DNA of 64,000 nucleotides from assembly GCF_000195575.1 (NCBI RefSeq), contig NC_015391.1, positions 860,501-924,500 on the forward strand, read 5' to 3'. Position 1 is the stretch's first letter. Every line of letters begins with the position of its first letter. Below the pieces are notes generated by a model. It saw nothing but the letters and a program-made list of their open reading frames with translations, was not told the DNA's origin and did no database searches. Source of the stretch: Carnobacterium sp. 17-4. GTDB taxonomy: Bacteria > Bacillota > Bacilli > Lactobacillales > Carnobacteriaceae. Below are positions 1 to 64,000 of this stretch, one piece after another. Position numbers and translations under genes: made by a program.

Positions 1-13
1 AAATGCAATGTTG

Positions 14-50
14 AAAAAAGCTAGACATGTATTTTATGTTTAGCTTTTTT
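14..50. terminator. Rho-independent terminator of an upstream gene
   Basis: An inverted repeat of about 15 bp with one mismatch has an A-run on the left and a T-run on the right, so it can work on both strands. It presumably ends a gene outside the window. Confidence 0.75.
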
Positions 51-139
51 CTATCTTTCTACTTACTGTAATTTAATACTGCTAAATAAAACTTAAGTAG
101 GTATAATAAAAATAGCGAATACGATAGGAGGATGTCAAA

Positions 140-1738
140 GTGAAGTTATGGAAAAATGGTCTTTTTTTTACAATGGAAAAAGAAGACGAAACGATATCTG
201 CAGTCCTTACTGATGGTGAAACCATTTTGGCTGTAGGCGAAGAAGAAGAGTTGAAAAAAAAGTATGGCAACAAAATAAGCGAAGAAATCGATTTAAATGG
301 AGAAACGATATTTCCGGGTTTTGTAGATAGTCATTTACATTTACTGTGGTATGGAATGAGTTTGGCCCGCTTGAATTTAAATCAATTTAAAAGTAAAAAA
401 ACAAGTTTAGAACAAATCAGAAAAAAAGTTGAGCATCTAGAGCTAGATGAATGGCTTTTTGTTGAGGGGTACAATGAAAATGAATGGGAAGATGATCCAA
501 CACCCCTTACAAAAATGGACCTGGATGCCATTTCAACATCGCATCCCTTATTGGTTCGCAGAATTGATTACCATAATGTTGTTATCAATACACCTTTAAT
601 CAATCAGCTACAACTCAAAGATGGTCAGATGTATGATGGTGGTGGCGAAATTCAGTTAGATCAAGAAGGAAAATTAACAGGGATTTTAAAAGATGAAGCA
701 ACGAATTTAGCTATAAATGCTTTTCCTGAGACGACTCCTTTAGAGCAAGAAGAATACTTAGCCCTAGCGATTGAAGATTTATGGTCAAAAGGAATCACTG
801 GGGGTCATTCGGAGGATCTACATTATTTTAACGGATTTGAAGGAACCTTAAAGACGTTTCATACGGTTATTGAAGAAAAAAGAAAAGCCTTTCGAGTGCA
901 TCTCTTGATTCACCATGAGGAATTAAATGCCTACAATCGTTCAAATGAAATTTATCTGGATGGCAATCCTTATATAGAACTAGGTGCAATGAAAATCTTT
1001 TATGACGGAACAGTAGGATCTCGAACAGCTTTAATGAGTTACCCGTATCCTGGCACTACTAATTATGGCCTACAAGTTCAAACAGATGAAGTTTTTATAG
1101 CCCTTATCAAGGCTGCACGTAAAGCTAAACTTCCAGTAGCTATCCATATTTTAGGAGATAGAGCATTTGAAAAAGTAATTGAAACGTTATATCAATTTCC
1201 ACCGCTTCCTGGACAACTTGATCGAATGATCCATACACCTTGGTTAAACGCTGAATTATTAAAAAAGGCTAAAAAATTACCTTTGATTTTTGATTTACAG
1301 CCGCAATTTATGAGCAGTGATCTGCCGTGGGCACTGGATGTTTTAGGTAGAAATCATCCTCCTCTAGCCTTTGCATGGAAGACTATAAAAGATGCCGGGT
1401 TTCCAATTGCAGGAGGTAGTGACGCTCCAGTTGAAATACCCAATCCTTTTTATGGTATACATGCGGCTGTTACTAGAACGAAAAGAGACGAAAAAAATAA
1501 AAAGCGTTATTTTACGGAAGAAGAGCTTTCTGTATTTGAAGCTGTATCGCTTTATACAACAGGAAGTGCCATTGCAGGTTATAAAGAGAATTCTAGAGGG
1601 AAAATAAAACCTGGTTATATCAGTGATTTTACAATTTTAAAACAAAATCCTTTTTTAGTAGAAAAAGATGCTTTGAATGAACTAGTCGTTTCGAAAACAG
1701 TTGTAGGTGGAAACGTTGTTTTTTCGACAAACGATTAA
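140..1738 (+). CDS. YtcJ-like metal-dependent amidohydrolase
   Basis: The 532-residue protein has the layout of the Amidohydro_3/YtcJ family: a short N-terminal beta region (MKLWKNGLFFTME), then FVDSHLHL near residue 60 (metal-binding HxH), a long TIM-barrel, and GGSDAPVE near residue 430 carrying the late conserved Asp. The family hydrolyses amide or formamide bonds; the substrate cannot be told from sequence. The GTG start is chosen because AGGAGG lies 8 bases upstream. A TATAAT at 102-107 is a likely -10 element, but no good -35 is seen. The gene is monocistronic, bounded by terminators on both sides. Confidence 0.85.
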   Translation: MKLWKNGLFFTMEKEDETISAVLTDGETILAVGEEEELKKKYGNKISEEIDLNGETIFPGFVDSHLHLLWYGMSLARLNLNQFKSKKTSLEQIRKKVEHLELDEWLFVEGYNENEWEDDPTPLTKMDLDAISTSHPLLVRRIDYHNVVINTPLINQLQLKDGQMYDGGGEIQLDQEGKLTGILKDEATNLAINAFPETTPLEQEEYLALAIEDLWSKGITGGHSEDLHYFNGFEGTLKTFHTVIEEKRKAFRVHLLIHHEELNAYNRSNEIYLDGNPYIELGAMKIFYDGTVGSRTALMSYPYPGTTNYGLQVQTDEVFIALIKAARKAKLPVAIHILGDRAFEKVIETLYQFPPLPGQLDRMIHTPWLNAELLKKAKKLPLIFDLQPQFMSSDLPWALDVLGRNHPPLAFAWKTIKDAGFPIAGGSDAPVEIPNPFYGIHAAVTRTKRDEKNKKRYFTEEELSVFEAVSLYTTGSAIAGYKENSRGKIKPGYISDFTILKQNPFLVEKDALNELVVSKTVVGGNVVFSTND

Positions 1739-1755
1739 TGCTTAAGAGATCTATA

Positions 1756-1794
1756 AAGAAAGAAGATGAACGGAAACGTCAGTCTTCTTTTTTG
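1756..1794 (+). terminator. Terminator after the amidohydrolase
   Basis: An imperfect hairpin (AGAAGA paired with TCTTCT) is followed directly by a T-run. Confidence 0.6.
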
Positions 1795-1796
1795 TT

Positions 1797-1830
1797 CAAT
1801 ATAATTGTGATTAACATCACAATTATATTG
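1797..1830. promoter_or_regulatory. Rex operator in the rex promoter
   Basis: This is a perfect 15-bp inverted repeat around a 4-base centre. Its core, TTGTGA-N6-TCACAA at 1805-1822, matches the known Rex box of Firmicutes. It overlaps the putative rex -35 (TTGAGT, 1828-1833), which is followed by a 17-bp spacer and -10 TATGAT (1851-1856). The placement implies NADH-responsive autorepression. Confidence 0.85.
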
Positions 1831-1890
1831 AGTTAATATTTGAAAGATGTTATGATAATGAAGAAAATTAAAGGACAGGAGGCAGGATAA

Positions 1891-2559
1891 ATGGAAATAA
1901 CGACTAAAATACATCAAATTCCAAATGCAACAGCTCAAAGGCTACCTATCTATTATCGCTCATTAAAAAAATTGAATGAAACAGGGGTAGAGCGCATAAA
2001 ATCAAAAGAATTGAGTCAACTGACACAAATTCCTTCAGCGACGATTCGTCGAGACTTTTCTCATTTTGGTGAATTAGGAAGAAGCGGATACGGTTATGAG
2101 GTCGTTTATGTAACTGAAGTATTTCGTGAATTATTAAATGTGAATAATATCATTAACGTAGTGCTTATTGGAGTAGGGAATTTAGGGACAGCCATTTTAA
2201 CTAATAATTTTAAGAAAGAAAAAAATATTACAATCAAGTGTGCTTTTGACATTCAATCGCCTTATTTAGGGAAAGAAATATCAGGTGTACCAATTTTTCC
2301 TATGGAACAAATGAAAGAACTCGTTAAAAAAGAACAAATTCATACAGCCATTTGTGCTGTACCTAGTGAAGTGTCGCAAGAAGTAATAGATGATCTAATT
2401 GACGCCGGTATCACTTCTATTTTAAATTTTGCCCCTGGAAGAATAAAAGTACCGGATACTATTCAAATGAAATATATCGATTTCTCTAGTGAAATTTTTA
2501 CAATGGTCTATCAAAATGAAGCACTATATCCTGGGAATCCACCTGGAAAAAATGATTGA
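1891..2559 (+). CDS. rex: Redox-sensing transcriptional repressor Rex
   Basis: Rex senses the NADH/NAD+ ratio and represses fermentation and respiration genes when NADH is low. The 222-residue protein has a winged-helix DNA-binding domain (recognition region about residues 41-60) and a Rossmann fold with GVGNLG at 94-99. Near the C-terminus the FAPGRIKVP stretch matches the family's dimer region. The ATG is preceded by a clear AGGAGG. It has its own promoter with a Rex box upstream, so autoregulation is expected. Confidence 0.95.
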   Translation: MEITTKIHQIPNATAQRLPIYYRSLKKLNETGVERIKSKELSQLTQIPSATIRRDFSHFGELGRSGYGYEVVYVTEVFRELLNVNNIINVVLIGVGNLGTAILTNNFKKEKNITIKCAFDIQSPYLGKEISGVPIFPMEQMKELVKKEQIHTAICAVPSEVSQEVIDDLIDAGITSILNFAPGRIKVPDTIQMKYIDFSSEIFTMVYQNEALYPGNPPGKND

Positions 2560-2619
2560 GATAAATATGCTGTCAGATAAGTTGGATGACGATAGAATCT
2601 GATTATTTGTACGGAAATA

Positions 2620-2648
2620 TTGCTTTAAAAAATGATTATTCGTATACT
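2620..2648 (+). promoter_or_regulatory. tpx promoter
   Basis: The -35 TTGCTT (2620-2625), 17-bp spacer and -10 TATACT (2643-2648) form a good sigma-A promoter. Its predicted start point falls inside the palindrome described next. Confidence 0.75.
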
Positions 2649-2649
2649 G

Positions 2650-2669
2650 TTCTAAGATAAGTCTTAGAA
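2650..2669. promoter_or_regulatory. Palindromic operator at the tpx start point
   Basis: Perfect 7-bp inverted repeats (TTCTAAG and CTTAGAA, 6-base spacer) sit just downstream of the tpx -10 and span the start site, the classic position for a repressor. The length and A/T-rich half sites resemble a PerR/Fur-type box, but the match to the consensus is not strict, so the regulator is unassigned. Confidence 0.6.
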
Positions 2670-2683
2670 TAGGAGTGTTTAAT

Positions 2684-3175
2684 ATGGAAATTACTAGAAA
2701 AGGTACGCCACATAAACTAAGAGGTATTCAAACAAAGGTTGGAGATAAAGCGCCTGAATTTAATATTAAAAACTTAGCGGATGAAACAGTTGGATTAAGC
2801 GAATTTTCGGGGAAAGTTGTTTTAATCAGTGTCATTCCAGATATTGATACGCGAGTATGTGCTTTACAAGCAAAAGGATTCAATAAAATCGCCAGCGAAT
2901 TAGAGGGTGTACAATTGATCACTATTTCGAATAACACCAAAGAAGAACAAGCTGAATGGTGTGCTGGAAAAGACATTTCAATGGAAATGTTGCATGATAG
3001 TGAATTAAATTTTGGTAACGCGTATGGTTTAGTAATGGAAGATCTTGAGCGATTAGCACGCTCAGTATTTGTTGTTAATCCAAGAGGTGAAATCACGTAT
3101 CAAGAAATCGTTCCTGAAATGTCTAGTGAGCCTGACTATGATAAAGCAATCAAAGCAGCTAGAGCAGCACGTTGA
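2684..3175 (+). CDS. tpx: Thiol peroxidase Tpx
   Basis: Atypical 2-Cys peroxiredoxin that reduces peroxides with thioredoxin. The protein is 163 residues from the ATG at 2684. The peroxidatic cysteine is C59 in IDTRVC and the probable resolving cysteine is C93 (EEQAEWC). The start is chosen because AGGAG lies 8 bases before this ATG; an in-frame GTG 9 bases earlier has no ribosome site. It stands alone behind its own promoter and operator, next to rex, giving a small redox-response cluster. Confidence 0.93.
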   Translation: MEITRKGTPHKLRGIQTKVGDKAPEFNIKNLADETVGLSEFSGKVVLISVIPDIDTRVCALQAKGFNKIASELEGVQLITISNNTKEEQAEWCAGKDISMEMLHDSELNFGNAYGLVMEDLERLARSVFVVNPRGEITYQEIVPEMSSEPDYDKAIKAARAAR

Positions 3176-3193
3176 TGAAATCCATAAGGCGTA

Positions 3194-3222
3194 TTGAAAA
3201 ATAACTTTTTTAATGCTACTAT
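3194..3222 (+). promoter_or_regulatory. valS leader promoter
   Basis: TTGAAA (3194-3199), a 17-bp spacer and TACTAT (3217-3222) with an extended TGC before the -10. The start would be near 3229, just before the T-box stem I. Confidence 0.6.
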
Positions 3223-3228
3223 GTAAAA

Positions 3229-3497
3229 ATAAAAGGCAATGAACAAGAAGAGTAATTTTACTTGCTGACTGATAGAGAAAAGAACGAATGCTGGGAGTTC
3301 TTAGTCGTGGTAAAATGAAGGTAGCTTGGGAGCTGACAAGGTGAACATACAGTAACTTTGTTCGGAGTAACGATCCGTTAAAATTGGAACTAAGAGGTGT
3401 ACTTTTGAAATTAGTAAAGTACGCAATATAGGTGGTACCGCGAGTGAACAGCATTCGTCCTAATAATAATTTATTATTGGGATGGGTGCTTTTTTTG
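3229..3497 (+). ncRNA. T-box leader (valine) of valS
   Basis: A tRNA-sensing leader fills the 364-base gap before valS. The T-box sequence GGTGGTACCGCG is at 3431-3442. The base of stem I pairs GAACAA (near 3241) with TTGTTC (near 3357), after an AGAGTA motif. A GTA valine codon at 3352-3354, next to the closing stem on the 3' side, is the likely specifier. The terminator is a long hairpin with G-U pairs at 3451-3490 followed by T7. Uncharged tRNA-Val should allow read-through into valS. Confidence 0.9.
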
Positions 3498-3539
3498 TTT
3501 GTATAAATCTTTTAATTAAAATTGTAAAGGAGAGATAAA

Positions 3540-6185
3540 ATGACTGATGAATTGAAAATGTCTACTAAATACCAACCAAATGAAGTAGAAGCTGGTCGTT
3601 ATGAAAAATGGGTAGAAAAAGGGCTATTTAAGCCAAGTGGAGATAAGACAAAAGAGGCTTATTCTGTCGTTATTCCCCCTCCAAACGTAACAGGGAAATT
3701 GCATTTAGGTCATGCCTGGGATACAACTTTACAAGATATTATTGTTAGACAAAAAAGAATGCAAGGCTTTGATACTCTATGGTTGCCAGGTATGGATCAT
3801 GCAGGAATTGCAACCCAAGCAAAAGTAGAAGCTAAATTAGCTGAAGATGGTATTTCACGCTACGATTTAGGACGTGAAAAGTTTATTGATACTGTATGGG
3901 ATTGGAAAGAAGAGTATGCCAGTGTGATTCGTGAGCAATGGGCAAAAGTGGGTATTTCAGTTGACTATAGCCGTGAACGTTTTACATTAGATGATGGATT
4001 ATCTGAAGCGGTTCGTAAAGTATTTGTAACGATGTATAATAAAAAACTGATTTACCGCGGAGAGTATATCATCAACTGGGATCCAAAAGCTAAAACGGCT
4101 TTATCAGATATCGAGGTTATTCACCAAGATGTTGAAGGTGCCTTTTATCATATGAGTTATCCGTTAACAGACGGCAGCGGAGTAGTTGAAATTGCGACAA
4201 CACGACCTGAGACGATGCTAGGGGACACAGCAATTGCGGTTCATCCAGACGATGAACGTTACCAACAATTAATTGGTAAGACAGTTCTGTTGCCGTTAAT
4301 GAATCGTGAAATTCCAATTGTAGCAGACGATTATGTTGAAATGGATTTTGGGACAGGTGTTGTGAAAATCACTCCTGCTCATGACCCCAATGACTTTGAA
4401 GTTGGGAAACGTCACAATTTGCCACAAATCAATGTAATGAATGATGATGGTTCAATGAATGAATTGGCTGGCAAGTATGAATCGATGGATCGTTTTGAAG
4501 CTCGTAAAGCCGTGGTAAAAGATCTAGAAGCTGAAGGTCGAATGATTAAAATTGAAAAAGTGGTTCACAGTGTTGGTCACTCAGAACGTACAGGAGTTGT
4601 AGTAGAACCAAGGTTATCTACGCAATGGTTTGTAAATATGGCACCACTAGCTAAAGAAGCAATCGAAAGCCAAGGAACAGAAGAGAAAGTTAATTTTGTG
4701 CCAGAGCGTTTCGAAAATACCTATATGCGTTGGATGGAAAATGTTCACGATTGGGTAATCTCACGCCAATTGTGGTGGGGTCACCGTATTCCTGCTTGGT
4801 ACCATAAAACAAGTGGTGAGTTGTATGTAGGAATGGAAGCACCTGAAGATAATGAAAACTGGGTACAAGATCCAGATGTTTTGGATACGTGGTTTAGTTC
4901 AGCTTTATGGCCGTTTTCTACAATGGGCTGGCCTGATGAAGATTCTGAAGATTTTAAACGTTATTTCCCTACCAATACTTTGGTAACAGGATACGACATT
5001 ATTTTCTTCTGGGTTAGCCGCATGATGTTCCAAAGTTTAGAATTTACTGGAAAACGACCATTCAATAACGTTTTGATTCATGGTCTTATCCGTGATACAG
5101 ATGGCCGCAAAATGAGTAAGTCACTAGGCAATGGAATCGATCCTATGGATGTTATTGAAAAGTATGGAGCGGATGCACTACGTTGGTTCTTGTCTAACGG
5201 TTCTGCTCCAGGGCAAGATGTTCGTTTTAGTTATGACAAAATGGATGCTGCATGGAACTTTATCAATAAGATATGGAATGCTAGCCGCTTTACATTGATG
5301 AATATGGAAAACTTTACTGTTGATCAAATTGATTTGACAGGTGAAAAAACGGTTGCTGACCGTTGGATCTTAACCAAATTAAATGAAACAGTTGAAAAAG
5401 TAACCGACTTATTCGAGCGTTTTGAATTTGGTGAAGCGGGTCGCCACTTGTATCACTTTATTTGGGATGATTTTTGTGACTGGTACATCGAAATGAGTAA
5501 GGAAGTATTATTTGGAGAAGATGAAAAAGCGAAACAAACGACTAGAAGTATTTTAGCTTATGTATTGGATCAAACGTTACGTCTATTGCATCCTATCATG
5601 CCTTTTGTTACAGAAGAAATATGGGAAAACATTCCTCACGAAGGGGAATCGTTAGTTGTAGCAGAATACCCAGTTGTTCATCCAGAACTTTCTGATGAAG
5701 CAGCAACCAAAGGGATGGATGTATTGATGGAATTGATTCGTTCGGTTCGTAATATTCGTTCTGAGGTAAATACACCGTTATCTAAAAAAATTGAGTTATT
5801 GATCAAAACAAACGATCAAACAATCGAACAATTCTTGAAGGATAATACTTCTTATATTGAACGCTTCTGTAACCCCGAAAGGTTGACAATCTCAAGTGAT
5901 GTAGAAGCTCCTGAAACAGCTATGTCAGCTGTAATCACAGGTGCTGAGATTTACTTGCCACTAGCTGGATTGATCAATTTAGAAGAAGAAATCGCTCGTT
6001 TAGAAAAAGAATTAGATAAATGGAGCAAAGAAGTGAAACGTGTAGAAGGAAAATTAGCGAATAAAAAATTCGTAGAAAATGCTCCTGATACAGTAGTTGA
6101 AGCTGAAAAAGCAAAACAAGGCGATTACCTTGAAAAACATGCTGCAGTAAATGAACGCATAAAAGTATTGAAAAATCAGCTTTAA
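3540..6185 (+). CDS. valS: Valyl-tRNA synthetase
   Basis: Class I synthetase charging tRNA-Val, 881 residues, the usual length. The HIGH-type motif is HLGH at 55-58 after PPPNVTGK, and KMSKS is at 524-528. The editing (CP1) domain lies between them ([17 protein letters not shown]), followed by the anticodon domain and the C-terminal coiled coil (about 810-881) that grips tRNA. AAGGAGAG precedes the ATG. Expression is set by the T-box leader directly upstream. Confidence 0.97.
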
Positions 6186-6203
6186 TCAGTAACCTATTGT
6201 AAA

Positions 6204-6250
6204 TAAAACGAGTAAAAACTAGGATCTCTCTTAGCTTTTTACTCGTTTTA
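6204..6250 (+). terminator. valS terminator
   Basis: A long hairpin of about 17 bp (TAAAACGAGTAAAAACT paired with its near-complement) ends in a short T-run. Confidence 0.8.
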
Positions 6251-6371
6251 TTGTTCTATTGAGAAAGAACTATAGTAAGGGATGGAATAAATAGCGATAT
6301 TTTAATGGTTGAAATGAACAGGGTAGTTTATAATTAACTAGGTATGGAATATAAATAAGTGGAGGTAAGTC

Positions 6372-7679
6372 ATGTTCACTACGTATGAAGAAGCATTGAA
6401 CTGGATTCATGCAACAAGGACTTTTGGTGAAAAACCAGGATTAAAACGAATGGAATGGATGTTAAGTCAAGTAAATCATCCAGAAAGAAAATTTAAATCG
6501 ATCCATATAGCAGGTACAAATGGCAAAGGCTCCACGCTGGCTTTCTTAAGGAACATGTTAGAAGCGAATGGACAAATAGTTGGGACGTTTACCTCACCAT
6601 ATATCGAAATGTTTAACGAACGTGTGAGCGTCAATGGAGATCCATTATCAGACGATGAAATTTTACGTTTAGCAAATACTGTTTATCCTCTTACAGAAGA
6701 ACTAAAGAAGACGGATCTAGGTGGACCGAGTGAATTTGAAATTATTACAATGATGATGCTGGTTTATTTTGGTGAAGGACATGCAGATGTAGTACTAATT
6801 GAAGTGGGGATAGGCGGGTTGTATGATTCGACAAATGTTATTAACCCAGTAGTCTCAGTTATTACGACAATAGGAATGGATCACATGAATTTACTTGGAG
6901 AGACATTGTCTGAGATTGCTTTGAATAAGGCAGGTATTATTAAGACAGCTATTCCCGTTGTAACCGGAAAAATTGGCAAAGAAGCTTTAGAAGTAATCGA
7001 ACAAAAAGCCGCTGATCAAGATAGCCTTATAATAAAATATAATAAAGATTTTTTTGTTACAAAATGGCAGACCCTTCCTACTTGGGGGGAACAATTTGTA
7101 TTTGAAGATGATTTTATGCGACTTAGTCCCATCCAAATAGAAATGTTGGGACGGCATCAAGTAGAAAATGCAGCAGTAGCAATTGAAACGTTAAGAGTTT
7201 ACAGTCATGAAACAGGTTTAGCCGTGAATCATGAAAAAATACGGAGTGGTCTGAAAAATACTTTTTGGCCTGGAAGAATGGAAAAAATAAACGATCAACC
7301 GTTGCTTGTTTTAGATGGCGCACACAACGAACACGCAATAAAGACATTAGTTGAAACGATTAAAAAAAACTTTGCTCAACAAGAAGTTTCTATCATTATG
7401 GCAGCTATGCGGGATAAAGACATTCAAGGGATGGTAGATCAAGTGCAATCTATACCGAATTGCCGTTTGATTCTGACGAGTTTCAACTATCCTAGAGCTG
7501 CTGGAATCGATGACTTAAACAAACTGATGCTAAAAAACGGGACAGTAGCCGAACATTGGCAAGAAGCATTGGTAGAGTCTCTTAATGAAATGGATGAAAA
7601 TGGAGTAGTGATTGTAACAGGATCTTTGTATTTTATTTCTGAAGTGAGAGAATACGTTAAAGCAGCAAATAAGGAATGA
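6372..7679 (+). CDS. folC: Folylpolyglutamate/dihydrofolate synthase
   Basis: FolC adds glutamates to folates (and may make dihydrofolate). The 435-residue Mur-ligase-like protein carries the P-loop GTNGKGS at 48-54, the family's SPYIEMFNERV stretch, and GVIVTGSLYFISEVR near the C-terminus. GGAGG precedes the ATG. The HAD gene starts 19 bases after its stop and probably shares its transcript. valS-folC order is common in Firmicutes. Confidence 0.95.
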   Translation: MFTTYEEALNWIHATRTFGEKPGLKRMEWMLSQVNHPERKFKSIHIAGTNGKGSTLAFLRNMLEANGQIVGTFTSPYIEMFNERVSVNGDPLSDDEILRLANTVYPLTEELKKTDLGGPSEFEIITMMMLVYFGEGHADVVLIEVGIGGLYDSTNVINPVVSVITTIGMDHMNLLGETLSEIALNKAGIIKTAIPVVTGKIGKEALEVIEQKAADQDSLIIKYNKDFFVTKWQTLPTWGEQFVFEDDFMRLSPIQIEMLGRHQVENAAVAIETLRVYSHETGLAVNHEKIRSGLKNTFWPGRMEKINDQPLLVLDGAHNEHAIKTLVETIKKNFAQQEVSIIMAAMRDKDIQGMVDQVQSIPNCRLILTSFNYPRAAGIDDLNKLMLKNGTVAEHWQEALVESLNEMDENGVVIVTGSLYFISEVREYVKAANKE

Positions 7680-7698
7680 AAATTTAGGGGGAAAAATC

Positions 7699-8358
7699 AT
7701 GACTAGAATTGAAGCAGTTATTTTTGATATGGATGGCCTGATGTTTGATACAGAAGTGCTTTATTATGAAGCGAATCGAACGATTGCCAAAAAAATCAAT
7801 TTGGCATATACGTGGGAGTTTCACGAAAAATACATTGGGATTTCCGATGAAGAATTCCACAAAGAACTTTATTTGACATTTGAAACAGAAGCGGCTGAGA
7901 CGCTTATCAACGAAGGCGGGCAGGCTTTACTAGAACATGTAGAAGTTAACGGATTGCGTAAGAAAAAAGGGTTGATTGAATTACTGGATTATTTAGAAAG
8001 TGAAAATATAAAGAAGATAGTTGCTTCCAGTAGTATCAAATCACTTGTTTCACTATTTTTAGAAAAAGAACAACTCACTCCATATTTTGATGCCATTATT
8101 GGTGGAGATGAAGTAACACGAGCAAAACCAAGTCCGGAAATTTATGAAAAAGCATGGTTAAAAGCACAGGTTCCAAAAGAACATACACTTGTTTTAGAGG
8201 ATTCGCTTAATGGGATTCGAGCAAGTTATGATGCTAACATTCCAGTTATTATGATACCGGATCTAATACTGCCAACGAGTGAAGCGAAAGAAAAAACACT
8301 TACGATTCTAGATGATTTAAATCAAGTGAAAACTTTTATTGAACAGCAAAATCAATAG
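7699..8358 (+). CDS. HAD-family phosphatase, beta-phosphoglucomutase-like
   Basis: The 219-residue protein has all the HAD motifs: nucleophile D10 and acid D12 in IFDMDGLMFDTE, motif II SSS near 110, Lys in RAKPSPEIY (motif III) and EDSLNGI (motif IV). A helical cap lies between motifs I and II, placing it in the beta-PGM-like subfamily of small-sugar or nucleotide phosphatases. The substrate is not determined. It follows folC closely. Confidence 0.85.
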   Translation: MTRIEAVIFDMDGLMFDTEVLYYEANRTIAKKINLAYTWEFHEKYIGISDEEFHKELYLTFETEAAETLINEGGQALLEHVEVNGLRKKKGLIELLDYLESENIKKIVASSSIKSLVSLFLEKEQLTPYFDAIIGGDEVTRAKPSPEIYEKAWLKAQVPKEHTLVLEDSLNGIRASYDANIPVIMIPDLILPTSEAKEKTLTILDDLNQVKTFIEQQNQ

Positions 8359-8422
8359 GAAAATAAAAAAATTGACTCCTTCTTTTTCGCGGATAGTACT
8401 AATGTGAAAAAGGAGGGTTTTT

Positions 8423-9115
8423 ATGACGATAAAAAGTATGAACTTAATAAAAGAAGTTCCCATTCAATCAAGACCTAGAGAAAGACTAGAGCAATATGGT
8501 GAGAAAGCTCTTGCCAACCATGAATTGCTTGCTATCTTGCTTAGAACAGGAACAAAAGGAACAAATGTTGTCACATTAGCTTTATCTATGCTCAACCAAT
8601 TTGAAGATCTCTATTATTTAAAGACAGCCTCTTGCCAAGAACTCATGACAGTTGCTGGGATTGGGAGAATTAAAGCAATTGAACTAAAAGCAGCAATTGA
8701 ATTAGGTACTCGTATTTCGCAAGCCTCTCAAATTAAAATTGGTCAAATTACTTCCAGTACGAAAGCAGGAGAAATGTTGCTGCTAGAAATGCGTGGACTG
8801 CAACAAGAGCACTTAGTCGTTCTTTACTTAAATACCAAAAATGAAATTATTAAAAAAGAGACTATTTTTATTGGAGGGCTGAATTCCAGTATCGCTCATC
8901 CTCGTGAGATTTTTAAAGGAGCAGTCAGGTATTCAGCTGCTCGCATGATCGTCGGCCACAATCACCCATCTGGTAACCCGGAACCTTCTGAAGCAGATAT
9001 CCAATTTACGCGAAGGATGTCAGAATGCGGAGAATTAATGGGAATCGATTTGCTGGATCACATTATTATAGGAGAACATGAATTTATTAGTTTAAAAGAA
9101 ATAGGGGTTTGTTAA
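8423..9115 (+). CDS. radC: DNA repair protein RadC (UPF0758)
   Basis: The 230-residue protein has an N-terminal helix-hairpin-helix region (VAGIGRIKAIELKAA) and a C-terminal JAB1/MPN metalloprotease-like fold with H179, H181, S189 and D192 in the HxHPSG...S..D motif. The JAMM residues are intact. The molecular role is unsettled despite the name. AAGGAGG precedes the ATG. In Firmicutes radC usually sits beside mreB, and here mreB is about 1.1 kb away, separated by the two cold-shock genes. Confidence 0.93.
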   Translation: MTIKSMNLIKEVPIQSRPRERLEQYGEKALANHELLAILLRTGTKGTNVVTLALSMLNQFEDLYYLKTASCQELMTVAGIGRIKAIELKAAIELGTRISQASQIKIGQITSSTKAGEMLLLEMRGLQQEHLVVLYLNTKNEIIKKETIFIGGLNSSIAHPREIFKGAVRYSAARMIVGHNHPSGNPEPSEADIQFTRRMSECGELMGIDLLDHIIIGEHEFISLKEIGVC

Positions 9116-9133
9116 AAGAAGTGTTTATAAAGG

Positions 9134-9162
9134 TTGCTTATTTAAAATGACCATGCTATACT
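9134..9162 (+). promoter_or_regulatory. Promoter of first cold-shock gene
   Basis: TTGCTT (9134-9139), a 17-bp spacer, TATACT (9157-9162). The start lies about 105 bases before the ATG, leaving a long leader. Confidence 0.75.
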
Positions 9163-9169
9163 AAGGTAG

Positions 9170-9273
9170 AGTTTTTGTTAGGTAGAAAATAGAATTGTTT
9201 CAGAACATTCCAATTCGCACCGCAAGCAAGAATATCACTATATGTGCTTAAGGGCACGAGGAGGAATTTCATT
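9170..9273 (+). promoter_or_regulatory. Cold-shock 5' leader, copy 1
   Basis: The untranslated leader begins GTTTTTGTTAGGTA (cold-box-like) and ends in the ribosome site GAGGAGG. Blocks of it recur before the second csp gene (9588-9689), notably TAGAATTGTTT, AGCAAGAATATCA and GGCACGAGGAGGAATTTC. In known csp genes such leaders act as temperature-responsive structures. Confidence 0.7.
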
Positions 9274-9474
9274 ATGGAACAAGGTACAGTAAAATGGTTT
9301 AACGCAGAAAAAGGTTTTGGATTTATCGAACGTGAAGGAGCAGACGATGTATTCGTACATTTCTCAGCTATCCAAAGCGAAGGATTCAAATCTTTAGAAG
9401 AAGGACAAGCAGTAACTTTCGACGTTGAAGAAGGAAACCGTGGACCTCAAGCAGCAAACGTAAACAAAGCTTAA
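9274..9474 (+). CDS. Cold-shock protein, copy 1
   Basis: A 66-residue single CSD protein (OB-fold RNA chaperone) with RNP1 KGFGFIER and RNP2 VFVHFS. The start is the ATG at 9274, 8 bases after GAGGAGG, giving [14 protein letters not shown], the normal family N-terminus. It differs from copy 2 by one residue (Ser versus Gly in SAIQxEGF). It has its own promoter and terminator. Confidence 0.95.
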
Positions 9475-9493
9475 TTTAAAATTAAAATTGTTT

Positions 9494-9526
9494 AAGGAGT
9501 TAGTCTTAGGACTAACTCCTTTTTTG
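9494..9526 (+). terminator. Terminator after csp copy 1
   Basis: Perfect 10-bp stem GGAGTTAGTC/GACTAACTCC, TTAG loop, T6. Confidence 0.92.
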
Positions 9527-9548
9527 TATAAAAATACTAGCGTTTCTC

Positions 9549-9577
9549 TTGAATTTCTAATAAATGAATGCTACAAT
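9549..9577 (+). promoter_or_regulatory. Promoter of second cold-shock gene
   Basis: TTGAAT (9549-9554), a 17-bp spacer, TACAAT (9572-9577), the same distance from its leader as in copy 1. Confidence 0.75.
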
Positions 9578-9587
9578 TACTGTAATG

Positions 9588-9689
9588 TTTTTGTTAGGTA
9601 ACACTTAGAATTGTTTTAATACAGTCTGATTCGTACCGTTAGCAAGAATATCAATATATGTGCTATAAGGCACGAGGAGGAATTTCATT
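9588..9689 (+). promoter_or_regulatory. Cold-shock 5' leader, copy 2
   Basis: It is aligned almost end to end with the copy 1 leader. The first 14 bases and the last block before the ATG are the same, the middle has diverged, and the hairpin-like TGTGCT..GGCACGA element is kept. Confidence 0.7.
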
Positions 9690-9890
9690 ATGGAACAAGG
9701 TACAGTAAAATGGTTTAACGCAGAAAAAGGTTTTGGATTTATCGAACGTGAAGGAGCAGATGATGTATTCGTACATTTCTCAGCTATCCAAGGCGAAGGA
9801 TTTAAATCTTTAGAAGAAGGACAAGCAGTAACTTTCGACGTTGAAGAAGGAAACCGTGGACCTCAAGCAGCAAACGTAAACAAAGCGTAA
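9690..9890 (+). CDS. Cold-shock protein, copy 2
   Basis: A 66-residue single CSD protein with intact RNP1 and RNP2, differing from copy 1 at a single residue. The DNA identity is also very high, so this is a recent or gene-converted tandem duplication including control regions. It probably binds single-stranded RNA and relieves structure at low temperature. Confidence 0.95.
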
Positions 9891-9910
9891 GCATAAAATT
9901 TAAAATTTTA

Positions 9911-9945
9911 AGAGCCTAGTGATTTTTCACTAGGCTCTTTTTTTT
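9911..9945 (+). terminator. Terminator after csp copy 2
   Basis: Perfect 12-bp stem AGAGCCTAGTGA/TCACTAGGCTCT followed by eight T. Confidence 0.93.
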
Positions 9946-10257
9946 ATGGAATAAAACCTCTAAGTACAAGGATGTGTTTCTAAAAAGAACAGTAGTCGTT
10001 TTTCAAAGGACTATTTCATTTTGTTTACTTATATATGGAATTGCTTAAATTTGTGTTAAAATATAAAAAATACTGATGTCATAAGTGGAAAAATACAGTA
10101 TGATGGTTTCGGTTAGAGCATTCTATTCTGTTTTTTGCTATACTGTTTAAGTGTCTACCTTTCAGTATTAAATAAAAGAGGTACAATTGCAATCAATCTG
10201 AAAATGAAAAGAACTATAAATATTAAAGATCAGGTAGACTTGAGAGGATGAAATTAT
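9946..10257 (+). promoter_or_regulatory. mreB upstream region with candidate promoter
   Basis: No coding potential is seen in these 312 bases. An extended -10 (TGCTATACT, core 10139-10144) without a clear -35 is the best promoter candidate; a second AT-rich candidate lies near 10053. GAGAGGATG before 10258 is the mreB ribosome site. Confidence 0.4.
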
Positions 10258-11271
10258 TTGTTTAGATTTGGAAATAAAGATATAGGAATTGATTTAGGTA
10301 CTGCAAACACAAATGTATTTGTAGCTGGAAAAGGGATTGTCTTAAGAGAACCTTCAGTAGTTGCAAAAGATACTGTAACAGGAGAAATTGTTGCAGTTGG
10401 AGAAGATGCAAGAAATATGATTGGGAGAACACCAGGCACAATTATTGCTATTCGTCCTATGAAGAATGGTGTAATCGCGGATTACGATACGACAGCAGCT
10501 ATGATGAAGTATTACATCGAAAAAGCAATTGGAAAATCAACATCTAAACCATTTGTCATGATTTGTGTGCCAAGTGGGGTAACAGAAGTTGAGAAAAGAG
10601 CCGTTGTTGATGCTACCAGAATGGCAGGAGCAAAAGATGCTTTCATTATTGAAGAACCATTTGCAGCAGCAATCGGAGCCGGTTTGCCCGTAATGGATCC
10701 TACAGGAAGTATGGTAGTGGATATTGGTGGAGGAACCACAGATGTAGCTACAATCGCATTAGGCGGAATCGTTAGCAGCCGTTCTATTCGCTTGGCTGGA
10801 GATCGCATGGATGATGTTATTATTCACTATGTACGCAAAAAATTCAATTTGCTTATTGGTGAACGTACAGCTGAACAAATCAAAATTCAAATTGGTTGTG
10901 CTTCTGTTGAAAAAGCATCAGAATACGGTGTTATGGACATTAGAGGCCGTGATTTGTTAACAGGACTGCCACAAACGATTGAAATTTCAGCTGTTGATAT
11001 TGCTGAAGCTATTCAAGAAGTCGTTGAAGGCATCATTGTTGCTGTTAGAGAAACGCTTGAAGAAACATCTCCTGAAATTTCAGCGGATGTCATTGATCAT
11101 GGAATTGTTTTAACTGGTGGTGGAGCCTTATTGAAAAATATTGGTGATGTTATTGCAGAAGAAACAGATGTTCCAGTTTTTGTGGCAAATGAACCACTTG
11201 ATTGTGTTGCACTTGGTACAGGAGAGTCACTAAAACACATTGATATCTATAAAAAAAGAGCAAATAGATAA
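10258..11271 (+). CDS. mreB: Rod-shape protein MreB (bacterial actin)
   Basis: ATP-binding actin homologue that guides lateral cell-wall synthesis at the membrane. The 337-residue protein has [13 protein letters not shown] (phosphate 1), the [10 protein letters not shown] phosphate 2 loop and a GGGALLKN adenosine motif. The start is TTG (protein [10 protein letters not shown]), supported by the upstream GAGAGGATG and by the family's normal N-terminus. It is followed by a terminator before mreC, so it is separable from mreCD. Confidence 0.96.
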
Positions 11272-11296
11272 GCAAGCCTAAATAAGGTTGAAAAGG

Positions 11297-11326
11297 TGCG
11301 GGAAGTTTATTTTCTTCCCGCATATT
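11297..11326 (+). terminator. Terminator between mreB and mreC
   Basis: Perfect 9-bp stem TGCGGGAAG/CTTCCCGCA followed by ATATTTT. The tail is weak, so partial read-through into mreC is possible. Confidence 0.65.
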
Positions 11327-11415
11327 TTCATGTAAAAAAGAAACAAGTTAGGCAAGTTATTTAGTTTAACTTATGTTAAAATAAAGAAAGCCTGTAAAAT
11401 TAATGAGGTGATGTT

Positions 11416-12267
11416 TTGAATCAGTTCTTTTCAAATAAAAAACTAATCATTTTGTTAGTAAGTATGATTGTCTCTTTAGGTCTGATAGCCTTTTCAATTA
11501 CAGGAAGTGGAAATATACCTATCCTGCAACAACTTACTAATGATATTACTGCAGTTGTTTCTCGTGTAGTAGCAAAACCGACGAATGCAGTTGTTGATTT
11601 TTTAGAATCAGTAGACCGTCTGAAAAATACGTTTGAAGAAAATCAATTATTGAAATCAAAAATAGATAAACTGTACGAAACAGAAGTAGAAATTGCAGAT
11701 TTAAAACAAAATAACGAAAAGCTTAAAGAGCAGTTGGATTTAACAGCTACTTTATCTGATTATGAATCAATCAATGGAGCAGTAATTAGTCGAAATCCTG
11801 ATAGTTGGGTTGATCAAATCGTTGTAGATAAAGGAAGCCAAAATGGTATTGAATTAGATATGTCTGTTATGTCAGGAAATGGTCTGATTGGACGTGTTGT
11901 AGAAGTTAATCCTACTAGTTCAAAAGTTCAATTAGTAACAACTCTAGATCAAAATAATAATCGAGTTGCAGCATCTGTTAGTACAGATGAGGGAGTTGTG
12001 CATGGGATTGTTAATGGATATGATCCTGAAACCAATCGATTGGTTATGAAACAAATTACGACGGATGCCGAATTAAAAGAAGGTGATCAAGTGATGACCT
12101 CTGGTTTAGGTGGGATATCGCCTAGTGCGTTACTGATTGGAACGATTGAAGAGGTTAAATTAGATTCTTTTGGATTGTCACAAGAAGCCTACATTATTCC
12201 AGCATCAGATACGAATGATATTCGTTATGTAACCTTTATTAAACGATCCGCTGAAAGTGGTGAGTAA
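11416..12267 (+). CDS. mreC: Rod-shape protein MreC
   Basis: Bitopic elongasome scaffold. The 283-residue protein has one N-terminal membrane helix (about 9-29), a coiled coil (about 65-115, many Leu/Lys/Glu heptads) and the double beta-barrel MreC domain with VSRNPDSW and SGLGGISPSALLIG. The TTG start is supported by GAGGTG 5 bases upstream. Its stop abuts the mreD ATG. Confidence 0.93.
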   Translation: MNQFFSNKKLIILLVSMIVSLGLIAFSITGSGNIPILQQLTNDITAVVSRVVAKPTNAVVDFLESVDRLKNTFEENQLLKSKIDKLYETEVEIADLKQNNEKLKEQLDLTATLSDYESINGAVISRNPDSWVDQIVVDKGSQNGIELDMSVMSGNGLIGRVVEVNPTSSKVQLVTTLDQNNNRVAASVSTDEGVVHGIVNGYDPETNRLVMKQITTDAELKEGDQVMTSGLGGISPSALLIGTIEEVKLDSFGLSQEAYIIPASDTNDIRYVTFIKRSAESGE

Positions 12268-12789
12268 ATGGTAGCGAATTGGAAAACAACTACATTAATC
12301 CCGCTAGTGATTACTTTTTGCTTTTTACTAGATGGACTATTGACTGCTATTTTTTCAGCGCAATTTCTTGAAGGTACAAAAACTATGACTCCAAGGCTGA
12401 TCGTATTAGTGCTTATCTTAATGTCTTTTTATATTCCGAGAAGTAGAATGTTGGTTTATGGAGTTATTTTTGGTTTGATTTATGATAGTTATTATGTGGG
12501 AATCCTAGGAGTATACGTTCTTCTATTTCCTTTAATCATCTACTTAACAGAAAAACTAAAAAAAATTCTCAATCCTAATCCTATTGTTATTGGTATGATG
12601 GTTATTATCAATCTAAGTTTAATAGAAACTTATCTTTATCTGTTTTATCAAGTGCTAGGGTACACAACTATTAATTGGGCAACGTTTTTGGCCAACCGTT
12701 TAGGGCCGACATTGCTCTTGAATTTAGTCTTGTTTATTATTGTGTTTTATCCGTTAAAAAGGATAATTGAACGTATTCAAGGAGAGTAA
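12268..12789 (+). CDS. mreD: Rod-shape protein MreD
   Basis: The 173-residue integral membrane protein has about five hydrophobic helices and the family's FGLIYDSYYVGILG stretch. It is the membrane partner of MreC in the elongasome. The ATG follows the mreC stop directly, with GGTGAG inside the mreC end serving as ribosome site, so the two are translationally coupled. Confidence 0.92.
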   Translation: MVANWKTTTLIPLVITFCFLLDGLLTAIFSAQFLEGTKTMTPRLIVLVLILMSFYIPRSRMLVYGVIFGLIYDSYYVGILGVYVLLFPLIIYLTEKLKKILNPNPIVIGMMVIINLSLIETYLYLFYQVLGYTTINWATFLANRLGPTLLLNLVLFIIVFYPLKRIIERIQGE

Positions 12790-12831
12790 ATGACAGTAAG
12801 TATCGACATTTTGGCTGAGGGAGTTGTTAAA

Positions 12832-13533
12832 GTGAAACAAAGTGTGACGTTAAAAGGAACTAAAGGCAGCTTTGTGTTAAGCTTGGATGAAGCAGCTTCT
12901 TTTGTATCCATCATGAAAGAATTAAATGAATTACTTGAACATTTGCATGGTGAACAAAAAAGGTCGAAAGAAGTTCAAAAAGATATTTATTTGGAGATAA
13001 AAACAGGAAACCGTCTATTATCTCAAGAACAACAAGAACTAGTGATTGAAGAAATTGAATCAAAAAGTACGTTTTTAATTAAAAAAATCACGTCTAATGT
13101 TGTGACTTATGAAAAAGCGATTGAATGGCAAGAGGCAGTAAGCCTTCAAATGGAAGTTCAAACGGTTAGAAGTGGGCAGGTTTTAACGGCACCAGGCAAC
13201 CTCCTTTTTGTAGGTAAGGTCCATCCTGGGGGCATGCTTCGAGCTAATGGAAGCATCTTTATCATTGGAGAATTGATGGGAATCGCACATGCTGGATTTG
13301 AAGGAGATACAAATGCAGTAATTGTGGCGGATTTTCATACGGATGCTCAAGTTAGAATTGCAGACAGCATACAGATCATAGAGAAGAAAAACAATCATCA
13401 AGACAGCATTAGAAAAAATGAATTTGCCTATATCAATGATCTACATATTTTAGATTTTAATTCATTGGAACAATTAAGGAAAATGCGTCCAAATTTAGGT
13501 AAAGTGATCGGAGGATTAAACGAATGGGTATAG
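12832..13533 (+). CDS. minC: Septum site-determining protein MinC
   Basis: Inhibitor of FtsZ ring assembly, recruited by MinD. The N-terminal FtsZ-binding domain starts KQSVTLKGTKGSF and the C-terminal beta-helix begins VRSGQVLTAPGNLL. The GTG at 12832 is preferred: it has GAGGGAG 8 bases upstream and gives the family's usual MKQSVT start (233 residues). An ATG at 12790 directly after the mreD stop also has an AAGGAG and would add 14 residues, so both are possible. It overlaps minD by 10 bases. Confidence 0.9.
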   Translation: MKQSVTLKGTKGSFVLSLDEAASFVSIMKELNELLEHLHGEQKRSKEVQKDIYLEIKTGNRLLSQEQQELVIEEIESKSTFLIKKITSNVVTYEKAIEWQEAVSLQMEVQTVRSGQVLTAPGNLLFVGKVHPGGMLRANGSIFIIGELMGIAHAGFEGDTNAVIVADFHTDAQVRIADSIQIIEKKNNHQDSIRKNEFAYINDLHILDFNSLEQLRKMRPNLGKVIGGLNEWV

Positions 13534-14318
13534 CAATCGTTATTACATCTGGAAAAGGCGGTGTAGGAAAAACAACTTCCACTGCAAATTTAGGTACCGC
13601 TCTTGCTCTTCAAGGGAAGAGAGTCTGTTTGATAGATATGGATATTGGTCTAAGAAATTTAGATGTTATTCTTGGTTTAGAAAATCGCATTATTTATGAT
13701 ATTGTTGATGTGGTAGAAGGCCGCACGAAATTGCATCAAGCGATTATAAAAGATAAACGGTTTAACGATAATTTGTATTTGCTTCCTGCAGCTCAAAATG
13801 CAGATAAAAATGACGTAAACGGCGAACAAATGATTGAAATCGTTTCTGAATTAAAAAAAGAATACGACTATATTTTAATTGATTGCCCAGCTGGAATTGA
13901 ACAAGGTTTCCAAAATTCGATTGCAGCAGCAGATCAAGCGATCCTAGTGACAACCCCTGAGATCTCGGCTATTCGTGATGCAGATCGGATTATTGGACTC
14001 TTAGAGCAAACGGAACTTGAACCGCCTCGTTTAATCATAAATCGTATTCGTAAACGGATGATGCAAGATGGAGAAGTAATGGACATCGACGAAATCACTA
14101 GACATTTATCCATTGACTTATTAGGGATCGTTTTTGATGATGATGATGTTGTTCGCTCTTCTAATAAGGGAGATCCTATTGTTTTAAATCCAAAAAATCC
14201 TGCTTCTCAAGGATATCGAAATATTGCTCGTCGAATTTTAGGGGAAACAGTTCCTTTGATGACGTTGACAAAAGAAAAACCGACTTTATGGCAGAAAATA
14301 TTTGGCAAGCGGAATTAA
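13524..14318 (+). CDS. minD: Septum site-determining ATPase MinD
   Basis: Membrane-cycling ATPase that activates MinC. The deviant Walker A is GKGGVGKTT with K11 and K16; DIGLRNLD and the LIDCPAG switch follow. The C-terminal LWQKIFGKRN is the amphipathic membrane-targeting helix. Length 264. It is the last gene of mreCD-minCD; a new promoter lies within its 3' end. Confidence 0.96.
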   Translation: MGIAIVITSGKGGVGKTTSTANLGTALALQGKRVCLIDMDIGLRNLDVILGLENRIIYDIVDVVEGRTKLHQAIIKDKRFNDNLYLLPAAQNADKNDVNGEQMIEIVSELKKEYDYILIDCPAGIEQGFQNSIAAADQAILVTTPEISAIRDADRIIGLLEQTELEPPRLIINRIRKRMMQDGEVMDIDEITRHLSIDLLGIVFDDDDVVRSSNKGDPIVLNPKNPASQGYRNIARRILGETVPLMTLTKEKPTLWQKIFGKRN

Positions 14319-14330
14319 ATGTGCTATAGT
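14302..14330 (+). promoter_or_regulatory. Promoter of T-box ABC transporter operon
   Basis: TTGGCA (14302-14307, inside the end of minD), a 17-bp spacer, TATAGT (14325-14330). The start would be near 14337. Confidence 0.7.
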
Positions 14331-14336
14331 ATTAAA

Positions 14337-14631
14337 AAATGATTAAAAGCTTCGAAGAGAAAAAGTAAGTTTAGGAACTTTTTAGAGAGATTGCGGTGGT
14401 GAGAGCAATTAAGGAACTATACTGAAAACACATCTCTGAGCTGACAGTTGAACGTAGATTTTGCTACAAGTAAATTGATTCGGGAGTACCCGTTATAGTA
14501 CTAGTGTTTAGTAGTTTTGAACACGATGAGGCAGCTTTCTGTGAAGGAGTTGCGAATAAAGGTGGAACCACGATAAGTGATATCAATCGTCCTTTGATTT
14601 TCTGATAATAGAAAATCAAAGGGCTTTTTTT
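14337..14631 (+). ncRNA. T-box leader of amino-acid ABC transporter
   Basis: The T-box motif GGTGGAACCACGA is at 14561-14573, followed by a terminator with a perfect CCTTTGATTTTC/GAAAATCAAAGG stem at 14591-14622 and T7. Stem I appears to be closed by AGAGAT (near 14385) and ATCTCT (near 14432). By analogy with the valS leader, the codon next to the closing stem would be AAC (Asn), but this is tentative. The leader puts the downstream transporter under control of one uncharged tRNA. Confidence 0.85.
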
Positions 14632-14688
14632 GTTTTTAAGAACTGCAGCTTAAAAACAAATAAAATAAAATTAAAAGGGGCGTTATAC

Positions 14689-15486
14689 ATGAAAAAGACA
14701 CTAGCAACAATGATTTTAGGATTAGGATTTACAGTACTGGTAGCCGGATGTAGTACAAATGAAGCGAGAACAGATTCATACGATCAAATAATTGAAGAAG
14801 GCAAACTTATAGTAGGGTTGGATGACACATTTGCTCCAATGGGGTTTCGTGATAGTAACGGAGAGATCGTAGGTTTTGATATAGATTTAGCAAATGAAGT
14901 TGGCGAAAGATTAGACTTAGATGTCGAATTTCAACCTATAGACTGGGCTTTAAAAGAAACAGAATTGACTAATGGAAATATTGATTTGATATGGAATGGC
15001 TATACGATTACGGATGAAAGAAAAAAACAAGTTGATTTTAGTTCACCATATTTAGAAAACAGTCAAATTATTATTGTGTTGGAAGACAGTGAGATTCAAA
15101 CAAAAGAAGATTTAAGCGGAAAAGTAGTCGCTGCGCAACAATCTTCAAGTGCAGTGGATGCCATCAATGCTGATGAATCAAATATCATTGAAGAATTTGC
15201 GAACGAAGAAGTCGTCTTATATCCTTCTAATAATGATGTCTTTAATGATTTAGCTTCAGAAAGAAGTGACGCGATTGTCGTGGATGAAACACTCGGTCGC
15301 TACTATATGAACCAAAATGAAGACATTAGTTACCGTGTGTTAGAAGATAATTTTGGAGAAGAAGAATATGCTGTTGGTATGCGTAAAGAAGATGACAAGC
15401 TAACAGAAGCGATCAATCAAGCTCTAGAAGAAATGAAAGCAGATGGAACCTATGATAAGATTTATGCTAAATGGTTCGCAGAGTAA
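14689..15486 (+). CDS. Amino-acid ABC transporter binding lipoprotein 1
   Basis: SBP_bac_3 family, polar amino-acid type. The 265-residue protein has a signal peptide with lipobox VAGC (lipidated C21). Two lobes follow, with PMGFRDSNGEIVGFDIDLANE and EFQPIDW, then the hinge-side AAQQSSSAVDA motif. It should be anchored outside the cell and feed the permease downstream. It is the first gene of a four-gene operon behind the T-box. A close paralogue follows 64 bases later. Confidence 0.9.
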   Translation: MKKTLATMILGLGFTVLVAGCSTNEARTDSYDQIIEEGKLIVGLDDTFAPMGFRDSNGEIVGFDIDLANEVGERLDLDVEFQPIDWALKETELTNGNIDLIWNGYTITDERKKQVDFSSPYLENSQIIIVLEDSEIQTKEDLSGKVVAAQQSSSAVDAINADESNIIEEFANEEVVLYPSNNDVFNDLASERSDAIVVDETLGRYYMNQNEDISYRVLEDNFGEEEYAVGMRKEDDKLTEAINQALEEMKADGTYDKIYAKWFAE

Positions 15487-15550
15487 AAATATAGGAAGCA
15501 TGTTCTTTTGAAAGATATGTAAAGTACTGTATAGTCTAGGGGGCAAAGAG

Positions 15551-16354
15551 ATGAAGAGAATAAGCATGGTGATTAGTTTATGGATGTTCTCACTGCTGTT
15601 AGTAGCTTGTGGGAATACAGCTGATACAAAGACTGAAGAAGCTGAGGTGTTCTTAGGTGAACCTGGGGACACTTTGGTAGTAGGGTTGGATGATACGTTT
15701 GTACCAATGGGTTTTCGCGATAGTGAGGGGAACCTAGTGGGGCTAGACGTTGATTTAGCAACAGAAGTAGCGAAGCGACTTGATTTGAACATTGAATTTC
15801 AACCTATTGACTGGGCAATGAAAGAAACCGAGTTAACCTCTGGTAATATTGATGTGATTTGGAATGGCTATTCTATTACAGAAGAACGTAAAGAAAAAGT
15901 TGATTTCAGTATTCCTTACACTGATGGAGGACAAATATTTGTGGTTTTGGCAGACAGCCCCATAAAAACATGGGATGATCTAAAAGAAAAAACAGTAGCT
16001 GCACAACAATCTTCTAGTACAGTTGATTTATTAGCAAGTCATGAAAGTGGAATTATGGATACATTTGCAAATGGAGAAATTATTCAGTATCCGTCTTACA
16101 ATGATGTCTTTAATGATTTAGACAGTAAAAGAAGCGAAGCCATCGCAGTCAGCGAAATATACGCTCGATATACAATGAAGCAAAAAGGTCTTGGGAAATA
16201 CCGTATTTTAGATGAAAGTTTTGCCGAGGAAGAAACTGCAGTAGGTGTAAGAAAGACAGACACTGAGTTTTTAGAAAAGTTGAATACTACCTTAACTGAC
16301 ATGGAGAAAGACGGAACACTGGGTGAAATTAAAAATAAATGGATCAAAGAATAA
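15551..16354 (+). CDS. Amino-acid ABC transporter binding lipoprotein 2
   Basis: Paralogue of the preceding gene (267 residues, lipobox VAC with lipidated C20). Long stretches match: GLDDTF.PMGFRDS, the EFQPIDWA..ETEL..GNID..WNGY region and AAQQSSS.VD. The N-terminal mature linker and some ligand-side residues differ (for example GGQIFVVL for NSQIIIVL), so affinity or ligand may differ. Only one permease and one ATPase follow, so both probably dock on the same complex. Confidence 0.9.
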   Translation: MKRISMVISLWMFSLLLVACGNTADTKTEEAEVFLGEPGDTLVVGLDDTFVPMGFRDSEGNLVGLDVDLATEVAKRLDLNIEFQPIDWAMKETELTSGNIDVIWNGYSITEERKEKVDFSIPYTDGGQIFVVLADSPIKTWDDLKEKTVAAQQSSSTVDLLASHESGIMDTFANGEIIQYPSYNDVFNDLDSKRSEAIAVSEIYARYTMKQKGLGKYRILDESFAEEETAVGVRKTDTEFLEKLNTTLTDMEKDGTLGEIKNKWIKE

Positions 16355-16381
16355 ATTAAATAAGAAAAGAGTGAATAAATA

Positions 16382-17017
16382 ATGGATTTGATTGCTGAGA
16401 TAACACCTAATTTGTTAGATGGATTAAAAACGACTTTATTACTATTTTTAATTATCGTTATTGCAACGATTCCATTAGGATTTTTGATTGCTTGTATAAG
16501 AGTTTATGCTCCAAAATGGATATCTTGGATTATACAAGTTTATATTTATATTATGAGAGGAACCCCCTTATTGTTACAATTGATGGTTGTGTTTTTCGGA
16601 TTGCCTCTTGTGGGAATAACCTTTGATCGTTTTTCAGCGGCCGTGTTCACCTTCATAATCAACTATGCAGCATATTATGCAGAAATATTCCGTGGTGGTA
16701 TCTTATCTATTCCAAAAGGACAATTTGAAGCCATCAGAGTATTGGGTATTGGAAAAATAAATGGATTTAGAAAAATTATTATTCCGCAAGTTATGCGTGT
16801 AGTACTGCCTTCAGTAGGAAATGAAGTGATTGCATTAGTCAAAGATACCTCTCTTATCTATATTTTAGGAATCGGCGAATTATTACGAGCAGGGCAAATT
16901 GCAGCTAATACGTATGCTTCATTAATTCCTTATGCAGCAGTTGGAGCAATCTATTTAGTAGTAACAGGATTAGTAACGCTGCTATTAAATGCTATTGAGA
17001 AGAAGTCAAATTACTAA
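16382..17017 (+). CDS. Amino-acid ABC transporter permease (HisM/GlnP type)
   Basis: The 211-residue membrane protein has about five helices. It has the HEQRO-type family signature RGTPLLLQLM near residue 60 and the EAA loop QFEAIRVLGIGKINGFRKII that contacts the ATPase. A single permease gene means the channel is likely a homodimer. It sits between the binding proteins and the ATPase. Confidence 0.92.
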   Translation: MDLIAEITPNLLDGLKTTLLLFLIIVIATIPLGFLIACIRVYAPKWISWIIQVYIYIMRGTPLLLQLMVVFFGLPLVGITFDRFSAAVFTFIINYAAYYAEIFRGGILSIPKGQFEAIRVLGIGKINGFRKIIIPQVMRVVLPSVGNEVIALVKDTSLIYILGIGELLRAGQIAANTYASLIPYAAVGAIYLVVTGLVTLLLNAIEKKSNY

Positions 17018-17032
17018 AGGAGATGGTTGGAA

Positions 17033-17710
17033 ATGGGATTGAAAGCAACAAACCTAACGAAGCAGTTCAATGGAATAGATGTTTTAAGAAACTTTGATTT
17101 CACCATTGAAGCTGGAGAAATTGTGACGCTTGTTGGTAAATCAGGTACAGGAAAAACAACATTAATGAGAGTACTTAATCAACTTGAAAAAGCTGATAAT
17201 GGAACGGTAGCAATCGATGAGCATTATTTGTGTCGTGAAACTCCGGAAGGTAAAACAGAATACGTGTCAAAAAAAGAACGAATGACTTACAACAACCAAA
17301 TAGGTATGGTATTTCAAGATTATCAATTATTTCCGAACTTAACGGTCATGAAAAATTGTATTGAAGCACCGCTAGATCAGAAGTTGATGACAAAAGAGCA
17401 AGCAGTCGAAAAAGCCGAGCAACTTTTGACACAAATGGGGATTTTAGATAAAAAGGATGTTTATCCAAGTACATTATCAGGTGGACAACAACAACGTGCA
17501 GCCATTGCTCGGTCTATGATGCTCAATCCTAAAATTCTTTGTTTTGATGAACCAACTTCTGCCCTAGATCGAGATTCTTCAAACGAAGTCGGCAAGATGA
17601 TTCAATCGATAGCTTTATCCGGTACAGGAATCCTAATCGTCACTCATGATATTGAGTTTGCTGAACTGTTTGGGACAAGAGTAGTGTCTTCAGATGAATT
17701 TTTAAAATAA
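17033..17710 (+). CDS. Amino-acid ABC transporter ATPase (GlnQ type)
   Basis: Walker A GKSGTGKTT near residue 36, Q-loop MVFQDYQLFPN, signature LSGGQQQRAAIARS, Walker B ILCFDEPTSALD, and H-loop IVTHD. Length from ATG 17033 is 225 residues, slightly short at the C-terminus for GlnQ. The ATG is preferred over an upstream TTG (17027) because AAAGGAGA then lies 9 bases away rather than 3. Last gene of the operon; no strong terminator is seen after it. Confidence 0.92.
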   Translation: MGLKATNLTKQFNGIDVLRNFDFTIEAGEIVTLVGKSGTGKTTLMRVLNQLEKADNGTVAIDEHYLCRETPEGKTEYVSKKERMTYNNQIGMVFQDYQLFPNLTVMKNCIEAPLDQKLMTKEQAVEKAEQLLTQMGILDKKDVYPSTLSGGQQQRAAIARSMMLNPKILCFDEPTSALDRDSSNEVGKMIQSIALSGTGILIVTHDIEFAELFGTRVVSSDEFLK

Positions 17711-17766
17711 AAAAGGAAAGTTAAAGCACAGTTGTTTTAGTATTTTCTTGTTTAGACAAGTATTTA

Positions 17767-17795
17767 TTGACGCAGGCAATACAATTTGGTATGAT
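17767..17795 (+). promoter_or_regulatory. rplU operon promoter
   Basis: TTGACG (17767-17772), a 17-bp spacer, TATGAT (17790-17795); strong sigma-A type. Confidence 0.85.
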
Positions 17796-17801
17796 GTTAA
17801 T

Positions 17802-17895
17802 GTTGTAAATGTGTAGCACCACAACTACAACCGCACTGGAATGAGTTTAAGTCCATAACGGCACTCATGATGGCGAGTCTAAGTCTAATAAGGAG
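17802..17895 (+). ncRNA. L21 leader of rplU
   Basis: A structured leader of about 100 bases sits between the promoter and rplU, in the position and with the general look (GTGTAGCACCACAAC and the paired GAGTTTAAGTC/GAGTCTAAGTC repeats) of the Firmicutes L21 leader family. It presumably mediates autogenous control by L21. Assignment rests on position and motifs only. Confidence 0.7.
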
Positions 17896-17905
17896 GTGCG
17901 AAAGA

Positions 17906-18214
17906 ATGTACGCAATTATCAAAACAGGTGGAAAACAAATTAAAGTTGAGGTTGGCCAAGAAATCTACATTGAAAAATTGAATGTTGAAGCTGGTGAAAC
18001 TGTAGTCTTTGAAGAAGTTGTCTTAATTGGTGGAGAAGAAACAAAAGTTGGAGCTCCAACTATTGTAGGAGCTACTGTTGAAGGTACTGTTGAAAAACAT
18101 GGTCTTCAAAAGAAAGTTACGACTTTTATCTACAAACCTAAAAAACATAGTCACCGTAAACAAGGTCATCGTCAACCATATACAAAAGTTATTATCAACG
18201 CAATCAACGCATAA
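17906..18214 (+). CDS. rplU: 50S ribosomal protein L21
   Basis: A 102-residue protein with the canonical start [15 protein letters not shown] and the C-terminal [16 protein letters not shown] basic tail. AGGAGGTG lies 6 bases before the ATG. First gene of rplU-prp-rpmA. Confidence 0.97.
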
Positions 18215-18231
18215 GAAAGTGGTGTTCCAAT

Positions 18232-18567
18232 ATGATTCAAGCATTCTTTAAACGTAATAACAAAGAAGACATCGTTTCCTTTGAAGTTACAGGACATGCA
18301 GAGTCTGGACCCTACGGCAGCGATATCGTGTGTGCAGCTGTTTCAGCATTAGTTATAGGAACAACAAATAGCATTTCTGCTTTATCAGGCGTTTCTCCAT
18401 TAGTAGAAACAAATGAAGAGGTAGAAGGCGGCTATTTATATGTTGAACTTCTAAGCGAATTAACTGAAGAACAGTCGAAAATTTCACAAATTCTTCTCGA
18501 GAGTCTACTTCTTTCCTTAACGGGAATTGTTGAAGAGTATCCAGAATATGTCAAACTTGCACAGTAA
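18232..18567 (+). CDS. prp: Ribosomal-processing cysteine protease Prp
   Basis: Prp removes the N-terminal extension of ribosomal protein L27, an essential step in Firmicutes. The 111-residue protein has the catalytic pair H22 (GHA) and C34 ([11 protein letters not shown]). It lies between rplU and rpmA, as expected, and its substrate motif is present in the downstream L27. Confidence 0.93.
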
Positions 18568-18595
18568 AAAAATTATAATAGGAGGTGCAACTCAT

Positions 18596-18880
18596 ATGTT
18601 AAAAATGAATTTACAATTCTTCGCCCATAAAAAAGGTGGCGGTTCTACAACTAACGGACGCGACTCAAACTCTAAACGTTTAGGCGCTAAACGTGCAGAT
18701 GGACAAGCTGTTTCAGGTGGTTCAATTTTATACCGTCAACGCGGAACTAAAATTTATCCAGGTGTTAACGTTGGAATCGGTGGAGACGATACTTTGTTTG
18801 CTAAATGTGACGGAGTTGTTCGTTTCGAACGCAAAGGCCGCGACAAAAAACAAGTTTCTGTTTATCCAGTAGCTCAATAA
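18596..18880 (+). CDS. rpmA: 50S ribosomal protein L27, with Prp-cleaved extension
   Basis: A 94-residue protein. The N-terminus [16 protein letters not shown] contains the Firmicutes Prp site, with cleavage expected after the FF (residue 9) so that mature L27 starts AHKKGGG at the peptidyl-transferase centre. The start is the ATG after AGGAGGTG; a longer in-frame reading reaches back into prp but lacks support. Confidence 0.97.
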
Positions 18881-18889
18881 TTTAAAACA

Positions 18890-18924
18890 AAAAAAGCTCT
18901 TCTACTCTTAGAAGAGCTTTTTTT
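18890..18924 (+). terminator. rpmA terminator
   Basis: A 15-bp perfect stem AAAAAAGCTCTTCTA with its complement and T7; bidirectional in form. Confidence 0.93.
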
Positions 18925-19128
18925 ACTGCCATGGTAACACATGCTTTCTTAAATTAACTAAGGTTAAGGAAGTATGTGTACTTTTGAAAATAAGTTAAGC
19001 TCATACTTGAAACCTTACAATATATTCGTTAAAATGGAAAAGTAGTGCTTTTTTATAGATGACTCATTTCATTTCTTACATGACTGGTACAATGGTACTG
19101 TAAGAAAAATAGAAAGAGGTTGAAGTTA

Positions 19129-20136
19129 TTGTCTCAAAAAGAAATCGAACAGTTATTTAATAAATTGGATAGTTCTGTCCAACTCTTGCAAAAGGAATTA
19201 GATATTTCTTATTTAGAGGCTCTTTCAGAAACGGGAGAGAATATTTTAGCTAATAGAATTCCTCATCAAGTTGATGGTCTTCCTTCAGATGAAACGGTTG
19301 GAAAATTGATGAAACTTTACAAAGAGGTTTCAATAGACAGTATGGAACCAGAAGATATTCGAAAAGCCATTCAATTAGCTCTTTTGAAAGCTTCAAAAAC
19401 AGATGCTTTACAACCAAATCATCAAATGACACCAGATGCTATTGGCTTTATCTTAAACTATTTAATTGAAAAGTTAATTAGTGGAAAAGAGCAGGCAATA
19501 CGTTTGCTTGATCCTGCTGTAGGGATGGGAAATCTATTATCAACTGTTTATAATGGATTAGTTTCAAAGGATATTTTGGTAGAGGCAGAAGGAATCGATA
19601 ATGATGATTTGCTTCTAACTCTTGCATCAGTCAATACAACCCTGCAAAGGCAAAACGTCACCTTGACACATCAAGACGCGCTGCAAGATCTTTTAATGGA
19701 TCCTGTGGACGTTGTAGTGAGCGACTTACCGGTCGGCTACTACCCTTTGGATGAAAAAGCCAGTAAATACAAAACGGCAGCAAAAGAAGGTCACTCTTAT
19801 GCGCATCATCTATTTATTGAACAAAGCTTGCATTACCTAAAAGATGGTGGATTTGGACTATTTTTAGTTCCAGCTCAATTATTTGAAACGGATGAGGCCC
19901 CAGGATTACTGAAAATGATTCAAGAAGAAGCGTTCTTACAAGGAATGTTAAATCTGCCGAATGAGTTATTTAAAACCAAAAACTCACGGAAATCAATTCT
20001 TTTGATCCAAAAGAAGGGGAGCAATGCCAAACAAGCTAAACAAGTTTTGTTAGCACAAATTCCAGATTTTAAAAATCAAAAAGCCATGCTTCAATTTATG
20101 CAAGAAGTGGATAGCTGGAAAAAAGAAAATATTTAA
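19129..20136 (+). CDS. YtxK-like class I SAM-dependent methyltransferase
   Basis: The N6-adenine DNA methylase-like fold shows SAM motif [11 protein letters not shown] near residue 125 and the catalytic-type DLPVGYYP (variant of NPPY/DPPY) near 200. This family lies after the comG competence operon and before ackA in many Firmicutes; here the comG genes are not present upstream. The true substrate is unknown. The TTG at 19129 is preferred over 19120 because AGAGG then lies 9 bases away. Confidence 0.82.
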
Positions 20137-20164
20137 AAAATTTGAATTAGGAGATGGAAAAAAT

Positions 20165-21355
20165 ATGACAAAAACAATTGCAATTAACGCAGGTAGTTCA
20201 AGTTTAAAATTTACCTTATATGAAATGCCAGCTGAGACAGAAATCGCTTCAGGAATTATCGAAAGAATTGGTTTGAATAATTCAATTTTCACTACAAAAT
20301 ATGCTGGTGAAAAATACAAAGTGGTTGAAGATATAAGTAATCATGAAATCGCTATTCAAATGGTATTAGATAAATTAATTGAACTAAAAGTTATTGCAAA
20401 CTACGAAGAAATTACTGGTGTAGGTCACCGTGTAGTAGCTGGTGGAGAAATATTTAAAGATTCAGCATTAATTACGGATGAAGTATTAGCGCAAATTGAA
20501 GGACTGGCTGAATTTGCTCCTTTACACAACCCAGCAAATGCTACAGGAATCAAAGCATTCAAGAAGTTATTACCAGAAATTACTAGTGTAGCTGTATTTG
20601 ACACATCTTTCCATACTACAATGCCTAAAGAAAACTATTTATACAGTCTTCCAATGGAATACTATACAGACTTTGCAGCGCGTAAATATGGTGCTCATGG
20701 TACTTCACATAAATATGTTTCTGAACGCGCAGCAGAAATGTTAGGCAAACCACTTGAAGAAACAAAAATTATTACGTGTCATTTAGGTAACGGCGGATCT
20801 ATCACAGCTGTAAAAGGCGGAAAATCAATTGATACTTCAATGGGATTCACTCCTTTAGCGGGTATTACAATGGGTACACGTACTGGTGATATCGATGCAT
20901 CTTTATTACCATTCCTAATGAATAAATTAAATATTACGGATATCAATGACATGATTTATATTTTAAATAATAAATCTGGTTTACTAGGCCTTTCACATGT
21001 TTCAAGCGACATGCGTGATGTTGAAGATGAAGCAGAAAAAGGAAATGAAGATGCTCAAACAGCGTTAGATATTTTCTATAACCGTGTTCAAAAATACATT
21101 GGTCAATATTTTGCAATCTTAAATGGTGCGGATGCAATTGTCTTCACTGCTGGGATTGGCGAAAATTCTCCTGAAACACGTCAAATTATTATTGATGGCA
21201 TGAACTGGTTTGGCGCTGAAATTGATGCTGAAGCAAACAATGTCCGTGGAAAAGAACGCATTATCTCTACTCCAGAATCAAAAGTTAAAGTACTATTGAT
21301 TCCTACAGATGAAGAAATCATGATTGCTCGTGATGTTGAAAGATTACGTGCTTAA
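20165..21355 (+). CDS. ackA: Acetate kinase
   Basis: Makes ATP and acetate from acetyl phosphate, the last step of fermentative acetate production. The 396-residue ASKHA-fold protein shows [10 protein letters not shown] at the N-terminus, [19 protein letters not shown] and [22 protein letters not shown] precedes the ATG. It begins 28 bases after the methyltransferase and is probably cotranscribed. Confidence 0.97.
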
Positions 21356-21370
21356 ATATTAATACAAAAA

Positions 21371-21402
21371 AAACAACCAAATTAATTATTTGGTTGTTTT
21401 TT
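21371..21402. terminator. Bidirectional terminator between ackA and uspA
   Basis: AAAACAACCAAA pairs with TTTGGTTGTTTT, with T-runs in both directions, serving convergent ackA and the reverse-strand uspA. Confidence 0.88.
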
Positions 21403-21422
21403 TGTATTATTTTAGGTAAACG

Positions 21423-21881
21423 TTAATTTTTTTTATTCTCTAAATCGGTACGAACAATCAGCACGTCACAATTCGCATGACGGATAACATATTCTGAAAC
21501 GGAGCCTATAAAGATACGTTCTACAGCGTTTAATCCTGTTGCGCCTAATAGAATAAGATCAATTTTTTGATCTTCAGGAATTTGTTTTGCAATCAAAACT
21601 TTTGGAGATCCGTATTCAATAGAGTAAGTGATGTCTTGAACACGGTGGTTTTTTGCATAACGTACATATTCTTCTAATGTATTCTTGGCTTGTTCACTTG
21701 CTTTATCAGCCATGGCTCCATCAAAAGTAGAAATACTTTGAAATGCTCGGGTGTCAATAACATGTGCAAGAACTAACGTAGCAGAATTTCGTACAGCAAC
21801 TTGTACAGCTTTCTTAAAAGCAATTTCAGCTTCTGCTGAACCGTCCACAGCCACTAAGATTCGATTATATTGTTGTAACAT
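21423..21881 (-). CDS. Universal stress protein A family
   Basis: The 152-residue UspA-fold protein starts MLQQYNRILVAVDGS and has the nucleotide-binding motif GATG-(9)-GS near the C-terminus, so it probably binds ATP. The start is set at 21881 because GGAG lies 9 bases before it; the ATG five codons upstream overlaps its own ribosome site. The role in stress is inferred from the family. Confidence 0.88.
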   Translation of the reverse strand: MLQQYNRILVAVDGSAEAEIAFKKAVQVAVRNSATLVLAHVIDTRAFQSISTFDGAMADKASEQAKNTLEEYVRYAKNHRVQDITYSIEYGSPKVLIAKQIPEDQKIDLILLGATGLNAVERIFIGSVSEYVIRHANCDVLIVRTDLENKKN

Positions 21882-22007
21882 ATAAAACCACTCCATTCCT
21901 CATGATAAACGATATACAATATTCCTTCTTAGGCTCATTGTACCTTAAATGTATCCATTTTCATAGAAATAAGAAATAGGAGTTCTTTTAAAATGGTTAA
22001 TGAAAAC

Positions 22008-22289
22008 TCATATCCGCTTATTTAAGCTCATAATAAAAAAAAGCATACTAATCATAACAAAGAGTAAAACGGCAAAAGCCAGCCAAACGGGATGAAAAAA
22101 AACAAGTAGAAGAGAGCTAAGTCCACCAATAAAAAAGAGAACACCATAGAATTTAAAAAAAGGTGCTGTTTCTGAGGGGCTAGTTTTATCCGTACGAGTT
22201 AATAGAATAGAGGCTTTTCCAGTGTAAAAAAAGAATGCTGCATAAAGAAGTAACGCTGAAAAAATAAAAAACAATATCGGTAATAGCAT
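22008..22289 (-). CDS. Small three-helix membrane protein, unknown
   Basis: Ninety-three residues, almost entirely hydrophobic: about residues 1-22, a loop with TRTDKTSPSETAPF, then two further helices (about 45-65 and 68-88). It resembles DUF3784-type small membrane proteins, but the match is weak. The ATG at 22289 has AAGG 8 bases upstream; a longer reading starts upstream without a ribosome site. Function unknown. Confidence 0.6.
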   Translation of the reverse strand: MLLPILFFIFSALLLYAAFFFYTGKASILLTRTDKTSPSETAPFFKFYGVLFFIGGLSSLLLVFFHPVWLAFAVLLFVMISMLFFIMSLNKRI

Positions 22290-22372
22290 GATAAGACCTT
22301 CTTTCAATAGGTAATTACAAAATAAGAATAACATAATAAATTAAATTAAGGGTAAATTTACTTCAGTAACAA

Positions 22373-22612
22373 AGAAAAAAGCCATTCAATTAAGAATGAC
22401 TTTAAAAGTTTTAAACTTTAAATGAGAAATCCGATGATGCCGTTGATATGCTCAGTTAGTATTGAACCCGCAAGAAGCAGGTGGGCTCCGCCGTCAACCT
22501 TCTAACTACCAAGTGAAAAGGCTTGTTATCCGATTGAATCAGGTTGGATCCCAAGGTAATATTAATTGTTCGGTCAACACATGTTGAGCAAGACGAGCAT
22601 CTCAGAAATCTT
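22373..22612 (-). ncRNA. ssrS: 6S RNA (SsrS/BsrA type)
   Basis: A 400-base gap holds no protein gene but has a strong reverse-strand promoter (TTGACA at 22642-22647, 17-bp spacer, TACTAT at 22619-22624) and a terminator (GTCATTC/GAATGGC stem and T6, 22373-22399). The transcript can fold back on itself, for instance ATGCTC near its 5' end with GAGCAT near its 3' end. Firmicute 6S RNA is commonly found beside rarA, as here. It would sequester sigma-A RNA polymerase in stationary phase. Ends are approximate; a mature form of about 190-200 nt is expected. Confidence 0.72.
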
Positions 22613-22701
22613 ATCCTTATAGTAGCATAAGCATGTGGTATTGTCAATTATTTACCTGTGCACATGCTGTTGAAAGATTGCTTTAACAGCAAAGAAAGCG
22701 G

Positions 22702-23988
22702 TTAATGTACGTTCTTGTTTCCTTTTTTTAAATTGATTGAATCATACTGCTTTGCCAAAGTATCTTCATATTTTCCTGTGTGATTTGGTGTATAGTAAGA
22801 AGCATTTTTTAGTTTGTCAGGTAAGTATTGCTGATTTACCCAAGCGCCAGGATAACTATGCGGATAGAGATAATCTACACCGCGACCAAGTTCTTTTGCT
22901 CCACTATAATGGGAATCTTTTAAATGATCAGGTACATCTCCACTTTTTCCAGCCCTTACATCTTGGAGGGCTGCATCAATCGCTGCGTAAGACGAATTTG
23001 ATTTTGGAGAGAGACATAAATCAACTACTACATTAGCTAAAGGTATTCGAGCTTCCGGAAAGCCCAATTTTTCAGATGCTTGAATAGCGGTAACAGTCCT
23101 AGAAGCTGCAGAAGGGTTAGCTAATCCGATATCTTCATAAGCAATAACCATTAACCGCCTTGAGATAATAGGTAAATCGCCAGCTTCAATCAGTCTAGCA
23201 AGATAATGTAAAGCAGCATTTACATCGCTTCCACGAATGGATTTTTGTAAAGCTGAGATGACATCATAATGAGCATCGCCATCTTTATCATGTGTTAAAG
23301 CTTTTCTTTGAACACACTCTTCAGCAATCTCTAAAGTAATATTGATCATTCCTTGTTCATCTGGAGCTGTTGATTTAATAGCGAGCTCTAAACCATTCAA
23401 AGAACTTCTTAAATCTCCGCTTGTGGCTCTAGAAAAGTGGAGTAAGGCCTGATCTGTAATGGCTATTTTTTCTTTGCCAAAGCCTTTTTCTGAATCATTT
23501 ACAGCGTTCCACATAGCTTGTTGTATATCTTCATTAGAAAGTGTTTTGAGTTCAAAAATTTGAGATCTGCTTCGGATGGCAGGATTTATTGTAATATATG
23601 GATTTTCGGTTGTTGCTCCAATTAAGATAATACGTCCATTTTCCAAATGCGGCAGCAAAAAATCTTGCTTAGGTTTATCCAAACGATGGATCTCATCTAA
23701 AAGTAAAATCACAGTGCCGCTCATTTTTGCTTCTTCTACAACAATTTGGAGATCTTTTTTTGTGTCACTAGCAGCGTTTAAAATGCGGAACGCATATTTT
23801 GTTGTCCCAGCAATCGCACTAGCGATACTGGTCTTTCCAATCCCAGGAGGGCCGTATAAAATCATCGAAGAAAGCATTTTAGCTTCTACCATGCGTCGAA
23901 TGATTTTTCCTTTTCCTACTAAGTGTTGCTGTCCAACAATATTATCAATATGAGTAGGCCTCATCCGATAAGCTAAAGGTTGATTCAT
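22702..23988 (-). CDS. rarA: Replication-associated recombination protein A (RarA/MgsA)
   Basis: AAA+ ATPase of the clamp-loader clade acting at stalled forks. The 428-residue protein has Walker A GPPGIGKT at 46-53, Walker B LLLDEIHR, sensor 1 GATTENP and the C-terminal MgsA tetramerisation domain (IRGSDVNAALHYLARLIEAGD). The start is the ATG at 23988 behind AGGAGG, giving MNQPLAYRMRP; the longer reading upstream has no support. Confidence 0.95.
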   Translation of the reverse strand: MNQPLAYRMRPTHIDNIVGQQHLVGKGKIIRRMVEAKMLSSMILYGPPGIGKTSIASAIAGTTKYAFRILNAASDTKKDLQIVVEEAKMSGTVILLLDEIHRLDKPKQDFLLPHLENGRIILIGATTENPYITINPAIRSRSQIFELKTLSNEDIQQAMWNAVNDSEKGFGKEKIAITDQALLHFSRATSGDLRSSLNGLELAIKSTAPDEQGMINITLEIAEECVQRKALTHDKDGDAHYDVISALQKSIRGSDVNAALHYLARLIEAGDLPIISRRLMVIAYEDIGLANPSAASRTVTAIQASEKLGFPEARIPLANVVVDLCLSPKSNSSYAAIDAALQDVRAGKSGDVPDHLKDSHYSGAKELGRGVDYLYPHSYPGAWVNQQYLPDKLKNASYYTPNHTGKYEDTLAKQYDSINLKKGNKNVH

Positions 23989-24222
23989 AAAGCGTATCCT
24001 CCTATCAACATTATTATCTTTAGTATACCATTCTACCAAAATGGATTCTACAGTAAAGAACGTTTGTTTGATTTTCGAAATTAGCTTACTTTTATAAAGC
24101 AAATCGAATTTTTGGTTTGGCTTTTCTATGATTATTTGCGATAATGTGTAAGAAGTCATTTTTTATGAGTAGATTCGATTAATCAAAGGGACTATAAAAG
24201 TGATAAAGAAAGGAATTTTTCA

Positions 24223-25362
24223 ATGGATGAAAAACACGAGTCCGATTTTTTAAACAGGTTATTAAAAGCGAAAAATAAACGTCAGCGTATTTTTTTGAAA
24301 AAAACAGCAAATGTCGTTTTTAACTCTGTTTTAGGAATGGCAATAAAAGAAAAAGAATCATTGCAACCAAATCAATTTACACCATCTAAACGAACGACAA
24401 AAACAACCCGTTTAAATGAGAAAGAACTTCTTCAACAGACAAAGAACGAAGCAGAGGAAATTTTGGCCGAGACTTTTCATCAATCAGAAAAAATGTATCA
24501 AGAAGTTCAACAAGACATAGCGGCCGCTAAAGAAGAAATTAAATTAAAAAAGAAGCAATCAATTGAACAGTATGATAAAGAAAAAGTAGAAGCAGATAAA
24601 ATTACTCGAAAAGCTGAACTGCATGCCAAAAAAATACTTGCTTCAGCTCATTTTAAATCTGAACAATTAGAAGAGGAAATTTCATTGAAAAAGGCAGTTT
24701 ATCATCAGGAAATAGATAGAGAATTAGAAAAATTAGTTAAAGAAAAAGAATGGTTTGAACAGTATCAAGAACAAGTACAAGAATCCATGGATAGAAAAGA
24801 AAAAGTTCTTTTTTACGAAACTCGAAAAAAAATAGAACAAGAACACTTAGAAAAAGCTGCATTGCAAAATAAAGTGGATTATTTAAAAGCATTGAATGCG
24901 AAAAGAAAAATTAATTCTTATCGTATTGGACTAATGATTTTTGGCTGTACAGTTGTAATGAGTGTGCTTTTAGCTGGTCTTAGGTACTCAACACCTTTGT
25001 TTACGTTTATTATTACTTGCTTAGCTTTTGTTATTGCTTGTTTAGCATTTGTAGTGGTTTATATTAATTTAGTAGATGGAAAAAATGAAAAGAAAATAAA
25101 GGGAATTGGTTTTCAAAATGCTTCATTAATTGAAAAAAATAAAGAGTTAATCGATACAATAGAAGATCTCGAAAAGGATATCAAGCAATTGATTGATGAA
25201 AAAATCCAGCTTGAGAGGACCAAACGACAATCGCAAGATAATATTGAATTTTTAAAAATTATGCAAGCTGATTTGAAACAATCTGAAATTAACAGAAGGA
25301 TCTTAGAGTCAGAGAATGCGGCATTGAGAAAGCATTTAATTAGTGAGGAAGCAATTGAATAA
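24223..25362 (+). CDS. Membrane-anchored coiled-coil protein, unknown
   Basis: I do not recognise a family. The 379-residue protein begins with a basic head (about 1-60, KNKRQRIFLKKTAN) and continues with a long Lys/Glu/Gln-rich coiled coil (about 65-230). Two adjacent membrane helices follow (about 238-255 and 263-288). A second coiled coil (about 300-375) ends the protein. Both coils would face the same side of a hairpin membrane anchor, resembling scaffold or tether proteins. No cysteine cluster, nucleotide site or enzyme motif is seen. AAGGAA lies before the ATG. It precedes, and may be cotranscribed with, the MazG-like gene and gshF. Confidence 0.75.
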   Translation: MDEKHESDFLNRLLKAKNKRQRIFLKKTANVVFNSVLGMAIKEKESLQPNQFTPSKRTTKTTRLNEKELLQQTKNEAEEILAETFHQSEKMYQEVQQDIAAAKEEIKLKKKQSIEQYDKEKVEADKITRKAELHAKKILASAHFKSEQLEEEISLKKAVYHQEIDRELEKLVKEKEWFEQYQEQVQESMDRKEKVLFYETRKKIEQEHLEKAALQNKVDYLKALNAKRKINSYRIGLMIFGCTVVMSVLLAGLRYSTPLFTFIITCLAFVIACLAFVVVYINLVDGKNEKKIKGIGFQNASLIEKNKELIDTIEDLEKDIKQLIDEKIQLERTKRQSQDNIEFLKIMQADLKQSEINRRILESENAALRKHLISEEAIE

Positions 25363-25413
25363 AAAGTTCTGATCATCTTAAGACCTTATTTATATCAGGA
25401 GGAGAACTGAAGT

Positions 25414-25944
25414 ATGACTAAGTTATCACCATTTGAGCAAGTCAAAGAATTTCACGAAGTATTCGATAAACCAGTAAAAAAAGAGCCACAAGCTTTAACT
25501 CCTGAAGAAGCTGTTACACGGGCAAATTTTACAACAGAAGAACTATTAGAATTCCTTTATGCAACTGTAGAAGGGGACATCAACCAATTTGAATCTTTGG
25601 TTTCGGAATGGAAGCAAACAGCTGAAGAATCTATTGTCAAAATAAAAGAACAGTCGAAAGAGGTCTCTAATCGCCTAATTGGACAAGTAGATGCTCTAAC
25701 GGATGCAAATTATTTTAACTATGGTTCTTTTGTGTTGATGGGTATTAATCCAGATCCGATTTTCTCAATCGTGCATCAAGCAAATATGGGGAAACTTTTT
25801 TCTGATGGTAAGCCACGTTACAGAAAAACGGATGGAAAAGTTATGAAACCTGATAACTGGGAAAAGGAGTTCGCTCCTGAACCAAAAATTCGAACAGAAA
25901 TTGAGCGACAAATATCTAAAGTAGATGAGGGAATAGAAAAATGA
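25414..25944 (+). CDS. MazG-like/PRA-PH superfamily protein
   Basis: The 176-residue alpha-helical protein has the all-alpha NTP pyrophosphohydrolase look: VKEFHEVFDKPV at the N-terminus, an acidic TTEELLEFLYA helix (cf. ExxE metal sites), then DALTDANYFNYGSFVLMGINPDP. The C-terminal KWPKP-like tail (KPRYRKTDGKVMKPDNWE) is typical of the phosphoribosyl-ATP pyrophosphohydrolase-like group in lactic acid bacteria. It may clear non-canonical nucleotides. It overlaps gshF by ATGA, so translation is coupled. Confidence 0.7.
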   Translation: MTKLSPFEQVKEFHEVFDKPVKKEPQALTPEEAVTRANFTTEELLEFLYATVEGDINQFESLVSEWKQTAEESIVKIKEQSKEVSNRLIGQVDALTDANYFNYGSFVLMGINPDPIFSIVHQANMGKLFSDGKPRYRKTDGKVMKPDNWEKEFAPEPKIRTEIERQISKVDEGIEK

Positions 25945-28232
25945 AAACAGTGAAACAAATGATACAAGAAACAGATATAGGCGAAGCTTTTTATCAAGCA
26001 ACCTTTGGGATTGAAAAAGAAGGTTTAAGAGTAACTCCAACAGGTGAGCTTGCTTTAACACCTCACCCAATAGAATTTGGCAATAGAAGCTTTCATCCTT
26101 ATATTCAAACTGACTATAGTGAATCACAATTGGAATTAATCACGCCACCTTTAAGAACCATAAAAGAAAGTTACGATTGGTTGGCCGCATTACATGATGT
26201 TGTCCTTCAAACCATTCCTTCTAATGAAGCTATTTGGCCAATAAGTATGCCAATGGTTCTTCCAGATGAATCGGTTATTCCGATTGCAAAGTTAGACAAT
26301 AAGGATGATGTAACGTATAGAGAAATCCTGACAGAAAAATATGGCAAGAAAAAACAAATGATTAGTGGTATGCATTACAATTTTGAATTAGACGACCAAC
26401 TGATTACACGTTTATTTGATTGTCAAACGGACTACTCAAATAAGGAATCTTTCAAGTCGATGCTTTATTTAAAATTGACAAAAAATTTCCTTCGCTATCG
26501 TTGGCTTTTAACTTATTTACTAGGAGCTTCTCCTATAGTGGATGAGTCATTTTTTGCGGATCAAGAAATTCCACAAGATTATGTTAGAAGCATTCGAAGC
26601 AGTCAGTACGGGTACGTCAATCCGTCAGAAGTTGCTGTATCTTTTCATTCAATTGAAGATTATGTGCATAGTTTACAAGATATGGTTGCAAAAGGATTTT
26701 TATCAGAAGAAAAAGAATTTTACTCAGCCGTTCGTTTTCGTGGTACAAATAAAGCGGAAGAATTGTTGACAAAAGGTATTTCTTATCTTGAACTGAGAAG
26801 CTTTGATTTGAACCCTTTTGATCCATTTGGTATGTCAAAACAGACAATGGAATTTGTTCATCTTTTTTGTCTATACATGATCTGGATGGATGAAACAGCG
26901 ACTATGGAAGAAATTGCAGTTGGGGAAGAAATGAGTCGATTAACGGCAATGGAACACCCAGAAAAAATTTCAAGCTTTCAAAAGGAAGGTTTGCACTTAT
27001 TTAAGCAAATGGAAGAAATGCTTCTCTCTACAAATGGAACTAAAGCCGCATTAAACTGTATTCAAGAAACTAAGAAGCACCTTATTGATCCAACTTTAAC
27101 CGTTGCTGCCCGTATGGTGCGTGGCATAGAAGAAAAAGGGTCTTATATTGATTTTAGTTTAGAGCTAGCTAAACGGTACAAAAATGAAGCGATTATGAGA
27201 CCGTACAATTTAAGAGGTTTCGAACAACTAGAGATGTCTACCCAACTATTGCTATTTGATGCGCTACAAAAAGGAATTCAAGTAGAGATTTTAGATGCGC
27301 AAGATCAATTTTTAAAGTTAACTTATGATCAACATAGTGAATTTGTTAAAAATGGAAATATGACATCAAAAGATTCTTACATTGCTCCGCTTATTATGGA
27401 AAATAAGACTGTTACGAAAAAAATTCTTGATTCAGCAGGATTTCGTGTTCCAGCGGGTGAAGAATACACCACTCTAGTAGAGGGGAAAACAGCGTTCTGG
27501 CGTTATGAACAAAAACAGATTGTTGTAAAACCTAAATCAACTAACTATGGGTTGGGAATCTCTGTCTTTAAACATGCGCCTACAAAAATGGATTATGAAA
27601 GAGCACTTGAGATAGCGTTCAAAGAAGATACTGCTGTACTAGTTGAAGAATATATTCCTGGAACAGAATACCGATTTTTTGTTCTAGATGGAAAGGTACC
27701 TGCAATCTTGTTACGGACACCTGCAAATGTTGTCGGAGATGGTGAAAAATCAATTGGAAAATTGGTTGCCGAAAAAAATGAAGATCCTTTACGTGGGGAA
27801 GAAAAACATCGTTCGCCTCTTGAAAGAATCGAATTAGGTGAACTTGAACAATTGATGTTAAAAGCACAAGGTTATACTATTGAAAGTATCCCCGAATTGA
27901 ACACTATTGTTTATTTAAGAGAAAATTCAAACATCAGCACTGGAGGAGACTCTATCGATGTTACAGATGAAATTGATGACAGCTATAAACAAGCGGCTAT
28001 TGATATGTCTGAGATTATTGGTGCGAAAGTTAGTGGGATTGATTTGATCATTCCGGATACAACTTTACGTAGTACTAAAGAGCATTTAGGCTATACAGTA
28101 TTAGAAGCTAACTTTAATCCTGCTATGCATATGCATGCTTTTGTTTACAAAGGCAAAGGTCGCCGATTAACCATGGGTATCCTAAAAATGTTATTTCCAG
28201 AATTATGGGAAAAGGAAGCAGATAACGAATAA
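25941..28232 (+). CDS. gshF: Bifunctional glutamate-cysteine ligase/glutathione synthetase
   Basis: GshF (GshAB) makes glutathione from Glu, Cys and Gly in one polypeptide. The 763-residue protein has an N-terminal glutamate-cysteine ligase domain (FGIEKEGLRV, about 1-480) and a C-terminal ATP-grasp domain (KPKSTNYGLGISVF, VEEYIPGTEYRFFVLD, VLEANFNPAMHMH). Fusion is typical of Gram-positive bacteria that make glutathione. Coupled to the MazG-like gene. Confidence 0.95.
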   Translation: MKTVKQMIQETDIGEAFYQATFGIEKEGLRVTPTGELALTPHPIEFGNRSFHPYIQTDYSESQLELITPPLRTIKESYDWLAALHDVVLQTIPSNEAIWPISMPMVLPDESVIPIAKLDNKDDVTYREILTEKYGKKKQMISGMHYNFELDDQLITRLFDCQTDYSNKESFKSMLYLKLTKNFLRYRWLLTYLLGASPIVDESFFADQEIPQDYVRSIRSSQYGYVNPSEVAVSFHSIEDYVHSLQDMVAKGFLSEEKEFYSAVRFRGTNKAEELLTKGISYLELRSFDLNPFDPFGMSKQTMEFVHLFCLYMIWMDETATMEEIAVGEEMSRLTAMEHPEKISSFQKEGLHLFKQMEEMLLSTNGTKAALNCIQETKKHLIDPTLTVAARMVRGIEEKGSYIDFSLELAKRYKNEAIMRPYNLRGFEQLEMSTQLLLFDALQKGIQVEILDAQDQFLKLTYDQHSEFVKNGNMTSKDSYIAPLIMENKTVTKKILDSAGFRVPAGEEYTTLVEGKTAFWRYEQKQIVVKPKSTNYGLGISVFKHAPTKMDYERALEIAFKEDTAVLVEEYIPGTEYRFFVLDGKVPAILLRTPANVVGDGEKSIGKLVAEKNEDPLRGEEKHRSPLERIELGELEQLMLKAQGYTIESIPELNTIVYLRENSNISTGGDSIDVTDEIDDSYKQAAIDMSEIIGAKVSGIDLIIPDTTLRSTKEHLGYTVLEANFNPAMHMHAFVYKGKGRRLTMGILKMLFPELWEKEADNE

Positions 28233-28328
28233 ATATGCTTACTCAAAATAAGTGGGTTGTTGTATATAGAGAAAAGTGATAAACTTTAAGAATTGTAAGT
28301 TTGGATAAATTAGGGAGGACTTTCTTAG

Positions 28329-29477
28329 ATGGAAAAAATGTATTTTGATCATGCCGCAACTAGTCCTGTACACCCAGAAGTTATTGAAGTTGTTTATGAA
28401 GCAATGAAAAATCATTATGGCAATGCATCAAGTATCCATAATTTCGGAAGAGACAGTCGTCGTATTGTGGACAATGCTCGAATAGTTTTTGCTGAAAGTA
28501 TTGGTGCCAAACCAAGTGAAATCATTATTACTAGTGGTGGGACAGAATCTGACAATACCGCAATTATTGAAACGGCCTTAAAGAGACAACAAGATGGAAA
28601 GCACATTATTACATCAGTTGTGGAGCACCATGCTGTTTTGAAACCGATGGAATATTTAGAAAAGCTAGGATTTGAAGTGACTTATCTACCAGTGAATGAA
28701 AATGGTCAAGTTGATCCTGTAATGGTTGAAGAAGCCTTAAGACCGGATACCATTTTAGTGTCAATCATGTATGCAAATAACGAAGTTGGTACCGTAATGG
28801 ATATCGCAAAAATTGGTACCTTAATTAAAGCAAGTGAATCTACAGCGTACTTTCATACCGATGCTGTACAAGCGTATGGAACAGAGGAAATTGATGTTAA
28901 AAGAGACAATATCGATTTATTATCTATTTCCGGTCATAAAATTAACGGTCCTAAAGGTATTGGATTTCTTTATGTGAAAGAAACCATTTTTTTACCAAGC
29001 TTTATGCTGGGTGGCGAACAAGAAAAAAAACGTCGTGCTGGTACTGAGAATATTCCTGCTATTGCAGGATTGCAAAAAGCAGTTGAAATTATTCAACCTC
29101 AAAGAGAAAAACGCAAAGAAAGACATTTTGAATTGCGTAAACAACTTATTGAAGAATTGACTCAAAAAGAGATCGAATTTGAAGTTAATGGAAACGCGGC
29201 GAAACAATTAGATCATATCGTAAGTGTTTGGTTCAAAAATGTATCAGCCGAACAATTGCTGATGAGTTTAGATTTAAGTGGCATAGCAGTATCATCTGGT
29301 TCAGCTTGTACTGCTGGTAATATTGATCCAAGTCATGTTTTAATAGCTATGTATGGAGAGAACAATCCAATTGTGGCTGAAACGATTCGAATCAGTTTTG
29401 GCTTAGGAACAACACCAAAACAAATCAGTTGTTTAGCTGAACAACTGGCGACCATTAGTTTAAGATTGAAGAAATAA
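28329..29477 (+). CDS. Cysteine desulfurase (NifS/IscS type)
   Basis: PLP enzyme that takes sulfur from cysteine. The 382-residue protein has K204 in SGHKINGPKG as the PLP lysine, H100-type VEHHAVL, and persulfide C327 in SSGSACTAGN. The next but one gene is mnmA, so its likely job is sulfur supply for tRNA 2-thiouridine. AGGGAGG lies 8 bases before the ATG. Confidence 0.94.
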   Translation: MEKMYFDHAATSPVHPEVIEVVYEAMKNHYGNASSIHNFGRDSRRIVDNARIVFAESIGAKPSEIIITSGGTESDNTAIIETALKRQQDGKHIITSVVEHHAVLKPMEYLEKLGFEVTYLPVNENGQVDPVMVEEALRPDTILVSIMYANNEVGTVMDIAKIGTLIKASESTAYFHTDAVQAYGTEEIDVKRDNIDLLSISGHKINGPKGIGFLYVKETIFLPSFMLGGEQEKKRRAGTENIPAIAGLQKAVEIIQPQREKRKERHFELRKQLIEELTQKEIEFEVNGNAAKQLDHIVSVWFKNVSAEQLLMSLDLSGIAVSSGSACTAGNIDPSHVLIAMYGENNPIVAETIRISFGLGTTPKQISCLAEQLATISLRLKK

Positions 29478-29494
29478 CCTTAATAACAAGAGTT

Positions 29495-29541
29495 AGAAAT
29501 ACTAAAGAGCCTGGAATGTTTCCAGGCTCTTTAGTATTTCT
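29495..29541. terminator. Perfect 22-bp hairpin terminator
   Basis: Twenty-two bp arms around a 3-base loop, an unusually long and perfect terminator stem. It separates the desulfurase from the DUF1831 gene. Confidence 0.85.
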
Positions 29542-29632
29542 ACTGATTTTTATAGAAAAAAAGATAAAAGCTATGGTATAGTAGAAATGAAAAGGGTTAC
29601 GACTAAGTGAAGAGAAAAAGTGAGGGAATAAC

Positions 29633-29974
29633 ATGGCATTTGAAAAAGAAGCAACTTTATTAGGATCCAAAGAAACGTTTAAAGTAAATCCTAATGCAAA
29701 AAAATATACATTAAGAGACAATGGATTTGAAGAAACTAAAAAAGGAAATTTCCAATTGATGCGTACGATGGATACTAATTTATTGAATAAACAAGGAGTA
29801 AAATTGAAAATTGTGATCTCAGATGAGGTAAAAGAATTAAAAATTTCAATAACTACTGGCAATGGATTGCGTCCAGTAAACATCTACAATGGCGATGCGT
29901 ATAAAGAAATTCGTGAAAAAGTAGCGTTCACTTTTACAGACCTTATTGAACGTGGAGTGTTAGAAAAAATATAA
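29633..29974 (+). CDS. DUF1831 family protein
   Basis: A 113-residue protein (MAFEKEATLLGSKETF start), matching the Lactobacillales-specific family that is found between the cysteine desulfurase and mnmA. It is soluble, with alternating beta strands and a helical C-terminus. Function unknown; conserved position suggests a role in tRNA thiolation or sulfur relay (inference). Confidence 0.8.
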   Translation: MAFEKEATLLGSKETFKVNPNAKKYTLRDNGFEETKKGNFQLMRTMDTNLLNKQGVKLKIVISDEVKELKISITTGNGLRPVNIYNGDAYKEIREKVAFTFTDLIERGVLEKI

Positions 29975-30045
29975 AATTTTAAGTAAAAAGTCTAATGGGA
30001 GGTGTTCACTATGGTGAGCATGTCCCTATTTTTAGGTTAAGCAAC

Positions 30046-30073
30046 TTGATTTCTGACTAAAAGTTAGTATAAT
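30046..30073 (+). promoter_or_regulatory. mnmA promoter
   Basis: TTGATT (30046-30051), a 16-bp spacer, TATAAT (30068-30073). A weak hairpin (29998-30026) just upstream may end the DUF1831 transcript. Confidence 0.6.
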
Positions 30074-30133
30074 GATAGAGACTGAAAAAATGCGACCTTC
30101 AAATCGTAAAAAGATTTTTCAGAATCTATTTGA

Positions 30134-31273
<1,140 letters not shown>

Positions 31274-31287
31274 AAACTTCATACAGT

Positions 31288-31323
31288 AAAGAAGCTAGGG
31301 GAGAACTCCTAGCTTCTTTTTTT
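31288..31323 (+). terminator. mnmA terminator
   Basis: Stem AAAGAAGCTAGG/CCTAGCTTCTTT followed by T-run. Confidence 0.9.
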
Positions 31324-31481
31324 ATCTTTATATATCTAAAGTTTTATGTCACGGTGTAGGTGCTTTAAAATGAAATTTATTATAAAAGTTAACCTGAAAT
31401 AACTAGAAAATAGAGACATCAGTAGAATCCAATAGAATTTTGTTGTAAAATAAGTAAAGTTGCAAAAAGGAGGAAATAAGT

Positions 31482-32162
31482 ATGAATCGAAACCATGAAG
31501 CATTTCAGCTATGGGAAAAAGGCGAATTTAATAGAGCCATTCAATTACTTATGGAAGAAATTAACGATCATCCTGCAAATAGCGATAGTTATTATAATTT
31601 AGCGACCATGTTTATTTTAGGTAAAAAATATGAAGATGCAAAAGTTATTTTAGAAACAGCAATTGAAAAGTACCCTCAAGATCCTATTTTTGTTTATGCA
31701 TTTGGGAATCTCTATTATGAAATTGAAAATTATCAAACATCGCTAGAGTATTTTAATCAAGTGATTCAATTTAGTGAAACACCTTTGAAAAAAGATGCCA
31801 TGGTTATGATTGGACAAAATTTTTTAGCGTTAGATCAAGCTAAAAAAGCATTGGTTTACTTTTTAAGTGCTTATGAAGAAGATAAACTGGATATGACAGT
31901 TGTTTTATTCATAGGGAATACGTTAATGCAAATAGGGTCATTTAAAGAAGCCAAACAGTATTTTGACATAAGTATCGATCAAGCTCCGCAAAATGATGAG
32001 GCTTGGTTCAAACGTGGAATAGTTGGAATGGCATTAAAGGAAGAACAGGATTCTGTTGATGAGTACTTCAATAAAGCAAAAGAACTGGATCCTATAAAAT
32101 ATAAGGAACGTATCGACCAGTTAAAAGCCATAGAAGTTATGATGAAAAATCAAAAAGACTAA
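31482..32162 (+). CDS. Tetratricopeptide repeat protein
   Basis: The 226-residue protein consists of about six TPR units (for example NSDSYYNLATMFILGKKYEDA and DEAWFKRGIVGMALKEEQD). There is no signal peptide or membrane helix, so it is a cytosolic protein-interaction scaffold. It lies 41 bases before recD2, an arrangement found in other Firmicutes, and may share its transcript. AAAAGGAGG precedes the ATG. Confidence 0.88.
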   Translation: MNRNHEAFQLWEKGEFNRAIQLLMEEINDHPANSDSYYNLATMFILGKKYEDAKVILETAIEKYPQDPIFVYAFGNLYYEIENYQTSLEYFNQVIQFSETPLKKDAMVMIGQNFLALDQAKKALVYFLSAYEEDKLDMTVVLFIGNTLMQIGSFKEAKQYFDISIDQAPQNDEAWFKRGIVGMALKEEQDSVDEYFNKAKELDPIKYKERIDQLKAIEVMMKNQKD

Positions 32163-32203
32163 TTCTTTTAATTAGCTAAGATAGAAAGGGTGGAGGCAGT
32201 AAA

Positions 32204-34693
32204 GTGGTTATGCAAGACAATTTAGATTTATTTGCAGGAGAGCCTCCCTATTTTGTAGGGCAAGTGGCTGCAATTTTCTATCAAAACCCGACGAATTTTT
32301 ACAAAGTATTATTAATACGAGTTGTTGATACAAATAGTTCTTTCAAAGAAAAAGAGATCGTCATCACTGGAAACTTTGGGCAAATCCAAGAAGATGAAAC
32401 GTATCGTTTTTTTGGTCAATTAATTGAACACCCTAAATTTGGGATGCAATTTAATGCGGAACGTTATCGACAAGAAAAACCAACTTCGGCCGAAGGGGTC
32501 GTCGCTTATCTCTCTAGTGATAAGTTTCCAGGAATAGGAAAAAAAACTGCGGAAACGATTGTTGATCTTTTGGGCGAAGATGCAATTGATCAAATTAATG
32601 CAGATGAAACTGTTTTAGCTAAAGTTCCCGGGTTAAATGACAAAAAGAAAGAAGTCATCGTTAACACGATACGTTCCAGTAACGGAATGGAAAAAATTAT
32701 TATTGGATTAAATGATTTTGGGTTTGGAAGTCGATTAGCATACACGATCTATCAAACTTATCAAGCAGAAACATTAGAGATCATTCAAGAGAATCCGTAT
32801 AAATTAATAGAAGATATTGAAAATATCGGATTCAAAAAAGCAGATGCCATTGCTGAAAATTTAGGTTTTGCTGCAGACTCTCCTAGACGTATTCAAGCAG
32901 CTATATCATTTGCATTAAATGAGTTGTGTATCAGTGAAGGCAATACGTATACTTTAGCAGAACCTTTAATGAATGAAACCATAAGAGTACTTGAAGAAAG
33001 TCGTTCATTCATTATTGAACCAGATATAGTAGCAAAAGAATTATTAAACTTGATCGAAGAAAATAAATTGATTGAAGATCAGCACAAGTTGTACATTAAT
33101 TCGTTATATGCTGCTGAGTGGGGAATTGCAAACTCTGTAAAACGGTTAATGGAAAATAGTAAAAAAATTCAGTATCCAGCGCATAATGTCCAAAAAGAAA
33201 TTCGTAAAATGGAAAAAAGATTGGGTATTCAGTATGGAAATTCACAAATCGAAGCAATTGAAGAAGCGGTAGTCTCGCCATTGTTTATTCTGACCGGGGG
33301 ACCGGGAACCGGGAAAACAACGGTATTAAATGGGATTGTAACCTTGTTTGCTGAATTAAATGGCTTGTCTTTAGAAATAGATGATTACCACGATAAGATC
33401 TTTCCGATTCTATTGGCCGCACCTACAGGACGTGCAGCTAAACGAATGAATGAATCTACGGGATTGCCAAGCAGTACGATTCATCGTCTTTTAGGTTTAA
33501 ATGGCCAAGAAAAGCCAAGTGCGGAACTTTCCGATAGAGAACTAGAAGGCGGATTATTGATCGTTGATGAAATGTCAATGGTGGATACGTGGCTAGCGAA
33601 TCAATTGTTAAGAGCAGTCCCACAAAATATGCAAGTCATCTTTGTGGGAGATAAAGATCAATTGCCTTCTGTGGGCCCTGGTCAAGTATTACACGACCTT
33701 ATTCGTGCAAAACAGATTCCTAGTAGAGAGTTAACTGAAATTTACCGACAAGACGATGGGTCTTCGATTATTTCATTAGCACATGCCATTAAAGAAGGTC
33801 AACTCCCAGCGGATTTTACGAAAAACAAAAAAGACCGTTCTTTCTTTCAATGCACTACCTATCAAATTGAACCGGTTATTCGTCAAGTAGTAGAGAAAGC
33901 TAAAGAAAAAGGATTTACTGCTCAAGATATTCAAGTTTTAGCACCCATGTACAGAGGTCCAGCCGGTATAGATGCATTGAATAAAATGATGCAAGAAATC
34001 TTTAATCCAAATCCTTCTGGCAGACGAAAAGAAGTTAAATTTAACGATAAGAATTACCGCATTGGGGACAAGGTATTGCAGTTGGTAAACTACCCGGAAA
34101 TGAACGTATTTAATGGAGACATGGGAGAGATTGTCGGGATCAATTTAGCTAAAGAGACCGATGATAAAGTAGATGAAATCGTGATTCAATTTGATGCCAA
34201 TGAAGTCGTCTACAAACGAAATGAATGGATGAAGATTACGCTGGCCTATTGTTGTTCGATTCATAAGTCTCAAGGCTCAGAATTTAAAATGGTTATTTTA
34301 CCAATGGTGCAAAATTATCACCGTATGTTAAGACGTGATCTACTGTATACAGGAATTACAAGAAGTAGTGAATTGCTTATTTTATGTGGCGAACCTAATG
34401 CTTTTGAGGAATGTGTAGCAAAATCTTCCGCAACCAGACTCACGACACTGACAGAACGTTTATTAGGAGAAGACCAGCATGTTGAACTTGTTGTGAAAAT
34501 GCCTGCTAATAAAGATGAGCTAAAAGAAACAGAGATATCAGATTCTATTTCTACTCTATCATCAGCAACAGAAAATAAAACTGAAACGATAAATAAAGAA
34601 GAACCGAAGAATTATCGTCTGACAATTGAAATGATCCAATCCAATGCGATTGATCCGATGATTGGTATGGATGGGATAGTACCAAGTATATAA
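32204..34693 (+). CDS. recD2: ATP-dependent DNA helicase RecD2
   Basis: Superfamily 1B 5'-3' helicase not associated with RecBC. The 829-residue protein has an N-terminal extension with helix-hairpin-helix repeats (FPGIGKKTAETIVDLLG), Walker A GGPGTGKTT near 365, Walker B VDEMSMVD, motif III VGDKDQLPSVGPG and motif VI YTGITRS. GTG is chosen as start because GGAGG lies 7-8 bases before it. The last 60 residues are a polar Ser/Thr/Glu tail. Confidence 0.95.
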   Translation: MVMQDNLDLFAGEPPYFVGQVAAIFYQNPTNFYKVLLIRVVDTNSSFKEKEIVITGNFGQIQEDETYRFFGQLIEHPKFGMQFNAERYRQEKPTSAEGVVAYLSSDKFPGIGKKTAETIVDLLGEDAIDQINADETVLAKVPGLNDKKKEVIVNTIRSSNGMEKIIIGLNDFGFGSRLAYTIYQTYQAETLEIIQENPYKLIEDIENIGFKKADAIAENLGFAADSPRRIQAAISFALNELCISEGNTYTLAEPLMNETIRVLEESRSFIIEPDIVAKELLNLIEENKLIEDQHKLYINSLYAAEWGIANSVKRLMENSKKIQYPAHNVQKEIRKMEKRLGIQYGNSQIEAIEEAVVSPLFILTGGPGTGKTTVLNGIVTLFAELNGLSLEIDDYHDKIFPILLAAPTGRAAKRMNESTGLPSSTIHRLLGLNGQEKPSAELSDRELEGGLLIVDEMSMVDTWLANQLLRAVPQNMQVIFVGDKDQLPSVGPGQVLHDLIRAKQIPSRELTEIYRQDDGSSIISLAHAIKEGQLPADFTKNKKDRSFFQCTTYQIEPVIRQVVEKAKEKGFTAQDIQVLAPMYRGPAGIDALNKMMQEIFNPNPSGRRKEVKFNDKNYRIGDKVLQLVNYPEMNVFNGDMGEIVGINLAKETDDKVDEIVIQFDANEVVYKRNEWMKITLAYCCSIHKSQGSEFKMVILPMVQNYHRMLRRDLLYTGITRSSELLILCGEPNAFEECVAKSSATRLTTLTERLLGEDQHVELVVKMPANKDELKETEISDSISTLSSATENKTETINKEEPKNYRLTIEMIQSNAIDPMIGMDGIVPSI

Positions 34694-34731
34694 AAAAAGT
34701 TTCAGAAGAAAAATCTTCTGAAACTTTTTTT
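34693..34731. terminator. Bidirectional terminator recD2/dagK-like
   Basis: An 18-bp stem with A-run and T-run, shared by convergent recD2 and the reverse-strand kinase gene. Confidence 0.92.
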
Positions 34732-34755
34732 GTGTTTATAAGGAAGTTGTTACGT

Positions 34756-35706
34756 TCAAATCCAAAAATAACGTGAGCTGATTTTGATTTGAAAATCAAT
34801 TGGTTGATCCATCAATATTTCACCATCAGCATTTGAGTCCATTTTTGAAGTTGTTTTGAGAGAAATGTTTTGTGCTTGGTAATAATACACATTTTTATGA
34901 TTTAAATGTTTTCCTCCAAAAATCATTAACACAAAAAGATACAATAAATTCGCAAACGAGTGTTTAGGTAAAATAATCAAGTCTAATTTCCCATCTGTTT
35001 GAGAAGCTTTTGGTGAAACAGGGATGCCACCGCCAAAATAAGGGTGGCTATTAATAATAACTAAAAAAGCATCTTCAAACTGGGTCGTCTTGCAATTTGT
35101 TGTAATGGTCAAGTGAAAAGCACTTTGCTTAAAAAAGACTTGAACTAGACTGGCAAAATAAACAAAAGAGCTTAGCCCTAACTTGTTTAAAAAGACTTTA
35201 GATGGAGAATGGTTTGCCCTTTTTACGACTGCCGCATCAAATCCGATACCCACATTATTTACAGCAAATCCTTTATTTTGTTGATTGTTGTCGTAATATT
35301 CAATGATATCTAATTTAGTTGCTTGTTGAGCAGTAAGAATCTGATTTAGAGCTTTTTTTGGGTCTTTTGAAATACCTGTTCCTCGCGCAAAGTCATTACC
35401 AGAGCCTGCCGGGATATACCCTACTGGGATATGGGCATATTGTTCACCTAAACCTGTAAGAACTTCATGTAAGGTGCCATCACCGCCGATAACGATAATT
35501 GATTGAGACAGAGTGTGATTCTGCTCAATTTCTTGAGCTAATACTTTAGTTAGTTCCACAGTATGTCCATGATAAGCAGATTTATGTACTGTAAAACTTA
35601 TCTGCTGAGCCGTCAGCAAGTTACAAATTTGGTGACTGACTTTTTTTCCTTTACCAGAACCTGAAAGCTCGTTAATGATGAGATGATAACGTTTAATTGT
35701 CGACAT
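34756..35706 (-). CDS. Diacylglycerol kinase-like lipid kinase
   Basis: DAGK_cat family (DgkB/YegS/BmrU-like). The 316-residue protein has GGDGTLHE at 74-81 (nucleotide site), PAGSGNDFARG (family signature) and a C-terminal beta domain with NADGE. DgkB in this clade recycles diacylglycerol for lipoteichoic acid synthesis; related members have other lipid substrates, so substrate is open. ATG at 35706 is preceded by AAGGAG. Confidence 0.85.
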   Translation of the reverse strand: MSTIKRYHLIINELSGSGKGKKVSHQICNLLTAQQISFTVHKSAYHGHTVELTKVLAQEIEQNHTLSQSIIVIGGDGTLHEVLTGLGEQYAHIPVGYIPAGSGNDFARGTGISKDPKKALNQILTAQQATKLDIIEYYDNNQQNKGFAVNNVGIGFDAAVVKRANHSPSKVFLNKLGLSSFVYFASLVQVFFKQSAFHLTITTNCKTTQFEDAFLVIINSHPYFGGGIPVSPKASQTDGKLDLIILPKHSFANLLYLFVLMIFGGKHLNHKNVYYYQAQNISLKTTSKMDSNADGEILMDQPIDFQIKISSRYFWI

Positions 35707-35877
35707 GAGTACTCCTTTTGACTTACTTTTATAATTGCGCCACTTTACATTATAAAACAAATAAAAATTAAATTCGAAGTAAATTTATGAGAAAATCAAA
35801 AAAAAACAGTTACAAACTAATTGAAAGTGTTAGAATAAACAAGGATTTTGTTTCACGTTTAGGAAGGATGAACAAAT

Positions 35878-36753
35878 ATGAAGAAAAAACTACTATCAAA
35901 TAAGTATACACTAGGATTAATTGACATTGTTTACATCGTGGTGGGTTCGTTTATTGCAGCCTTATCATTTAATGTATTCTTATTGCCGAACTTAATTATT
36001 TCGGGCGGTATCAGTGGGGTCAGTACGATTACGAAAAGTGTATTTAGCTGGGATCCTTCAATCGTACAGTTAGCCTTTAATATACCATTATTGCTAATTT
36101 GTTTTGCTTTTTTAGGAAAAGAAGCAGGTTATAAAACTATTTTAGGAAGTTTAATTTTACCTGCATTCATTGGAATACTAGACTTTATCAAACCATGGAC
36201 GGATACGCCTTTGTTAGCAGCTTTATTTGGAGGTATCTTAACTGGTATCGGTTTAGGTATTGTATTTAGAGCGAAAGCATCAACCGGTGGGACAAGTATT
36301 ATCGCTCAAGTGATTCATGAGTACATAAAATTGCCTTTAGGTATGAGTGTTGCGTTAATTGATGGATTAGTGATTGTATGTGCATTACTTGTTTTTGATG
36401 GTGAAGTTGTAATGTATTCTATTATCTCGCTATTTGTTATTAGTCGTACTATCGACGTTGTACAAGTTGGGTTTAATCATTCTAAGACTGTCATGATTAT
36501 ATCTGAATACCCATCAGAAGTGAAGCAAGCAATCTTTAATACGGTTAATCGTGGAGTGACGAACTGGGGCATTAAAGGCGGATATGGCAATTCAGATAAA
36601 CAAATGCTAATGTGTGTTGTGGCTGAACAAGAATTCACGTTTTTAAAAGACGCCGTTTTAGATGTAGACGAGCATGCTTTTGTAGTGGTAATGAGTGCGA
36701 GTGAAGTTTGGGGACGTGGATTTACTTTAGCTAAGGAAAAGACTATTATCTAA
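35878..36753 (+). CDS. YitT family membrane protein
   Basis: The 291-residue protein has five to six N-terminal membrane helices (YitT_membrane) and a C-terminal cytoplasmic DUF2179 domain (about 200-285). GGISGVSTI and RAKASTGGTSIIAQ are family motifs. Transport is suspected for the family, but substrate is unknown. AGGAAGGATG precedes the ATG. Confidence 0.85.
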   Translation: MKKKLLSNKYTLGLIDIVYIVVGSFIAALSFNVFLLPNLIISGGISGVSTITKSVFSWDPSIVQLAFNIPLLLICFAFLGKEAGYKTILGSLILPAFIGILDFIKPWTDTPLLAALFGGILTGIGLGIVFRAKASTGGTSIIAQVIHEYIKLPLGMSVALIDGLVIVCALLVFDGEVVMYSIISLFVISRTIDVVQVGFNHSKTVMIISEYPSEVKQAIFNTVNRGVTNWGIKGGYGNSDKQMLMCVVAEQEFTFLKDAVLDVDEHAFVVVMSASEVWGRGFTLAKEKTII

Positions 36754-36784
36754 AGGGATTTAGTGAAAAATATACTTTTATTTA

Positions 36785-36813
36785 TTGACAAGTTGTGTAT
36801 CTTCTCCTATACT
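36785..36813 (+). promoter_or_regulatory. alaS leader promoter
   Basis: TTGACA (36785-36790), a 17-bp spacer, TATACT (36808-36813); near-consensus. Confidence 0.88.
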
Positions 36814-36819
36814 TTAAAG

Positions 36820-37050
36820 CGTACTAAGGATAAATTTATTTAATCACTTGTTTAAAGAAAAGTTTTCCATGGCTGAAAGAAAACTAACAATATTAAATCA
36901 ATGCTCCCTTACTAAAATAGTAGAAATACTATCGTTTCTCACGTTATCGAGACTTAAGAGGTAATGAACAGTCGGATGACTTCATTGCAAACAAGGTGGT
37001 ACCGCGATTCAATCGTCCTTGTCTGGCAATGTTGTTGTTGGACTTTTTTT
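36820..37050 (+). ncRNA. T-box leader (alanine) of alaS
   Basis: T-box motif GGTGGTACCGCG at 36995-37006. A GCT alanine codon at 36903-36905 next to the stem I closing strand is the probable specifier. The terminator at 37021-37043 pairs GTCTGGCAA with TTGTTGGAC, three of nine pairs being G-U, then T7. It fills the 343-base gap before alaS. Confidence 0.87.
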
Positions 37051-37096
37051 GTGCTCTTTTATAAATACACGAGTTAAATTTGAAAGGAAGAAAACG

Positions 37097-39745
37097 ATGA
37101 AAAAATTATCAAGCAATGAAGTTCGTCAATTATTTTTAGACTTTTTTGAATCAAAAGGACACAAAGTAGAACCCAGTGCATCACTAGTTCCTTTTGAAGA
37201 CCCAACGTTATTGTGGATCAATTCCGGTGTAGCAACATTAAAGAAATATTTTGATGGTTCAGTGATACCTGAAAATCCAAGAATTACAAATGCACAAAAA
37301 AGTATTCGTACAAATGATATCGAAAATGTTGGAAAAACGGCTCGTCACCATACATTATTTGAAATGCTTGGAAACTTTTCAATAGGGGAATACTTTAAAG
37401 AAGAAGCTATTGAATGGGCATGGGAGTTTTTAACAGAAGATAAATGGTTGGGATTAGACCCTGAAAAATTGTACGTAACAGTGTACCCTGAAGATACAGA
37501 AGCTAAAAATATTTGGAAAGAAAAAATTGGATTAACGGATGATCATATTGTAGATGTGGCCGATAATTTTTGGGACATTGGAGCTGGTCCAAGTGGTCCA
37601 GATTCTGAAATCTTTTATGATCGAGGAGAAGCGTTCAATGATTTACCTGAAAATGATCCTGAGAATTATCCAGGAGGCGAAAATGAACGTTGGTTGGAAA
37701 TTTGGAATTTAGTATTCTCAGAATTCAACCACAAACCAGATGGTACCTACGAGCCGCTACCCAATAAAAACATTGATACAGGTATGGGATTAGAGCGTGT
37801 AGTTTCTATTTTACAAGATGCGCCAACAAACTTTGAAACAGATCTATTTATGCCAATTATTAAAAAAGTAGAATCATTGAGCAAAACTAAAAAATACGGT
37901 GAAAATCCAACGGACGATATTTCATTTAAAGTAATTGCAGATCACGTCCGTGCAGTAAGTTTTGCAATCGGAGATGGTGCGTTGCCATCTAATGAAGGAC
38001 GCGGATATGTACTACGTCGCTTGTTACGCAGAGCAGTTATGCATGGAAAGAAACTAGGTATTGATGAAGCCTTCATGTATAAATTAGTTCCTATTGTCGG
38101 AAGTATTATGGATAGTTTTTACCCTGAAATACTAGAACAAGAAGATTTCATCGTTAAAGTGATCAAAAATGAAGAAGAGCGATTCCACGAAACCATCAAT
38201 GATGGATTAACGATTTTAAATGAACGAATCACTGAGTTAAAAGCAAAAGGTGAAACAAGCATCGCAGGATCTGATATCTTCAAATTGTATGATACGTATG
38301 GATTTCCGGTTGAATTGACTGAAGAATACGCAGAAGATGAAGGCTTTAAAGTAGATCATGAAGGCTTCGAAAAAGAAATGACTGCTCAAAGAGATCGTGC
38401 GCGTGCAGCTCGAAGTGGCGAGAAGTCAATGGGTGTTCAAACAAGATTATTCTCTGATCTAAAAGAAGAGAGTCTCTTTGTAGGGTACAATAAAACAACT
38501 GAAATGGGTACTTTAGAAGTGATTGCAACCGATGAAGAGCTCTTGAATTCAGCACAACCTGGAGAACGTGTTCGTTTGATTTTTGATCAAACACCTTTTT
38601 ATGCTGAAATGGGTGGCCAAGTTGCCGATAAAGGTGTTGTCACAGATACTAAGGGTAAACTTATTGCTAAAGTAGTAGAAGTTAAAAAAGCTCCAGCAGG
38701 ACAACCACTGCATATAGTTGAAGTAGTTGAGGTTCTGACCGTGGGAGAAACCTATGTATTAGAAGTTGATAAATCATTAAGAAATAAAATCACTCGAAAC
38801 CACACGGCTACTCATTTATTGCATCAAGCCTTAAAAGATATTTTGGGTGAACACGCTAATCAAGCTGGTTCATTGGTTACACCAAATCATTTACGTTTTG
38901 ACTTTACTCATTTTGGTCAAGTTACAAGAGATGAGTTAGATCAAATGGAGCAAATAGTAAATGAAAAAATATGGGAATCTATCTCTGTAGTTACAGTTGA
39001 AACGGATATCGCTAAAGCTAAAGAAATGGGAGCAATGGCATTATTTGGCGAGAAATATGGCGATTTGGTCCGTGTCGTTAATGTTGGGGATTATTCTATT
39101 GAGCTATGTGGCGGTGTTCACGTCAGCAATACGAGCGAAATTGGTATCTTCAAAATTGTTTCTGAATCAGGAATAGGTGCGGGTGTTCGCAGAATTGAAG
39201 CTGTGACAAGCGAAGCAGCATACACATTATTGCAAACAGAGCAAAAACGTCTAATTGAAGTTGCTGCTGTAGTAAAAGCTCAACAAACACAAGATGTGAT
39301 AACTAAAGTACAACAATTACAAACAGAATTAAAAGAAGCACAAAAAGAAAATGAATCATTACAAGCAAAATTAGCTAATGATCAAGCAGGAGATATCTTT
39401 AAAAATATTCAAGAAGTGAATGGTGTAACGATCGTATCTGCAGAAGTTGATGTAAAAGATATGAATCAACTCCGTCAATTGGCTGATCAATGGAAACAAA
39501 ATGCTGTATCTAATGTTTTAGCACTAGGTTTTTCAAATGATGGAAAAGTTAATTTGCTAACAGCTGTTGATGCAGACACAATTAAAAAAGGTTTTAAAGC
39601 AGGAGATCTAATCAAAACAATCGCTCCACTTGTTGGCGGCGGTGGTGGTGGGCGTCCTGATATGGCTCAGGCTGGCGGTAAGAACCCAGCAGGTTTATCA
39701 GATGCTTTAGCTAAGGTAGCGGAATGGGTTAAGGATAAAGAATAA
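37097..39745 (+). CDS. alaS: Alanyl-tRNA synthetase
   Basis: Class II synthetase, 882 residues. It has the catalytic core (about 1-250; motif [15 protein letters not shown]), tRNA-recognition region (about 250-460), the editing domain with [12 protein letters not shown] and CGGVH zinc/editing residues (about 560-720) and the C-Ala domain with [15 protein letters not shown]. The start is the ATG at 37097 after GAAAGGAAG; the longer reading would begin inside the T-box terminator. Confidence 0.97.
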
Positions 39746-39825
39746 ATTTAGTTAAGTCACGCAAGCTAAGAATGTAAAAAAAAGTTAGCTAGAGTGATTT
39801 TTAGAATAAATAATTGACTATGAAG

Positions 39826-39857
39826 AGGAGTTGAAACTTTAGTTTCAACTCCTTTTT
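39826..39857 (+). terminator. alaS terminator
   Basis: Stem AGGAGTTGAAAC/GTTTCAACTCCT, loop TTTA, T5. Confidence 0.9.
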
Positions 39858-39970
39858 GGTTATAAAATAAAAAAACAGATTTTATGATGCTCATTTTCTG
39901 ATAACCATTGTAGTTTGAAGTGCTTTCTTGTAAAATAAGAGTAGATGTTACAGAAATTGAGGTGTAGACC

Positions 39971-40237
39971 ATGAGTTCAACAGATGAAACAGTACGTTTT
40001 AACGTTGGTGACAACAGCGAAAAAAGTGTCAAAGAAACTTTAAAATTAGTACATGATGCATTAGAAGAAAAGGGATACAATCCGATCAACCAAATAGTTG
40101 GCTACTTGCTTTCAGGAGATCCAGCTTATATTCCACGTCACAATGATGCTCGAAATCTAATTAGACGCCATGAACGTGATGAAATTGTTGAAGAGATTGT
40201 TAAAACCTATTTGAAAGAGAGTGGACCTAAAGCTTAA
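39971..40237 (+). CDS. ireB: IreB family regulatory phosphoprotein (UPF0297)
   Basis: An 88-residue protein ([14 protein letters not shown]). In Enterococcus IreB is phosphorylated by the PASTA kinase IreK at N-terminal threonines and controls cephalosporin resistance; Thr 4 and Thr 7 here are plausible sites. The alaS-ireB-ruvX-DUF1292 order is conserved in Firmicutes. It overlaps ruvX by one base (TAATG). Confidence 0.9.
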
Positions 40238-40659
40238 TGAGAACAATGGGATTAGATGTCGGTTCCAAAACTGTTGGTGTAGCCGTTAGTGATCCATTCG
40301 GTTGGACCGCACAAGGAATCGAGATCGTTAAAATTAATGAGACACAAGAAGAATACGGCATAGAGCGCATTGGCGAATTGATTAAGATTCATGAAGTCAC
40401 AAAGGTAGTGATCGGTCTGCCAAAGAATATGAATAATTCTATCGGTCCTCGAGCAGAAGCTTCTCTTCGATATGCTGAATTAATTAAAGAAACATTTAAT
40501 TTACCAGTAATTTTACAGGATGAACGTTTAACGACTGTTCAGGCTGAAAGAATGTTGATTGAAGAAGGAAATACTTCTAGAGCAAAAAGAAAAAAAGTTA
40601 TTGATAAAGTAGCAGCAGTCATGATTCTTCAGAATTATTTGAATCAAAATCAAAACTAG
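40237..40659 (+). CDS. ruvX: Holliday junction resolvase-like RuvX/YqgF
   Basis: RNase H-like fold, 140 residues; D7 in MGLDVGSK starts the acidic active site, with [11 protein letters not shown] and [10 protein letters not shown] supplying later residues. Roles in pre-16S rRNA end maturation and recombination have been proposed for the family. Coupled to ireB. Confidence 0.92.
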
Positions 40660-40725
40660 CAATTCGATGAATAGTGCGCTAAAATAGAAAAGAAACTTAT
40701 CTCATAATTAAAGGAGTGTTGACCA

Positions 40726-41028
40726 ATGTCACATGACCACGATCACGAACATGACCACGATCATGAACATATTACCTTAGTGGATGAACAAGGTAACGAA
40801 CAATTATACGAAATTTTATTTACATTTGACTCAGATGATTATGGCAAATCTTACGTTTTTGTATATCCTGCTGGAGCAAGTGAAGGAGAAGAAGTTGAAC
40901 TTGAAGTTTACTCATTCATTGAAACAGAAACTGGAGAACAAGGCGAATTAAAACCAATTGAAACTGAAGAAGAATGGGACATGATCGAAGAAGTATTAAA
41001 CACATTCTTAGCAGACGAAGAAGAATAA
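40726..41028 (+). CDS. DUF1292 protein with His/Asp-rich N-terminus
   Basis: The 100-residue acidic protein (YrzB family) has a DUF1292 core about 15-98. The N-terminus is a run of alternating His with Asp or Glu (residues 3-15, six His), a plausible metal-binding string. Function unknown. It is in the conserved ireB-ruvX cluster. AAAGGAGTG precedes the ATG. Confidence 0.85.
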
Positions 41029-41069
41029 TTCGTTAAATTTAATAATGCACTATGAGTAAAATGTGTGGA

Positions 41070-41104
41070 AAAGCTGACAAATTTGATTTGTTAGCTTTTT
41101 TTTG
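41070..41104 (+). terminator. Terminator of the ireB cluster
   Basis: A stem around AAGCT(g)ACAAA, with T8 following. Confidence 0.8.
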
Positions 41105-41203
41105 TTCTCATGAAGTAAGATATCATGTATAATGATACAAGTTAGTGTCATAGCCAAAGTGAAAAATCAATGAAACCTTATTATAGTTTAGGAGGGTCAC
41201 TTT

Positions 41204-42355
41204 TTGTCAAAACGAAATAAGAACAACCAAACAAAGAATACTAAAGAAGTAAAAACTGATTTAACTGGTAATGTAAGTGAAAGACAAAAAGAAAAATCAT
41301 TGGTTAAGAAAATAGTACTTAGCATTTTAACAGCATTTATAATTCTGTTGATTCTTTTTGGATTAATAGGTTATCAGTATGTAACGACATCGTTAGAACC
41401 ATTAGATAAAGAAAATAAAACTGAGGTAGTTGTAGAAATTCCTACAGGTTCGAGTTCAAAAGATATCGCACAAATTTTACAAGATAACGGCATTATAAAA
41501 AGTGCAATGGTGTTTAGCTACTATGTCCGTATGAATAATGAAACAGATTTTCAAGCTGGAAACTATGCTTTTTCTCCGTCAATGGCTCTTGATTCGATTA
41601 TCGATCAACTTCAAGAAGGTGGAACAGCCGAAAGTTATCAAGGAGTTAAAATATTAGTTAAAGAAGGTACTTCGATTGATCAAATTGGAGATACTATTGC
41701 TGAAAATACAGATTATACTAAAGAAAATTTTTTAACGGCTATTCAAAATGAGGTATTTTTAACGGGTATGCAGACCAAGTATCCTGAATTATTATCTTCA
41801 GCTCTAGAAGCAGAGGATACACGGTATCGATTAGAAGGCTATCTTTTCCCTGCTACCTATGATTTTCCGGAAGAAATGTCATTAGAAGAACTGATTGAAA
41901 ATATGATTAGCAGAATGGATGAAGAAATGACAGGTTTTTATCCTGAAATTACAGAATCCAATAGAACAGTACAAGATATTTTAACGATTGCTTCCCTAGT
42001 TGAACGTGAAGGGTTTACGTTAGAAGATCGGAAAATGATTGCTGGAGTTTTTTATAACCGCTTAGCAATCGAAATGCCTTTACAAACCGATATTGCGGTT
42101 TTGTATGCATTAGATGAGCATAAGGAATATATATCAAATAAAGATGTTTCAGTAGACTCCCCTTATAATTTATATGTGCACCCTGGATTTGGTCCTGGAC
42201 CGGTTAACAGTCCAAGTGCAGATGCTATAAAAGCAACGTTACAGCCGACTGAATCAGAGTATATGTACTTTTTAGCAGATATGGAAACAGGGAAAATTTA
42301 CTATGCTGAAACATATGAACAGCATCTAGAATTTAAAGCTGAATATGTTGATTAA
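41204..42355 (+). CDS. mltG: Endolytic murein transglycosylase MltG
   Basis: Cuts nascent glycan strands at the membrane. The 383-residue protein has a basic cytoplasmic head of about 30, a membrane helix (about 37-58), a LysM-like domain, then the YceG fold with catalytic E267 in SLVEREGF and YNLYVHPGFGPGPVNSPS. TTG start with TAGGAGGG upstream. Confidence 0.93.
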   Translation: MSKRNKNNQTKNTKEVKTDLTGNVSERQKEKSLVKKIVLSILTAFIILLILFGLIGYQYVTTSLEPLDKENKTEVVVEIPTGSSSKDIAQILQDNGIIKSAMVFSYYVRMNNETDFQAGNYAFSPSMALDSIIDQLQEGGTAESYQGVKILVKEGTSIDQIGDTIAENTDYTKENFLTAIQNEVFLTGMQTKYPELLSSALEAEDTRYRLEGYLFPATYDFPEEMSLEELIENMISRMDEEMTGFYPEITESNRTVQDILTIASLVEREGFTLEDRKMIAGVFYNRLAIEMPLQTDIAVLYALDEHKEYISNKDVSVDSPYNLYVHPGFGPGPVNSPSADAIKATLQPTESEYMYFLADMETGKIYYAETYEQHLEFKAEYVD

Positions 42356-42386
42356 TTGGCTTGAATGAACTATAAAAAAGAATTAA

Positions 42387-42421
42387 AAAAAGCATTGGAT
42401 CAGTTGATTCAATGCTTTTCA
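42387..42421 (+). terminator. mltG terminator
   Basis: AAAAGCATTG pairs with CAATGCTTTT around an inner ATCA/TGAT; the T-run is short, so udk read-through is possible. Confidence 0.6.
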
Positions 42422-42440
42422 TAAGGGAAGAGGAATAAGT

Positions 42441-43082
42441 ATGACGAACAAAAAGAGACCAATAGTGATTGGAGTTACTGGAGGATCTGGTAGCGGAAAA
42501 ACTAGTGTAAGTCGTGCAATCTACAATCAATTTACAGGTCATTCTATTTTAATGTTGGAACAAGATTTTTATTATAAAAATCAAGATGACTTATCCTTTG
42601 AAGAACGTTTAAAAACAAATTATGACCACCCGTTTGCATTTGATACAGATTTGCTTATTCAGCACTTAGAAGATTTAATTCACTACAAATCAATTGAAAA
42701 GCCAGTCTATGACTATGCTGCGCATACTAGAAGTAAAGATATTATCATCCAAGAACCTAAAGAAGTTATCATCCTTGAAGGAATCTTAATTTTGGAAGAC
42801 CCACGATTAAGAAAATTAATGGATATAAAAGTATACGTAGATACCGATGACGATATACGTATTATTCGCCGGATCAAACGAGATATAGAAGAACGAGGCC
42901 GTACACTTAATTCAGTGATTGAACAATACTTAACTGTCGTGAAACCGATGCATCATCAATTTGTGGAACCTTCTAAAAAATACGCAGATATTATTATTCC
43001 AGAAGGCGGAACCAACCAAGTAGCGATAGATTTAATGACGACAAAAATTAGAAGCATATTAGTTGAAGAATTGAAGGTATAA
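42441..43082 (+). CDS. udk: Uridine kinase
   Basis: Phosphorylates uridine and cytidine in pyrimidine salvage. The 213-residue P-loop kinase has GGSGSGKTS at 14-22, the DFYYK substrate loop, NYDHPFAFD and [12 protein letters not shown] lid. mltG-udk-greA is a common Firmicute order. AAGAGGAATAAGT precedes the ATG. Confidence 0.94.
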
Positions 43083-43266
43083 AGACAATAGTAGATTCAT
43101 TTAAAAGATGATAGTTGAATTAAAAGTTTAAACAAATTAGGGTTTTTAGGTTTACAAATGGAATTCAACATGGTATCTTGTCAATATTGAAAATATAATT
43201 ACGCTTTCAACTAAATAGTGAAAGCAAGAATCAGATATGATTCTATATAAAGGAGATCGCATTAAA

Positions 43267-43740
43267 ATGATTGAAAAAGTATATCCAATGACATTAGATG
43301 GCAAACAAAAGTTAGAAGAAGAATTAGAATATCTTAAAACGGTTAAACGTAAAGATATTGTAGAAAGAATCAAGATCGCTCGTAGTTTTGGAGATTTATC
43401 TGAAAACTCTGAGTATGAATCAGCGAAAGATGAACAAGCTTTTGTTGAGGGAAGAGTAACAACTATTGAAAATATGTTGCGTTTTTCTGAGATTATTGAT
43501 AACTCAAATACCGCAACTGATGAAGTTTCATTAGGTAGAAAAGTAACATTTATCGAATTGCCTGATGGTGATGAAGAAGAATATACGATTGTTGGTAGCG
43601 CAGAAGCTGATCCTTTTAATGGATTGATTTCAAATGACTCACCTATTGCCAAAGCTTTAATGGGCAAAAAAGTAGGTAGTGAAGTTACTTTTGGGACACC
43701 AGGTGGAGATATGTTCGTTAGAATTGTAGAAATTAGTTAA
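43267..43740 (+). CDS. greA: Transcript cleavage factor GreA
   Basis: Rescues backtracked RNA polymerase. The 157-residue protein has an N-terminal coiled coil with the [13 protein letters not shown] tip acidic residues and a C-terminal FKBP-like domain. The ATG at 43267 follows AAAGGAGA; the ORF extends 10 codons upstream without support. Confidence 0.95.
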
Positions 43741-43758
43741 ATCAATTATCTTTTTTAA

Positions 43759-43793
43759 TAAAAGCTACTCATTGAGCAGCTTTTATTTTTTTT
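43759..43793 (+). terminator. greA terminator
   Basis: AAAAGCTACTCA pairs with TGAGCAGCTTTT (one G-U), then T8 after one A. Confidence 0.85.
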
Positions 43794-43838
43794 GGAATAT
43801 ACGTCTTTAGTCTTAGTCAGAGTTCATGCTAAAGAACA

Positions 43839-43866
43839 TTACATAATGAGCTAAAAACGGTATACT
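43839..43866 (+). promoter_or_regulatory. liaF operon promoter
   Basis: TTACAT (43839-43844), a 16-bp spacer, TATACT (43861-43866). Confidence 0.5.
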
Positions 43867-43896
43867 GGATAAAAGAAACATAGCAAAGGAGACTTA

Positions 43897-44637
43897 ATGG
43901 GTATGAAAAATAATTGGAAATGGTTCTTACTAATTGAATCACTCTTATTGATAGTATCTTTATACCAGCTGATTCATAATCTATTTATCTTAGGGCTCTT
44001 TGCAGTTGGCTGCTGGTTGATTTTTTTAAGCCGTAATCAACAAAAAAGAAAAAGAAGAATGCCTTTAGTTGTTGGAATCTTTTTAACAGCTTTTGCGTTA
44101 ATGTCGTTAGCCGGTTTTTGGTATATGTTAATTGTAGCGGTTATCTTCCTTTATCTAAATTACGGAAAAGTATTTTCGAAAATGGATTCTTTTAATTTTC
44201 AGCAAGCTCCATGGAATGAAAAAGAAATTGTAGTTGTTGAAACAACTGATAGTTTGCCAAAGAATGCCAAGCGCTTTAAACGAAATTGGTTAGGAAACGA
44301 AAGAATAGGCAACTCAATATATGAATGGGATGATATTAATTTTTCTATTTTTATGGGAGACACTATTATTGATCTAGGAAACACTATTCTCCCTAAAAAT
44401 GAAAGTTACATTGTTATTCGAAAAGGGTTTGGGAAAACACGTGTTTTGGTTCCAAATGGTATTGGTATAATGATTGAACACAGTGCCATTAAAGGGAAAA
44501 TTGCATTTGAGGAACAACAGTATGTTTTGGAGAATGAATCTATTAAAATGTACAGTAAATATTATGAAGACCAAGCTAGGACATTAAAGATTGTAACAAA
44601 CGTTTTAGTTGGAGATTTAGAGGTGATCGCAATATGA
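43897..44637 (+). CDS. liaF: LiaF-type cell-envelope stress regulator
   Basis: Membrane inhibitor/partner of the LiaS kinase. The 246-residue protein has four N-terminal membrane helices (about 8-45 and 55-85) and a C-terminal beta-rich LiaF domain (GDTIIDLGNTILPK, IRKGFGKTRVLVP). AAAGGAG precedes the ATG. ATGA overlap with liaS. Confidence 0.88.
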   Translation: MGMKNNWKWFLLIESLLLIVSLYQLIHNLFILGLFAVGCWLIFLSRNQQKRKRRMPLVVGIFLTAFALMSLAGFWYMLIVAVIFLYLNYGKVFSKMDSFNFQQAPWNEKEIVVVETTDSLPKNAKRFKRNWLGNERIGNSIYEWDDINFSIFMGDTIIDLGNTILPKNESYIVIRKGFGKTRVLVPNGIGIMIEHSAIKGKIAFEEQQYVLENESIKMYSKYYEDQARTLKIVTNVLVGDLEVIAI

Positions 44638-45716
44638 AGCAAAAAGTCATTCGATCCCTTTTTTTCTCTAGTAGTATCATTATATTTATGTTGTTTTTTG
44701 TTATTATAGCCAGTTACAGCTTTGCTTATTCTCCTGAAAGTTGGTATTTGGATATTTTTACAACACGTTTTTTTTACATCCCTTTTATTGGGTATTTACT
44801 GGCTGTATCAGCAGCGATTGGTCTAGGTGTTACACTGGGTGTTTATTATCTGAACAAACGCCAGTGGGAGCAAATAGAAGAGACTCTTCACACTCTTGTG
44901 AAGGGAGACTATTCAAAAGAGACATTTGATCAACTACTTGCTAAAAATGAAGAGGATTATTTTTTTTCTGATGAATTGAAAAGAGCGCTCGTAGATATTC
45001 GTGAAAAACTAGTGACTTTAGCTAATGAAGTACAAATCAATAGCAATTCAGCCAATTCTATTAATGGACAGACGAAAGAAGAAATTTTGGTGTCTGAACG
45101 TAGTCGTTTGGCACGAGAATTACACGATTCAGTCAGCCAACAACTGTTTGCAGCGATGATGATGTTGTCTGCTTTAAATGAGCAAATGGATGAGTCAAGC
45201 GGAGCCTTACAAAAACAAGTGAAATTAATAGAATCCATTGTAAATGAAGCTCAAGCTGAAATGCGAGCCTTATTGCTTCATTTAAGGCCCGTTAATTTAG
45301 AAGGAAAGTCATTGAAAAAAGGGATCGAGCAACTGTTAAATGAGCTCCGTACCAAAATTCAAATTGAATTAAAATGGGATATTGAGGATGTTTCACTAAC
45401 AAATGGAATAGAAGATCATCTTTTTCGTATTGTTCAAGAGCTTCTTTCAAATACACTGCGCCATTCAAAAGCAAAAGAGTTAGAAGTTTACCTACATGTA
45501 ATTGATCAATCTGTCTTATTGAGAGTCATTGACGATGGAATTGGATTCAATACCACTGAAAATAAGGCTGGAAATTATGGGTTGCAGAATATTAATGAAC
45601 GAGTAATCGGAATGGGTGGAACATGTAAAATTATCAGCTTTAGAAATAAGGGCACAAGTGTTGAAATAAAAATACCGCTTATGAATAAAATCGAAAAAGG
45701 GGCAGGGATGATATGA
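44634..45716 (+). CDS. liaS: LiaS-type sensor histidine kinase
   Basis: Two membrane helices (about 8-32 and 44-68) with a short extracellular loop (intramembrane-sensing kinase), HAMP-like region, HisKA_3 with phospho-acceptor H164 in [10 protein letters not shown] and HATPase_c with DDGIGF. Length 360. Responds to cell-wall antibiotics in relatives. ATGA overlaps with both neighbours. Confidence 0.92.
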
Positions 45717-46345
45717 TTAAAGTATTATTAGTGGACGATCATGAAATGGTTCGATTAGGTGTTTCTTCTTATTTATCTATTCAAAGTGATATAGAGGTTA
45801 TAGGAGAAGCTGAAAATGGGAAAGTTGGATTTGAAAAGGCAATGGAGCTTCGTCCAGATGTTATCTTGATGGATTTAGTGATGGATATAATGGATGGCAT
45901 CGAGTCAACAAAAGCTATAATGAAAGAATGGCCTGAAGCAAAAATTGTCATTGTAACCAGTTTTATTGATGACGAAAAAGTTTATCCTGCATTGGAAGCA
46001 GGAGCTTCCAGCTATATTTTAAAGACGTCGACAGCGAGTACAATTGCGAATGCGATTCGCTCTACATACAAGGGTGAAACGATTCTGGAACCGGAAGTAA
46101 CCGGAAAAATGATGGAACGTCTAACTAAAAAACATGTTCACCAATTACATGAGGATCTAACGAATCGTGAACAAGAAATTCTAATGTTGATTGCTCAAGG
46201 CAATTCTAACCAAGAAATTGCTGACGCACTTTTCATAACACTTAAAACCGTTAAAACGCACGTTTCTAATATATTAGCTAAGTTAGAAGTAGAAGATCGG
46301 ACGCAAGCAGCTATTTATGCTTTTAAACATCACCTTATTGAGTAA
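45713..46345 (+). CDS. liaR: LiaR-type response regulator
   Basis: NarL/FixJ family, 210 residues; receiver with D54 phospho-site (ILMDLVMD) and C-terminal GerE/LuxR helix-turn-helix ([22 protein letters not shown]). Controlled by the LiaS kinase. Confidence 0.93.
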
Positions 46346-46417
46346 AGTAAGGTAAACAAGTACAATCAAGTTGATAGGAATTATGATAGAGTTAAGGATA
46401 AGAAAGTTGGTGAACAA

Positions 46418-47077
46418 ATGAAAAAAAACTTTGCAGTTATTGGTTTAGGTCGTTTTGGGAGCAGTATTTGTCGAACACTTGTAGAAAGTGGGCATGATGT
46501 ATTGGCGATTGATTCTAGTGAAGATAAAGTAAATGAATATATGAATATAGCAACTCATGCAGTTGTCGCAAATGCTCAAGATGAGAGTGTTTTGAGATCA
46601 CTAGGTATTAGAAACTTTGATCATGTCATTATAGCTATTGGTGAGGATATTCAAGCAAGTATATTAATTACCTTAATGATTAAAGAAATGGGCAATCCAT
46701 ATATTACAGCTAAAGCTCAAAATGAATACCATGGAAAAGTACTAGAAAAAATAGGAGCCGATCATGTTATCCATCCTGAAAGAGATATGGGCATTCGAAT
46801 CGGTCATCATTTAGTTTCACGAAATGTAGTAGATTATTTAGAATTATCGGATAAGTATTCATTAGTTGAATTAAAAGTAACCAACCCAAAATTTTTTAAT
46901 AAGACACTTCTAGAATTAAATTTTAGACAACGTTATGGATTAAATGTTATTGGAATTCGAAGAGGGCAAGAGATGATTATTTCTCCTGCAGCTGATGCGT
47001 TTATTCAGGTGAATGATACACTCATGATTGTTGGCGGTATTAAAGAAATTGATTGGTTAGAAAATCAAATGCCATAG
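46418..47077 (+). CDS. KtrA/TrkA-type potassium channel regulatory subunit
   Basis: Cytosolic RCK protein that gates a KtrB/TrkH channel. The 219-residue protein has an N-terminal Rossmann fold with GLGRFG at 9-14 and the acidic ribose site (LAIDSSED), plus a C-terminal TrkA_C domain. No channel gene is adjacent, as is common for KtrA. Confidence 0.9.
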   Translation: MKKNFAVIGLGRFGSSICRTLVESGHDVLAIDSSEDKVNEYMNIATHAVVANAQDESVLRSLGIRNFDHVIIAIGEDIQASILITLMIKEMGNPYITAKAQNEYHGKVLEKIGADHVIHPERDMGIRIGHHLVSRNVVDYLELSDKYSLVELKVTNPKFFNKTLLELNFRQRYGLNVIGIRRGQEMIISPAADAFIQVNDTLMIVGGIKEIDWLENQMP

Positions 47078-47184
47078 AGATACGTTCAATAAAAACCAAA
47101 AGATGTTGGTGCATCTTTAATTATGGTACTATTAATAAGGATAATAAGTTCTTATGAGAGGAGGAATCACAGAGAAATCTTACT

Positions 47185-47490
47185 GTGAAACTTACTATGA
47201 AAATTGAAATAACAGATAGTGCTAAAGAATGGTTTGAAAATGAGGTAGGTCTTGAAAAGGGAAATGGAGTTCGTTTTCTGGGAAAAGTATATGGAAGTAC
47301 TGAAGTCCATGAAGGATTCTCGGTCGGAATGGAAGTAACTCAGCCAGTTGACGTCTTAGCGGAGACCATGGTTAATGGGGTCACTTACTTTATTGATAAA
47401 AATGATGAATGGTTTTTTAGTGGATACGATTTACAAGTTAATTATGATAAAGAACGGGAAGAACCAATCTACCACTTTATTGAACACTAA
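47185..47490 (+). CDS. HesB-like domain protein (YneR type)
   Basis: The 101-residue HesB/IscA-fold protein lacks any cysteine, so it cannot hold an Fe-S cluster the usual way. [24 protein letters not shown] is the YneR-type signature. The start is uncertain: AGGAGG is 19 bases before GTG 47185 and 31 before ATG 47197; the latter gives the more typical [13 protein letters not shown]. The 3' end overlaps the (frameshifted) rnjA reading frame on the other strand by 60 bases. Confidence 0.78.
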
Positions 47491-49215
47491 TAAAAAAGGC
47501 TCGCCCAACACTCTATAGAATGTTGGGCGAGCCTTTTTATATTGATTAAACAGGCATAATAACCGGTAAATCATAGGGTGTCTTTCAGTACGTTCAAATA
47601 AAAATGGTTTTAAACTCTCGATAATTGTATTTTTTAAAGATTGTTCGGTAACTTTATCGTTTGCTAAACTTTTATTTAAACTTTTAGTCATAACTTGTTG
47701 TGCATCATTAATTAATTCTCCAGATTCACGCATATAAATAAATCCGCGAGATAAGATGTCAGGACCTGCTAACACTTCTTTAGACTTGTAATCAATCGTT
47801 ACAACGACGACAACTAAACCTTCTTCAGATAGCAATTTCCGGTCACGTAAAACAACGTTTCCGATATCTCCGATTCCTTTACCATCTACATAAACATCCC
47901 CAGCTTCAAAGTGTCCAGCTTCTCTGGCTGAATCAGCCGTTAAAGCTATAACATCTCCATTGTCTAAGATGAAAGAATTTTCTTTAGGGATTCCTACTAA
48001 TTCAGCAAGTCCCGCATGAATTTTTTGCATTCTGTACTCACCATGAACAGGAATAAAGTATTTAGGTTTCATTAAACGAAGCATCAATTTTTGTTCTTGT
48101 TGACCACCATGTCCAGAAGTATGAACATTATTTACTCTTCCATGAATAACGTCTGCACCAGCTTCAGAGAGTAAATTAATGACACGATTTACACTTGAAG
48201 TATTTCCTGGGATAGGAGAGCTAGAAAAAATTACTGTATCGCCAGGTTGAATAGAAATTTGACGATGGGTACCATTAGCGATACGACTCAAGGCTGCCAT
48301 TGGCTCACCTTGTGATCCAGTACATAAAATAATACTTTCTTTTGCAGGAAGACGATTAATATCTCTTGGTTCAATAAATGTTTCTTCTGGAGCAGTAATA
48401 TAGCCTAATTGACGACCAGTTGCAACAGATGATTCCATACTACGACCAAAAACAGCTATTTTGCGACCTGTTTTGATTGCTGCATTTGCAACTTGTTGCA
48501 AACGAGAAATGTTAGAAGCAAAAGTCGCAAAAATGATACGGCCTTCTACTTTTTGCATGATACTTGTGATCGATTCTCCAACGACTTGTTCAGATTTAGT
48601 GAAAGTAGGAATTTCAGCATTTGTACTATCAGATAAAAGAGCTAGTACACCTTCATCGCCTATTTTAGCCATTCTGTGCAAGTTTGCTGGTTTGCCCACT
48701 GGAGTAAAATCAAATTTGTAATCTCCAGTTAGAACGATGTTGCCGGGTGGTGTCTTAACGACAATACCAAAAGCTTCGGGAATACTGTGTGTCGTTCTAA
48801 AAAAACTAACACTTGTTTTACGGAATTTTATAACGTCATCTTCACCAATTTCATGCAATACTGTATCACGCAATAAGCCGTGTTCAGTTAACTTGTTACG
48901 AATTAAAGCAGAAGCTAATGGTCCGGCATAAATTGGAATATTGGCTTGTCTTAATAAGAAAGGAATACCTCCAATATGATCCTCATGTCCATGTGTGATA
49001 ACTAAAGCTTTAACTTTATGGATATTTTGAACGATGTAACTGTAATCAGGAATAACATAATCGATTCCTAATAAGTCGTCTTCAGGAAATTTAATACCAG
49101 CGTCAATAATGATGATTTCATCTTGAAATTGAACACCATACGTATTTTTACCAATTTCCCCTAAACCCCCAATGGCAAAGACAGCAGCTTCATTATTTTT
49201 TATAGAAGGTTTCAT
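47431..49215 (-). CDS. rnjA: Ribonuclease J1, C-terminus frameshifted
   Basis: Metallo-beta-lactamase/beta-CASP nuclease with 5'-3' exo- and endo-activity in mRNA decay and rRNA maturation. HGHEDH at 75-80 is intact. As read, the protein is 594 residues and ends in a hydrophobic stretch after ERTERHPMI. Inserting one A into the A3 run at 47568-47570 gives the expected ending LPVIMPV and a stop at 47546, giving 556 residues, the family length. So a one-base deletion (real or a sequence error) replaces the last 7 residues with about 45 foreign ones. Translationally coupled to rpoY (TAATG). Confidence 0.9.
47493..47538. terminator. Bidirectional terminator between hesB-like and rnjA
   Basis: A perfect 18-bp stem with A5/T5 ends. 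The frameshifted rnjA reading frame runs through it. Confidence 0.95.
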
Positions 49216-49430
49216 TAGTTAAACTCCACTAACTTGAAATCTGGGCTATTTTGTTCGTATTCAAGATACTTTCCATCAATTAGTTGAACGAGTTCAATAT
49301 TATAGGGGGTATTTTGTTCAACCAATTCACGTGCTTCCACAACACTTCCTGCTTCTAAATAAAGTGTTTGAGTGTCTTCTCTTTTTGGGTTTCTTAATTT
49401 TGTTTCTTGATAATTGACTTTAAAAATCAT
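49215..49430 (-). CDS. rpoY: RNA polymerase epsilon subunit RpoY
   Basis: A 71-residue Firmicute-specific RNAP subunit (DUF1447) next to rnjA, the conserved position. It starts MIFKVNYQ and has [11 protein letters not shown]. The stop overlaps the rnjA start. Confidence 0.93.
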
Positions 49431-49861
49431 TTATTTCTCTCCTCTGTATACGTCCTCTCTAGATAGGTAGAACGTTAGTCTTTTTTTATAAAAAAATTGG
49501 TGAAGTGTTTTGCATTACGAAAAAATCAACCTATGAAGTCTAATCAAAGGTGATTAAACGAAAACCACGTCAGTTTAATTCCTTAACATGAATGTAAAGC
49601 TGCTAGAAAAAAATTCTGATTCTTCTTTTATTCAGTTTAGTTTTTTCCCGAACTAGTGGTTGTGGTAAGTACACAACAGCTAAATTTATTTTACCATAAT
49701 TCGTTAATTAAGTATAGAAAGTTAGTTGGTGTGAAAAATAATAGAAATTGGCTATACGTACTCAGAAGAAAATATGCTATATTGTAATAGATGTTTTTTG
49801 GATACATAGGATATAAATAAATATTATCAGCTGTATACTAATTTTTTAAGGAGATGAGAAA
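49431..49861. other. 430-base divergent intergenic region
   Basis: No gene is seen. It must hold divergent promoters for rpoY-rnjA and for the ABC exporter. A TATAAAAAAAG stretch on the reverse strand near 49487 and TATATT (49780-49785) on the forward strand are weak -10 candidates; I could not assign -35 boxes. The region is unusually long for a core-genome gap here. Confidence 0.4.
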
Positions 49862-51592
49862 ATGAATTTAATGTGGAGATATACAATGAAGTATAAAAAG
49901 TTAGTATTGTTAAATTTTTTGTGCGTTTTTGGTTTTATCTTGATCGAACTAGGATTGCCCACTTTATTGGCACAGTTAATCAATAAAGGGTTGATGTTTA
50001 ATGATTTTGACGTTGTAACCTATTATGGGAAATGGATGTTTGTCATTTCTATTATTGGATTGATTGGGTTAATCGGTCTAGCGTATACCGTTAGCAAAAT
50101 CACTACTAGAATTGTTCGTGATATCCGTAATGATATCTTTGAAAAAGTGCAGTCTTTTTCCCACAAAGAATACAATGAATTTGGCGTCTCATCGTTAGTT
50201 ACACGTACAACAAATGATGCATTTCAAATTATGGTATTTATGCAGATGGTTTTACGAATAGGAATGATGACACCATTAATGTTCATTTCTAGTTTTATCA
50301 TGATCATTCGAACTAGTCCATCATTGTCCTATGTCGTGTTGATTGCAGTACCTTTTTTAATTGGAATCGTTTATTTCATTGGAAAGCATTCCGCACCATT
50401 ATCAAATAGACAACAAATTAATTTAGACGAAATCAATCTAAACTTACGCGAAAATTTAACAGGCTTAAGAGTTATTCGTGCCTTTGTAAAAGAAAAATTT
50501 CAAGAAAGCAGATTTTATCAAGTTAACGATAATTATATGATTGTTTCTAAAAAATTATTTAAGCTGATGGCTTTAGCAATGCCAACTTTTTCGATTATCT
50601 TTAACTGTATTTTTGTAGTTGTTATTTGGTTAGGAGCTATAGAAATAAATACAGGGGATCTTCAAGTAGGGAGTTTAGTTGCATTTATAGAATATATTTT
50701 TCATGCTCTCTTTTCATTTATGATGTTTGCTAATATTTTTACTATGTACCCAAGAGCAGCCGTTTCTGCTAGAAGGATCGAAGAAATATTGAATACTGTA
50801 CCTTCTATCACAGAAAATGAAAATGGCGTAACGGAAACTGAAACACATGGTTACTTAACTTTTGAAGATGTGACGTTCGCTTATCCAGGAAATACGGAAG
50901 AGCCGGTTATCGAAAATGTGAGCTTCACAGTGAGACCTGGTGAAACAGCTGCATTTATTGGAAGTACAGGTAGTGGGAAATCAAGTTTAATTCAGTTGAT
51001 TCCTCGTTTTTATGATGTTACGAAAGGTCGTATTTTAGTAGATGGAGTAGATGTTAGAGACTATAAATTAAGTGCACTACGCCAAAAAATCGGCTACATT
51101 CCTCAAAAAGCTTTATTATTTACCGGAACAATCACTGACAATATGCGTTATGGGAAATGGAATGCTGACAATAAAGAAATTGAAGAAGCTTCAGATATTT
51201 CTCAATCCAAAGATTTTATTTTGAAAAAACCGAATCAGTTTGATGAATTTTTATCTGAAGGTGGAAGCAATATGTCTGGTGGTCAAAAACAACGACTATC
51301 AATAGCGCGAGCGATCATTAAGAAGCCAGATATTTATGTGTTTGACGATAGCTTTTCTGCATTGGACTATCAAACAGATGCGAAATTAAGAGCACGTTTA
51401 AAAATGGAAACTAAAAATGCAGCAGTCTTAATTGTTGCACAACGAGTGGGTACCATTATGCATGCAGATAACATTATTGTATTAAATAAAGGTGTGGTAG
51501 TTGCTCAAGGAACACATGCAGAACTATTAAAAAAATCTGATGTCTATTATGATATTGCCTCATCACAATTGTCGAAGGAGGAGTTAGAATGA
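49862..51592 (+). CDS. Heterodimeric ABC exporter subunit (EfrA/LmrC-like)
   Basis: The 576-residue half-transporter has six membrane helices (about 15-300) then an ATPase: Walker A GSTGSGKSS near 366, intact signature MSGGQKQR, but Walker B ends FDDS (Asp in place of the catalytic Glu) and the H-loop His is Gln (AQRVGT). The degenerate site marks the partner of an asymmetric heterodimer such as EfrAB or LmrCD (multidrug export). ATGA overlap with the next gene. Confidence 0.88.
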   Translation: MNLMWRYTMKYKKLVLLNFLCVFGFILIELGLPTLLAQLINKGLMFNDFDVVTYYGKWMFVISIIGLIGLIGLAYTVSKITTRIVRDIRNDIFEKVQSFSHKEYNEFGVSSLVTRTTNDAFQIMVFMQMVLRIGMMTPLMFISSFIMIIRTSPSLSYVVLIAVPFLIGIVYFIGKHSAPLSNRQQINLDEINLNLRENLTGLRVIRAFVKEKFQESRFYQVNDNYMIVSKKLFKLMALAMPTFSIIFNCIFVVVIWLGAIEINTGDLQVGSLVAFIEYIFHALFSFMMFANIFTMYPRAAVSARRIEEILNTVPSITENENGVTETETHGYLTFEDVTFAYPGNTEEPVIENVSFTVRPGETAAFIGSTGSGKSSLIQLIPRFYDVTKGRILVDGVDVRDYKLSALRQKIGYIPQKALLFTGTITDNMRYGKWNADNKEIEEASDISQSKDFILKKPNQFDEFLSEGGSNMSGGQKQRLSIARAIIKKPDIYVFDDSFSALDYQTDAKLRARLKMETKNAAVLIVAQRVGTIMHADNIIVLNKGVVVAQGTHAELLKKSDVYYDIASSQLSKEELE

Positions 51593-53364
51593 GTCATATG
51601 AAAGGTTCATTACGCCGAATTTGGCAGTATATCAAACCGTATAAAATTGGTTTCCTATCTGCTATCGCACTAACTGTTGTCTGCATGATCGTAAATGCTC
51701 TACAGCCTTACATCATTGGATTAGCTATGACAGAGTTAGGTAAAAATGTTTCCGATATGTTAAACAATGTGCCAAATGCAGGAGTTAATTTCCCATATAT
51801 TCGTAACATTGTAATCATTATCTTAGGGATGGCAGCTATTTATCAAATTACCTTATATTTATCTTCGTATATTATGACAAATGTTGTTCAGAACACTATG
51901 CGTGATTTAAGAAATGAAATTGAACTAAAGATCAATCGACTTCCAGTCTCTTACTTTGATCGAAATCAACAAGGGAATATATTGAGCCGTGTCACAAACG
52001 ACGTTGATTCAATAAGTAATGCTATGCAACAAAGTCTAATTCAAATGGTTAATTCGTTCATGGGGATTGCGTTCGCTATAACGATGATGTTGTACATCTC
52101 TGTTCCGTTAGCGATAGTGATCATGGTGACTATTCCACTTTCTTTTATTATTTCAAAAGCCATCATTAAAAAATCGCAACCTTATTTTAAAGGGCAACAA
52201 GAGTCATTAGGAGCGATGAATGGACATGTGCAAGAAAGTTTTAGTGGATTTACCGAAATCAAACTTTATGGAAAAGAAAAAGACAAATTAGAAGAATTTA
52301 AAGAAATCAATGCAACATTAAATAACTACGGTTTCAAAGCTGCGGTTATCTCTGGGATAATGAGTCCTTTAGTAGGATTTGTATCCAATCTAGCTTATTT
52401 TGGGATCGCGGTCGGCGGCGGATATTTGGTTATTATGGGGAGCTTGTCTTTAGGGAACTTACAAGCTTTTACTCAGTATATCTGGCAGGTTAACCAGCCT
52501 ATCTCTCAAATTACACAATTGTCTGGTGTTATACAAAGTGCGGCAGCAGCGGTTAATCGTGTGTTTGAAATTTTAGATGAACCAGAAGAAATTATTAATG
52601 AAAAAGATTATGTATTACCAGCTACTATAGAGGGTAATGTAGATTTTGAACATGTTGCTTTTGGTTACGACAAAGAAAAACCATTGATCACTGATTTGAA
52701 TGTGTCGGTGAAAAAAGGGCAAACGGTAGCCGTTGTTGGTCCTACAGGGGCAGGGAAAACAACTTTGATTAATTTATTGATGCGCTTCTACGATGTTGAT
52801 AAAGGCGCCATTAAAATTGATGGCATCGATACAAAATCAATGTCCAGACAAGATGTTCGTTCGTTGTTTGGAATGGTTTTACAAGATGCTTGGGTTTATA
52901 GTGGGACGATTGCCGAAAATATCCGCTTTGGTAAGTTAGATGCAACCGATGAAGAAGTGGTGGAAGCAGCTAAAACAGCGAATGTAGATCATTTTATTCG
53001 AACATTGCCTGATGGATACAATATGAAACTGAACAAAGAAACTTCCAATGTTTCGTTAGGACAAAAACAACTTTTGACCATTGCACGTGCAGTAATTTCT
53101 AATCCGAAAATACTGATTCTAGATGAAGCGACTAGTTCAGTAGACACGCGTTTAGAAAGTTTGATCCAAAAAGCGATGAAAAAGGTTATGGAAGGCAGAA
53201 CAAGCTTTGTCATTGCCCATCGCTTGTCCACGATTCGAGACTCTGATTTAATTTTAGTTATGGATCAGGGTGAAATCATTGAGCAAGGAACGCATGAAGA
53301 ACTGCTTGAAAAAGGAGCTTTTTATGCAAATCTATACAACAGCCAATTTAGTGAAGAAGAATAA
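51589..53364 (+). CDS. Heterodimeric ABC exporter subunit (EfrB/LmrD-like)
   Basis: The 591-residue half-transporter has Walker A GPTGAGKTT, intact Walker B ILDEATSSVD with catalytic Glu and IAHRLST H-loop, but a degenerate signature NVSLGQKQ. It pairs with the previous gene so that one composite site is catalytic. Substrate not predictable; relatives export drugs and dyes. Confidence 0.88.
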   Translation: MSHMKGSLRRIWQYIKPYKIGFLSAIALTVVCMIVNALQPYIIGLAMTELGKNVSDMLNNVPNAGVNFPYIRNIVIIILGMAAIYQITLYLSSYIMTNVVQNTMRDLRNEIELKINRLPVSYFDRNQQGNILSRVTNDVDSISNAMQQSLIQMVNSFMGIAFAITMMLYISVPLAIVIMVTIPLSFIISKAIIKKSQPYFKGQQESLGAMNGHVQESFSGFTEIKLYGKEKDKLEEFKEINATLNNYGFKAAVISGIMSPLVGFVSNLAYFGIAVGGGYLVIMGSLSLGNLQAFTQYIWQVNQPISQITQLSGVIQSAAAAVNRVFEILDEPEEIINEKDYVLPATIEGNVDFEHVAFGYDKEKPLITDLNVSVKKGQTVAVVGPTGAGKTTLINLLMRFYDVDKGAIKIDGIDTKSMSRQDVRSLFGMVLQDAWVYSGTIAENIRFGKLDATDEEVVEAAKTANVDHFIRTLPDGYNMKLNKETSNVSLGQKQLLTIARAVISNPKILILDEATSSVDTRLESLIQKAMKKVMEGRTSFVIAHRLSTIRDSDLILVMDQGEIIEQGTHEELLEKGAFYANLYNSQFSEEE

Positions 53365-53376
53365 AAAGCAAGTGAA

Positions 53377-53418
53377 AAAATCATGGAAGTCCAGTATGAA
53401 TGGACTTTCATGATTTTT
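53377..53418 (+). terminator. Exporter operon terminator
   Basis: Hairpin AATCATGGAAGTCCA with TGGACTTTCATGATT (one mismatch) and T5. Confidence 0.88.
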
Positions 53419-53496
53419 GTTTTTTCAGCCTAGTAGTCTAGAAGAAAAAAGAGTACAATTGTTTTATAAGAAGCAATAGAAGGGAAGAAATTAATC

Positions 53497-54276
53497 ATGC
53501 AAAAGAAAATGATTTTTTTTGATATCGATGGAACATTAGTCAATGATCAAAAAATAATTCCAGAGAGCACAAAATTAGCGATTAAAGAACTAAAAAATAA
53601 AGGCCATGAAGTAGCTATTGCTACTGGAAGAAATTTATTTATGGCTCAAAATATCATAGATGAATTAGAAATTAGCCATTACGTTGTTTGTAATGGAGCA
53701 GCAGGATACTTACATAAGGAACAAGTTTACGAAAATCCGTTGGATCAGGCTCAACTAGAGAAACTTATTAAAGTGGCGGATTCAAATAACCATCAGATCA
53801 TTTATGAAACACCAGCTAAGCTGAGAAGAAGAAATGAGGAAGCTGATGTTAAAATTACAACAGCTATGAAATCTGTAGGTTATGGCGTTCCTAAATACGA
53901 CCGAGATTTTTACTTACACAACTCTTTAGTACAATGTTTGCTGTTTTACCGTGAAGACGAAAAACAATTTTATGAAAGTGGTCAGTTTTCAAAATTCCGC
54001 TTTGTCAGATGGCATGATTCTGGAGTAGATGTATTGCCGCATAATGGATCAAAAGCGAATACAGTTTTGAGAGTAGCTTTAGAAAATGGATATAGTGTAG
54101 AAAACATCATTGCATTTGGTGACGGCTTAAATGATTTAGAAATGATTGAAAAAGTTGGAACTGGAGTAGCTATGGGAAATGCTTTAGAAAGTGTAAAGTT
54201 GAGAGCCGATAAAGTAACAAAAAGTTGTAATGAAGATGGAATTTATATTGCATTGAAAGAACTAGGTTTGATATAA
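53497..54276 (+). CDS. Cof-type HAD phosphatase
   Basis: The 259-residue protein has catalytic D9/D11 in FFDIDGTLVNDQK, a type IIB cap and motif IV FGDGLNDLEMI. Cof/YidA-type enzymes dephosphorylate sugar phosphates and flavin or pyridoxal phosphates. The substrate is undetermined. Last gene before the tRNA. Confidence 0.88.
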   Translation: MQKKMIFFDIDGTLVNDQKIIPESTKLAIKELKNKGHEVAIATGRNLFMAQNIIDELEISHYVVCNGAAGYLHKEQVYENPLDQAQLEKLIKVADSNNHQIIYETPAKLRRRNEEADVKITTAMKSVGYGVPKYDRDFYLHNSLVQCLLFYREDEKQFYESGQFSKFRFVRWHDSGVDVLPHNGSKANTVLRVALENGYSVENIIAFGDGLNDLEMIEKVGTGVAMGNALESVKLRADKVTKSCNEDGIYIALKELGLI

Positions 54277-54349
54277 TTAATAGATAAATTCCAGTTTATT
54301 TATATTGAGGGGATGGATCAGTGGATTAATTGCTGAAGCATTCTACTCT

Positions 54350-54420
54350 GGGGTCTTGGTATAATGGGATTACGACTGGCTGGCAGCCAGTTAATACGGG
54401 TTCAATTCCCGTAGACTCCA
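54350..54420 (+). tRNA. tRNA-Ala (GGC)
   Basis: A 71-base cloverleaf. Acceptor GGGGTCT/AGACTCC includes a G3-U70 pair, the alanine identity mark. The D-stem is 3 bp (GTA/TAC). The anticodon stem ACTGG/CCAGT holds loop CTGGCAG with anticodon GGC at 54382-54384. A 4-base variable loop and T-arm ACGGG-TTCAATT-CCCGT follow. Discriminator A at 54420; CCA is not encoded. It is compact for an alanine tRNA. The adjacent integrase suggests its 3' end is the attachment site. Confidence 0.85.
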
Positions 54421-54438
54421 TTACATAATTTTTAATAA

Positions 54439-54494
54439 GTCGTTAAAACGTTGATACAACTGTATCTTTAAGACGTTTTAACGGCTTTTTTATT
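54439..54494. terminator. Terminator between tRNA and integrase
   Basis: GTCGTTAAAACGT pairs with ACGTTTTAACGGC (one G-T mismatch) around a 21-base loop; T-runs on the tRNA side. It could end the tRNA transcript and, on the reverse strand, the integrase. Confidence 0.75.
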
Positions 54495-54523
54495 TTTATT
54501 AATACCCAAATTAATACCCTTTG

Positions 54524-55672
54524 TTAAAAATTGACATATTTTGCAAATTTATCAGCCGTATTTTCTTTAGCCTTTTCTGTTACATGAGCATAGATATTCA
54601 TAGTAGTTTGGATATTTGAATGACCTAAACGATCCTGGACTTCTTTTACACTTGCACCAGCTTCAAAAAGAAGGGAACAATGAGTGTGGCGGAAACCATG
54701 TGGCGTGATCCGCTTCAATTCGTAAAGGTTTACCAGGCGGTCAAGATATTTTCCAACTTTAGGTGGCTGCATAACTGTATTTTTAGTGCTGGGAAAAACT
54801 AATTGAGTAGGATTAAGTGTATTGAAACCTAATTTAAAATAGGTTTCTTTTTGCGTTTTCTTCCAAGATTTAAGAATTTTCATTGTCTGAGGATCCATTG
54901 AGATAGAACGGACAGACGTTTTTGTTTTAGGTGTTTGTATGATTAGAACGTTATCTAGGCCAAATGTAACAGTTTTATTAATTTTAATGGTATTATCCGT
55001 AAAATTAATATCACGCCATTGTAGAGCCAATATTTCTCCTTTACGTGCACCAGTGAACGCTAAAGTTCTGAACAGAGCTAGTTGTAAAGGTTTGTTCTCA
55101 CGTTTCAAGTGATCGAAGAAAAGAGTTAATTCTTCTTTATTGTAAAAATTTAAAACTTTTTCTTCTTCAACATCCACTTTTCTAATAGGCATACTAACCT
55201 TTTTAAAAGGATTGATTTCAACTGCACTGATAGTAATAGCGTAATCAAATATACGTGATGCATAGTTGCTGATAGCTTTGTACTTTTGCAGACGTTTGTA
55301 CCAGTCATTCAAAGCTGCCTGACAAAAGACCACAGTTATTTTGTCCATGTACAAGTCACCGAATATAGGCAAGATATGGTTGTTGAATAATTCTAATGTT
55401 TTATTTAATGTACTTTCCTTAACTGTATTCTTGTATTGAACAATCCACAGCTCATAGACGTCCTTAAATTTGCTTGTGCTGGACTTTTTAAAGCCATTCA
55501 TCTCTATATCTAGTTTTAATCTAGAAAGAGCTAGAGTGGCTTCTTTTTTTGTTTTAAAGCCTTGTCTAGTTGTCCGTTTCTTTTTACCGGTCATAGAATC
55601 CGTTCCAAGATATGCATTAAATTTATAAGCTGTCTTACCGTCTTTTGTTTTATATTTATTGATTGTTGTCAT
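54524..55672 (-). CDS. int: Tyrosine-type site-specific integrase
   Basis: The 382-residue phage integrase has an N-terminal arm-binding domain (about 1-60), SAM-like core-binding domain (about 65-165) and catalytic domain with R210 (FTGARKGEI), H325-x-x-R328 (PHGFRH), H351 and nucleophile Y361. All catalytic residues are intact. It ends 104 bases from tRNA-Ala, consistent with integration there. AAGGAG precedes the ATG. Confidence 0.95.
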   Translation of the reverse strand: MTTINKYKTKDGKTAYKFNAYLGTDSMTGKKKRTTRQGFKTKKEATLALSRLKLDIEMNGFKKSSTSKFKDVYELWIVQYKNTVKESTLNKTLELFNNHILPIFGDLYMDKITVVFCQAALNDWYKRLQKYKAISNYASRIFDYAITISAVEINPFKKVSMPIRKVDVEEEKVLNFYNKEELTLFFDHLKRENKPLQLALFRTLAFTGARKGEILALQWRDINFTDNTIKINKTVTFGLDNVLIIQTPKTKTSVRSISMDPQTMKILKSWKKTQKETYFKLGFNTLNPTQLVFPSTKNTVMQPPKVGKYLDRLVNLYELKRITPHGFRHTHCSLLFEAGASVKEVQDRLGHSNIQTTMNIYAHVTEKAKENTADKFAKYVNF

Positions 55673-55689
55673 TGTAGTTTCTCCTTTGT

Positions 55690-55705
55690 TGCCAGGTCAG
55701 GGGCT
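55690..55705. repeat. Direct repeat, copy 1
   Basis: Sixteen-base motif TGCCAGGTCAGGGGCT, recurring at 57140-57155 with one change. It lies just upstream of the integrase ribosome site. Confidence 0.7.
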
Positions 55706-55719
55706 TAAAGGATAATCAA

Positions 55720-56490
55720 TTAAATGTCTAACTCATTAATTATTACTTCTAAATTATCATTACCTTCAAACATATCAGGAACTACATAAATATAGCTCTT
55801 ATCAAATTTTGTTTCGAATTCATAAACAGGGTTACTTTTTCGTCCTAGTAAAGAAAATTCAAGATTAAATATACCTTGTTTGTTAGTTTGTATTGAGTCG
55901 AACTTTTTATTACTATATGAACGTTTATAAACATTAAATGAATTAGCAATTAAACTGTTGATTATTTCGTAAGCAACTTCAATTAAGCTTTTTGAAGAAG
56001 ATAAGGTTTTAGTAATTTTATCTGGATTAAATTCAATACCTTTCTCTCTAAAAAACAAATTATTATCATCAGAATAGTTTAAATGACAAGCAACATATGA
56101 ATTTAAAGTTTCTCCCACATAGCTAACGGCTAAATGAAATGGACAATAGTACTTTTTATCCTCTGATACATCTACCAAAACAAAATTACCATAATAATTT
56201 TTAAGTAATCCTGAAGGCAAAATATCTACCTCATATTCATAAGTATCATTTTGTTTCTCTATGTCAATTTCTATAAACAATTGCTGGTAGCTAGTTGTGT
56301 ATTCAATAATATCCGTTAAATCAATATCTAGGAATTCAATCAAAGTATCTAAAGTATTGAATTGAATTCCTTTACTATCATTATTTACTAGCGATGTTAT
56401 TGATTGTCTTGATATACCCGTATCGTTTGATAATTTATTTATACTAATCTCTCTATTATCTAATATTGATTTCAAATTACATCTAATCAC
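55720..56490 (-). CDS. CI-like XRE repressor with unknown C-domain
   Basis: The 256-residue protein has an N-terminal XRE helix-turn-helix (about 1-65, NKLSNDTGISRQSITSLVNN) and a C-terminal domain of about 180 residues with no S24 peptidase Ser/Lys or Ala-Gly cleavage site. It is divergent from a Cro-like gene with operators between them, so it is probably the lysogeny repressor. Without the peptidase, induction is likely not by RecA-stimulated self-cleavage (inference). Its HTH and the Cro HTH are clearly alike (shared KGIQF core). Confidence 0.8.
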   Translation of the reverse strand: MIRCNLKSILDNREISINKLSNDTGISRQSITSLVNNDSKGIQFNTLDTLIEFLDIDLTDIIEYTTSYQQLFIEIDIEKQNDTYEYEVDILPSGLLKNYYGNFVLVDVSEDKKYYCPFHLAVSYVGETLNSYVACHLNYSDDNNLFFREKGIEFNPDKITKTLSSSKSLIEVAYEIINSLIANSFNVYKRSYSNKKFDSIQTNKQGIFNLEFSLLGRKSNPVYEFETKFDKSYIYVVPDMFEGNDNLEVIINELDI

Positions 56491-56557
56491 TTAGTGACCT
56501 CCTTTTTCTAAATTGTACACTATAGTTAGCAAAAATAAAAGTTTTTGTATTGAATGC

Positions 56558-56586
56558 TTGCACATAATGTCAGTTTGTAATATGAT
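56558..56586 (+). promoter_or_regulatory. Cro promoter
   Basis: TTGCAC (56558-56563), a 17-bp spacer, TATGAT (56581-56586). Confidence 0.85.
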
Positions 56587-56593
56587 GATTACA
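56576..56593. promoter_or_regulatory. Operator O1
   Basis: TGTAAT-N6-ATTACA overlapping the cro -10; probable repressor/Cro site. Confidence 0.72.
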
Positions 56594-56606
56594 GAAAAGA
56601 GATAAA

Positions 56607-56628
56607 GTTGTAATTATTTGTTTACAAC
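56607..56628. promoter_or_regulatory. Operator O2
   Basis: GTTGTAA-N8-TTACAAC, downstream of the cro start; its half-site shares TTGTAA with O1. Confidence 0.7.
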
Positions 56629-56646
56629 TAAAGGAGGAGAATATAA

Positions 56647-56865
56647 ATGGAAAATAACTTTTCAAGGTTAGTTGGAGAACGACTTTTGACAATTAGTGAA
56701 ATTCATGTTGCTACCGGAATAAGTAGAAATCAATTAACTGCTCTGTATTACAGAAGAACTAAGGGGATTCAATTTGAGACAGTTAAGAAGTTGTGTGATT
56801 TTTTGGAAATTCCAATGAGTGAGTTAATCGAATATCAACCAGAAATTAAAGGTGGTGAGAAATAA
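56647..56865 (+). CDS. Cro-like XRE regulator
   Basis: The 72-residue protein is a single XRE helix-turn-helix (SEIHVATGISRNQLTALYY). It is divergent from the CI-like gene and shares sequence with that gene's DNA-binding domain. AAGGAGGAG precedes the ATG. It overlaps the next gene by one base. Confidence 0.8.
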   Translation: MENNFSRLVGERLLTISEIHVATGISRNQLTALYYRRTKGIQFETVKKLCDFLEIPMSELIEYQPEIKGGEK

Positions 56866-57134
56866 TGGCAAACTCAATATTCAATGACCAAGCACAACAA
56901 GAATTAAAAGAAGATTTCATAAAAATAGTGATGGAGACTGCAGCTCAATTGGTTTTAGACAAAACAAATAAACGTTGGTTAAGGAAAAAAGATGTTTTAG
57001 AATACATCCATATTAGTGGTCCAACCTTAGACACCTGGGTACGTCAAGGAGGATTGAAATTATCAATTATTGGCGGAGTGATCCTATTTGATAAGAGAGA
57101 GATAGATGCTTTCGTTTTAAAATATCAACAATAA
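56865..57134 (+). CDS. Excisionase-like helix-turn-helix protein
   Basis: The 89-residue protein has an HTH_17/MerR-like domain in its second half (WLRKKDVLEYIHISGPTLDTWVRQGGLKL). Such proteins act as excisionases or recombination directionality factors. Its position after cro fits. Overlap TAATG with the previous gene. Confidence 0.72.
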   Translation: MANSIFNDQAQQELKEDFIKIVMETAAQLVLDKTNKRWLRKKDVLEYIHISGPTLDTWVRQGGLKLSIIGGVILFDKREIDAFVLKYQQ

Positions 57135-57139
57135 AAAAA

Positions 57140-57155
57140 TGCCAGGTCAGAGGCT
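57140..57155. repeat. Direct repeat, copy 2
   Basis: TGCCAGGTCAGAGGCT; 15 of 16 bases as in copy 1 at 55690. It begins 6 bases after the excisionase-like stop, so the two copies frame the repressor-cro-xis block. Confidence 0.7.
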
Positions 57156-57306
57156 AATTTAGAGCAAATCGAATTTACAGGTTAAAAATACGGAAATTTA
57201 AGAAAAAACACCTATTTTGTAGCCATAAAGGCTGTAAAGTCAGTATTTTAGGGGATTTCAATACGACTAATTAACAACTAAAATTAATATATAGGAGGAA
57301 AAAATA

Positions 57307-57525
57307 ATGAATTTTAATAAAGCGAAAAATGACAGGTTTACAAGAATAGATGAGTTGGTGGAGCAATTAAGTTTTCACTTTTTTGCATATACACATGATT
57401 CAATTGATGGAGTAACAGCTAGCAGTATTTCTAAAGCAGAAAAGTTAGTTGAAATTACACAAGAAATTCATGGATTAGAACTCGAATTAGAGAATATAAA
57501 TAAATTAATTGGAGGGGAAAAGTGA
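57307..57525 (+). CDS. Small phage protein, unknown
   Basis: Seventy-two residues, helical, not recognised. The preceding sequence is ATAGGAGGAA, a strong ribosome site. Its stop overlaps the start of the next gene by TGATG, implying coupling. Confidence 0.6.
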   Translation: MNFNKAKNDRFTRIDELVEQLSFHFFAYTHDSIDGVTASSISKAEKLVEITQEIHGLELELENINKLIGGEK

Positions 57526-57683
57526 TGAATGCAGCAATAATAATGTCTTTAATAGTTGGTTGGTTCCTAGGGTTCGTAACTCATTTCAGTGTCCGTACAG
57601 CATATAAAGAATTAATAAAGGTATTAGAAGACGAAAAAAAGCCACTGAAGGACGGCCATCCAACAGTGGGCAACAGAGTATAA
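57525..57683 (+). CDS. Short single-pass membrane protein, unknown
   Basis: A 52-residue reading frame with a hydrophobic segment at about 3-22 (AAIIMSLIVGWFLGFVTHF) and a charged C-terminal half. GGAGGGG precedes the ATG, and its start overlaps the previous stop (TGATG). Small phage membrane proteins often occur in this position; function unknown. Confidence 0.6.
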   Translation: MNAAIIMSLIVGWFLGFVTHFSVRTAYKELIKVLEDEKKPLKDGHPTVGNRV

Positions 57684-57746
57684 CTCATAGAATCTTACAT
57701 TGAGTATAACTCATTAACAAAAAAATACACAAGTGGGGTTTAGGAA

Positions 57747-58052
57747 TTGAAAAATAAATTGAATGAATTGAATGGATTGGAAGACCAATTGCAAGAAATT
57801 AGTGAAAATAATAATCAAATAAAAGCAATCTCATCAGTTTTGAATGACAGCTGGGAGGGAATTTCAAGTATCAACAAAAGAGATGCTACAGGTCATTTAA
57901 CACATTATGAAGTCGATAGAACATTAGAAAGAACTGCGACACTTTTTTTTATGCTTACTACTCTAATTAAAGATACAGAGGAGAAGAATTCAAAAGTTTT
58001 AGATGATATTACAAAAATTAGAAGTGGCCTAGCAAATCAAGAAGGTGATTAA
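57747..58052 (+). CDS. Coiled-coil phage protein, unknown
   Basis: A 101-residue helical protein with a TTG start behind a GGGG-type ribosome site. It abuts the replisome organizer: its stop is directly followed by that ATG. Not recognised; position suggests an early function. Confidence 0.55.
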   Translation: MKNKLNELNGLEDQLQEISENNNQIKAISSVLNDSWEGISSINKRDATGHLTHYEVDRTLERTATLFFMLTTLIKDTEEKNSKVLDDITKIRSGLANQEGD

Positions 58053-58811
58053 ATGGAAGGCTGGATAAAGCTTCATAGAAAATTATTAGATAGTCCTATA
58101 TTCGAAAATGAAAAGCTGCTAAAAGTTTTTATGTATTGTCTGCTTAAATCCAGTCACCAAGATAGAGAAGCAGTGGTTGGGTTACAGACTGTAGATATAA
58201 AAAAAGGACAATTTATTTTTGGGAGAAAGAAAGCAGCTCAGCAGTTAAACATGAAAGAAAGCACCGTTTGGAAGCATATCAAATTCTTAGAAAAAATAGA
58301 TTCAATTTCTTTAAAGAGTAACAACAAATTTACTGTTGTATCTGTTGTCGGGTGGGCGATTTACCAAGGAGATATAACAACAAAGGAACAACAGAGTAAC
58401 AACAAAGGAACAACAGAAGAACAACAGAGTAACACAGACAAGAATGTAAAGAATGTTGAGAATGTTAAAAATGTAAAGAATAAAGATATAGTCGGGCAAG
58501 AATCACCCGACAATGTGCCTTATAAGGAAATTGTTGATTATCTCAATCTAAAGGCAGGAACTAACTTCCGGCCATCAGCTTCAAAAACTAAAACACTTAT
58601 CAAAGCAAGAATAAATGAAAGCTACTCAATTGATGATTTTAAAAAAGTTATTGATATAAAAAGTGATGAGTGGCTAAAAAATAAAGACATGGTGAGGTAT
58701 TTACGTCCAGAAACTCTGTTCGGAACTAAATTTGAAAGTTATTTAAATCAAAAACAAGTCTATAAGGATACCAATGAACGGGCTACTAGTGAGTATGATA
58801 ATTTCTTTTAG
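58053..58811 (+). CDS. Phage replisome organizer/initiator
   Basis: The 252-residue protein has an N-terminal winged helix (about 1-110, MEGWIKLHRKLLDSPIF), a low-complexity Asn/Gln/Lys linker (about 108-150) and a conserved phage C-terminal domain (about 155-235, VPYKEIVDYLNLKAG; RYLRPETLFGTKFESYLN). This is the usual phage initiator that recruits the DnaC-type loader encoded next. The linker DNA carries tandem repeats that may be the origin. Confidence 0.85.
   Translation: MEGWIKLHRKLLDSPIFENEKLLKVFMYCLLKSSHQDREAVVGLQTVDIKKGQFIFGRKKAAQQLNMKESTVWKHIKFLEKIDSISLKSNNKFTVVSVVGWAIYQGDITTKEQQSNNKGTTEEQQSNTDKNVKNVENVKNVKNKDIVGQESPDNVPYKEIVDYLNLKAGTNFRPSASKTKTLIKARINESYSIDDFKKVIDIKSDEWLKNKDMVRYLRPETLFGTKFESYLNQKQVYKDTNERATSEYDNFF
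58376..58430 (+). repeat. Tandem 22-base repeats within the replisome organizer gene
   Basis: Two adjacent 22-base copies (differing only in the last two bases) start at 58376 and 58398, followed by an 11-base partial copy to 58430. A second set of shorter AAGAATGT-type repeats lies at 58441-58482. It encodes the low-complexity linker. Candidate iterons of the replication origin. Confidence 0.75.
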
Positions 58812-58823
58812 GAGGGAAGTTAA

Positions 58824-59666
58824 ATGGAAAGTACTTCTAAGGCAATGCAACTCACATTGACAAAATTAACTTATATTGTCGAAACTCCTTGTCCTGAATG
58901 TCGCGGTGATATGAGAGCTTGGAGGGAGAAAGAAGGAGATCCTCCGCGTTGTGCTACAGTTTGCTTGGCTTGTGGTTATAGGTCTTTACAAAAGAAAGAA
59001 GCCATCACAACTAAAAAGTTATTTGAGGAAAGCATGAAAACTAAAGCGATGAATTATTTAAATTACGGATCAATCATTACAAATAAAAAGTTACTCGAAT
59101 TCAGATTAGACCAGTATAAAGAAATCGATTTAGAAACCATTAACGCTAAACAAGTTGCTATGAGTGCTTTAGATAAATTTAAAAACGGTGAAGAAGTACA
59201 CGTAATATTCAGCGGATCAACTGGAACAGGAAAGTCGAGTTTATCAGTCGGGATTTTACAAGAAGCGTTAGTTCAATCAAATTATGATAAAAAATGTCTT
59301 TTCATTAATTATCGTGAACTTTTAGAACAACTTAAATTTGCTATGAATGATGCCGAGGTAAGAAAGAAAATTACAGGAACCGTTATGAAAGAAATAAAAC
59401 TAGCTGACTTGATTGTCCTGGATGATATAGGTGCAGAGTTAGGGACCATTAAAGATGAGGCAAGAGGCAGCGTTTATAACCTAGATACATTGACAGCAAT
59501 CACTGAGGCGAGGGAAAACAAGGCTACTATATTCAATACAAACTTAACGTCAGTTCAAATTAAAGAAGCCTATGGAGAAAGAATCCTTTCCAGAATGATG
59601 AATAATTCTACCGGTTTAATGTTTAGGTTTAAAAACACTAGCGATAAGCGTATTGCAGGAATTTAA
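58824..59666 (+). CDS. DnaC/DnaI-type helicase loader
   Basis: The 280-residue AAA+ protein has a zinc-finger-like N-terminus (C23, C26, C47, C50, with C43 also nearby), Walker A GSTGTGKSS at 131-139, Walker B LIVLDDIGAE, sensor FNTNLT and arginine finger GERILSRM. It loads the host replicative helicase at the phage origin. AGGAGGGAAG precedes the ATG. Confidence 0.9.
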   Translation: MESTSKAMQLTLTKLTYIVETPCPECRGDMRAWREKEGDPPRCATVCLACGYRSLQKKEAITTKKLFEESMKTKAMNYLNYGSIITNKKLLEFRLDQYKEIDLETINAKQVAMSALDKFKNGEEVHVIFSGSTGTGKSSLSVGILQEALVQSNYDKKCLFINYRELLEQLKFAMNDAEVRKKITGTVMKEIKLADLIVLDDIGAELGTIKDEARGSVYNLDTLTAITEARENKATIFNTNLTSVQIKEAYGERILSRMMNNSTGLMFRFKNTSDKRIAGI

Positions 59667-59680
59667 AAGGAGAAAGATCA

Positions 59681-59905
59681 ATGGGAAAAGAAGAGCAGAT
59701 GGATGTAGGACTAACTAAAAAGCGAGAAAAATTTATAAAAGATGTAATAGATTACTTTGATGAATATGACATTGATGAAGACAGTAAGCACTTTTCTTCA
59801 GAACTGCTACAAGATTATTTTAATAAATACAGGTATAGAGATCTAATTTTGTTCAATGGCAGAGCAAAAAAAGTAAAAAAAATAATTAGAAGAGCACTAA
59901 AGTAA
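59681..59905 (+). CDS. Small acidic/basic phage protein, unknown
   Basis: Seventy-four residues, with an acidic middle (DEYDIDEDSKH) and a very basic C-terminus (KKVKKIIRRALK). Not recognised. AAGGAGA before the ATG. Confidence 0.6.
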   Translation: MGKEEQMDVGLTKKREKFIKDVIDYFDEYDIDEDSKHFSSELLQDYFNKYRYRDLILFNGRAKKVKKIIRRALK

Positions 59906-59931
59906 ATTCTTTTAGTGAAGGGGTGTGAAGT

Positions 59932-60462
59932 ATGGAATTAGGAATATTTGAAAAACAAGAGATGCATAAGTATTTCGTGTTAGATGAAAAAATTAAACAA
60001 ATTTATGAACGCTTAGATTACAGAAGAGAAAGTTTTTACTCTCAAAATATGTTTTTACATACTGAATACCCTTCACAAAAGGATATTGATGCTAAAAACA
60101 ATTCAGATTTAAAAGTTAGAGGTTTTAATATTGAATACAACGTTATTGAATACATTGATATTGAGCGAGCTACTTTAAAAGTAATTGAAATGCTAAAGGA
60201 TAAGCAGCGTTACTTAAACGACTATCTAAAAGAGCTTAAATCACAAGAGAGAGAATATTTATTAACCAGGTACTCTTTACAAGGAGTACAAGGAAACACG
60301 ACACAAACGGACATAAACTTATATGCAGAAATTTTAGAAATAAATGAAGCTATCAGCTATAAATATGGTTATCCTCCGGATGAAGAAAATAAGTTTATCA
60401 TATCCGACCAAAGAAATTTTTTAGATGATTTTAAGGCAATAGCTGAAATGTTAAAGGTGTGA
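59932..60462 (+). CDS. Phage protein, possible late regulator A
   Basis: The 176-residue helical protein. Residues about 85-130 (LKELKSQEREYLLTRYSL) resemble the region just before the sigma-like helix-turn-helix of ArpU/DUF1492-type phage proteins, but the expected helix-turn-helix that should follow is not clear. First of four consecutive small proteins with similar layout. GAAGGGGTG precedes the ATG. Confidence 0.55.
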   Translation: MELGIFEKQEMHKYFVLDEKIKQIYERLDYRRESFYSQNMFLHTEYPSQKDIDAKNNSDLKVRGFNIEYNVIEYIDIERATLKVIEMLKDKQRYLNDYLKELKSQEREYLLTRYSLQGVQGNTTQTDINLYAEILEINEAISYKYGYPPDEENKFIISDQRNFLDDFKAIAEMLKV

Positions 60463-60468
60463 ATACGA

Positions 60469-60870
60469 ATGAATGACAGCAATCGAGGGATGCAGTTGTT
60501 AAATTTTTACTTACGAAAATGGAAGTATTTTGACGTTAACATTGCTTATTTATCAGATATTGAAAAGATTCAAATGAAGATTCTTTATGCTAGCTTGAAA
60601 AACTTAAATGAAGACGAGATAAAATTTTTGTCTGAGAGGTACAGGTTTACTGAGTTAAAAAAGATAACTGCTCAAGAGGCTGCTTCATTAAGAGCTGTTT
60701 CACTATACAAGTACAAAGAAAAAGAGAATGCAATCGGAATTAAGTTAATTCCATATTTTTTAGAAAATGAAAAAAAGCTTAAAGAAGAACTAAATGAAGC
60801 AGTAAGAATTGAAGCCAAAAGAAGAAGAAAGAATAGATTTAAATCTAATTTTAGGAGTGGAGATTGTTGA
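60469..60870 (+). CDS. ArpU-like phage late transcription regulator B
   Basis: The 133-residue protein has LKNLNEDEIKFLSERYRF then a helix-turn-helix-like segment (KKITAQEAASLRAVSLYKYKEKE), the pattern of ArpU-type regulators, and a very basic C-terminus (EAKRRRKNRFK). Overlaps the next gene by 7 bases. Confidence 0.6.
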   Translation: MNDSNRGMQLLNFYLRKWKYFDVNIAYLSDIEKIQMKILYASLKNLNEDEIKFLSERYRFTELKKITAQEAASLRAVSLYKYKEKENAIGIKLIPYFLENEKKLKEELNEAVRIEAKRRRKNRFKSNFRSGDC

Positions 60871-61331
60871 TTGAATTTATTGATTACCAGATAACAAATA
60901 TTGAAGCATCTTACTTAACTCTCAAAAAAAATTATTTAACTGAAGAATTAAAACTTTTAAATAATGAAAAAAAAACAGATGAAGATCTACTCCAATTAAA
61001 AAAACAACATTTAAACTTAATTTTTGACTGGGTTGATGAACTCGCAGATACGGATAGCCAATTGTTAAAACATTATTATTTTGATGGAATGATATTAGAA
61101 AATATAGCTTCACTTTTGAGCATTAATCATGGAGTAGTCGCTAAAAAACATCCTTCCATTATGAAAAGATTGAACAATGATATTTTGTTAAATAAATTTC
61201 CTTATAAAAAAACACCTCTTTATAGTGAGTATTTAATCACTAAAGAACAAGAAGAAGAACAGGGTGCACTAGAAAAACAAAGGGAATACAACAGAGAATA
61301 TAAAAGATCTAAACAAATAAAAAAATATTAA
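60864..61331 (+). CDS. Sigma-region-4-like phage regulator C
   Basis: The 155-residue protein has an N-terminal coiled coil (about 5-60), then a sigma-70 region 4-like unit (TDSQLLKHYYFDGMILENIASLLSINHG..) and a long polar C-terminal tail rich in Glu, Gln, Arg and Tyr. TTG start with AGGAG 7 bases upstream. Similar to late regulators before cos/terminase in Lactobacillales phages. Confidence 0.62.
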   Translation: MLIEFIDYQITNIEASYLTLKKNYLTEELKLLNNEKKTDEDLLQLKKQHLNLIFDWVDELADTDSQLLKHYYFDGMILENIASLLSINHGVVAKKHPSIMKRLNNDILLNKFPYKKTPLYSEYLITKEQEEEQGALEKQREYNREYKRSKQIKKY

Positions 61332-61350
61332 AAATGGAGTGTGATATTCA

Positions 61351-61710
61351 TTGCATGAGTGGGTTAAAGATTATCAGCGCATTACAAATGAAATAGACGT
61401 ACTTGATTATCATATAAAGCAAGGTATTAACATCTCTACAGACTGTGCTAAACAAGCCATTGTTGATGAATTAAACCTGATGCTTAATGAAACTAATAAA
61501 ACATTAATAAAAAAAGAAGACCAGCTTCTGGCACTCAAAGAAATATCTACCATGTTTACAGATATAGATCATGAAGTTTTTGTTAGGAAACACATAAAAA
61601 ATCAAACAACAAAAGTCATATCTCATGACTTAGGAATTTCAAAAAGTCATATCGACAAGATTAATACTGCAAACCTTAATACACTAGAATTTTATTCAGA
61701 ATTCAAATGA
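61351..61710 (+). CDS. Sigma-region-4-like phage regulator D
   Basis: The 119-residue protein has a coiled-coil N-terminus and a clear sigma region 4-like end (FTDIDHEVFVRKHIKNQTTKVI, then DLGISKSHIDKI). TTG start, GGAG 11 bases upstream. Last gene before the noncoding island. Confidence 0.68.
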   Translation: MHEWVKDYQRITNEIDVLDYHIKQGINISTDCAKQAIVDELNLMLNETNKTLIKKEDQLLALKEISTMFTDIDHEVFVRKHIKNQTTKVISHDLGISKSHIDKINTANLNTLEFYSEFK

Positions 61711-62279
61711 GTGGTTGATTGAAAACTTTACAAATTTGAATTTTAAATCACCATTTATAAGGGGGGAATGCCAAACTAGTTTTATTAACCAGATGAAAGG
61801 TGGCGAGATAAGTTCAGTGATGATTAATACACAAATATATATTATCTTTCTAAAACAGAATTAAAAAGATGTTTTGAATAAAGATAAAAAAGAGTTGGAT
61901 CGTTAAAGTTTTGGATAGGCCCCCCCTACCAAATTTTTTTTATTTTTATTTCGGGGGATAGGTTAGGGGGAGGCACGGCCGTCGCTGGACAAAAAAATAA
62001 AAAAAGAAAGGGGGGTGTAAAAATAAAAAGTGGAAATAATTTCAAAAAGCTAATATAGCAGTGTTTTAAAACAATTTATAAAATTTCTAATAAAAGCAAA
62101 TATTAATTTAATGCTATATGAATAGCCACCGATCAACGTTTATGAGTGTTTACTGTATCAATTATAATAAACGCTAAAAACAGGCTGTTTTTTATCAAAA
62201 ATAAAATAAATATATCGGGTTTGAAATATTGGTTTATATGATTAATCAACCCGTTATTTTAATAAGTGAGGTGATTAAA
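61711..62279. other. Noncoding island with C/G runs; cos-like
   Basis: No reading frame with a ribosome site spans these 570 bases. Centre: seven C at 61920-61926, five G at 61953-61957, five G at 61966-61970, a GC-rich GGCACGGCCGTCGCTGG patch (61972-61988) and six G at 62010-62015, all in very AT-rich sequence. The C-run block GGCCCCCCCTACC can pair with GGTTAGGGGGAGGC downstream. Position after late regulators is where cos sites lie in related phages. Confidence 0.5.
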
Positions 62280-62702
62280 ATGAAAACTGAAACAGATAAA
62301 ATAATTGAGGGTTCCTATAGGAGTATAGACAGGATCTGGAAAAAGCATTACGTTCGACCTATGAAACGACAATTAAATGAACATGAATTGATTCATTCTT
62401 TTGATAAAGGCGTTAGGAAATATCAGAGGTTAAGAAATTCACTCCTAGTAAATGATCTGTTGAGAGAGAATCCAGACTTTAAACAATATGTTGAGCTTGT
62501 TGCAGCTGTTATCAATACTAGAATACAAGCTATGACAATGATTAAGCAAAACAAGTTATCAGATCACATAATCCATAGTTTAAATGAAGTCACTAAAATA
62601 GTTGAACTAGGGAATAGCTTAGTAAGTGAGTCTTTAGACTGGGCATATAAAGGCGGATATAAGTCCGATTTGTTAGATAAGTATAGAAAAAAATATTTAT
62701 AA
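62280..62702 (+). CDS. Phage protein before tape measure, unknown
   Basis: The 140-residue basic helical protein, no recognised domain. ATG at 62280 is chosen because GAGGTG lies 6 bases upstream; a TTG 51 bases earlier lacks a site. It stands where tail assembly chaperones would, but lacks a slippery sequence and a second overlapping frame. Function unknown. Confidence 0.6.
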   Translation: MKTETDKIIEGSYRSIDRIWKKHYVRPMKRQLNEHELIHSFDKGVRKYQRLRNSLLVNDLLRENPDFKQYVELVAAVINTRIQAMTMIKQNKLSDHIIHSLNEVTKIVELGNSLVSESLDWAYKGGYKSDLLDKYRKKYL

Positions 62703-62718
62703 TAGGAGGTGAAACTAT

Positions 62719-64000
62719 TTGGCGAAAACTGAAGAAAGTAATGTAGTACTGAATTTCAAAATGGATGGGCAAGTGCAATATGCTCAGACCATAAAAGAAA
62801 TAAACGGAGTTATGAATACTGCTGGTAAAGAATACAACAACCATGTGTCAGCAATGAAAAAAGATGCTACTCAAACCGAGAAACTTCAAGCTGCTAAAGG
62901 TAAACTTGAAATTCAATTAGAGGGTGCTGAAAAGCGTTCTAAGATGTTGAGAGAAGAATACGAGCGGTCCGTAAAAGAAACCGGTGAGTATTCAAATGAA
63001 TCAAAAAAACTATATGATCAGTTGCTTCAGTCTGAAACAGGTGAAAACAAGTTACGAAGTGCATTAGATGCTACCAACGACTCTTTGAAGGAACAAGGAA
63101 ACCTATCTATTGAAGCGGCTGATAAGTTAGCTAAGTTAGAAGAATCAGGCGAGAAAGTCAAGAACGTAGGTAAAGGAATGACCGTTGGTGTTACAGCTCC
63201 AATATTGGCCATTGGTGCAGTTGCAATAAAATCCTTTGGTGAAGTTGATGAAGCGATGGATACCATTATCATGAAGACGGGAGCCACTGGGAATGCAGCG
63301 GACAGCTTGACTCAATCTCTTGAAAACGTCGCTGGAAATACTCATTTAGAAATACAAACAGTTGGTGAAGCAATAGGAGAAATGAATACTCAATTTGGAT
63401 TTATGGACGAGAAGCTAGAAGAATCAACTGACTATATGCTTAAGTTTGCTGAAATTAATAATACTGATGTATCTGAATCTGCTATTAATTCCCGTAAAGT
63501 AATTGAAGCATATGAAATGTCCTATGATGATTTAAACAAAGTATTAGATGCTACTACTAAAGTATCGCAAAATACCGGTCAGTCTGTTGACATGTTGTTC
63601 GATAAAGCAATAACAGGTGCACCACAAATTAAAGCACTAGGTCTTTCTTTTGAAGATGGCGTTGAAATGATTGGTAAATTTGAACAAAGCGGACTTGATT
63701 CAGGGAAAATGTTAGGTTTTATGTCCAAGGCTTCAGTACTATTTGCTAAAGATGGAAAGACTTTAACCCAGGGTCTAGGTGATCTACAAGAAAACATGAA
63801 GAATGCCACCAGTGATACAGAGGCGCTTGCAATGGCCAGTGAAGTATTTGGTTCTAGAGGTGGAGATGCTATGTTTGATGCCATTAAAAGAGGAACTCTT
63901 GATTTAACAGAGCTTGGAGAAATTGCCAAAAACAGTGTTGGAGCAGTTGGTAACACATTTGATGAAACTAGGGATCCTATTGATCAAGCTCAAGAAGCTA
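62719..64000 (+). CDS. Phage tail tape-measure protein (partial)
   Basis: At least 427 residues; the frame stays open to the window end. TTG start, with a perfect AGGAGGT 8 bases upstream. An N-terminal coiled coil (about 1-145) is followed by a TP901-type PhageMin_Tail domain (GMTVGVTAPILAIGAVAIK onward), with FDKAITGAPQIKALGLSFED and EVFGSRGGDAMFDAIK as family stretches. It sets siphophage tail length. Full size is unknown. Confidence 0.9.
   Translation, partial: MAKTEESNVVLNFKMDGQVQYAQTIKEINGVMNTAGKEYNNHVSAMKKDATQTEKLQAAKGKLEIQLEGAEKRSKMLREEYERSVKETGEYSNESKKLYDQLLQSETGENKLRSALDATNDSLKEQGNLSIEAADKLAKLEESGEKVKNVGKGMTVGVTAPILAIGAVAIKSFGEVDEAMDTIIMKTGATGNAADSLTQSLENVAGNTHLEIQTVGEAIGEMNTQFGFMDEKLEESTDYMLKFAEINNTDVSESAINSRKVIEAYEMSYDDLNKVLDATTKVSQNTGQSVDMLFDKAITGAPQIKALGLSFEDGVEMIGKFEQSGLDSGKMLGFMSKASVLFAKDGKTLTQGLGDLQENMKNATSDTEALAMASEVFGSRGGDAMFDAIKRGTLDLTELGEIAKNSVGAVGNTFDETRDPIDQAQEA

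Follow-up and report, generated by a model that had tools for sequence, protein, structure and literature searches.

An integrated satellite-like element of Carnobacterium sp. 17-4 with a putative phage cos site and its own intact tape-measure gene

We suggest that a complete mobile element of 16.8 kb, located between two 14-bp repeats of a tRNA-Ala end in Carnobacterium sp. 17-4, is probably a PICI-like satellite of the cos type, packaged by a helper phage, and that its own tape-measure protein (TMP) most likely replaces the TMP of the helper in the tails of its particles. The window, i.e. the whole analyzed stretch of 64,000 nucleotides (G000:C2:860501-924500), ends inside the TMP gene, and the contig was extended by 45.5 kb of contiguous sequence. 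The following features were detected (window coordinates).

54349..54421, + strand: tRNA-Ala (GGC), the integration site (ARAGORN)
54524..55672, - strand: tyrosine integrase, 382 aa (Pfam PF00589, 8e-28)
55720..56490, - strand: Cro/C1-type repressor, divergent from the rightward genes (PF13443, 4.9e-14)
56647..57134, + strand: 72-aa Cro-like gene and 89-aa HTH_17 gene (similarity; Pfam)
58053..59666, + strand: replication module (PHROGs)
59932..60870, + strand: satellite hallmark pair, gene1 (176 aa) and gene2 (133 aa) (homologues in other satellites)
60864..61710, + strand: 155-aa gene and 119-aa late-regulator-like gene (PHROGs, Pfam)
61909..62020, + strand: putative cos block (96.5% identity over 113 columns to L012:2025-2136)
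62280..62702, + strand: 140-aa gene between cos and the TMP gene (157 codons from an upstream TTG)
62719..65034 (in the window to 64000), + strand: TMP, 771 aa, TTG start (phrog_991)
downstream of the TMP gene: 126-aa excisionase-like gene (phrog_904, 5.5e-28)

The left repeat, CCCGTAGACTCCAT, is the last 14 bases of the tRNA-Ala (54408-54421). The first-pass annotation proposed following the sequence past 64000 to a second tRNA-Ala repeat, and this copy of CCCGTAGACTCCAT was found beyond the window at 71193-71206 (L002:19193-19206), closing the element. Only small genes lie between the TMP end (65034) and a chromosomal gene, presumably pyruvate-oxidase-like, from about 71.7 kb. The joined flanks matched without interruption (query positions 1-380 of 415, 87% identity) in two of the five other genomes of the genus (G010 and G013), which is an empty integration site; only the left part matched in G009, G011, and G012, and the own genome gave two separate pieces (six genomes examined in all). 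An own integrase with defined att ends (repeats and empty site) is a PICI feature, and so is the divergent regulatory region, with int and the repressor on the - strand and the Cro-like, HTH_17, DnaD, and DnaC genes on the + strand.

The 72-aa gene resembles repressors of related elements, and the 89-aa gene, which we take to be AlpA/Xis-like, matched HTH_17 at 1.4e-5 and 25.7 bits, below the Pfam cut-off of 27. The replication module consists of a DnaD-like replication-initiation gene (252 aa; phrog_428 1.1e-46, phrog_2514 1.1e-36) and a DnaC-like helicase loader (280 aa; phrog_50 1.1e-52), which stand in place of the primase of the pri-rep genes of PICIs. Primase-like genes were detected among the relatives discussed below, by PHROG in L098 and by ORF similarity, judged by eye, in L093 and L099. 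The window copies of gene1 and gene2 had no PHROG match. The 119-aa gene, which we assume to be ArpU-like, matched the transcriptional regulator family phrog_36 (1.6e-5), and the sole match of the 155-aa gene was HxlR, below threshold. Past the excisionase-like gene, the right part carries small genes, mostly without an assigned role, and two adjacent cargo genes (L002:16059-17142, window scale 68059-69142) matching phrog_1281 (8.9e-16) and phrog_29631 (2.4e-28). A PADLOC scan of 10 element proteins for defence genes gave one match, which we do not believe (E 0.0099).

The late-regulator-like gene stops at 61710 and is followed by noncoding DNA with the cos-like block, the 140-codon gene (62280-62702), and the TMP gene, in agreement with the earlier observation that head genes are missing between the late regulator/cos region and the tape measure. 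The possibility that they lie downstream in unusual order was not borne out: tblastn up to the right repeat with 26 proteins of four reference phages (TerS, TerL, portal, protease, MCP, MTP, TAC, Dit, Tal, and amidase, some named by position) produced six chance-level matches at E <= 1, none convincing (best E 0.046). Terminase, portal, capsid, tail tube, chaperone, Dit, and lysis genes were not detected across the whole 16.8-kb element, and tube, Dit, Tal, fibre, holin, and endolysin were not recognised; for the tail chaperone, tblastn and HMM were both negative, and a chaperone of another sequence family would escape both. The gene set of a complete siphophage (terminase, portal, capsid, tube, baseplate) is thus absent at this level of detection, as are the own capsid and packaging genes typical of cf-PICIs, and the element shares with PICIs the lack of a complete head, tail, or lysis module. 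From the earlier suggestion of a satellite carrying its own tail, the satellite part agrees with the findings; of the tail, a full-length tape measure is the one gene recognised.

The cos block resembles a phage region most closely in an IMG/VR prophage (L012; 35-kb contig, 21.7 kb compared), where the matching block sits between an HNH-like gene and the small-terminase gene. The pre-terminase layout was similar by eye in 13 of 14 other phage loci (L094 is the exception; some of the loci are near-copies of each other), and a similar cos-like layout precedes the TMP gene in the satellite L143. Its position and layout suggest that 61909..62020 is a phage cos, the feature that marks cos-type satellites. 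The presence of a cos-like site and replication genes, noted at first pass, agrees with the match to the pre-terminase block of L012 and with the DnaD/DnaC-like PHROG matches. L012 and the element have two DNA blocks in common at E <= 1e-5, the cos block and 62703-64988.

The second block (81% identity over 2289 columns) is gene-sized, from 16 nt before the start of the TMP gene to 46 nt before its end. The TMP matched phrog_991 at E 2.3e-155 over residues 1-759 of 771, and the closest TMP seen is that of L012 (84% aa identity, 771 v 771 aa). The two proteins are 98-100% identical in the first 80 residues and again at about residues 641-720; residues of about 401-520 form the longest strongly divergent stretch (58-65%), and identity is 65% at residues 721-760 and 36% in the last 11. 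In phage 80alpha, the N-termini of the TMP contact the tail completion protein at the neck, its C-termini contact Tal at the baseplate, and a pilot role has been proposed for it; the neck structure comes from SaPI1 virions, which are built of helper proteins (PMC11661146). By analogy with 80alpha, the neck-side end of the element TMP would fit the L012 phage type best.

A role of the TMP as a tail shortener was rejected for the element on the equal lengths (771 v 771 aa), and likewise for the close analogues (793 and 792 v 790; 765 v 767; 782 v 765). Since TMP length equals that of the nearest phage TMP, a change of length is unlikely as the benefit. Six further satellite TMPs, which belong to other families (L183, L184, L187, L191, L199, L209), covered phage sequences from 46-65% up to 100% by tblastn, in the matches listed rather than against full phage TMP lengths.

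The 140-aa gene had no match in PHROGs or Pfam, no relatives in phages or in 17 other genomes of the family, and none in pattern-based scans of viral and GTDB contigs, which reach close relatives only. Nothing marks it as a tail chaperone, as it does not align to the ctekg1 chaperone and these searches gave no relatives, though a chaperone of another sequence family is possible. The AlphaFold model of its product is poor (pLDDT 59, all helices); the product may be a TMP partner. Promoter-like sites showed no excess in 61650-62800 (5, shuffle mean 6.0), and the 140-aa gene contains one terminator-like site, against 0.3 on average in shuffles.

In the search for a cognate helper we found no second TMP in the own genome, no second cos copy (matches besides itself were at chance, best E 0.024), no TerL_ATPase domain PF03354, the sole terminase family sought, and no L012-type TerL. 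Other phrog_991-detectable TMPs are present in G010-G013, of which the place G012:C2:1719453 was examined further.

The first-pass annotation also suggested a search for the same junction in other genomes, and the layout of a TMP gene without head genes does recur elsewhere. An assembly error at 61.7-62.7 kb, the other refuting condition of the first pass, is possible in principle, but has this recurrence against it. A GTDB contig scan with the TMP alignment A1 gave 10 loci; seven are ordinary prophages, and three had no marker protein in the sequence available, namely L093 (Enterococcus diestrammenae), L098 (Enterococcus sp. 8G7_MSG3316), and L099 (E. casseliflavus; the sequence stops 28 bases after the TMP gene). 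We assume that the order holding Enterococcus is Lactobacillales. Among the 95 loci L007-L101, five lacked any marker protein: these three and two uninformative ones, L011, whose record consists of the gene only, and L057, where the contig breaks off at the TMP. A TMP was detected at E <= 1e-60 in 31 of 395 genomes of the order, own genome included, and 20 regions from 19 of the 31 genomes were inspected. Several head or tail genes were present in 15 of the 20; the TMP stood alone in three, L141 (= L093), L148 (= L098), and L147; L143 (G162) had the TMP and an MCP-like gene; and L156 is a remnant with TAC and terminase fragments and a 404-aa TMP. In G318, also of the window's order, a region is identical to an E. 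diestrammenae locus over 400 TMP bases.

Positions 9194-9244 of L098 align to phage phiEG37K (LC625742) where its two ends are joined (93% identity, 54 columns, a gap of 3 bases at the junction), and are on this ground probably the cos of L098. Here cos is followed by a 123-aa gene, a 124-aa gene, and the TMP gene, which is 74.8% identical to the phiEG37K TMP in DNA; in L098/L099 both cos, through the joined ends, and the TMP are nearest to phiEG37K. The 123-aa gene matched phrog_1066 (function not assigned, 4.2e-31) and, more weakly, the small-terminase families phrog_2343 (1.6e-5) and phrog_5110 (2.8e-4), so L098 may hold a small terminase. The cos-like region of L093 resembles that of L098 and its TMP resembles that of L092, suggesting that cos and TMP need not match one helper. 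The reverse complement of L143 carries, at 7081-10974, a capsid-protein homologue (phrog_10, 4e-39), a cos-like block, and then the TMP gene; this cos reaches no more than 60-68% identity to the phage cos blocks with which it was aligned. L147 (G222; reverse complement 9393-10502) has a backbone similar to L098 and appears as a decaying copy, with the N-terminal half of the TMP lost and the C-terminal 369 aa left.

The gene1/gene2 pair marks a wider family. By blastp, gene1 matched in L143, L093, L098, and L147, and gene2 in the same elements except L098 (none at E <= 0.01). The gene1 HMM found 35 places in 30 of the 395 genomes; five are the known elements and the other 30 fall in 29 regions, all of which were examined, giving 34 regions. 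In the 29 regions gene1 is an open frame in 28 (L208 is the exception) and gene2 was found in 24. Neither gene was found in 106 phage loci, some of which are short and at least three of which are second copies. HMMs built from 25 related phages, which other types of head and tail proteins may escape, detected TerS, TerL, portal, MTP, TAC, and Dit in none of the 29 regions and none of the known elements (compare the 123-aa gene of L098). Long ORFs downstream of gene1, compared to PHROGs, revealed TMPs in L183, L184, L187, L188, L191, L193, L199, and L209, so that 13 of the 34 gene1 regions have a TMP, one of them truncated (L147); L099, outside the gene1 sample, is a further TMP-carrying element. 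In 11 of the 13, gene2 is followed by the TMP at a distance of 0.5 to 3.5 kb; of the remaining two, L093 has the pair downstream of the TMP and L209 has no detected gene2. Inspection of ORFs of at least 280 aa on the gene1 strand, from 8 kb before to 9 kb after gene1 and partly by eye from the first residues, showed no terminase- or portal-like ORF in L183, L184, L187, L191, L193, L199, and L209 (the L188 and L193 sequences end soon after the TMP).

The TMP does not appear to be essential for the family, because 21 of the 34 gene1 regions showed none. It is also not the sole virion gene kept, since MCP-like genes are present in four regions (L143, L191, L200, L205) and protease-like genes in two; in the latter, L196 (11410-12003) and L204 (5481), the capsid-protease-like gene was the only structural gene found by the HMMs used.

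A sister element (L183) is located in G012, of the same genus, at the same tRNA-Ala site with the same 14-bp repeat 13.3 kb apart, and its backbone is similar, with 77% identity for the integrase and 22-81% for other genes. In the same slot it carries a TMP of 701 aa with phrog_58 as the best match and phrog_991 weaker, and blastp between the two TMPs gave no match at E <= 1e-3. An abortive-infection-like gene follows the sister TMP (5769-6782; phrog_2158, 3.8e-40). Compared to PHROGs, the window TMP and eight further ones matched best to families 991, 58 (in three cases), 1068, 1686, 1204, 5493, and 1535; these families overlap, and seven is not a count of origins.

The dN/dS of the TMP was 0.098 for the window against L012, 0.157 for L098 against L009, 0.086 for L143 against L144 (dS 2.89), 0.078 and 0.063 for two phage pairs, and saturated for L093 against L092; several of these comparisons have a large dS, from 1.04 to 2.89 with one saturated, and their ratios are rough. 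The two satellites L098 and L099 gave 0.113 with the divergent C-terminal part included, and this part looks recombined. A TMP tree of 28 rows, from which L147 was omitted, requires 4 changes to account for its five satellite rows, and branches with good support force every one of them. The satellite TMPs do not cluster, since 122 of 500 shuffles of the labels gave a count no higher.

The life cycle that we propose would start with excision by the own integrase and replication by the DnaD/DnaC-like proteins. Concatemers would be cut at cos by the helper terminase and packaged into helper heads, with head, tail tube, baseplate, and lysis supplied by the helper. The satellite TMP would most likely replace the helper TMP in the tails that join satellite heads, forming a chimeric tail, and would act as a pilot during DNA entry. 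We infer the replacement from the precedent of PLE11 of Vibrio cholerae, whose own TMP is built into tails of ICP1 components (PMC12987554). Candidate benefits are escape from TMP-directed inhibition of tails, passage past an entry block of a resident prophage, or the favouring of satellite particles.

Regulator, cos, and TMP follow each other as in an ordinary siphophage from which the central part has been removed, and a prophage in decay, its head module and most of its tail module gone, could have kept a TMP by chance; L156 demonstrates that such remnants exist, and the TMP of L147 is truncated. The head-module deletion proposed at first pass has this resemblance in its favour, but the TMP of the element is intact with dN/dS of about 0.1, the ends are clean, with att repeats and empty sites, and the arrangement recurs: TMPs were found in 13 of 34 gene1 regions and TerL, portal, MTP, TAC, or Dit in none by HMM, gene1 and gene2 are absent from the 106 phage loci, and in the sister element this slot is occupied by a TMP from a different family. 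We therefore regard a chance remnant as improbable. A tailocin or tail-only particle, another of the early suggestions, would explain a tail gene without head genes, but the complete tail and lysis genes that it calls for were not recognised, and a cos site and replication genes would be useless to it, making this reading hardly credible.

It is conceivable, though rather unlikely, that the TMP is made as interference, titrating chaperone or baseplate factors of the helper or producing abortive tails, with the satellite particles using the helper TMP. Satellites commonly disturb helper assembly, and tail-directed defences are described, such as Tai (PMC11364771) and Rta (PMC12987554). A full-length, length-matched TMP with low dN/dS, however, looks like a working part and not a fragment, the PLE11 TMP was found in the virion, and transfer fell by 96% in PLE1, 99% in PLE4, and about 99.9% in PLE11 when tmp was lost (PMC12987554). 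These observations favour incorporation of the satellite TMP into tails as the preferred reading.

According to the 2026 paper on PLE11 (PMC12987554), every well characterised satellite with double-stranded DNA takes over the tails of phages, and PLEs are the first known to add parts of their own. PLEs are similar to the element as TMP-encoding satellites that otherwise use virion parts of the helper; their TMP was shown to be in the virion and to be needed for efficient transfer. PLE11 also has a putative tail chaperone and baseplate hub, and PLEs carry a tail chaperone, while only the TMP was recognised in the element. The ICP1 tail is contractile and the element is of siphophage type; the PLE11 TMP is 20% identical to that of its helper and its tails are about 10 nm shorter, in contrast to 84% identity and equal length for the element and its nearest phage TMP (PMC12987554).

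Cos-type SaPIs such as SaPIbov5 likewise combine a phage cos with a satellite copy of one helper structural gene, the capsid homologue Ccm there and a tape measure here (PMC8569155); capsid-like genes are present in the related satellites L143, L191, L200, and L205, but none was recognised in the element. EfCIV583, a PICI of Enterococcus faecalis, is similarly small and integrated, with integrase, regulators, and replication genes and no capsid; it is 12 kb and was shown to be helper-dependent, and Table 1 of PMC3675006 lists no tail gene for it, while the element carries a TMP. Some cf-PICIs have putative tmp genes (Extended Data Fig. 10 of PMC12987554), but cf-PICIs encode capsid and packaging genes, and no capsid, terminase, or portal was recognised in the element. 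Our full-text literature search, with thin coverage of subscription literature, noticed no report on TMP-carrying satellites of Gram-positive bacteria, and among the papers examined PMC12987554 alone describes satellite TMPs, though some of the cf-PICIs in that figure may be Gram-positive.

The comparative evidence presented here comes from another phylum than that of the PLE11 host and indicates repeated recruitment of a TMP by satellites of Enterococcus and others of the window's order, with low dN/dS and, in the cases compared, a length near that of the nearest phage TMP. The TMP allows putative helper types to be named, with cos adding to this in two lineages, and there are now more systems in which to test what a satellite gains from a private TMP (tail immunity, entry block, particle choice). 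There is a somewhat less than even chance, in our estimate, that the widespread gene1/gene2-marked satellites of Lactobacillales treat the TMP as an exchangeable cassette, the satellite ruler and pilot deciding which tails are used and how DNA enters; TMPs of different families, from different phage lineages, would then have been dropped into the satellite late region. One gene1 region, L191 (G031), carries at 3493-8427 a TMP of 792 aa and, as a separate gene, a major-head-like one (phrog_840, 9.6e-93).
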